Under the pieces are notes generated by a model. The model was not told the origin of the DNA. It did no database searches and was given only the letters and a program-made list of their open reading frames with translations. A program made the position numbers and the translations under genes. A DNA stretch of 35,106 nucleotides from NCBI GenBank assembly GCA_903831455.1, contig CAIKXV010000231.1, forward strand, positions 1 through 35,106. Reading direction: 5' to 3'. Each line of letters begins with the position of its first letter. Position 1 is the stretch's first letter. Of the stretch, positions 1 to 35,106 are shown piece after piece. The stretch is from an uncultured Pseudomonadota bacterium. GTDB lineage: Bacteria; Pseudomonadota; Gammaproteobacteria; Burkholderiales; CAIKXV01.

Positions 1-2
1 AC

Positions 3-272
3 GAGGAGTCGGTGTTCCGGGCCGGTCACGCGCTGGAGAAGGTGATCGACAATCGGTCAATCAGGCCGCTTGTCAGGAGCAAAGTACGCGCTCACTCGCA
101 GGGTTCGATACGTCAGGATCCCCCGCTGGATCCGCAGCAGGTGGAGGCCGCGCATCGACTGCTGGAGGCGCGCGGCGTTCGGTCGGACGAGCGGGCGCTG
201 CGCCAGTGCGCGGCGACCCTGCCCTACGCGCGGGAGGCGCTGGACCGCCTCCGGGCGATGGCGACGGGTTGA
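3..272 (+). CDS. C-terminal fragment of an unrecognised protein (left-truncated)
   Basis: The frame is open at the left edge and ends in TGA at 270-272; an internal GTG lies at 12. I do not recognise the family. The last 45 or so residues are charged and probably helical (a stretch around HRLLEARGV and ALDRLRAM). Codon third positions are G/C-rich at both ends but irregular around positions 50-115. Either the middle is a linker, or an old frameshift joins two pieces, or this is not a gene. It converges on the minus-strand lipoprotein gene that ends at 376, with about 100 bases between them and no clear terminator. Function is unknown. Confidence 0.35.
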   Translation, partial: EESVFRAGHALEKVIDNRSIRPLVRSKVRAHSQGSIRQDPPLDPQQVEAAHRLLEARGVRSDERALRQCAATLPYAREALDRLRAMATG

Positions 273-375
273 TCGCGCGGAGGCGGCCGGCGGAGATGCG
301 TCGGCCCTGCCGGGGTACCCGAACGGCCGGATCCTCGCCGCCGTGCGGTCCGGGGCTGCGGACGGTGCCGGACGT

Positions 376-1185
376 TCACGGCAGCGTGGTACGCAGCACG
401 GCCAGCCACGGGCGATCCGCAGTGCGGACCAGGCGGCCGCGGGAGTCGAGCGGAATCCGCAACCGGGCGACGCCGTTGCCCACGTTGCCCCCGATCGCGT
501 GCACGAGGCCGCCCATCACCGCGACCACGATGTCGCAGTGATAGGTGCCGATGCTGTCGGCCTGCAGCAGCTGGTCGAAGCGGGTGACCCGGCCGGCGGT
601 GTCGCCGCGTGGGGCGCAGATCAGGTCGGACGGTTGTGGCGTCGTGGTGGTGGCGTCGAGCGCGACGACGCCCGCGCCGGGCGACGCGGCGCGGGCATGC
701 CGGATGTAGTCCCAGTGGCGGGCGCTGGCCGGGAAGGCCCGCTCCGGTACGCCGGCCGCGCGCATCACGAACGAGACGAAAACGGCCGACCACGGCTGCA
801 GTGATCCGTCCGGGTAGCGCAGTCGGCGCAGGGCGGTCGCCGGATCGGAGAAGCTGTTCCAGTACAGCAGCACCCGCGTGGTGAACGGTGGATCGTGCTC
901 CAGCGAGGGCGGGGGCGCCGGGTCGCGCGCGGGTTCCGGCGCGCCGGGCGCCAGGCGACCCCACAAGGTCCACTCCTGCTCGGCAATCTGCACGATGCGC
1001 TGCGCGGTCGGGGGCAGGTCGATCACCCTGCCGCCGAGACCGGCGGGCGCACGCTCGGTCGTGCGCGGGGGCGTCGATGCGCAGCCGGCGAGCAGCGCCA
1101 GGCCCAGGGCCAGCAGCGCGAACGCGAGGGGGGTCGAGCGCACCCGCGGTCGACCGTGTCCAGCCTGCAGCGAAGCAGGCATCAT
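376..1185 (-). CDS. DUF2272 domain-containing lipoprotein
   Basis: The 269-residue product starts at the first of two adjacent ATGs (1185, 1182). It has a basic N-terminus, a hydrophobic segment (about residues 18-34) and a lipobox LAGC with the acylated Cys at about 35, so it should be an exported lipoprotein. The mature part has the pattern of DUF2272 proteins: a PWSAVFVSFVMRAAG segment near residue 131, a following HWDYI, and a C-terminal CDIVVAVMGG ... HAIGGNVGNGV segment. The layout resembles NlpC/P60 or CHAP-like papain folds, but Ser stands where a nucleophilic Cys would be expected, so I do not claim hydrolase activity. Only 39 bases separate it from the divergent gene at 1225. The much longer frame running on to 2175 is antisense to that gene and is not believed. 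Confidence 0.85.
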   Translation of the reverse strand: MMPASLQAGHGRPRVRSTPLAFALLALGLALLAGCASTPPRTTERAPAGLGGRVIDLPPTAQRIVQIAEQEWTLWGRLAPGAPEPARDPAPPPSLEHDPPFTTRVLLYWNSFSDPATALRRLRYPDGSLQPWSAVFVSFVMRAAGVPERAFPASARHWDYIRHARAASPGAGVVALDATTTTPQPSDLICAPRGDTAGRVTRFDQLLQADSIGTYHCDIVVAVMGGLVHAIGGNVGNGVARLRIPLDSRGRLVRTADRPWLAVLRTTLP

Positions 1186-1224
1186 GCGCGGATGGGACAG
1201 GTCGTCCCGGGACGGAGAGCGGGC

Positions 1225-1887
1225 ATGGCAGAAGGACCGAGGATCGTGCTGTTCAGCGTACACCGCGATGCGATGGAGGCGGCTCGCCACGCCTTCGCCA
1301 CGCGCTGGCCGGAGGCGCAGGTGAGCAATCTGCTCGACGACGGGTTGTTCAGATGGGTGGTGGAGGCGGGCGGCGTGGTACCCGGGATGCACGACGCGTT
1401 CCACACGCTGACCCGGTATGCGGTGGCGCGAGGCGCACAGGGCATTGTGTATACCTGCTCGGCGTTCCGCGAGGTCATCGATGGCTGCCGGGCGATGTTC
1501 CCGATACCGATGCTGGGACCGAACACCGCGATGATCGACGACGCGCTCGATGCGGGATCGCGGCTGGCCGTGATGGCGACCGTGGGTCCGACCATCCCGT
1601 CGTTCTCGGCCGAACTGCTCGAAGTCGCCGCGGCCCGGTGCCGGAAGGTCGAACTCGTCCCGGTGGTGGTGGAGGGCGCGTTCGATGCCCTCGCGCGCGG
1701 CGACGCGGCCACCCATGATCGGCTGGTGGCCGAGCGGGCGCGCGAGATTCGCGATTGCGATGCCGTCGTGCTGGCGCAGTTCACGCTGGCGCGCGCCGCG
1801 CCTGTGGTCGCCGCCGCCTGCCCGGTGCCCGTGTTCGAGTCGCCGGGGGCCGCGGTCGCGCGCATGCGGGCGTTGCTGGCGGGCTGA
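1225..1887 (+). CDS. Asp/Glu/hydantoin racemase superfamily protein
   Basis: The 220-residue product has the two-lobed Asp/Glu racemase-like layout. The first lobe carries the nucleophile motif YTCSAF (Cys78). The second-lobe position that normally holds the partner Cys reads VLAQFTLA, with Gln185 instead. Relatives with a single Cys include arylmalonate decarboxylase-like enzymes, so ordinary two-base racemisation is unlikely. GGAG at 1214-1217, seven bases before ATG 1225, decides the start; an in-frame ATG at 1192 lacks such a site. No signal peptide is visible, so it is cytoplasmic. The gene is divergent from the DUF2272 lipoprotein and there is no pathway partner next to it. Substrate unknown. 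Confidence 0.8.
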   Translation: MAEGPRIVLFSVHRDAMEAARHAFATRWPEAQVSNLLDDGLFRWVVEAGGVVPGMHDAFHTLTRYAVARGAQGIVYTCSAFREVIDGCRAMFPIPMLGPNTAMIDDALDAGSRLAVMATVGPTIPSFSAELLEVAAARCRKVELVPVVVEGAFDALARGDAATHDRLVAERAREIRDCDAVVLAQFTLARAAPVVAAACPVPVFESPGAAVARMRALLAG

Positions 1888-2029
1888 CATGGGCCGGGCC
1901 GGGCAACGCGGCGTGATCGGAGCGAAGCGGGAGGCGACGGGGCGGGTCCGAGCCGACCCGAGGGCGGCCGGGCATGCCGTCCCACCGGTACCGGAGGTCG
2001 GGACCGGCCGCGCCGCGGCTCGGGCCGCG

Positions 2030-2407
2030 ATGTGTTCGAGTCCGCCGGCGGCGACCGATGGCCGCTCAGTGTCGCGGCCGCCGCGCGAGGGTGCGGCCGC
2101 ATCCTCGGGTCTGGAGGGGGCGGTCAGCTGCGACCAGGACGGATCGAGCGCGCTGAAAAGTCCGTCAGGCGACAAACAGGGCGCGATTCATCGTATCCAG
2201 CCGGCGAAACTCCTGAACAGCAAATGGACTGCGGTTCGCCCGGCCGATCGCGAGAAACACTGGTTGGTGACGCGTATCCTCGACTCGGAACAGCCGGCCA
2301 GCCGCTGGGAGTGGATCATCATCGAGGCGGTGCATTCGCGCCGGGCTGTCCGGATACGGTGGCGAGATCTCCAGGATGCATCGGCATGGCGAAGGGGCTG
2401 GTGCTGA
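2030..2407 (+). CDS. TIGR02450-type Trp-rich conserved small protein
   Basis: From about base 2186 to the stop the frame encodes a roughly 73-residue module. It contains AKLLNSKWTAVRP, a REKHWLVT block, a central EW-IIIEAV segment and a C-terminal IRWRDLQD ... WRRGWC. This is the pattern of the small Trp-rich TIGR02450 proteins, whose function is unknown and which normally start just before the KLL-SKWTA motif. Here no ATG, GTG or TTG lies at that place. Candidates are ATG 2030 (given here), GTG 2069 or a rare ATT at 2186, and none has a convincing Shine-Dalgarno. The extra N-terminal 52 residues are Ser/Pro/Ala-rich and probably not a domain. The stop is firm and the start is not. The 140 bases before 2030 show nothing recognisable. 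Confidence 0.65.
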   Translation: MCSSPPAATDGRSVSRPPREGAAASSGLEGAVSCDQDGSSALKSPSGDKQGAIHRIQPAKLLNSKWTAVRPADREKHWLVTRILDSEQPASRWEWIIIEAVHSRRAVRIRWRDLQDASAWRRGWC

Positions 2408-2470
2408 CCGGCCTTCGCGCGTTCGATCGATGCGCCGCCAGGGCGCGTCAACCGGCAGGGGAGGACAGGG

Positions 2471-3256
2471 ATGGAGCGCGGTGTCCGAGGGTTGTCGATC
2501 GCGGGATGGGGGCTCGTGGTGGTGCTGGCCTGGTTGCCATGGCTCGACCAGATCGCGGTCGAACAGGTCGAGGACGGGTTTCGTCGGGCGCTGATCGCCC
2601 ATGCGGCGGCCAGGGCGCTGAACGCGGGCATTTCATTGCTCCAGGAAAGCACGGTCGCGGTCAGCGTGCTGGGTACCGGTGTGACCGTGGCGCTCGGGCA
2701 GGTACTCGACCCGCTGAACGATCTCGTGGAGTGGTTTGCTTCGATGATGCTGCTGGCCACGGTGTCCTTCGGGGTCCAGCGCGTGCTGGTGGCCGTCGGT
2801 GGGCACTGGCTGCTGGCGCTGGCGCTCAGCGTGGCAGCGGCGTTTGCGATCGCCGCGTTGTGCCGTGGACGCGCGGGATCTGCGGGTTTGCGCGGAATAC
2901 TGATCGTTCTGCTGCTCGCGCGATTTGCGGTGCCCGCATCCGCGATTGCCAGCGAGGCGCTCTATCGGGCATTCATGGCCCCGGATCTCGCGCGTAGCCA
3001 GCAGACGCTGGAGCGGCTTGCTGCAAGCGCGGGCGAGCAGGGGGCCGCTCAGCCCGGCTGGCGGGAGACCCTCAGTCCGGCCGAGTGGAAGCGGCGTCTG
3101 GAGTACTGGACCCAGGCCGCGGAGCAGGCGGTCGACAGCATGGTGCGCGTGATCGTGGTGTTTCTCCTGCAGACCTTGCTGATCCCGGTCGCGCTGCTCT
3201 GGGCGATGATCCGGCTGGCGGGCGTCCTGTTGCGCGGAGGCGGGAGACCCGCCTGA
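2471..3256 (+). CDS. Polytopic integral membrane protein of unknown function
   Basis: The 261-residue product has several hydrophobic segments: about residues 9-25, 88-131 (probably two helices), 138-163 and 223-254. A hydrophilic, partly helical region lies at 165-220. There is no signal-peptidase site and no catalytic motif I can recognise. A purine-rich GGGGAGGA stretch lies just before ATG 2471 and supports the start. It is the last gene before the parS sites and mnmG. Ten bases after its stop comes the first parS palindrome, which could also fold as an RNA hairpin at the end of this transcript. The position next to the partition locus is suggestive, but I assign no function. Confidence 0.75.
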
Positions 3257-3266
3257 CCCCGCCGGC

Positions 3267-3282
3267 TGTTCCACGTGGAACA
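3267..3282. promoter_or_regulatory. parS centromere-like site 1
   Basis: The 16-bp perfect palindrome TGTTCCACGTGGAACA matches the chromosomal parS consensus bound by ParB proteins of the Spo0J type. Flanking GCCGGC repeats on both sides extend the perfect palindrome to 28 bp (3261-3288). It lies 3.6 kb before parB in the same window, as expected for origin-proximal parS sites, which usually cluster near parAB. Confidence 0.9.
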
Positions 3283-3333
3283 GCCGGCGTGTATCCCGTC
3301 CGGGCGAGGTCGCAGTACCTCGCTCCCGAACAT

Positions 3334-3349
3334 CGTTCCACGTGGAACA
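3334..3349. promoter_or_regulatory. parS centromere-like site 2
   Basis: CGTTCCACGTGGAACA has a perfect 14-bp palindromic core (3335-3348) and differs from site 1 only at the first base. The start-to-start distance to site 1 is 67 bp. It ends six bases before the predicted -35 element of the mnmG promoter, so ParB bound here could affect transcription of mnmG-rsmG-parAB. Confidence 0.85.
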
Positions 3350-3354
3350 ACCGC

Positions 3355-3383
3355 TTGGCGTGGCCGCGACCTGCGCCTACAAT
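3355..3383 (+). promoter_or_regulatory. Sigma70 promoter of the mnmG-rsmG-parAB operon
   Basis: TTGGCG (3355-3360) and TACAAT (3378-3383) are separated by 17 bp, close to consensus. Transcription would start near 3390, leaving a leader of about 75 bases before the mnmG ATG. The promoter lies directly downstream of parS site 2. Confidence 0.65.
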
Positions 3384-3465
3384 CGGCCCCCCGCGAAAGC
3401 CCCGAGCGCCCGTCCGGCGCCGCCTACCGCGTTCTCGCCCGGGCCGGACTGCCCAGACACCAGCC

Positions 3466-5394
3466 ATGTGGTATCCGACAGACTACGATGTGATCGTCGT
3501 CGGTGGCGGCCATGCCGGCACCGAGGCCGCGCTCGCGTCCGCCCGATCCGGTCGGGCGACGCTGCTGCTGACGCACAACATCGAGACGCTGGGGCAGATG
3601 TCCTGCAACCCTTCGATCGGCGGCATCGGGAAGGGTCACCTGGTGCGGGAGATCGACGCGCTGGGCGGGGCGATGGCGCTGGCAACCGATGAAGCCGGGA
3701 TCCAGTTCCGCACGCTGAATGCCCGCAAGGGGCCCGCGGTTCGGGCGACCCGTGCCCAGGCGGATCGGGTGCTGTACAAGGCGGCGATCCGCCGCCGGCT
3801 GGAGAACCAGCCGAATCTGGCCATTTTCCAGCAGGCCGTCGACGACCTGATCCTGGAGAACGGCCGGATCGCCGGGGTGGTCACCCAGAGCGATATCCGG
3901 TTCAGGGCCCGGGCGGTGGTCATCACGACCGGGACGTTCCTGTCCGGGTTGATCCATATCGGCATGAAGAACCACTCGGCCGGCCGGGCAGGCGATCCCG
4001 CGTCCCACCGTCTTGCCGAGCGCCTGCGCGAGATACAACTGCCGGTTGGCCGGTTGAAGACCGGTACTCCGCCGCGGCTGGATGCCCGGACCATCGACTT
4101 CTCCGTGCTCGAGCGCCAACCCGGCGATGAGCCGGTCCCGGTGTTCTCGTTCATGGGCCGGCGCGAAATGCATCCGCGGCAGATCTGCTGCTGGATTACG
4201 CACACCAATACCCGGACGCACGAGGTGATCCGCGCCAACCTGGACCGGTCGCCGATGTTCGCGGGCGTCATCGAAGGGGTGGGTCCCCGGTATTGCCCGT
4301 CGATCGAGGACAAGGTCACCCGCTTCGCCGACCGGGACAGCCACCAGGTCTTCCTCGAACCCGAGGGCCTCACCGTCAACGAGATCTATCCGCAGGGCAT
4401 GTCGACCAGCCTGCCCTTCGATGTCCAGCTGGACTACATGCGATCGATCCGGGGGCTGGAGCGGGTGCATATCGTGCGCCCGGGCTACGCGATCGAATAC
4501 GACTATGTCGATCCGCGGGCGCTGGCGGCGTCCCTCGAACTGAGGGCGATTCCGGGGCTGTTCCTTGCGGGACAGATCAACGGCACGACCGGTTACGAGG
4601 AAGCCGCCGCCCAGGGGCTGCTGGCCGGCATCAATGCCGCGCGATCGGCGCGGGGCGAGCCCGCCTGGGTGCCCGGGCGGGATCAGGCCTATCTGGGCGT
4701 GCTGGTCGACGACCTGGTGACGCAGGGCGTGACCGAGCCCTACCGGATGTTCACCAGCCGCGCGGAATACCGGCTGTCGCTGCGCGAGGACAACGCCGAC
4801 GTTCGCCTGACTGCGGTCGGGCGTGAGCTCGGACTCGTCCCGGACGATCGGTGGGAAGCCTTCGAGCGCAAGCGGGAGGCGGTCGAGCGTGAGGGCGAGC
4901 GCCTTCGCTCGACCTGGGTCAACCCCCGTCTGGTTTCCGAGGCTGACGCTATCCGTGTGCTAGGACGAACCCTTGAGCGAGAGTATGCGCTCACACAACT
5001 TCTCAGTCGACCCGATGTCAGCTACCGATCGCTGATGACGCTGCCGGCTGCGGGCCCGGGCGTGGACGACGAAGCGGTCATCGAGCAGCTGGAGATCAGC
5101 GTGCGCTATGCCGGCTACATCGAGCGTCAGGCGGACGAGATCGCGCGCCAGTCCGCGACGGAATCCACGCCGCTGCCCGCCGACCTCGACTACGCCAGCC
5201 TGACCGCCTTGTCCTTCGAGGCCCGCCAGCGGCTGGCGGCCGCCCGTCCGGCAACGCTCGGCCAGGCTTCGCGCGTGCCGGGCATCACGCCAGCCGCCGT
5301 GTCGCTGCTGCGGGTGTACCTGCGCAAGCTTGCCGCGAATGCGGCGCCGCAACACGAACATCCGTCGCACGCGTCGACCGCCCGTCGCGCCTGA
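3466..5394 (+). CDS. mnmG: tRNA uridine-5-carboxymethylaminomethyl modification enzyme MnmG (GidA)
   Basis: This FAD-dependent subunit of the MnmE-MnmG complex installs the cmnm5/nm5 group on the wobble uridine of certain tRNAs, using methylene-tetrahydrofolate. The 642-residue length is typical for the long MnmG family. The N-terminal dinucleotide fold has GGGHAG at 13-18. The signature [19 protein letters not shown] follows near residue 47, then a [10 protein letters not shown] block and the helical C-terminal domain. The start at 3466 gives the usual M[16 protein letters not shown] opening; upstream in-frame codons would read through the parS and promoter region. The Shine-Dalgarno is weak. 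It is the first gene of an operon with rsmG 26 bases downstream, the standard origin-proximal order. Confidence 0.97.
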
Positions 5395-5420
5395 CCTCAC
5401 GACGGGACCCGGAGCCTGCC

Positions 5421-6050
5421 ATGCCTGCCACCACCCTCGACACCGGACTCGCCGCGCTGGGACTCGACCTCTCCGTCGACCAGCGGCGCCGCCTGCTCGA
5501 CTACGTCGAGCTGATCGCCAAGTGGAACCAGGTGCACAACCTCACCGCGATCCGCGATGTCTCGCGCATGGTCACGCATCACCTGCTCGACAGCCTCGCG
5601 GTGCTGCGCGCGATCGACGCCCCGGCCCGCCGCGTGCTCGACGTGGGCAGTGGCGCCGGGCTGCCCGGCATCCCGCTGGCGATCGCACGACCCGCGTGGT
5701 GGGTCACGCTGATCGACAGCCACCACAAGAAGGGCGCGTTCCTCGCGCAGGCGGTCGGCGAACTGGGCATCGGCAACGCCCGGGTCGTGGTCGATCGGGT
5801 CGAGGCCTGGCAACCCGAGGAGCGGTTCGATGCGGTGATCTCGCGCGCGTTCTCCGACCTGCCGGAGTTTGCCCAGCTCGCCGGCCGACTGCGCACGCCC
5901 GGCGGCGAACTGCTCGCGATGAAGGGCGTGCATCCGTACGAAGAGGTGCTGCAGCTGCCGGCAGAAGCCGGAGAAGTCGACGTCGTGAAGCTGGACGTGC
6001 CGGGCCTCGACGGCGAGCGCCACCTGGTCAGGGTTCGTGCACCGCAATGA
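5421..6050 (+). CDS. rsmG: 16S rRNA (guanine(527)-N7)-methyltransferase RsmG (GidB)
   Basis: The 209-residue product is a class I SAM-dependent methyltransferase that makes m7G527 in the 530 loop of 16S rRNA. The SAM-binding motif I LDVGSGAGLPGIPLA lies near residues 73-87. It is preceded by the family's WN-x-x-HNLTAI and HHLLDSLA segments and followed by a DAVISRAFSDL motif. The gene sits between mnmG and parA, and its TGA overlaps the parA ATG (ATGA), so translational coupling is likely. Loss of this enzyme gives low-level streptomycin resistance in other bacteria. Confidence 0.96.
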   Translation: MPATTLDTGLAALGLDLSVDQRRRLLDYVELIAKWNQVHNLTAIRDVSRMVTHHLLDSLAVLRAIDAPARRVLDVGSGAGLPGIPLAIARPAWWVTLIDSHHKKGAFLAQAVGELGIGNARVVVDRVEAWQPEERFDAVISRAFSDLPEFAQLAGRLRTPGGELLAMKGVHPYEEVLQLPAEAGEVDVVKLDVPGLDGERHLVRVRAPQ

Positions 6051-6850
6051 CCCGGATCCTTGCCGTCGCCAACCAGAAAGGCGGGGTGGGCAAGACCACC
6101 ACGACCGTGAACCTCGGCGCGAGCCTGGCCGCGGCCCGGCGCCGGGTATTGCTGATCGACCTCGATCCGCAAGGCAATGCAACGACCGGCAGCGGCATCG
6201 ACAAGGCCGCGCTCGATGCGTCGATCTACCACGTGCTGCTCGGGCTGCGCGACGCCGCATCGGCCCGCGTGCGCTCCGAGAGCTGCGGCTACGACCTGCT
6301 GCCGTCGAACCGCCACCTCGCGGGCGCCGAGGTGGAACTGGTCGATGCCGATGCGCGCGAGCAGCGGCTTCGGCAGGCACTGCGGCCGATCGCCGCGCAG
6401 TACGACTACATCCTGATCGATTGCCCGCCGGCCCTGTCGCTGCTCACGATCAATGCATTCGCAGCCGCCGACGCCGTGGTGATCCCGATGCAGTGCGAGT
6501 ACTACGCGCTGGAGGGCCTGACCGACCTGATGGAGACGATCCGCCGGGTGAGACAGGGGCTGCAGCCGTCGCTGGAGATCGATGGACTGCTGCGCACGAT
6601 GTACGACCCGCGCAATACGCTTGCCCAGCAGGTCTCCGACCAGCTCATGCGCCACTTCGAGGGCAAGGTGTTCCGCACCGTCGTGCCGCGCAACGTGCGC
6701 CTGGCCGAGGCACCCAGCCACGGGCAGCCGGCGCTGGTGTTCGACCGGCAGTCGAAGGGGGCCCTCGCCTACCTCGCGCTGGCGGGCGAGATGCTCAATC
6801 GCGAAGCGGCGCGCGAAGGCGGCGGCTCCGAGACAGGGATGGCGACGTGA
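6047..6850 (+). CDS. parA: Chromosome-partitioning ATPase ParA (Soj)
   Basis: The 267-residue product is a Walker-type partition ATPase. It has the deviant Walker A KGGVGKTT at residues 11-18, with signature Lys11 and catalytic-loop Lys16, a LIDLDPQGNAT switch region near 36-46 and a Walker B-like LIDCPP near 123-128. It has no N-terminal DNA-binding extension, so it is the short chromosomal (Soj) type rather than a plasmid ParA of the long type. It binds DNA non-specifically and drives segregation of ParB-parS complexes. Start 6047 overlaps the rsmG stop. Its stop overlaps the parB start, giving a coupled pair. Confidence 0.96.
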   Translation: MTRILAVANQKGGVGKTTTTVNLGASLAAARRRVLLIDLDPQGNATTGSGIDKAALDASIYHVLLGLRDAASARVRSESCGYDLLPSNRHLAGAEVELVDADAREQRLRQALRPIAAQYDYILIDCPPALSLLTINAFAAADAVVIPMQCEYYALEGLTDLMETIRRVRQGLQPSLEIDGLLRTMYDPRNTLAQQVSDQLMRHFEGKVFRTVVPRNVRLAEAPSHGQPALVFDRQSKGALAYLALAGEMLNREAAREGGGSETGMAT

Positions 6851-7740
6851 TGGCGAAGAACAGGGGATTGGGACGGGGTCTCGACGCGTTGCTGGGCAAG
6901 TCGGTCGTGGATGCCCCGGTCGCGGCGCCCGCGGGCGAGCCGGCCGAAGGCCTCCGGACGCTTCCGGTCGGCAGCCTGCTGCCGGGCAAGTATCAGCCGC
7001 GCACCCGCATGGACGACACCGCGCTCGAGGAACTGGCCTCCTCGATCCGCGAACAGGGCATCCTGCAGCCGATCCTCGTTCGCCCGGTCGGCGCCGATCG
7101 GTTCGAGATCGTCGCGGGCGAGCGGCGCTGGCGGGCCGCGCAGCGAGCGGGCCTGACCGAGGTCCCCGTGCTGGTTCGCACCATCGCCGACGAGTCGGCC
7201 GTCGCGATGGCGCTGATCGAGAACATCCAGCGCGAGGACCTCAACGCGCTCGAGGAGGCGCACGGCATCCAGCGCCTGATCGACGAGTTCGGCATGACCC
7301 ACGAGGCGGCCGCGCGGGCGCTGGGCCGCTCGCGCGCCGCGGTCACCAACCTGCTGCGCCTGCGCGCGCTGGCCGAGCCGGTGCAGGAGATGCTGGCCTC
7401 CGGATCGATCGAGATGGGACATGCCCGCGCGCTGCTGTCGCTCGATCCCGCGCGGCAGATCACCCTGGCCAATCGGGTCGCCGGCCAGCGGCTGTCGGTG
7501 CGGGATACCGAGCGGGAGGTGGCGCGCCTGGTGGCGCCCGCGCGCGGTGCCGGCGCCCCGGCCCGTCACCGCGAACCCGACCGCGACGTGCTGCGATTGC
7601 AGGAGCGACTCGCCGAGACCCTCGGCACCGCGGTGCGCCTGCGGGTCGGCCCGCGCCGGACGGGTCGGCTGGAAATCACCTGGCATTCGCTGGAACAGCT
7701 CGACGACCTGACGCGGCGGCTCGGCCTGTCGCCGGAGTGA
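6850..7740 (+). CDS. parB: Chromosome-partitioning protein ParB (Spo0J), CTPase and parS-binding
   Basis: The 296-residue product begins with the family opening KNRGLGRGLDALLG, a ParA-interacting N-terminus. After an Ala/Pro-rich linker comes the ParB/Srx CTPase domain with GERRWRA at 90-96 and ENIQRED at 124-130. Then follows the parS-reading helix-turn-helix (about 149-172) and a C-terminal dimerisation domain. ATG 6850 overlaps the parA TGA by one base; an in-frame GTG at 6847 is the alternative. Its likely targets, two parS sites, lie at 3267 and 3334. An 8-bp stem hairpin follows the stop. Confidence 0.96.
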   Translation: MAKNRGLGRGLDALLGKSVVDAPVAAPAGEPAEGLRTLPVGSLLPGKYQPRTRMDDTALEELASSIREQGILQPILVRPVGADRFEIVAGERRWRAAQRAGLTEVPVLVRTIADESAVAMALIENIQREDLNALEEAHGIQRLIDEFGMTHEAAARALGRSRAAVTNLLRLRALAEPVQEMLASGSIEMGHARALLSLDPARQITLANRVAGQRLSVRDTEREVARLVAPARGAGAPARHREPDRDVLRLQERLAETLGTAVRLRVGPRRTGRLEITWHSLEQLDDLTRRLGLSPE

Positions 7741-7746
7741 GGCCGT

Positions 7747-7767
7747 CCGGGCGCGACCTGCGCCCGG
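7747..7767 (+). terminator. Hairpin after parB, possible terminator
   Basis: CCGGGCGC and GCGCCCGG form a perfect 8-bp stem around a five-base loop, beginning six bases after the parB stop. No T-run follows, so it could be a factor-assisted terminator or an RNA 3'-end stabiliser. Confidence 0.4.
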
Positions 7768-7797
7768 GCCCCGGAAGCCGGGACGCCGCTCGCCGGA

Positions 7798-7827
7798 TTG
7801 ACAACCCGACGGGGCGCGCGAGAAAAT
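7798..7827 (+). promoter_or_regulatory. Putative sigma70 promoter of the atp operon
   Basis: A perfect -35 TTGACA (7798-7803) is followed after 18 bp by GAAAAT (7822-7827), a moderate -10. It lies in the 213-base parB-atpI gap and would give a leader of about 120 bases before atpI. The rest of this gap (7830-7953) is GC-rich with several short self-complementary runs and no evident gene. Confidence 0.5.
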
Positions 7828-7953
7828 CAAGGGCTTTGTGGAAGGCGACTCCCGTTGTGTCTGTCGCGGTTGTCGTCCGGGCGGCGTCGAGGCCCGCCCC
7901 CGGCCGATGGTCGGGGCGCGGAAAGTCCGGCGCGGCAAACGCAAGGCCCCTGC

Positions 7954-8367
7954 ATGCAATCCGCTGCATCCGCGACGAAGTCTGGTCCCCCGGGGTTCGT
8001 CGCGATCGTCGGATTGCAGGCGGCTCTGGTTGTGGCGTGCGCGCTGGTCGTCGGGGTGCTGTTCGGCACCCGTGAAGGCTGGTCGACGCTGGCGGGCGGA
8101 GCCGCCTGCTGGGTCCCGAGCGCGCTATTCGCGTGGCGGTTCTCGCTGGCGCTGCGGTACAGGCCCGAACAGGCCGCGGCGGTGTTCTTCGTCGGCGAGT
8201 TCGCCAAGGTGCTGTTGACGCTGCTGCTGCTGGCCGCGCTCGCTCGGACGATATCGACGATCTGGTGGCCGGGCGCGGTGCTCGGCGTGATCGTGGCGGT
8301 GAAGTCGAACTGGCTGGCCCTGCTGATGAAGGGCCGGGCCCGGCAGCCCGGGCCGCCAGAATCCTGA
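7954..8367 (+). CDS. atpI: ATP synthase accessory protein AtpI
   Basis: The 137-residue membrane protein has four predicted helices (about 15-38, 43-63, 74-96 and 100-125) and short polar ends. This matches the AtpI/ATP synthase I family, an assembly helper for the c-ring that also has been linked to Mg2+ handling. It is the first gene of the atp cluster, 27 bases before atpB. No good Shine-Dalgarno precedes ATG 7954, which suggests low expression relative to the structural subunits. Sequence conservation in this family is low, so identification rests on topology, length and position. Confidence 0.88.
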   Translation: MQSAASATKSGPPGFVAIVGLQAALVVACALVVGVLFGTREGWSTLAGGAACWVPSALFAWRFSLALRYRPEQAAAVFFVGEFAKVLLTLLLLAALARTISTIWWPGAVLGVIVAVKSNWLALLMKGRARQPGPPES

Positions 8368-8394
8368 AACATATAGCTCCGACACTCTGTCTCC

Positions 8395-9563
<1,169 letters not shown>

Positions 9564-9576
9564 GTCCTTCCCCTCT

Positions 9577-9599
9577 CGCGCGCCGCAACCGGGCGCGCG
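9577..9599 (+). other. Intercistronic hairpin 1 between atpE and atpF
   Basis: CGCGCGCC (9577-9584) pairs perfectly with GGCGCGCG (9592-9599) around a seven-base loop, 13 bases after the atpE stop. No T-run is present. It probably shields the atpE message from 3' decay or attenuates read-through. Confidence 0.5.
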
Positions 9600-9639
9600 A
9601 CCGGCAGCACCCGCGGCCCACCGGATGGACGCTCCCCGT

Positions 9640-9672
9640 GGGGGCGAATCATCCGCCGCGGATACCGCCCCC
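9640..9672 (+). other. Intercistronic hairpin 2 between atpE and atpF
   Basis: GGGGGCG (9640-9646) pairs with CGCCCCC (9666-9672), and inside it ATCC (9651-9654) can pair with GGAT (9660-9663), giving a long two-part stem. It ends 40 bases before the atpF start. Confidence 0.5.
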
Positions 9673-9712
9673 CGGCATGGGTCCGGGGGCTGCGGAACGA
9701 ACGAGGTTCTAG

Positions 9713-10183
9713 ATGAGCATCAACGCCACGCTGTTCATTCAGCTGATCGTGTTCTTCATCGGGGCGTATGTCACGATGAAGTTCATCTGGCCGCCGCTGA
9801 TCGCCGCGCTCGAAGAGCGCCAGAAGAAGATCGCCGACGGGCTGGCCGCCGCCGAACGTGGCCGGGCCGACCTGGCCGCTGCCGAGAAGCGCGCCCAGGA
9901 CGCCGATCGCGAGGCCAAGGCCCGCGTCCAGGAGCTGATCGCCCAGGGCGAGAAGCGCGCGACCGCTCTGGTCGAGGAGGCCAAGGACGCGGCTCGCACG
10001 GAAGCCGAGCGCATCATGGCCGCCGCCCGCGCCGAGGTCGAGCAGGAAGTCCAGCGGGCGCGGCAGCAGTTGCGCGACCAGGTCGCCGCACTCGCCGTGG
10101 CGGGTGCCGAGCGCATCCTCAAGCGCGAGGTCGACCCCAGGGCCCACGCCCAGATGCTGGCTGACCTCAAGCAGGAGCTCTGA
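9713..10183 (+). CDS. atpF: F1Fo ATP synthase Fo subunit b
   Basis: The 156-residue product is the peripheral-stalk subunit. One N-terminal membrane helix (about residues 5-27, ending in FIWPPL) is followed by a long charged, Ala-rich coiled coil that dimerises and reaches F1 through the delta subunit. Length and architecture match bacterial AtpF, and only one b-type gene is present, so the stalk is a homodimer. A GAGG lies shortly before ATG 9713. The stop is followed five bases later by the atpH start. Confidence 0.96.
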
Positions 10184-10188
10184 TCGCA

Positions 10189-10725
10189 ATGGCTGAACTG
10201 TCGACCGTCGCGCGTCCCTACGCCGAGGCGGCTTTCAAGCTGGCCCGCGAGACCGGTGCGGTGCCGGCGTGGTCGGACCTGCTGGCGAACCTGGGCCGCA
10301 TCGTGTCCGATCCCCAGCTCAAGGCCGTGGTGGGCGACCCCGCGCTGAGCGCCGACCGGCTGGCCGCCTTCCTCGGTGGCATCGTGCCGGGCGGACTCAC
10401 CGGCGAGGCCGCCCGCTTCGTCGCGACCCTTGCCGAGAACGGCCGGGTGGAAACCCTGCCCGAAATCGCCGCGCAATTCCATGCGTTGCGCAACCGCGAC
10501 GAAGGCCGCGCCGACCTGCTGGTCGAGTCGGCCTTCCCGATGGACGACGCAGCGCTGGCCGAGCTGGTCGGTGCAATGGAGCGGCGATTCGGCTGCCGCC
10601 TGACCGCGACGGTTCGCGTCAATCCCGAGCTGATCGGTGGCGTGCGGGCCACCGTCGGCGATGAAGTACTGGACGCTTCGGTGCGTGGCCGCCTCGCGCA
10701 GATGGCCACCGCCCTTCAATCCTAG
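10189..10725 (+). CDS. atpH: F1Fo ATP synthase F1 subunit delta
   Basis: The 178-residue OSCP/delta-family protein joins the b-dimer to the top of the alpha3beta3 head. The N-terminal helical domain opens with the usual [12 protein letters not shown]. The C-terminal domain has the signature [30 protein letters not shown] at 10172-10176, inside the end of atpF, serves as its ribosome site. atpA starts 10 bases after its stop. Confidence 0.96.
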
Positions 10726-10735
10726 GAGCACAGCG

Positions 10736-12277
<1,542 letters not shown>

Positions 12278-12289
12278 GGCGACGCCTAC

Positions 12290-12315
12290 GGCGGCGGTGC
12301 CCATCGGGTGCCGCC
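12290..12315 (+). other. Intercistronic hairpin between atpA and atpG
   Basis: GGCGGC (12290-12295) pairs with GCCGCC (12310-12315), and the loop can close further through CCC and GGG around ATC. It sits in the 65-base atpA-atpG gap, 27 bases before the atpG start. Confidence 0.4.
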
Positions 12316-12342
12316 CGTCCCCGCCCTGCAGACGAGATCGAG

Positions 12343-14641
<2,299 letters not shown>

Positions 14642-14653
14642 ATCGGCGAAGCC

Positions 14654-14676
14654 GGACCGGGCCCGTGTTCCGGTCC
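14654..14676 (+). other. Intercistronic hairpin between atpD and atpC
   Basis: GGACCGG (14654-14660) pairs perfectly with CCGGTCC (14670-14676) across a nine-base loop. An outer GCGA (14646-14649) can pair with TCGC (14677-14680). It follows the atpD stop by 12 bases and lacks a T-run, so it may separate atpD and atpC mRNA levels. Confidence 0.45.
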
Positions 14677-14754
14677 TCGCCGCGCCACTTGCGACGCCGG
14701 GCTCGCCGAACGCGAGTCCACCACCCCTGACCCCCAGCATCCGTCCCCAGAGCC

Positions 14755-15177
14755 ATGGCCCACACGATCCACGTCGATGTCGTCAGCGCAGAGGAGAGCA
14801 TCTTCTCCGGCGAGGCGGAGTTCGTCGTGCTGCCCGGCGAAGCGGGCGAGCTCGGCATCTATCCGCAGCACACCCCGCTGATCACCCGCATCAAGCCGGG
14901 TGCGGTGCGCATCAAGGTCGCCGGCAAGGATGAAGAGGAGTTCGTCTTCGTCGCCGGCGGCATCCTCGAAGTGCAGCCCAAGGTTGTCACCGTGCTCGCC
15001 GACACCGCGATCCGCGGCCACGACCTCGACGAGGCGAAGGCCGAGGAAGCCCGCCGCCAGGCCGAGGAGATCCTGCGCAACGCCAAGGGCGAACTCGAAG
15101 TGGCCACCGCGCAGGCCGAACTCGCCACGGTCGCCGCGCAGATCGCCTCGATCCGCAAGTTCCGCCAGAAGCGCTGA
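14755..15177 (+). CDS. atpC: F1Fo ATP synthase F1 subunit epsilon
   Basis: The 140-residue product is the rotor subunit that couples gamma to the c-ring and can inhibit ATP hydrolysis. An N-terminal beta-sandwich ([36 protein letters not shown]) is followed by the C-terminal helical hairpin. The ribosome site is weak. It is the last gene of the operon, and a strong hairpin follows eight bases after the stop. Confidence 0.96.
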
Positions 15178-15184
15178 GCCCGCG

Positions 15185-15206
15185 CCGCGTCGGTGCTCCG
15201 ACGCGG
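15185..15206 (+). terminator. Probable terminator of the atp operon
   Basis: CCGCGTCGG (15185-15193) and CCGACGCGG (15198-15206) make a perfect 9-bp GC-rich stem with a four-base TGCT loop, beginning eight bases after the atpC stop. No T-run follows, which is common in GC-rich genomes. It marks the left edge of the accessory block. The remaining 160 bases to the next gene show nothing else. Confidence 0.6.
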
Positions 15207-15366
15207 ATCATGCCCCGGGTGGAGGGTCGTACGACGCCGACGGCGAGTTCGCCGCGGCACCGGCCTGCTCGCGGGCGTACGAGGCCCTGCGGCCTGGATG
15301 GCGCGATGACCGCGGCCGCCGCGGACGGTCGGTGGGCCTTTCGGCAGACGACTGGTCGCGCCGCGA

Positions 15367-16395
15367 CTACTCCGCCCGTGCGCCCGAGGCCTTGACGATC
15401 TTCGCGTACTTGTCGATCTCGCTGCGGTAGAAGCCCGAGAACTCGGCGCCGGTCAGCAGGACCGGCAGCGCACCTTCGCGCTCGAGCGCGCCGCGCACGC
15501 TGGGCAAGGCATGCGCCTTGCGCAATTCGGTCGCCAGCCGTTCCTGGATGGCCGAGGGCAGACCCCCGGGTCCGAAAATGCCGTACCAGATCTCGATCGA
15601 ATAGCCCGGAAACGTGGCGGCGATCGGCGGCGCGTCCGGCAGTGCCGGCGACGACTTCGGGGTCGTGACCGCCACGACGCGAAGCCGCCCGGCCCGCACG
15701 TGCGGGATCGCCGAGGGCAGCGTGGTGAAGGCCATGTCGAGTTCGCCGCCGAGCAGCGCGGCGATCACCGGCGCGGCACCCTTGTAGGGTACGTGGGTGA
15801 GTTCGATGCCGGAGGAGATGCGCAGCAGTTCACCGGCGAGATGGCCGCTGGTGCCGTTGCCGTTGGACCCGAAGTTGAGTCCGCCCCGCCGCTTGCGCGC
15901 CTGCGCGACCACGTCCTTGACGGACGTGAGCGGCACCGACGGATGCACGGCCAGCACGAGGGGCGCGCTGGCCACCAGCGCCACCGGCGTGATGTCGGTG
16001 AGCGCGCTGTAGCCGAGCTTCTGGTAGAGCGACGCGTTGATCACCAGCGAGTTCGACGTGAGCATCAGCGTGTAGCCGTCGGGTGGCGACTTCGCGGTGA
16101 TCTCCGCGCCCACGTTGCCGCCCGCGCCCGCGCGGTTGTCCACCGTCACCGGCTGACCCAGCGCGTCCGAGAGCTGGGTGGCGAACTGGCGTGCAAGGAA
16201 GTCGGTACCTCCGCCCGGCGGGAACGGGGTGACCATGCGGATCGGGCGGACCGGCCACGCCTGAGCGTCGGCGGGCGTGGCCACAGGCCCGGCAAGCACG
16301 AACACGGAGGCGGCGGCGACCGACCGCATGATCAGCGAACGGCGAACCTGCGGGCTGGTGGCGCCGATCGGGCGCGGGTACTCTCTGCTCGGCAT
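15367..16395 (-). CDS. Bug/TctC-family tripartite tricarboxylate transporter substrate-binding protein (A)
   Basis: The roughly 342-residue periplasmic receptor has an N-terminal segment with VRRSLIM, a hydrophobic core and ADAQA before the mature start, so it is exported (possibly by Tat). The mature part has the Bug hallmarks: WPVRPIRMVTPFPPGGGTD, a PDGYTLML segment, THVPYKG and a LLGGELDMAF block. Such proteins bind carboxylic acids for a TctAB permease, which is absent here. Two ATGs are adjacent (16398, 16395); AGGAG seven bases before the second favours 16395. It is divergent from the M24 gene, with a 7-bp inverted repeat between them. The ligand is unknown. Confidence 0.88.
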   Translation of the reverse strand: MPSREYPRPIGATSPQVRRSLIMRSVAAASVFVLAGPVATPADAQAWPVRPIRMVTPFPPGGGTDFLARQFATQLSDALGQPVTVDNRAGAGGNVGAEITAKSPPDGYTLMLTSNSLVINASLYQKLGYSALTDITPVALVASAPLVLAVHPSVPLTSVKDVVAQARKRRGGLNFGSNGNGTSGHLAGELLRISSGIELTHVPYKGAAPVIAALLGGELDMAFTTLPSAIPHVRAGRLRVVAVTTPKSSPALPDAPPIAATFPGYSIEIWYGIFGPGGLPSAIQERLATELRKAHALPSVRGALEREGALPVLLTGAEFSGFYRSEIDKYAKIVKASGARAE

Positions 16396-16409
16396 CATCG
16401 ATCTCCTGC

Positions 16410-16431
16410 GAGGACGCAATGGTACGTCCTC
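16410..16431. repeat. Inverted repeat in the divergent Bug A / M24 gap, possible operator
   Basis: GAGGACG (16410-16416) and CGTCCTC (16425-16431) are perfect inverted arms separated by eight bases. The repeat is within 40 bases of the Bug A start and about 80 bases upstream of the M24 gene. It could be a regulator-binding site or a hairpin in the Bug A leader. Confidence 0.4.
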
Positions 16432-16510
16432 AGCCCTTACGCGGGTACCCGAGCATGCTCCCGGCCATGACCCTGTTTCCCACTCCGCGCACTCGCCCTG
16501 GAGGTCCCGC

Positions 16511-17689
16511 ATGAGCGCCAGCGAATCGACGCCCCGTGTCCCTCCGGAGGCGACCCCCGGCCTTCGCCGGGCGGCGGCGATGGCCAACCTCGACCTGCTC
16601 GAGCGGCTGATCGCGCAGTCGCCGTTCGACGCGGTGATCGCGGTATCCCCGGAGAACGTGCGCTACGCCGCCGACGTGCACATCGCCACCCAGCGCAGCA
16701 TCCGCGATCGCCTGGCCTGGGTGCTGTGGCCCAGGGGTGAAGCACCGACCCTGATCGTGTGCGAGATCGAGGCGCCCTACGCGCGCGCGCATACCTGGAT
16801 CAGCGACGTGCAGGGCTATCGTGAATTCGATCCGGGGCCGGTACGCGCGCTGGCGGATCTGCTGGCCGAGCGCGGACTCTCGAACGGACGCGTGGCGATC
16901 GAGACCGACTACCTGCCCGCTGCCGCCTACCGGGAACTGCTCGCGCACTGCCCGGGGTTGCGAGTCGACGCGGCCGAGCCCGTGTTCGCCGCCGCCCGCA
17001 TGCACAAGACGCCTGCTGAACGTGCCCAGATCATCGCGGCGTTTCACGCGACCGAGAAGGCGTTCCTGCATGCGTTCACATCCGCACGCATCGGCGAGAC
17101 TGAAAAGCAGGTGGCCGTGCGACTGGCCGAACGGATGCTCACCGAAGGCGCCGACCAGGTGACCTCGAACTACTGCAACGCCGGGCGGCATACCGGCTTT
17201 CCCCACATGGTTCCATCGGGCTACCGCCTGGCGCAGGGCGACCTGCTCAAGGCCGATTCGGGCGGAATGTTCCGACAGTATTTCTCCAACGTCGGCCGAA
17301 CCGCCAAGCTGGGCCCGCCCAGCGCGAAGGACCTGTCGGTGTGGTCGGCGCTGCGCGACGTCCATCACGCGGTGATCGACGCCTGCCGCCCGGGCCGCAC
17401 CGGCGCCGAACTGTTCGCGCTGGCGAAGGCGAAGCAGGAACGGGCCGGGCTCTCGTTTCCCTACACGCACAACGGGCACTCGCTGGGACTGAACATCCAC
17501 GAGCACCCGATCATTCGTGCGGGCGAGGACATCCCGTACCAGCCGGGCATGATCACGACGGTGGAAACCCGCGCCCGCTGGCCGGGCGAACTGGGCTACC
17601 ACATGGAGGATATCGTCGAGATCACCGATGGGGCGCCGATCTGGCACGCCACCGTCTTCCGCAACGACGAACTGCTGGTCACGGGGTGA
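16511..17689 (+). CDS. M24 (Xaa-Pro aminopeptidase/creatinase-like) family protein
   Basis: The 392-residue product has a creatinase-N-like domain (about 25-165) and a pita-bread M24 domain (170-392). In the five metal-ligand positions I read Asp249 (KADSGG), Asn260 (FSNVGRT, where the second Asp is normal), His323 (GHSLGL), Glu352 (VETRA) and Glu366 (MEDIVE). The Asp-to-Asn change suggests altered or absent dinuclear metal binding. Creatinase is a known metal-free hydrolase of this fold, so peptidase activity is not assured. GGAGG at 16500-16504 decides the ATG at 16511. No signal peptide is seen. It is paired divergently with a Bug receptor, suggesting action on the imported compound. Confidence 0.85.
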   Translation: MSASESTPRVPPEATPGLRRAAAMANLDLLERLIAQSPFDAVIAVSPENVRYAADVHIATQRSIRDRLAWVLWPRGEAPTLIVCEIEAPYARAHTWISDVQGYREFDPGPVRALADLLAERGLSNGRVAIETDYLPAAAYRELLAHCPGLRVDAAEPVFAAARMHKTPAERAQIIAAFHATEKAFLHAFTSARIGETEKQVAVRLAERMLTEGADQVTSNYCNAGRHTGFPHMVPSGYRLAQGDLLKADSGGMFRQYFSNVGRTAKLGPPSAKDLSVWSALRDVHHAVIDACRPGRTGAELFALAKAKQERAGLSFPYTHNGHSLGLNIHEHPIIRAGEDIPYQPGMITTVETRARWPGELGYHMEDIVEITDGAPIWHATVFRNDELLVTG

Positions 17690-17797
17690 GGGTCGGCCAG
17701 GCTCCGTGCGTCGCGTACCGCGCGCGTGGACGCCGCCCCGCCTGAGCGGCGGACGCGCCTGCCGCCAGGCCGCCGATCCGGGAGGGGGCGGCGCGTC

Positions 17798-18790
17798 TCA
17801 GGAGCCTTCGGCCTTCAGGCCCGCCTGCCGGATCACCGGACCCCAGCGCTCGTACTCGCCGCGGAAGAAGTTCGCGAAGGCCTCGGGCGACATCGGGCGC
17901 AGGATGGCGCCGTCGGCCACGAGTCGACGTTGCACGTCGGGGTCGGCCAGTGCCGCGTTCACCGCGCCATTCAGGCGGGCGACGATTTCGCGAGGTGTCT
18001 TCGGCGGCGCATGCAGCGAATACCAGGTGGTCATGTCATATCCCTTGACCGTCTCGCCGATCGCCGGCACGTCCGGCAGCGCCGTCGATCGGGTGCTCGA
18101 CGCGATGCCGATCGCGCGCAGGCGACCCGCCCGTACGTGCGGCGCACCCGAGGGGATGGTCACGAACATCGACATGACCTGCCCGCCCAGAAGGTCGGCG
18201 ATGGCCGGAGCCCCGCTGCGAAAGGGCACGTGGGTGAGTCGAACGCCGGCGAGCTGCTGCAGCACGACCGCGTTCAGGTGCTGCGACGATCCGACGCCCG
18301 AGGACGCGTAGGTGAGCTCGTCGGGCCGCTGGCGAGCGAGCGCGAGGTACTCCTTCACGCTGCGCACCGGCAGGGAGGGATGCACCATCAGCACGTTGGG
18401 CACCAGCGTGAGCAGCGCCACCTGCGCGAGTTCGCGCGGGTCGTAGGGCAGCCGCTCGAACAGGTAGACGTTGAGCACATGGCTCGACAGGCCGCCGAGC
18501 GTCACCGTGTAGCCGTCCGGCGGCGCCTTCGCACCCGCCTCGGCGCCGATGATGCCCGAGGCCCCGCCCCGGTTGTCGACCACGATGGACGTCCCCAGCG
18601 CCTCGGCCGCGCGCGGCGCGATCACGCGCGAAACAATGTCCGCGGCGCCCCCGGCGGCGAAGGGTACGATCCAGCGGATCGGCTTCACGGGTTTCCAGTC
18701 CTGCGCGATGGCCGAGGACACTCCCGCCAGCATGAGCAGGGCCCCCAGTGCCGGGCGGCACGGGGTCGGACGAGCACTCGGAGCGCGCAT
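17798..18790 (-). CDS. Bug/TctC-family tripartite tricarboxylate transporter substrate-binding protein (B)
   Basis: The roughly 330-residue periplasmic receptor has a Sec signal (hydrophobic ALGALLMLAGVSSAIAQ, cleavage after IAQ or close by). Bug motifs follow: KPIRWIVPFAAGGAAD, PPDGYTVTLG, a THVPFRSGAPAIADLLGG block and the C-terminal RWGPVIRQAGLKAEG. Start 18790 (MRAPSAR) is taken because it gives a normal signal peptide; ATG 18826 is possible, and neither has a clear ribosome site. It is divergent from the threonine aldolase gene and convergent with the M24 gene. It is no closer to Bug A than to other family members by eye, so it is not a recent duplicate. Ligand unknown. Confidence 0.87.
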   Translation of the reverse strand: MRAPSARPTPCRPALGALLMLAGVSSAIAQDWKPVKPIRWIVPFAAGGAADIVSRVIAPRAAEALGTSIVVDNRGGASGIIGAEAGAKAPPDGYTVTLGGLSSHVLNVYLFERLPYDPRELAQVALLTLVPNVLMVHPSLPVRSVKEYLALARQRPDELTYASSGVGSSQHLNAVVLQQLAGVRLTHVPFRSGAPAIADLLGGQVMSMFVTIPSGAPHVRAGRLRAIGIASSTRSTALPDVPAIGETVKGYDMTTWYSLHAPPKTPREIVARLNGAVNAALADPDVQRRLVADGAILRPMSPEAFANFFRGEYERWGPVIRQAGLKAEGS

Positions 18791-18817
18791 GAGGGTGATG
18801 GAGGACAATGCAGGAGG

Positions 18818-18830
18818 CGCTAGCATAGCG
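18818..18830. repeat. Short inverted repeat in the divergent Bug B / threonine aldolase gap
   Basis: CGCTA-GCA-TAGCG is a perfect 5-bp inverted repeat in the roughly 90-base divergent gap. It is a candidate operator only by position. The arms are short enough to occur by chance. Confidence 0.25.
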
Positions 18831-18880
18831 TGGGCCTGTGCCGCACGGCGAGCGCGGTGTGTTCCGGGGAGGGTGCCTGC

Positions 18881-19930
18881 ATGACCGATGTGATCGACCT
18901 GCGCAGCGACACCGTGACCCGGCCGACGCGAGCCATGCTCGACGCGATGGCGAGCGCCACCCAGGGAGACGACGCGCGCGATGGCGACCCGACGGTGCGC
19001 GATCTCGAAGCGCTGGCGGCCTTCCGTACGGGCAAGGCGGCTGCCCTGTTCCTGCCCAGCGGCACCATGGCCAACCTGATCGCGGTGCTGGTGCACGCGC
19101 CGCGGGGCAGCGAGATCGTGATGGAGGCCGGTTCGCACACGCTGGTCTCGGAGGTGGGAGGATTGTCCGCGCTGGCGGGCACGCTGCCGCGACCGCTGCC
19201 GGGTCGGCGCGGTGCGATGGACTACGACAGGCTGCGCGAGGTGATCCGCCGCCCGGGCATTGGCCGGGATCGTGCGGGGACCGGCCTGATCCACCTCGAG
19301 ACCAGCCACAACCAGGCCGGCGGCGCGGTTCTCCCGCTTGCCCATCTGGCGGCGGTACGCGACCTCGCCGATCGCCATGGCGTGCCGGTGCACATCGATG
19401 GCGCGCGTCTGTTCAACGCCGCCGTCGCCCTCGGGGTGGAGGCTGCGGTGATCGCGCAGCACGCCGACTCGGTGTGCTTCTGCCTGTCCAAGGGATTGTC
19501 CGCGCCGGCCGGATCGATGCTCTGCGGGCGCGAGGATTTCATCGAGATCGCGCGCGGCTACCGTCGCATGCTCGGCGGTGGCATGCGCCAGATCGGCGCG
19601 CTGGCCGCCGCCGGCATCGTGGCGCTGGAGCAGATGGTCGATCGCCTCGCCGACGATCACGCCACGGCCCGACAGCTGGCCGAGGGGCTTGCGAGCCTCG
19701 ATCCCGCGCTGGTCGATCCGGCGGCAGTGGAGACCAACCTCGTGCGCGTGGATGTGTCGCGATCCCCGATCGATGCGCAGGCGTGGGCAACCGCGCTAGC
19801 CTCTCGCGGAATACGCGCAGGCGCCTATGGCGATGCGCGCCAGCTGAGGCTCGTCACCCATCGGCATGTCGATCCGGCAGCGATCGAGCGGGTGCTCGAG
19901 GCCGTCCGCAGCCTCCTCGCCAGCCACTGA
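18881..19930 (+). CDS. Low-specificity L-threonine aldolase family protein (PLP-dependent)
   Basis: The 349-residue fold-type I PLP enzyme is of the threonine aldolase/beta-eliminating lyase family, which splits beta-hydroxy-amino acids to glycine and an aldehyde. It shows the opening DLRSDTVTRPT, QGDDARDGDPTV, the SGTMAN phosphate-binding loop (60-65), HIDGARLFNA (171-180) and the Schiff-base Lys204 in LSKGLSAPAGS. The usual aromatic residues in the H-x-x-x-x-E segment are replaced (SHTLVSEVGG, residues 85-94), which may alter substrate choice. GGGGAGGG just before ATG 18881 supports the start. The gene is divergent from Bug B. ltaE is the usual name for E. coli type enzymes, but the specificity here is unproven. 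Confidence 0.9.
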   Translation: MTDVIDLRSDTVTRPTRAMLDAMASATQGDDARDGDPTVRDLEALAAFRTGKAAALFLPSGTMANLIAVLVHAPRGSEIVMEAGSHTLVSEVGGLSALAGTLPRPLPGRRGAMDYDRLREVIRRPGIGRDRAGTGLIHLETSHNQAGGAVLPLAHLAAVRDLADRHGVPVHIDGARLFNAAVALGVEAAVIAQHADSVCFCLSKGLSAPAGSMLCGREDFIEIARGYRRMLGGGMRQIGALAAAGIVALEQMVDRLADDHATARQLAEGLASLDPALVDPAAVETNLVRVDVSRSPIDAQAWATALASRGIRAGAYGDARQLRLVTHRHVDPAAIERVLEAVRSLLASH

Positions 19931-19996
19931 AGCGTTCGAGATCCGACCGAAGCGGCATCCAGCGCGCGCGGCACCGGCATCGCCAGCCGCGCCACG

Positions 19997-20015
19997 CACG
20001 CGCGCGACGCGCGTG
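19997..20015 (+). terminator. Hairpin downstream of the threonine aldolase gene
   Basis: CACGCGCG and CGCGCGTG form an 8-bp stem around CGA, 67 bases after the aldolase stop. No T-run follows. The remainder of this 227-base gap shows only a weak possible promoter (TTGTGC at 20090 and TCTACT at 20113, 17-bp spacing) before the next operon. Confidence 0.35.
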
Positions 20016-20157
20016 ACAGGGCCGAATGCCGTTGCAGGCCTCGACCGCCGGGAGCGGCAGTCGGCTCGCGGCGTGGACCCACGCGACGCTTGTGCGATGG
20101 CCGCGGATCGTCTCTACTGCCGGCTTTGACCGCCCCGCGGGCGCGAGGTCCGACACG

Positions 20158-20643
20158 ATGAGCGACAACCCTTCCACCCGGTTTCATGTCAACGGCGCCG
20201 AGCAGACGGTCTCGGCAGAGCCCGACACGCCCCTGCTCTACATCCTGCGCAACGACCTCGGACTGAAGGGCGCGAAGTTCGGATGCGGGCTGGGCCAGTG
20301 CGGTGCCTGCACGGTACTGCTGGACGGCCATGCCGTAAACGCCTGCGACACGCCGCTATGGGCCGTGGAGGGCAAGTCGGTCACGACGATCGAGGGTCTT
20401 TCGGCGGAGGGCGCGCTGGACGGCCTGCAGCAGGCCTTCGTCGACGAGCAGGCTGTGCAGTGCGGCTACTGCATCCCGGGGATGATCATGTCGGCGACCG
20501 CGCTGCTGCGCCGCGAGCCGCAGGCGACCGGCGAGCAGGTGCGCGCCGCGCTCGAGCGCAACCTGTGCCGCTGCGGCACCCACGCGCGCATCCTGCGCGC
20601 GATCGAACGCGCGATCCACGAGGGCGCCGGGAGGACGGCATGA
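20158..20643 (+). CDS. Molybdenum hydroxylase small subunit, two [2Fe-2S] clusters (IorA-like)
   Basis: The 161-residue electron-transfer subunit belongs to the xanthine oxidase family. The plant-ferredoxin-type cluster is ligated by Cys43, 48, 51 and 63 (GCGLGQCGACTVLLDG then NAC). The second, helical-domain cluster is ligated by Cys102, 105, 137 and 139 (QCGYCIPGM and LCRCGTH). All eight ligands are present. The opening F-x-VNG and the length fit IorA/NicA-type subunits. The ATG of the large subunit overlaps its stop (ATGA), so the two are translationally coupled. It is probably cytoplasmic or exported with the partner. Confidence 0.93.
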   Translation: MSDNPSTRFHVNGAEQTVSAEPDTPLLYILRNDLGLKGAKFGCGLGQCGACTVLLDGHAVNACDTPLWAVEGKSVTTIEGLSAEGALDGLQQAFVDEQAVQCGYCIPGMIMSATALLRREPQATGEQVRAALERNLCRCGTHARILRAIERAIHEGAGRTA

Positions 20644-22781
20644 CTGCGCCCGTGCTTCCGCTGTGGCTGAACACCAACCGGCGACTCGATCGCTGGGTGC
20701 GATTCGACGAGGACGGTCGCGCAACCATCCTCACCGGTCGCGTCGAGTACGGGCAGGGGGCGATCACCGCGCTCGCGCAGATCGCAGCCGAGGAACTGGA
20801 CCTCGATCTCGAGCAGGTGCGCATCATCGGCGGCGACACCGAACTCACGCCCGATGAAGGCCACACCTCGGGCAGTCGCTCGATGGACGAAGGCGGTACG
20901 GCCCTGCGCACGGCGTGCGCCGAGGCACGCGCGGTGCTGCTGGCCGAGGCGGCGCGCAGGCTCGATCTGCCCGTCGAACGCCTGCAGGTGGAGCAGGGGC
21001 GGATCGGGGGTGCCGACCGTACCCGCGAGATCAGCTACTGGGATCTGCCCCATCGCGAACTGCTCGCGCGCGAGGCCACCGGGCTCGTCCAGCCGAAGCC
21101 GGCGAACCGCTACACCGTGGTCGGTCGCAGCGCGCCGCGGCGGGATATCCCCGGCAAGGTGGCGGGACGGCCGACCTTCGTCGCCGACCTGGTGCAACCG
21201 GGCATGCTCCACGGGCGCGTCGTTCGACCGCCCTCGGAGGGCGCCCGTCTGCTCTCGTTCGACGAGGCGGCGATCCGCGCGCTGCCGGGCGTGGTGGCGG
21301 TGGTGCGCGACGGCGACTTCCTCGGGGTGGTCGCCGAGCGCGAGGAGCAGGCGGTCCGGGCGCGCCGCGCGGCGATCGCGGCGGCGCACTGGCAGGAGCC
21401 GGGGCTGCCCGTGGACGCCGACGGCATCCACGCGTTCCTCGAGGCGGCACAGACCACCGACACGGTCATCGTCGAGCGCCGCGACGAGGCTGCGCGTGCG
21501 CGGGGAGTGACCCGGCTTCAGGCGCAGTATGGCAAGCCCTACATCGCGCACGCGTCGATCGGTCCGTCCAGTGCGCTCGCGCGGTGGGACGCGAATCCGG
21601 ACCGGGTCGAAATCTGGACCCACAGCCAGGGGGTCTATCCGCTCGTGCGGGAGATCGCCCAGATCCTCGGCCTGCCGACCGCCTCGGTCGTCGCGCACCA
21701 TGTCGACGGGCCTGGCTGTTACGGACACAACGGCGCCGACGACGCGGCCTTCGATGCGGTGCTGCTCGCGCGCGCGGTGCCCGGGCGGCCGGTGATGCTG
21801 CAGTGGATGCGTGACGACGAGTTCGCCTGGGAGCCGCTCGGCCCGGCGATGCGCGTGAAGACGGCGGCTTCGCTCGATGCCGACGGCCGGATCGTCGACT
21901 GGCAGCTCGACCTGTGGAGCAACGGGCACAGCCAGCGCTCGGGGATGGTGAAGACCGACTACCCGAATGCCACGCTGCTGGCTGCATGGCATCTCGCGCA
22001 GCCGGTGGCACGCATGCCCCAGGGCGATCCGCTGATGGCCGGGGGCGGCGGCATGGCTCGCAATGGCGAGGTCCTGTACGACCTTCCCAACCAGAAGGTG
22101 GTTGCACACCGGGTCGAGGAACTGCCCCTGCGGGTGTCGACGCTGCGCGCGCTGGGCGCCTACGCGAACGTGTTTGCCGCCGAGTCGTTCATGGACGAGC
22201 TCGCGCAAGCCGCGGGCGAGGATCCGGTGGCCTTTCGCCTGAAGCACCTGTCCGATCCGCGCGCGCGCGCAGTCATCGAGCGCGCGGCCGACGCGTCAGG
22301 CTGGGTGCCCAATGCACCGAGCGACGGGATCCGTGGGCGTGGGATCGGCTTTGCGCGATACAAGAACGGCTACGGCTACATGGCCGTGGTCGCGCAGGTC
22401 ACCCTCGAGCCCGATTTCCGGGTGACGCGCGTCGTGGCGGCGATCGATGTCGGGCTCGCGATCAACCCCGACGGCATCATCAACCAGACCGAAGGCGGCA
22501 TCATCCAGTCGTTGAGCTGGACGCTGTGCGAGGCGGTCCGCTTCGATCGCGAACGCATCCTGTCGCGCGACTGGGAAACCTATCCGATCCTCACCTTCGC
22601 CGGCGTACCCGAGGTGGAGGTGCATCTGATCAACCGCCCCGAGGAGCCACCGCTCGGCGGTGGCGAGAACCCGACCGGCCCGACGGCCGCCGCCGTGGGC
22701 AATGCGCTCGCGCACGCGCTGGGGGTCCGCGTGCGCGACCTGCCGCTTACGCGCGAGCGGATCGTGGCGGCGATGGGTTGA
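20640..22781 (+). CDS. Molybdenum hydroxylase large subunit, molybdopterin-binding (IorB-like)
   Basis: The 713-residue catalytic subunit should hydroxylate a substrate, often an N-heterocycle or aldehyde, using water. Its N-terminus carries the segment VEYGQGAITALAQIAAEELD and GDTELTPDEGHTSGSRS. In xanthine dehydrogenases this lies far downstream, so the domain order is the permuted isoquinoline 1-oxidoreductase type. The C-terminal GGGENPTGP...AVGNALAHALG supplies the expected catalytic Glu, at about residue 676. No twin-arginine signal is seen, although many IorB proteins have one. There is no FAD subunit, c-type cytochrome, XdhC or MoCo chaperone nearby, so the electron acceptor is not encoded here. 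The gene converges on the DUF35 gene across 103 bases. Confidence 0.9.
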   Translation: MTAPVLPLWLNTNRRLDRWVRFDEDGRATILTGRVEYGQGAITALAQIAAEELDLDLEQVRIIGGDTELTPDEGHTSGSRSMDEGGTALRTACAEARAVLLAEAARRLDLPVERLQVEQGRIGGADRTREISYWDLPHRELLAREATGLVQPKPANRYTVVGRSAPRRDIPGKVAGRPTFVADLVQPGMLHGRVVRPPSEGARLLSFDEAAIRALPGVVAVVRDGDFLGVVAEREEQAVRARRAAIAAAHWQEPGLPVDADGIHAFLEAAQTTDTVIVERRDEAARARGVTRLQAQYGKPYIAHASIGPSSALARWDANPDRVEIWTHSQGVYPLVREIAQILGLPTASVVAHHVDGPGCYGHNGADDAAFDAVLLARAVPGRPVMLQWMRDDEFAWEPLGPAMRVKTAASLDADGRIVDWQLDLWSNGHSQRSGMVKTDYPNATLLAAWHLAQPVARMPQGDPLMAGGGGMARNGEVLYDLPNQKVVAHRVEELPLRVSTLRALGAYANVFAAESFMDELAQAAGEDPVAFRLKHLSDPRARAVIERAADASGWVPNAPSDGIRGRGIGFARYKNGYGYMAVVAQVTLEPDFRVTRVVAAIDVGLAINPDGIINQTEGGIIQSLSWTLCEAVRFDRERILSRDWETYPILTFAGVPEVEVHLINRPEEPPLGGGENPTGPTAAAVGNALAHALGVRVRDLPLTRERIVAAMG

Positions 22782-22884
22782 ATGGTCCGGACCGCGGGTT
22801 GCGCACCGGTGCGGGCGACGGTCGCACGGGGATGGCCGACGGATCGATGCTTCGACCCCTCGCGAACCCCGCTTCGCAGATCGC

Positions 22885-23298
22885 TCAGGCCGGCGTGAAC
22901 TTCGGCACGCCCACGCCTTCGCCGACCGTCTCGTACACCGCCCTGACCGGCAGGCCGATGCGTACTGCATCGGCGGCGCAGCCGATCACGTTGCTCATCA
23001 GGCGACCACCGTCCTCGAGCGCGACGATGGCGATCACGTAGGGCAGTTCGGCGCGGAAGGCCGGGTCGGGCGCGCGGTGCACCACGGTGTACGAGAACAC
23101 CGTGCCTCGGCCCGAAGCCTCGACCCACTCGAGCCGAGTGCAGCCGCAGCCGCACGCGGCGCGGGTGGGCGTGAAGCGCGCGCCGCAAGCAGTGCAGGCA
23201 CGCAGTCGCAGGCGGCCTTCGGCGCAGGCGGCCCAGAACGGCGCGGTCGCATCGCCCGGCGACGGAGACGGCTTGGCGGGGATAGGGGTATCGCTCAT
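22885..23298 (-). CDS. Zn-ribbon/OB-fold protein (DUF35 family), partner of the adjacent thiolase-like protein
   Basis: The 137-residue product has a rubredoxin-like zinc ribbon with Cys pairs C-x2-C (CTACG) and C-x-C (CGCGC) near residues 35-53. An OB-fold follows, with the usual G-x-V-x-SYTVVHR and PYVIAIVALEDGGRLMSN segments. DUF35 proteins bind acyl-CoA and pair with thiolase-fold partners, for example ChsH2-DUF35 with the aldolase Ltp2 in steroid side-chain degradation. The thiolase-like gene lies 10 bases upstream, which supports a complex. It is the last gene of the minus-strand operon. Confidence 0.9.
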   Translation of the reverse strand: MSDTPIPAKPSPSPGDATAPFWAACAEGRLRLRACTACGARFTPTRAACGCGCTRLEWVEASGRGTVFSYTVVHRAPDPAFRAELPYVIAIVALEDGGRLMSNVIGCAADAVRIGLPVRAVYETVGEGVGVPKFTPA

Positions 23299-23308
23299 GC
23301 GCGTCTCC

Positions 23309-24463
23309 TCACTTGCCCAGGATCATGGTGACGGCCAGCGCCATCGGGCCACCGATGCCGTGCGCGAGGGCCAGCTCGGCCCCGGCGACCTGATTGATGC
23401 CGGCATCGCCGCGCACCTGGCGCACCGCCTCGGGCAGCACGATCACGTGCGCGTTGCCCCAGGTGAGCATGCCGCCGGTGGTGTTGGTGGGAATCGATCC
23501 GCCCAGCGCGGTATCGCCGCCGGCGAACAGCGCCCCGCCGGCACCGGGCTCGCAGAACCCGAGGTCTTCCATCGCGATCAGCGCTGCGATGGTGAACGCG
23601 TCGAAGACCTGCGCGGTGTCGATGTCCGACGGCTTCACTCCCGCGATGCCGAAGGCGGCCTGCGCCGACTGGCGGGTTGCGGCCGGCGGCAGGTCGTCGA
23701 TGTCCGCGAGGTGGTAGGGCGAATGTCCCTCCCCCGCGCCGAGCAGCCGCACCACCGGCGGGCGCAGGTCGCGCGCGCGCTCGACGGTGGTGACCAGGAC
23801 CGCGCCGCCCCAGTCGGCCACCGGGCAGCAGTCGAGCGCGTGCAGGGGCGAGGCGATCATCGCCGAGCCCAGCACCTTGTCGACGGTGAGCGGATCCTTG
23901 CGCGGGGCGTGCGGCTGGCGCATCGCATGCTGGCGAGCGGCGACGGCCACCGCGGCGAGATCCTCGGGGCGACCGCCGAAGCGGTGCATCCAGCGTTGCG
24001 CCACCAGCGCGTACTTGCCGGGCACGGTCAGCCCGAACGGATCTTCCCAGTCGTCCGTCCACGGCCGCGCGGCTCGCATCGCCTGGATCTTGTCGCCCTT
24101 GAACTTCGCGCCGCGGCTGTCGCTCTCGCAGACCAGGACGGTGTGCGCGTCGCCGGCGGCGATGGCGCGTGCGGCGTACAGCACCCCCATCCCCGGCGAG
24201 GCGCCTGCGGCCTGGATCGCCATGTTGACCCGGGCCGGGATATTGAGCGCCTCGGCCACGAGGGTACTGAACATGAAGTGCGGGTCTCCCGCCGGGCTGG
24301 CGGTGATGACCCCGTCGACTTCGCGCGGGCTCACCCCCGCATCGGCCATCGCGGCCAACCCCGCTTCGACCGCGAGATCCTGGGCGGTGCGTACCTGCGT
24401 GGTGGAGATGGCCGCTTCGCCGACCCCGGCGATGGCGATCCGTCCGTACATCGACTGCGTCAT
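23309..24463 (-). CDS. Thiolase-fold protein lacking thiolase catalytic residues, possible Ltp2-like CoA aldolase
   Basis: The 384-residue product has the thiolase/SCP-x architecture, with an N-terminal half up to about 240 and the C-terminal half from about 265 (PSDIDTAQVFDAFT). The nucleophile loop reads NMAIQAAGASPG (80-91) and there is no Cys before residue 112. The NPSGG...GHP-x-G motif is replaced by NTTGGMLTWGNAH. The C-terminal CxG motif becomes HGIGGPM. All three thiolase elements are therefore gone, so Claisen chemistry is unlikely. Thiolase-fold proteins of this kind with a DUF35 partner include Ltp2-type retro-aldolases acting on beta-hydroxyacyl-CoAs. The gene is co-transcribed with the DUF35 gene and the carboxylase genes. 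Automatic naming as acetyl-CoA acetyltransferase would mislead. Confidence 0.85.
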   Translation of the reverse strand: MTQSMYGRIAIAGVGEAAISTTQVRTAQDLAVEAGLAAMADAGVSPREVDGVITASPAGDPHFMFSTLVAEALNIPARVNMAIQAAGASPGMGVLYAARAIAAGDAHTVLVCESDSRGAKFKGDKIQAMRAARPWTDDWEDPFGLTVPGKYALVAQRWMHRFGGRPEDLAAVAVAARQHAMRQPHAPRKDPLTVDKVLGSAMIASPLHALDCCPVADWGGAVLVTTVERARDLRPPVVRLLGAGEGHSPYHLADIDDLPPAATRQSAQAAFGIAGVKPSDIDTAQVFDAFTIAALIAMEDLGFCEPGAGGALFAGGDTALGGSIPTNTTGGMLTWGNAHVIVLPEAVRQVRGDAGINQVAGAELALAHGIGGPMALAVTMILGK

Positions 24464-24524
24464 GGTTGGGTGGGGTCCTGTACGAATGAGGAGGGTGAAG
24501 GAAACCGATGCGCGAGGCGCGCGC

Positions 24525-26009
24525 TCAGCGCCCGCCGCGCTCGGCGACGGCGGCTGAGCGACCCAGCGTCAGGGTGAAGCCCGGCCGGCTGATATGGACG
24601 GTGCTGCGCCCGGCGCGCCGCGACAGGGTGTCGAGGATATCGATGAGTGCATCGCCCCCGGTGTCGATCTCGTGGATCGGTCGTGACTCGGCGCGCATCC
24701 GGGCGATGTCCTCGCGCCGGAGGAGATGACGGAACAGGACCTCTTCCTCGGGAAGGTCCACCGCGTCCAGATCGCGCCGGATCTCGGCCTCCGAGCGCTG
24801 CTCGGTGACGATCGCAGCGAGTTCGCGGGCCCGCGGTCGATCGAGGATGCGTGCGCGCACGCCGGCGTCCATCAGCTGCTCGACGTCGCCGCCGAAGTGG
24901 CCGAGCGCGTAGCGGATCGTCTGGTCGGTCACCTGTGCATAGCGATCGCCGGTCATCACGTTCACGGCCGCCTGGGTGCCGACGAACTGCGACAGCGGCG
25001 TGACCATGATCGGGAAACCGAACTCCTCGCGCACCCGGACGGTCTCCTCGAGCGCGGCAGGCAGTCGATCCTCGGCACCGACCTCGCGCAGCTGGTTGCG
25101 CAGGTTGGAGATCATGCCGCCGGGCACCTGGTGGACGTATTGCGCGTAGTCGTAGGCGGCAGGCTGGCCGATCGGGAAGCCCTCCCGTTCGGCGATCTTC
25201 CGGAAGTGGGCCTCCACCGGCTGCAGCAAGGCCTCGTCCACGGGCGTCGCATAGCCCATCGCCCGCAGGTTGGCCGCGACGTTGAACACCGAGGGCAGCG
25301 ACGCGTCGTCGGCCAGCGGCGGGATCGCGGTGTTGACGATGCGGATGCCCCGGCGCACGGCCTCGAGCACGCACAGCGGCCCGAGTCCGGTCAGGCAGTG
25401 GGTGTGGATCTCGAGGGGAATGTCGCCCGCGGCCTCCCTCATCAGGGGCACCAGCTCCGCGGTGCGCTCCGGCGTGAGCAGCCCGCCGGGATCCTTCAGG
25501 CAGATGCGCCACGGCGCGAGCGCGGCGGCCGCCCGGGTCCGCGACGCGTAGTAGGCGTTGTCGTGCCGCGGGGAGATCGAGTAGGTGACGTTGATGATCG
25601 GGCGCACCCCGGCCGCTGCCGCCGCTCCGGCCCGGCGCTTCCAGACCGCCGGGTCGTTCCACGAATCCGAGACGCGCACCTCGCCGATGCCGGCTCGCGC
25701 CATCACGCGCCAGAACAGCTCGACCATCGATTGCTGGTCGGTGCCGAACAGGTTCAGCCCACCGGCGTTGATCCGCAGGGGCGTGCGCCCCCCGCGTTCG
25801 CGCAGCAGCCGCACGCGCTCGATCGGATCCTCGCGCAGGTCGCGCACGCACTTGCCGATGAACGATGGCGCGAGCACTTCGATCGCGCCAAACCCTGCGC
25901 GATCGAGCGCGTCGATCACCGGCAGCATCATGCCGGTGGTCATGTGCTCGGCCCAGAGGCTCTGCTGCCCGTCGCGAAGCGTCACGTCGACGAATTCGAT
26001 CCGTTCCAT
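24525..26009 (-). CDS. Biotin-dependent carboxyltransferase of the oxaloacetate decarboxylase alpha / PycB family
   Basis: The 494-residue product has an HMGL-like TIM barrel followed by a conserved carboxylase (PYC/OADA) domain. Expected metal-site residues are present: Asp8 in DVTLRDGQQS, the carbamylation Lys172 in CLKDPGGLL, and His202 and His204 in EIHTHC. Typical PycB/OadA proteins are near 570-600 residues with a C-terminal biotinyl domain. Here the chain ends without one, and no MKM site is seen. The carrier must be the separate protein encoded upstream. No OadB/OadG sodium pump is present. GGAG six bases before ATG 26009 favours this start over ATG 26021. Substrate could be pyruvate or another oxo- or acyl-compound. 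Confidence 0.9.
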   Translation of the reverse strand: MERIEFVDVTLRDGQQSLWAEHMTTGMMLPVIDALDRAGFGAIEVLAPSFIGKCVRDLREDPIERVRLLRERGGRTPLRINAGGLNLFGTDQQSMVELFWRVMARAGIGEVRVSDSWNDPAVWKRRAGAAAAAGVRPIINVTYSISPRHDNAYYASRTRAAAALAPWRICLKDPGGLLTPERTAELVPLMREAAGDIPLEIHTHCLTGLGPLCVLEAVRRGIRIVNTAIPPLADDASLPSVFNVAANLRAMGYATPVDEALLQPVEAHFRKIAEREGFPIGQPAAYDYAQYVHQVPGGMISNLRNQLREVGAEDRLPAALEETVRVREEFGFPIMVTPLSQFVGTQAAVNVMTGDRYAQVTDQTIRYALGHFGGDVEQLMDAGVRARILDRPRARELAAIVTEQRSEAEIRRDLDAVDLPEEEVLFRHLLRREDIARMRAESRPIHEIDTGGDALIDILDTLSRRAGRSTVHISRPGFTLTLGRSAAVAERGGR

Positions 26010-26048
26010 CCCGTTCTCCATCCGCCGTATCCCGGCGAGGCGACATGC

Positions 26049-27418
<1,370 letters not shown>

Positions 27419-27422
<4 letters not shown>

Positions 27423-27949
27423 GCGGGCCGGACCCTGAAGAGAACCTGTCCGTATTCGACCAGCGAGGCGTCCTGCGCACAGACCTGCGCGATGGTGCCG
27501 CTGACACCGGCGTGCACCGCGTTGAACATCTTCATCGCTTCGACGAGGCAGACGGTCGCGTCCGGATCGACGCGTGCGCCGACCGTCACATAGGGGGCCG
27601 CGCCCGGCTCGGGCTGCGAATAGAAGCGCCCGATCATCGGCGAGACGATGTCGACCAGCCCGGGTTCGGGCGCGGGTTCGACCGCGCTGCCCGCGGCAGG
27701 GGCGGAGGCGGGCGCAGCCACCGGTGCGGCAGCGGCGGGTGTCGGCGCGGTTGCAGCGGCCAGCGCAGGGCTGGGGGCGGGAGCCGCCGCGACGACGCCC
27801 GGAAGAACGACCCCGTCGCGGGCAACCGTGACCCGCAGGTCGCCGAGTTCGAGTTGCAGGTAGTCGAAGCTCGAGTGCTCGAGCGTCTCGATGATGCGAC
27901 CGATCCGTCGCACTTCGTCGTCGGTCAGGGGGATCTCGGGTTTGCTCAT
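27419..27949 (-). CDS. Free-standing biotin carboxyl carrier protein (AccB-like)
   Basis: The 176-residue product has an AccB-type N-terminal segment (DEVRRIGRIIETLEHSSFDY ... LGDLRVTVAR), a long Ala/Pro-rich flexible linker (about 52-96) and a C-terminal biotinyl domain. The biotin attachment site is Lys140 in EAMKM. It can swing between the biotin carboxylase and carboxyltransferase encoded just downstream. The start at 27949 has AGGAG about 11 bases upstream. The overlap with the carboxylase gene indicates coupled synthesis. Confidence 0.92.
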
Positions 27950-28063
27950 GACCGGGTCATCTCCTGCAGGCAGTCGGTCGATCGTTGCGGCCCCGCGAGG
28001 TACTGCATGCGATCGGGGCCGGAGGCTGCGCCACGCGGCGGCGCGCAAGCCGGTGCGATGGGG

Positions 28064-28756
28064 TCACCGGCGCAACACGGCGCCGCCGGCGGCACGCTCC
28101 GGGACCTCGAGTTCCGCGCACCCGGGCGCGATGCCCAGGGGCGCACCCGTGGCCGCCCGGATCTCGTCCACGCCATGGCCGGGCGCGAGGGCGCGCAGCA
28201 CGAACCCCGCAGGGGTCACGTCGACCACCGCGAGATCGGTGTACACGCGCTTGACGCAGGCGCGCGCGGTGAGCGGCGCCGTGCAGCGCTCGACGAGCTT
28301 CGGCGCGCCCTTGTTGGTGAGATGGGTCATCGCGACGTAGACGTTGCGCGCGCCCACCGCGAGATCCATCGCGCCCCCGACGCCGGGCATGGCCTCGCCA
28401 GGTACGCGCCAGTTGGCGAAGTCGCCGTTCGCGGCGACTTCGATGCCGCCGAGGATCGCGTGGGTGAGGTGTCCCCCGCGCATCATCGTGAACGACACCT
28501 GCTGGTCGAAGATCGAGGCGCCGGGCATCAGGGTGCAGAAGCCCTTGCCGGCGCTGATGAGGTCGAGGTCGACCTCGCCGGCCGCGGGGGGTGGCCCCAC
28601 GCCGAGGATGCCGTTCTCGCTGTGGAGGAAGACCTCGCGCGTGCGGTCGAGGTGGCTCGCCACCAGCACCGGCATGCCGACGCCGAGGTTCACGTAGGCG
28701 CCCTCGGGCAGGTCGCGCGCGATGCACCAGGCGATGCCCTCGCGGGTGAGGCTCAT
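28064..28756 (-). CDS. 3-oxoacid CoA-transferase subunit B
   Basis: The 230-residue beta subunit of a class I CoA-transferase (ScoB/AtoA/PcaJ/CatJ type) moves CoA from succinyl-CoA or acetyl-CoA to an acid. The opening LTREGIAWCIARDLPEGAYVNLGVGMP and the catalytic Glu in SENGILGVGP (about residues 47-56) are present, as are GGHLTHAILGG and the GAMDLAVGA block. Its ATG overlaps the stop of the subunit A gene. Subunit A is frameshifted in this sequence, so the enzyme may not be made unless the shift is an error or is bypassed. Substrate is not predictable from sequence. Confidence 0.92.
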   Translation of the reverse strand: MSLTREGIAWCIARDLPEGAYVNLGVGMPVLVASHLDRTREVFLHSENGILGVGPPPAAGEVDLDLISAGKGFCTLMPGASIFDQQVSFTMMRGGHLTHAILGGIEVAANGDFANWRVPGEAMPGVGGAMDLAVGARNVYVAMTHLTNKGAPKLVERCTAPLTARACVKRVYTDLAVVDVTPAGFVLRALAPGHGVDEIRAATGAPLGIAPGCAELEVPERAAGGAVLRR

Positions 28757-29452
28757 GCGCCCTCCTTCGGGACTTCGAGCAGCTTCGGGTGCCGGTCGAC
28801 CTCGACCACGTGGTCGACGAAGATGCCGGGCGTGTGCACCTGCTCGGGCGGTATCCCGCCGACCTCGACCATCCGGTCGACCTCGGCGATGACGACTTCG
28901 CCCGCCGTCGCCATCACCATGTTGAAGTTGCGCATCGTGCCGCGGTACATCAGGTTGCCGAGGCGATCGCCGAGGTGCCCCTTGAGGAACACGAAGTCCG
29001 CGCGCAGCGGCGTCTCGAACAGGTACTCTCGACCGTCGATCGTCCGCACCTCCTTGCCTGCGGCCAGTTCGGTGCCCGCGCCGACCGGGGGTGTAGAAGC
29101 CGCCCAGTCCGGTTCCCGCCGCGCGGATGCGCTCGACCAGGGTGCCCTGGGGCACGAGTTCGAGTTCGATCTCGCCCTTGAGATAACGATCACGGAACTG
29201 CGCGGCCGAAGGCGCGGGGAACGAGGCGACGAGCTTGCGCACCAGGCCGTCGCCGAACAGTGCGCCCAGCGCGAACGGACCGGTCCCCGCGCCGTTGCTC
29301 ACGATGGTGAGGTTGCGGGCGCCCCGCTCGCGCAACGCCTCGATCAGCCGCGCCGGCATGCCGGCGTTGCCGAAGCCGCCGAACATGAGTGTCGCGCCAT
29401 CGAAAACCCTGCCAACCGCTTCACGACAGTCGGCCACACGCTTGTCGACCAC
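28753..29452 (-). pseudogene. 3-oxoacid CoA-transferase subunit A, +1 frameshift in a C5 run
   Basis: The N-terminal part starts at GTG 29452 (GGAGG just upstream) and has DGATLMFGGFGNAGMPARLI and SNGAGTGPFALG, which include the CoA-binding elements. It reads correctly to GLGGFYTP. From there the true continuation (VGAGTELAAGKEVRTIDG through HPKLLEVPKEGA) lies in another frame. One extra base in the run of five G at 29087-29091 (C on the coding strand) explains this. With four bases the gene would encode about 232 residues, the normal length. No stop occurs in the unshifted frame, which continues straight into subunit B in frame. It is either a sequencing error, a recent mutation or a slippage site. 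Confidence 0.85.
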
Positions 29453-29524
29453 GCTGGCCTCCTCCGTGCCCGTGTTGATCGTGCTGCGGATGCGACCGGG
29501 CTTCGTCCACCCGGTCCTCGTGAC

Positions 29525-29552
29525 TTGACATGTCGCATGCACGCCGTGAAAT
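29525..29552 (+). promoter_or_regulatory. Putative sigma70 promoter for the Bug C-D-E genes
   Basis: A perfect TTGACA (29525-29530) precedes TGAAAT (29547-29552) with a 16-bp spacer. AATACT at 29550 with a 19-bp spacer is an alternative. An 8-bp palindrome GACATGTC (29527-29534) overlaps the -35 and could be an operator. It lies in the 228-base divergent gap between the CoA-transferase operon and Bug C. Confidence 0.45.
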
Positions 29553-29680
29553 ACTACACCCGTCATGTGAGACACGACCAGAGCAGGTCGAGCCGCCGCG
29601 CAGTCTCCTGCTGGCCGGCTGCAGACTCGCCACGCGGGAGACAGAACACGATGTCGAGCAGCACGATCGAGGAGCCGCGC

Positions 29681-30688
29681 ATGCCGGGCCGCGTTTGCGC
29701 GGGATCAGTCCGGGCCAGCGCCCGCCGGCGTGCCGCCGCGGTGCTGGCGCTTGCGGCATGGCCGGTGTCCGCTGCGCTCGCGCAGCCCGCAGCCTATCCC
29801 TCCAAGCCGGTCACGCTGGTGCTGCCCTTCGGCGCAGGCGGGCTGATCGACATCCAGGGCCGGCTGATCGCCGCCGGACTCTCCGCGCGGTTCGGGCAAG
29901 CCTTCGTGGCGCGCAACATGCCCGGGGCCACTGGCGCGATCGCCACCGAATACGTCGCGAGGGCGGCACCGGACGGCTATACCCTGCTGTTCGCCTCCTC
30001 GGCGCAGACCACCAGCGTGCCGCTGGTCGACAAGGTGAACTATCGGCTGGAGGACCTCGTCCCGGTCAGTGCCTCGAGCCGCAGTTCGCTGATCCTCGCG
30101 ATCAACGCGCAGGTACCGGCGCGCAACCTCCAGGAATTCATCGACTACGCGCGCGGCAATCCCGGCAAGCTCAACTACGGGTCCTCCGGCGAGGCCTCGG
30201 TCTCGCACCTGACCGGCGCGCTCTTCGGGGCTCGCGCCGGCCTCAAGCTCACGCATGTGCCCTACAAGGGCGGCGGCCAGGCGGTGACCGATCTCATGGG
30301 CGGGCAGATCCCGATGCTGTTCGGCAACTCGGGCGAGATCCTGGCCAATGCAAAGAACGAACGCATCCGGATCCTCGCCGTTTCCACCGCGAAGCGGCTT
30401 CGCCAGTTGCCGTCGGTGCCGACGGTCGGCGAAGTGCTGCCCAACTTCGAGGTGACGGCCTGGCAGGGCACGCTCGCGCCCGCCAGGACACCCCGGCCGA
30501 TCGTCGATGCGTTGTCCTCGGCGCTGCAGGCGCTATCGAAGGACCCGGCCATCATCGAGCGCATGGAGCAGTTCGGCGTCGAGGCCATCGTCACCACGCC
30601 CGAGCAGATGGCCGCGATGATCAAGGCCGAGCTTCCGGTGTACGCGGAGGCGGTGAAGGCGGCGGGTCTGGGCCGGGCCTCTCCCTGA
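29681..30688 (+). CDS. Bug/TctC-family tripartite tricarboxylate transporter substrate-binding protein (C)
   Basis: The roughly 335-residue exported receptor has a basic n-region with RRR, a hydrophobic core (AAAVLALAAWPVSAALA) and mature start near QPAAYPSKPV. Family motifs: LVLPFGAGGLIDIQGR, RNMPGATGAIATEYV, PDGYTLLFASS, THVPYKGGG and MGGQIPMLFGNSGE. GAGGAG at 29669-29674, six bases before ATG 29681, favours this start; ATG 29651 is also in frame. The usual G-x-T/S-D ligand-loop residues read GGLID, so a Leu/Ile replaces the small polar pair. It is the first of three plus-strand Bug genes and is divergent from the CoA-transferase/carboxylase operon, so it is a candidate receptor for that operon's substrate. 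Confidence 0.88.
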   Translation: MPGRVCAGSVRASARRRAAAVLALAAWPVSAALAQPAAYPSKPVTLVLPFGAGGLIDIQGRLIAAGLSARFGQAFVARNMPGATGAIATEYVARAAPDGYTLLFASSAQTTSVPLVDKVNYRLEDLVPVSASSRSSLILAINAQVPARNLQEFIDYARGNPGKLNYGSSGEASVSHLTGALFGARAGLKLTHVPYKGGGQAVTDLMGGQIPMLFGNSGEILANAKNERIRILAVSTAKRLRQLPSVPTVGEVLPNFEVTAWQGTLAPARTPRPIVDALSSALQALSKDPAIIERMEQFGVEAIVTTPEQMAAMIKAELPVYAEAVKAAGLGRASP

Positions 30689-30795
30689 GGATCCCGGTCT
30701 CGAGGGCACCCCTGCCCGCGCAGCCCCGGCCGGCGCGGGCACCAGGGGCCTTCGGGGTCGGACACATCGACGTGACCGGGATGACGGAGGTGGCG

Positions 30796-31779
30796 ATGCC
30801 GGGTCCAACACGAAGCGGGTGCGCGATGGCGGTGGTCGGCCTGGTGGCATGGGCATCGGCGGTCGACCCGCTGCGCGCCCAGCCTGCCGCGGCATGGCCG
30901 GCCAAGCCAGTGACGGTGGTCATCCCCTACGCGCCAGGCGGCACCACGGATATCCAGGCGCGGCTCGTGGCGGCCGGACTGTCCTCCCGGCTGGGGCAGT
31001 CGTTCGTGCCTCGCAACATGCCCGGTGCCACCGGCGCGATCGCCACCGAATTCGTGACCCGGGCGAACGCCGACGGCTACACCCTGCTGTTCGCCTCCTC
31101 GGCCCAGACGACCAGCGTGCCGATGACCGACAAGGTGGGTTATCGGGTCGAGGACCTCGCTCCGGTGAGCGTGTTCGGACGGGGTGCGATGGTGCTGGCG
31201 ATCCACGCCCAGGTGCCGGCGCGCGGATTGCGCGAGTTCATCGACTACGCGCGGTCGACGAAGGGGCGCCTCAACTACGCATCGCCGGGCGAGGGTTCGG
31301 TCGGCCATCTGGTGGCGGCGCTGTTCCTTGCCCGCGCCGGCATCGAGATGGTGCACGTCCCCTACAAGGGGGGTGGTCCCGCGATGGCCGACCTCATCGG
31401 CGGCCAGGTGCCGATGCTGTTCGGCAACTCCGGCGAAGTGATGACGCAGGCCAAGAACGAACGCATCCGCATCCTGGCGGTCTCCACCGCGCAGCGGCTC
31501 AGGAGCGCGCCGAACATCCCGACCGTGGCCGAGGTGCTGCCCGGCTTCGAGATGACCGCCTGGCAGGGCATGATGGCCCCGGTCAGGACGCCGCGAGCGA
31601 TCGTGGACGCCCTCTCGACGGCCATCCAGGCGATCGCCCGCGAACCCGCGATCGTCGAGCGCCTGGAGCAACTCGGCATCGAGCCGATGGGCACCACGCC
31701 CGAGCAGATGGCCACGATCATCCGGGCCGAGAACCCGGTGTACGCGGAGGCGATCCGCGCGGCCGGGCTCGCGCGATGA
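30796..31779 (+). CDS. Bug/TctC-family tripartite tricarboxylate transporter substrate-binding protein (D), paralogue of C
   Basis: The 327-residue exported receptor has its start at 30796 set by GGAGG five bases upstream; ATG 30781 is the alternative. The signal region ends near DPLRAQ. It shares long blocks with Bug C: RNMPGATGAIATE, DGYTLLFASSAQTTSVP, VPMLFGNSGE and AKNERIRILAVSTA. This makes the two a tandem duplication. At the ligand loop it reads PGGTTDIQAR, the normal GG-T-T-D, unlike GGLID in C, so the copies may bind different acids. Its stop overlaps the start of the next Bug gene (ATGA). Confidence 0.9.
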   Translation: MPGPTRSGCAMAVVGLVAWASAVDPLRAQPAAAWPAKPVTVVIPYAPGGTTDIQARLVAAGLSSRLGQSFVPRNMPGATGAIATEFVTRANADGYTLLFASSAQTTSVPMTDKVGYRVEDLAPVSVFGRGAMVLAIHAQVPARGLREFIDYARSTKGRLNYASPGEGSVGHLVAALFLARAGIEMVHVPYKGGGPAMADLIGGQVPMLFGNSGEVMTQAKNERIRILAVSTAQRLRSAPNIPTVAEVLPGFEMTAWQGMMAPVRTPRAIVDALSTAIQAIAREPAIVERLEQLGIEPMGTTPEQMATIIRAENPVYAEAIRAAGLAR

Positions 31780-32798
31780 GCCCTGCGGTGTCCGCGGGTG
31801 TCCGACGCTCCGGACCGATCGCCGCGGGGTATCGGATCGGGATGACGGCGCCCGTGATGCTGGCGGTGACGCTGGCGGCCGCTGGCGGGTCGGCGCTCGC
31901 GGGCTGGCCCGATCGCCCGCTGCGGATCGTGGTGCCCTTTCCCGCAGGTGGCAGCACCGATGCGGTCGCCCGCCTGAGCGCCGAGTGGATGGCGCGCAGT
32001 CTCGGGCAGCCGGTGACCGTGGAGAACCGGACGGGGGCAAGTGGCACGATCGCCGCCGAGTTCGTCGCGCAGGCGGCACCCGACGGGCACACGCTGTTCA
32101 TGGCCTCGCTCGCCCAGTTGTCCATCGTCCCGCAGATGGGCAAGGTGCGATACGACCCGTTTCGCAGCTTCGCGCCGGTGACGGTGGTCTCGCGCAGCTA
32201 CTTCGCGCTGGGCGTCCACCCCAGCCTGCCGGCCCGCGACGTGAAGCAGCTGGTGGCGCTGGCCCGCGCCCGCCCGGGGGAACTGGCCTACGGCTCCTCG
32301 GGCAACGGGTCGGCCGCCCACCTCACGATGGCGCTGTTCCTGCAGCGCGCGGGCATCACGATGACGCACATTCCCTACAAGGGCGTGGCCCCGGCAATCG
32401 CCGACCTGGTGGGCGGGCATGTGCCGATGGTGTTCGGCAGCGTCTCCGAGGTCCTGCGCTACTACAAGGCGGGCAAGCTGCGGGTGCTGGGCGTGTCGAG
32501 CGAGCGCCGCCTGTCGCAGATGCCTGAAGTGCCGACCGTGGCCGAGCAGGGGTACCCCGGCTACGTGGTCACGACCTGGAACGGCCTCGTCGCGCCCGCC
32601 GCGACCCCCGAAAACCTCCTCGCGGCGCTGGGCGGCGCGCTGCGCCCGGCCTGTCGCGACAGCGGTTTCGCCGGCCGGCTCGCCGCCATGGATGCGGAAC
32701 CCTGGTGCAGTTCGCCCGCCGAGTTCACCGAGATGCTCAAGGCCGACTGGGCCCGCTGGGGGGATGCAGTCCGGCACTCGGGGGCCCGGCTCGAGTGA
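31776..32798 (+). CDS. Bug/TctC-family tripartite tricarboxylate transporter substrate-binding protein (E)
   Basis: The 340-residue exported receptor starts at an ATG overlapping the stop of Bug D; ATG 31842 would give a shorter signal peptide. The hydrophobic core APVMLAVTLAAAGGSALA is followed by mature GWPDRPLRIVVPFPAGGSTDAV. Other motifs are PDGHTLFMAS, THIPYKG and a DLVGGHVPMVFG block. It is clearly more distant from C and D than they are from each other. Two Cys in the C-terminal part (ACRD and WCSS) could form a disulfide. It is the last gene of the accessory block. Confidence 0.88.
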   Translation: MSPAVSAGVRRSGPIAAGYRIGMTAPVMLAVTLAAAGGSALAGWPDRPLRIVVPFPAGGSTDAVARLSAEWMARSLGQPVTVENRTGASGTIAAEFVAQAAPDGHTLFMASLAQLSIVPQMGKVRYDPFRSFAPVTVVSRSYFALGVHPSLPARDVKQLVALARARPGELAYGSSGNGSAAHLTMALFLQRAGITMTHIPYKGVAPAIADLVGGHVPMVFGSVSEVLRYYKAGKLRVLGVSSERRLSQMPEVPTVAEQGYPGYVVTTWNGLVAPAATPENLLAALGGALRPACRDSGFAGRLAAMDAEPWCSSPAEFTEMLKADWARWGDAVRHSGARLE

Positions 32799-32830
32799 GC
32801 CGCGCCTGCGGCTGGAAGCGGGTGCGGCGG

Positions 32831-32866
32831 TTGATATGGCGGCGGCGGGGGGGCACTATAGCGCCC
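32831..32866 (+). promoter_or_regulatory. Possible glmU promoter/operator region
   Basis: TTGATA (32831-32836) is followed by CACTAT with 17 bp or TATAGC with 20 bp spacing. The -10 area lies in a 16-bp near-perfect palindrome, GGGCACTATAGCGCCC (32851-32866, one mismatched pair). The 246-base gap 32799-33044 holds nothing else recognisable. Promoter spacing is not ideal, so this is tentative. Confidence 0.3.
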
Positions 32867-33044
32867 GCAGTCTGGAAGATTCCCTCTGGCAACGCGCGCG
32901 CCCTAGTCAACACAAGGCTTTGGGCGTGAGCGGGCGCTTACTTGTAGACATCGGGCAGCGCTTTGCCAGCCGTCGGTGCCTGTCGCCGACGTATCGGTGG
33001 CCTGCAGCATCGCCCGACGGACTGCGCCTGGAAGAGAGTCCACC

Positions 33045-34403
33045 ATGAACGTCGTCATCCTTGCTGCCGGCCAGGGCAAGCGCATGCGCTCCGCGCTGCC
33101 CAAGGTGCTGCACCCGCTCGGCGGGCAGCCGCTGCTGGCCCATGTCATTGCGGCCGCGCGGTCGCTTGCGCCCGCGCGGATCTGCGTGGTGTACGGACAC
33201 GGCGGCGACGCGGTGCCGCAGGCATTCGCCGGCCAGGGACTGGCGTTCGCGCGACAGGCCGAACAGCTGGGCACCGCCCACGCGGTCCAGCAGGCGCTGC
33301 CCCACCTCGACCGGGCGCAGCCGGTGCTCGTGCTGTACGGCGATGTTCCGCTGACCCGCCCCTCCACCCTGGAGCGCATGCGGCTGACCGACGAGCGGCA
33401 GGTGAAGCTGCTCACCGTGGAGCTGGCCGACCCGACCGGCTACGGGCGCGTGCTGCGCAACACCCGCGGCGCGGTGACCGGCGTGGTCGAGCACAAGGAT
33501 GCGAACGAGCGCCAGCGCGCGATCAGCGAGGTCAACACCGGCATCCTCTGCGTGCCCGGGCCGCTGCTCGGCCCCTGGCTGGCGGATATCGACAACGACA
33601 ACGCGCAGGGCGAGTACTACCTGCCCGACGTGATCCGCCTCGCGGTCGCCGACCGCGTGCCGGTGCTCACCGAGCGCCCCGACGAGATCTGGGAAACCCT
33701 CGGCGTGAACGACAAGGCGCAGCTCGCGCAGCTCGAGCGTGTCCACCAGTTCGAGCAGGCCCGCGCCCTGCTGGCAGCCGGAGTCACCCTGTCCGACCCC
33801 TCGCGGATCGACATTCGCGGCGCGCTGTCCTGCGGCAGCGACGTGTCCATCGATGTCGGCTGCGTGTTCGAAGGCAGCGTCAAGCTCGCCGACGGCGTGA
33901 GCGTCGGCCCGCACTGCGTGATCCGCGACACCACGCTCGGGGCCGGCACGCGCGTGGAGGCGTTCAGCCATCTGGACGGCGCCAGCGTCGGCGCGCGCGC
34001 GCGCATCGGCCCGTATGCGCGGCTGCGTCCCGAGGCCGCGCTGGCCGACGAGGTCCACATCGGCAACTTCGTCGAGGTGAAGGCCAGCACCCTCGGACTG
34101 CGCAGCAAGGCCAACCACCTCGCCTACGTCGGCGACTCGACGGTGGGCCGTGACGTCAACATCGGCGCGGGGACGATCACCTGCAACTACGATGGCGCGA
34201 ACAAGCACCGCACCGAGATCGGCGACGAGGTGCACATCGGCTCCGATGTGCAGCTGGTGGCACCGGTGAAGGTCGGTCGGGGCTCCACCGTCGGCGCCGG
34301 CACCACCGTCTGGCAGGACGTGCCCGAGGGCGGGCTGGTGCTCAACCCGAAGCAGCAGCAGCACCGGACCGGCTGGCAGCGGCCGAAGAAGAAGGCGCGC
34401 TGA
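33045..34403 (+). CDS. glmU: Bifunctional GlcN-1-P acetyltransferase / GlcNAc-1-P uridyltransferase GlmU
   Basis: The 452-residue cytoplasmic enzyme makes UDP-GlcNAc for peptidoglycan and lipopolysaccharide. The N-terminal pyrophosphorylase domain has LAAGQGKRM (6-14; Lys where Thr is common), [16 protein letters not shown] and EVNTGI. The C-terminal left-handed beta-helix carries hexapeptide repeats and the acetyltransferase active site around [31 protein letters not shown] and [12 protein letters not shown]. It starts at 33045 after a purine-rich GGAAGAGAG. glmS follows two bases after the stop, the standard pair. Confidence 0.97.
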
Positions 34404-34405
34404 TC

Positions 34406-35106
34406 ATGTGCGGAATCGTGGGGGCGGTCGCCTCGCGCAACATCGTGCCCGTGCTCGTGGAAGGCCTGCGGCGCCTCGAGTACCGCGGCTACGACTCCTG
34501 TGGCGTCGCGGTCCAGCGCAACGGGGCGCTCGCGCGCACCCGCAGCACCCAGCGCGTGGCCGAGCTGGCCGCGCAGATCGGCGAGCAGTCGCTCGCTGGC
34601 GAGACCGGCATCTCCCATACCCGCTGGGCTACGCACGGCGTGCCCAGCACCGCCAACGCGCACCCGCACTTCTCCCGCGAGGAGATCGCGGTGGTGCACA
34701 ACGGCATCATCGAGAACCACGAGGCCCTGCGCGAAGAACTGAAGGCGGCGGGCTATGCCTTCGAATCCCAGACCGATACCGAGGTCATCGCGCACCTGAT
34801 CCACAGCCTCTACCGCGGCGATCTGCTCGCCGCGGTGCGCTCGGCGGTCGGACGCTTCCAGGGCGCCTACGCGATCGCGGTGTTCGCACGCGCCGAGCCG
34901 CACCGCCTGTGCGGCGCACGCCAGGGCTCGCCCCTGGTGGTGGGTGTGGGTCGCACCCCCGAGGGCGCGTCGGCACCCGAGCACTTTCTCGCCAGCGACG
35001 CGATGGCGCTCGCGGGCACCACCGATCGCATCGTCTACCTCGAGGAGGGCGATGTCGTCGACCTCACCCGCGAGGGCTGGACGGTCTACGACCGCGACGG
35101 GCGCGT
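34406..35106 (+). CDS. glmS: Glutamine--fructose-6-phosphate aminotransferase GlmS, 5' part (right-truncated)
   Basis: The first 233 residues are present and the frame runs off the right edge. This is the class II glutamine amidotransferase domain: the N-terminal nucleophile Cys follows Met (MCGIVGAVA), then [21 protein letters not shown] and HNGIIEN, and FLASDAMAL near the domain end. It makes glucosamine-6-phosphate from fructose-6-phosphate and glutamine, supplying GlmM and then GlmU. The ATG lies two bases after the glmU stop with no strong ribosome site, so coupled translation is likely. No glmS ribozyme is seen. Confidence 0.97.

What the first reader, a model, noticed from the sequence alone, without database searches (positions are those of the whole stretch)
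22885..29452. Operon combining CoA-transferase, a three-piece hybrid biotin carboxylase and a non-canonical thiolase/DUF35 pair
Seven minus-strand genes are close or overlapping: CoA-transferase A and B, AccB-like carrier, AccC-like carboxylase, a PycB/OadA-type carboxyltransferase lacking its own biotinyl domain, a thiolase-fold protein and DUF35. Known pyruvate carboxylases of the split type carry biotin on PycB, and Na+-pumping decarboxylases have OadB/G. Acyl-CoA carboxylases use a different carboxyltransferase. This combination matches none of these. Inference: a CoA-activated acid is carboxylated and/or cleaved to pyruvate- or oxaloacetate-level products.
Basis: partly seen in the sequence, partly recalled or inferred. 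Interest (0 to 1): 0.75.

Follow-up and report, generated by a model that had tools for sequence, protein, structure and literature searches.

The report
Biotin carboxylase operon, likely ketone-type
Seven linked bacterial genes look like a pathway that uses biotin to add CO2 to a small carbonyl compound other than pyruvate and then breaks the product down; it is a new variant of a known kind of enzyme, and its relatives hint at a large unexplored set of such enzymes.

Summary
The seven-gene operon is real and in the stated order, except that CtfA is frameshifted in a CCCCC run. The complete order is in 4 of 11 same-genus genomes, and contig-cut copies are in 3 more. The carboxyltransferase (CT) does not look like a pyruvate enzyme. 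It lies outside 18 PycB/OadA-type CTs (support 100) and lacks their RGQNxxGY block (18 of 18 have it; 0 of the 106 other CTs that cover it). It belongs to a large sister group that also holds CTs from clusters laid out like the known Hpe/Acv/Xcc ketone carboxylases. So 'matches none' is too strong, and the pyruvate/oxaloacetate product is not supported. Most likely a carbonyl compound is carboxylated to a 3-oxoacid and CtfAB makes the CoA ester. The thiolase-fold/DUF35 pair lacks the aligned thiolase Cys and His and the known aldolase residues (same pattern in 6 of 6 copies); its chemistry is unknown. Ten related genomes hold 78 such CTs (2-16 each) but 18 detected carrier proteins and about one dedicated biotin carboxylase each, so one carrier/carboxylase pair may serve many CTs. 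All function is inferred; the substrate is unknown.

The parts
28753..29452 (-). 3-oxoacid CoA-transferase subunit A (CtfA), GTG start at 29452, frameshifted
   Evidence: N half in ORF 28064-29575, C half in ORF 28753-29193; the two pieces are 69-83% identical to five same-genus copies, L135 and L136
29087..29091 (.). five-base run (CCCCC on the coding strand) at which the CtfA frame changes
   Evidence: the two halves are in one frame in 7 of 7 relatives
28064..28756 (-). 3-oxoacid CoA-transferase subunit B (CtfB)
   Evidence: TIGR02428 270.7 bits, cut-off 243.55; best solved chains are 3-oxoacid CoA-transferases
27419..27949 (-). biotin carboxyl carrier protein (BCCP), biotin Lys in EAMKM
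   Evidence: TIGR00531 121.4 bits, cut-off 115.2; Lys140
26049..27422 (-). biotin carboxylase (BC)
   Evidence: NF006367 634.4 bits, cut-off 597; groups with other CT-linked BCs, basal support weak (44)
24525..26021 (-). HMGL/PycB-type carboxyltransferase (CT), 498 aa, no biotinyl domain, pyruvate block lost
   Evidence: PF02436 and PF00682; predicted fold nearest 5ks8, 2nx9, 1rqh; tree; residues
23309..24463 (-). thiolase-fold protein without the aligned nucleophilic Cys, partner of DUF35
   Evidence: PF22691; Foldseek nearest 4u4e, 9myr (Sal), 6ok1 (Ltp2), then the thiolase 7yvy; motif table
22885..23298 (-). DUF35 / ChsH2-type zinc-ribbon OB-fold protein
   Evidence: PF01796 91.7 bits, PF12172 24 bits against a cut-off of 23.2; nearest solved chains 6ok1_B and 9myr_B
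29681..30688 (+). TctC/Bug solute receptor, divergent from CtfA (start is one possible ATG)
   Evidence: a TctC hit lies on the opposite strand beside CtfA in 6 of 6 loci that reach that side (window, L037, L038, L039, L041, L042)

Best explanation
A catabolic module built round a three-subunit, ATP- and biotin-dependent carboxylase. BC carboxylates the biotin on BCCP, and the CT moves the carboxyl group to the carbon next to a carbonyl of a substrate other than pyruvate (a ketone or a different oxo compound), giving a 3-oxoacid. CtfAB moves CoA onto that acid. The thiolase-fold/DUF35 pair then makes or breaks a C-C bond of the CoA ester with a remodelled active site, or other thiolases finish the job. 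Shown: gene content, linkage, intact CT metal/Lys/Thr residues, loss of the pyruvate block, loss of the thiolase residues. Inferred: substrate class, order of steps, and every activity.
For: The CT keeps the metal ligands (D17, H206, H208), the Lys (K176) and the essential Thr (T341) (residue roles recalled, except Thr882, called catalytically essential in a PMC5895798 passage). It lacks RGQNxxGY, present in 18 of 18 pyruvate-type CTs and in 0 of the 106 others that cover the block. It is outside the pyruvate clade at support 100. The same large group holds CTs of clusters with the Hpe gene layout, such as L057: two kinase-like genes, BCCP, BC, CT, HAD, acetoacetate-CoA-ligase-like, amidohydrolase. 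HpeCBA carboxylates phospho-acetovanillone and phospho-acetophenone (PMC9618137). Cnuibacter L063 has CT-accB-accC-BioY-CtfA-CtfB-thiolase, the same logic with a thiolase that keeps its Cys. CtfB is of the 3-oxoacid type. In ten related genomes 8 of 12 CtfB genes lie within 2 kb of such a CT, 7 of them on the same strand, against 0.22 expected within 4 kb.
Against: No direct evidence of substrate. Arg548 and Gln552 of R. etli pyruvate carboxylase, named in PMC10653868 (passage) as allowing pyruvate binding, are kept (R16, Q20); but both are also kept in all 27 other rows, which include the Hpe-type CTs, so they do not discriminate. The window CT is not inside the Hpe-type subclades; the node joining them has support 94. 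No Hpe-type kinase, phosphatase or amidohydrolase was found in the window or in six same-genus loci, three of which are only 5.5-8.8 kb long. The window thiolase-fold protein has no Cys at the nucleophile site, so ordinary thiolysis is unlikely. The TctC neighbours suggest a carboxylate substrate, which sits less well with a simple ketone.
Confidence: 0.55

Rival explanations
1. Reverse order: CtfAB activates an imported hydroxy- or branched acid, the thiolase-fold/DUF35 pair cleaves it by a retro-aldol-like step to acetyl- or propionyl-CoA plus a ketone, and the carboxylase then carboxylates that ketone.
For: Of the characterised proteins, the thiolase-fold protein is nearest to the retro-aldolases Sal and Ltp2 by sequence and fold. 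Relatives without the aligned Cys sit beside a CT in five loci (L136, L177, L184, L185, L198), three of them with CtfAB too (L136, L185, L198). CaiB plus citryl-CoA-lyase-like genes flank CTs in L151, L159 and L160, another CoA-transfer plus lyase pairing.
Against: The window protein lacks the aldolase residues too: the Tyr of YDHF/YDCF is Phe287 (FDAF), the His/Cys two residues on is Ala289, and the GHP/Tyr344 region is GNA with a 4-residue deletion (PMC12329534 passages).
Confidence: 0.22
2. An unusual split pyruvate carboxylase (anaplerosis) with a separate carrier, in an operon with unrelated CoA genes.
For: Fold is nearest to pyruvate carboxylase, OadA and 5S. No PEP carboxylase (PF00311) and no other PYC_OADA protein was found in the own genome. 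Arg548 and Gln552 equivalents are kept.
Against: Outside the pyruvate clade; the RGQNxxGY block is rebuilt and two residues shorter. Four of 11 same-genus genomes show no operon CT, and two of these (G003, G010) have no CT at E<=1e-40 although 97-100% complete.
Confidence: 0.1
3. The CT carboxylates a CoA thioester that CtfAB makes first: a new acyl-CoA carboxylase using a PycB-type CT.
For: CoA-transferase genes recur beside these CTs: CtfAB beside 8 and CaiB beside 4 of 75.
Against: No characterised HMGL-type CT is known to me (recalled) to take a CoA ester; HpeCBA acts on phosphorylated free ketones (PMC9618137).
Confidence: 0.08
4. These HMGL-type proteins are lyases or aldolases, not carboxyltransferases.
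For: Most relatives have no BC or BCCP nearby (32 of 33 with at least 3 kb on both sides). In 9 of 27 other rows the CT lysine is replaced.
Against: Lys and Thr are kept in 75 of 75 aligned paralogs of the ten genomes; in the window genus BCCP and BC are inside the operon.
Confidence: 0.05

Closest known systems
Hpe / Acv / Xcc hydroxyacetophenone carboxylases (Rhodococcus GD02, Sphingobium SYK-6, Aromatoleum EbN1)
   Same: Three separate subunits BCCP, BC, CT; the window CT is 37-38% identical to CTs of Hpe-like clusters L057 and L054; CoA activation and C-C cleavage downstream
   Different: No kinase, phosphatase or amidohydrolase found nearby; CtfAB instead of a CoA ligase; CT in a different subclade; thiolase-fold/DUF35 pair without the aligned Cys. 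The Hpe, Acv and Xcc sequences themselves were not held
PycB of split pyruvate carboxylase, OadA, transcarboxylase 5S
   Same: CT fold and metal/Lys/Thr residues; 5S also lacks a biotinyl domain (recalled)
   Different: RGQNxxGY block lost; separate clade from PycB/OadA (5S was not in the tree)
Sal-Shy and Ltp2-ChsH2 DUF35 aldolases
   Same: Nearest characterised fold and sequence for the thiolase-fold/DUF35 pair; no nucleophilic Cys
   Different: Catalytic Tyr and second residue replaced (FDAF), 4-residue deletion at GHP
Acetone and acetophenone carboxylases
   Same: Same overall logic: ketone to 3-oxoacid, later cleaved (start of abstract of PMC7888143 and of PMC5214803, search listings)
   Different: Biotin-independent and unrelated proteins (recalled)
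Cnuibacter physcomitrellae plasmid cluster (L063)
   Same: CT, accB, accC, CtfA, CtfB, thiolase together
   Different: Thiolase with its Cys, no DUF35 annotated, CT 41% identical over 381 residues and in another subclade

Membership tests
Hpe/Acv/Xcc carboxylase pathway | Separate BCCP, BC and HMGL-type CT encoded together | tested here: met
Hpe/Acv/Xcc carboxylase pathway | CT in the same subclade as CTs of Hpe-type clusters | tested here: not met
   window in its own 8-row subgroup (100); shares only the wider 84-row group, support 94. Characterised Hpe/Acv/Xcc CTs themselves not in the tree
Hpe/Acv/Xcc carboxylase pathway | Adjacent two-part kinase and phosphatase | tested here: not met
   no hit at E<=1e-5 in window or six same-genus loci
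Hpe/Acv/Xcc carboxylase pathway | Carboxylates phospho-hydroxyacetophenones | not testable with these tools
   Needs enzyme assay
Split pyruvate carboxylase (PycA/PycB) or OadA | CT inside the PycB/OadA clade with the pyruvate block | tested here: not met
Split pyruvate carboxylase (PycA/PycB) or OadA | Biotinyl domain on the CT chain | tested here: not met
   no Biotin_lipoyl in the 498-aa CT
Thiolase (acetyl-CoA acetyltransferase) | Nucleophilic Cys, HEAF/HDAF His and GHP His at the aligned sites | tested here: not met
   none of the three, while Rhodococcus L054/L058 keep them. In 4 of 6 close copies (not the window's) a Cys stands four residues after the aligned site
Sal/Ltp2 DUF35 aldolase | Catalytic Tyr in YDHF/YDCY and a second Tyr or Cys | tested here: not met
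   and PMC12329534 passages: FDAF and GNA
Sal/Ltp2 DUF35 aldolase | Thiolase-fold subunit paired with a DUF35 protein | tested here: met
   Adjacent genes of both families; complex formation not testable here
3-oxoacid CoA-transferase (PcaIJ/ScoAB) | Subunit B above the family model's cut-off, with subunit A beside it | tested here: met
   for CtfB (TIGR02428); CtfA by similarity to relatives, frameshifted in the window and intact in relatives

The most novel reading that the evidence does not exclude
A combinatorial carboxylation kit: in many bacteria one BC/BCCP pair serves up to about 16 exchangeable PycB-type carboxyltransferases, each in its own catabolic operon and each specific for a different non-pyruvate carbonyl compound. 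The window operon is the version that carries its own BC and BCCP, coupled to a new thiolase-fold/DUF35 C-C bond enzyme that has lost the known thiolase and aldolase residues.
Probability: 0.4. Interest if true: 0.75.

Novelty: new variant of a known kind. Interest (0 to 1): 0.55.

Why it matters
Plasmid genes of this group are annotated as pyruvate carboxylase subunit B, carboxyltransferase, biotin carboxyl carrier protein or hypothetical protein. If they are ketone-type carboxylases, genome-based carbon models give them the wrong reaction, and a large set of CO2-adding catabolic enzymes is unexplored. The thiolase-fold protein that has lost the known catalytic residues, yet is conserved with the carboxylase, poses a sharp and testable enzymology question.

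Tried and rejected
Pyruvate carboxylase/OadA membership: rejected on the tree and the block. Five of the 18 pyruvate-type rows (L202-L206) were put in that group after I had seen their block; the tree groups all 18 at support 100. Which window residues stand for the Arg and Tyr of the block depends on the alignment: Gly87 and Thr94 in the pairwise one, a gap and Phe92 in the multiple one.

Thiolase function in the strict sense: rejected on residues, with the caveat that 4 of 6 close copies have a Cys four residues after the aligned site; the window and L020 do not. Sal/Ltp2-type aldolase by the known mechanism: rejected on residues; a related reaction is not excluded. The predicted models are not confident at the key sites: thiolase-fold residues 119-145 and 330-336, CT residues 88-93 and 286-302 have pLDDT under 50.

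Hpe pathway proper: rejected for lack of kinase/phosphatase and for CT subclade.

Isocitrate lyase search in the own genome gave four partial hits of 47-62 bits, which say nothing on anaplerosis. Class-wide search: 1 of 369 genomes (the window's own) at E<=1e-110. Paper searches for the combination: 0 papers, 0 papers, 4 papers, none on this by title and start of abstract. They cover only open-licence PMC text.

UbiD marker hits near 11 of 75 CTs were not followed up. The CT tree used the quick method; L065 and some others are long branches whose places are unsure, and one row (L184, under 360 residues) was left out. The basal split of the BC tree is weak (44). In one search three of 78 CT places were left out because no locus was mapped to them (one of these had in fact been fetched as L211). 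The genome-wide counts used 11 of the 15 loci. In 18 of 83 CT matches a stop codon is read; in all 18 it lies within the last 13 codons of the match.
Full report
The observation. Translation and family searches confirm seven minus-strand genes between 22885 and 29452. The order of transcription is CtfA, CtfB, BCCP, BC, CT, thiolase-fold, DUF35, with overlaps of 4 bp at CtfA/CtfB and BCCP/BC. In 7 of 7 relatives in which both halves were found they are in one frame, so the break is a sequencing error or recent.

Conservation. Among 11 same-genus genomes, the window's own included (G000-G010), the operon CT is found in 7. The full seven-gene order is in G000, G001, G002 and G005. In G009, G006 and G007 the operon is cut by contig ends but agrees as far as it goes. 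G003, G004 and G010 have no CT at E<=1e-40, and G008 has only a distant one (40%). A different genome (G467, locus L136; it also holds L003, titled Betaproteobacteria) has CtfA-CtfB-CT-thiolase-DUF35 in the same order, at 64-76% identity for CtfA, CtfB, CT and the thiolase-fold gene and 59% over 49 residues of a DUF35 gene cut by the contig end. It has no BCCP or BC inside. L135 (G468) has CtfA-CtfB-CT. In an even sample of 369 genomes of the class only the own genome matched at E<=1e-110. A TctC receptor hit stands on the opposite strand beside CtfA in 6 of 6 loci that reach that side.

The carboxyltransferase. Its fold is that of the pyruvate carboxylase/OadA/5S CT (model pLDDT 79.5; nearest 5ks8, 2nx9, 1rqh). 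A tree of 124 CTs puts the 18 PycB/OadA-type rows on one side of a branch with support 100 and the other 106 on the other (quick method, SH-aLRT only). The window row sits in an 8-row subgroup (100) inside a 71-row group (100). That group joins the CTs of Hpe-like clusters, which form two clades, at a node of support 94. The catalytic residues stay: R16, D17, K176, H206, H208, T341. In the paralogs of the ten related genomes the Lys, both His and the Thr are kept in 75 of 75; in 27 further rows (plasmids and other genomes) the Lys is kept in 18 and the Thr in 24. The block RGQNxxGY is in 18 of 18 pyruvate-type CTs and in 0 of the 106 others that cover it; in the window it reads GGLNLFGT. That its Arg and Tyr are Arg621 and Tyr628 of R. 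etli pyruvate carboxylase is recalled; 4jx6 is titled as the Y628A CT domain with pyruvate. Against this, Arg548 and Gln552, named in PMC10653868 (passage) as allowing pyruvate binding, are kept, as they are in the Hpe-type rows.

The known relatives. PMC9618137 (abstract, sections 5 and 11 and passages) reports that HpeCBA, a carrier/CT/BC enzyme, carboxylates 4-phospho-acetovanillone and 4-phospho-acetophenone. It states that XccBCA of Aromatoleum aromaticum EbN1 and the Acv enzyme of Sphingobium SYK-6 are homologous. PMC13101465 (passages) says that kinase and carboxylase genes were clustered in only 52 of 836 cases, so carboxylase homologs without a kinase were already on record. Among plasmids (30 records matched; I opened 14 of them, less two stretches used only as OadA comparators), Rhizobium L057 has the Hpe layout. 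Rhodococcus L054 and L058 have PEP-utilising and PPDK-type genes, BCCP, BC, CT, DUF35, thiolase and phosphatase. Cnuibacter L063 has CT, accB, accC, CtfA, CtfB and thiolase. I did not hold the Hpe, Acv or Xcc sequences; the link is by gene layout and by the paper.

The thiolase-fold/DUF35 pair. By sequence and fold the nearest solved chains are 4u4e (putative thiolase), 9myr (Sal-Shy aldolase) and 6ok1 (Ltp2-ChsH2 aldolase), with the thiolase 7yvy close behind. The Rhodococcus pair keeps the thiolase Cys, His and GHP. The window protein has GAS for the Cys site, FDAF for HDAF and GNA with four residues deleted for GHP. PMC12329534 (passages) names Tyr302 and Cys304 (YDCY) for Sal and Tyr294 and Tyr344 for Ltp2; the window has Phe and Ala at the first motif and the deletion near the second. 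FDAF and the deletion are in 6 of 6 close copies (five same-genus and L136, 72% identical), which argues for selection and not decay. In 4 of these 6, not in the window's, a Cys stands four residues after the aligned Cys site. Ten relatives at 38-43% identity have YDCF (9) or YDSF (1). So the window pair is neither a thiolase nor an aldolase by a known mechanism.

Wider pattern. Eleven of the 15 loci lie in ten genomes (G466-G475; record titles: Deltaproteobacteria, Betaproteobacteria, Syntrophobacter, Actinobacteria, Acidimicrobiaceae). They hold 83 CT places at E<=1e-60. Five of these are pyruvate-type, leaving 78: 16, 11, 10, 10, 9, 7, 5, 4, 4 and 2 per genome (some are fragments at contig ends). 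BCCPs detected at E<=1e-6 number 18, one each in 7 of 10 genomes; three of the 18 lie beside a housekeeping-like BC. The 18 is a lower bound, since in those 7 genomes the single hit leaves no separate housekeeping carrier, which must have been missed or be the same protein. BCs at E<=1e-100 are 2-3 per genome in 9 of 10; one of them, 56-68% identical to the window's, occurs once in each of the 9 (in G467 a 273-residue piece at a contig end), and G471 has none at that level. Of 75 CT places with a mapped locus, 5 have BC and 10 have BC or BCCP within 4 kb; of 33 with at least 3 kb on both sides, 32 have neither. Either one carrier pair serves many CTs or the orphans are not carboxylases; the kept Lys and Thr favour the first.

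Neighbours of these CTs. Of 75 CT places, 8 have CtfAB within 4 kb, 4 CaiB, 4 a citryl-CoA-lyase-like gene, 6 a thiolase-fold gene, 4 DUF35 and 13 an amidohydrolase (markers are single reference proteins, phmmer E 1e-8; one gene can count for two CTs). Of 12 CtfB genes in the ten genomes, 8 lie within 2 kb of a CT, 7 on the same strand, against 0.22 expected within 4 kb (binomial P about 6e-12). Shared ancestry makes that P only a guide. The other four were looked at and have no CT on the stretch held. The amidohydrolases are 39-44% identical to those of the Hpe-like clusters L057 and L059. In L057 it stands where HpeF would be; that HpeF is an amidohydrolase is recalled, not tested. HpeF is proposed to be a beta-ketoacyl-CoA hydrolase in PMC9618137, which would fit 3-oxoacyl-CoA intermediates, though the window operon has no such gene.

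Conclusion. Most likely a biotin-dependent carboxylase of the Hpe/Acv/Xcc kind acting on a non-pyruvate carbonyl compound, feeding CtfAB and an unusual thiolase-fold/DUF35 enzyme. Substrate and order of steps are open.

Noticed in passing
window 20026-22781: Small (2Fe-2S) and large (molybdopterin) subunits of a xanthine-dehydrogenase-type enzyme, convergent with the operon.
   Followed up: partly
window 15370-19795 and 27125-32795 (open frames): Five TctC/Bug receptor hits around the operon and the molybdenum enzyme.
   Followed up: partly
L046 (G083:C5) 7508-14230: Three CT-like genes in tandem with a BCCP and a PPDK-type protein; in all three the CT lysine is Tyr.
   Followed up: partly
L054 8950-10449 and L058 8953-10452: Rhodococcus plasmid CTs carry Glu in place of the CT lysine.
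   Followed up: no
L151, L159, L160; L055, L065: CaiB CoA-transferase and citryl-CoA-lyase-like genes beside CTs in three loci; citryl-CoA-lyase genes within 9 kb of CTs on two Sulfitobacter plasmids, with a CoA-transferase in L055.
   Followed up: no
L138, L140, L141, L143: Two CTs with an amidohydrolase between them, in four genomes.
   Followed up: no
10 genomes G466-G475: UbiD-marker hits within 4 kb of 11 of 75 CTs.
   Followed up: no
G000 (own genome): No PEP carboxylase (PF00311) and no second PYC_OADA protein found.
   Followed up: partly
PMC9618137 passage against L057: The paper calls HpeB (49.3 kDa) the carboxyltransferase and HpeA (57.4 kDa) the biotin carboxylase; gene order and protein sizes in L057 (BC about 460 aa, then CT about 490 aa) suggest the two labels may be swapped. 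My inference only.
   Followed up: no
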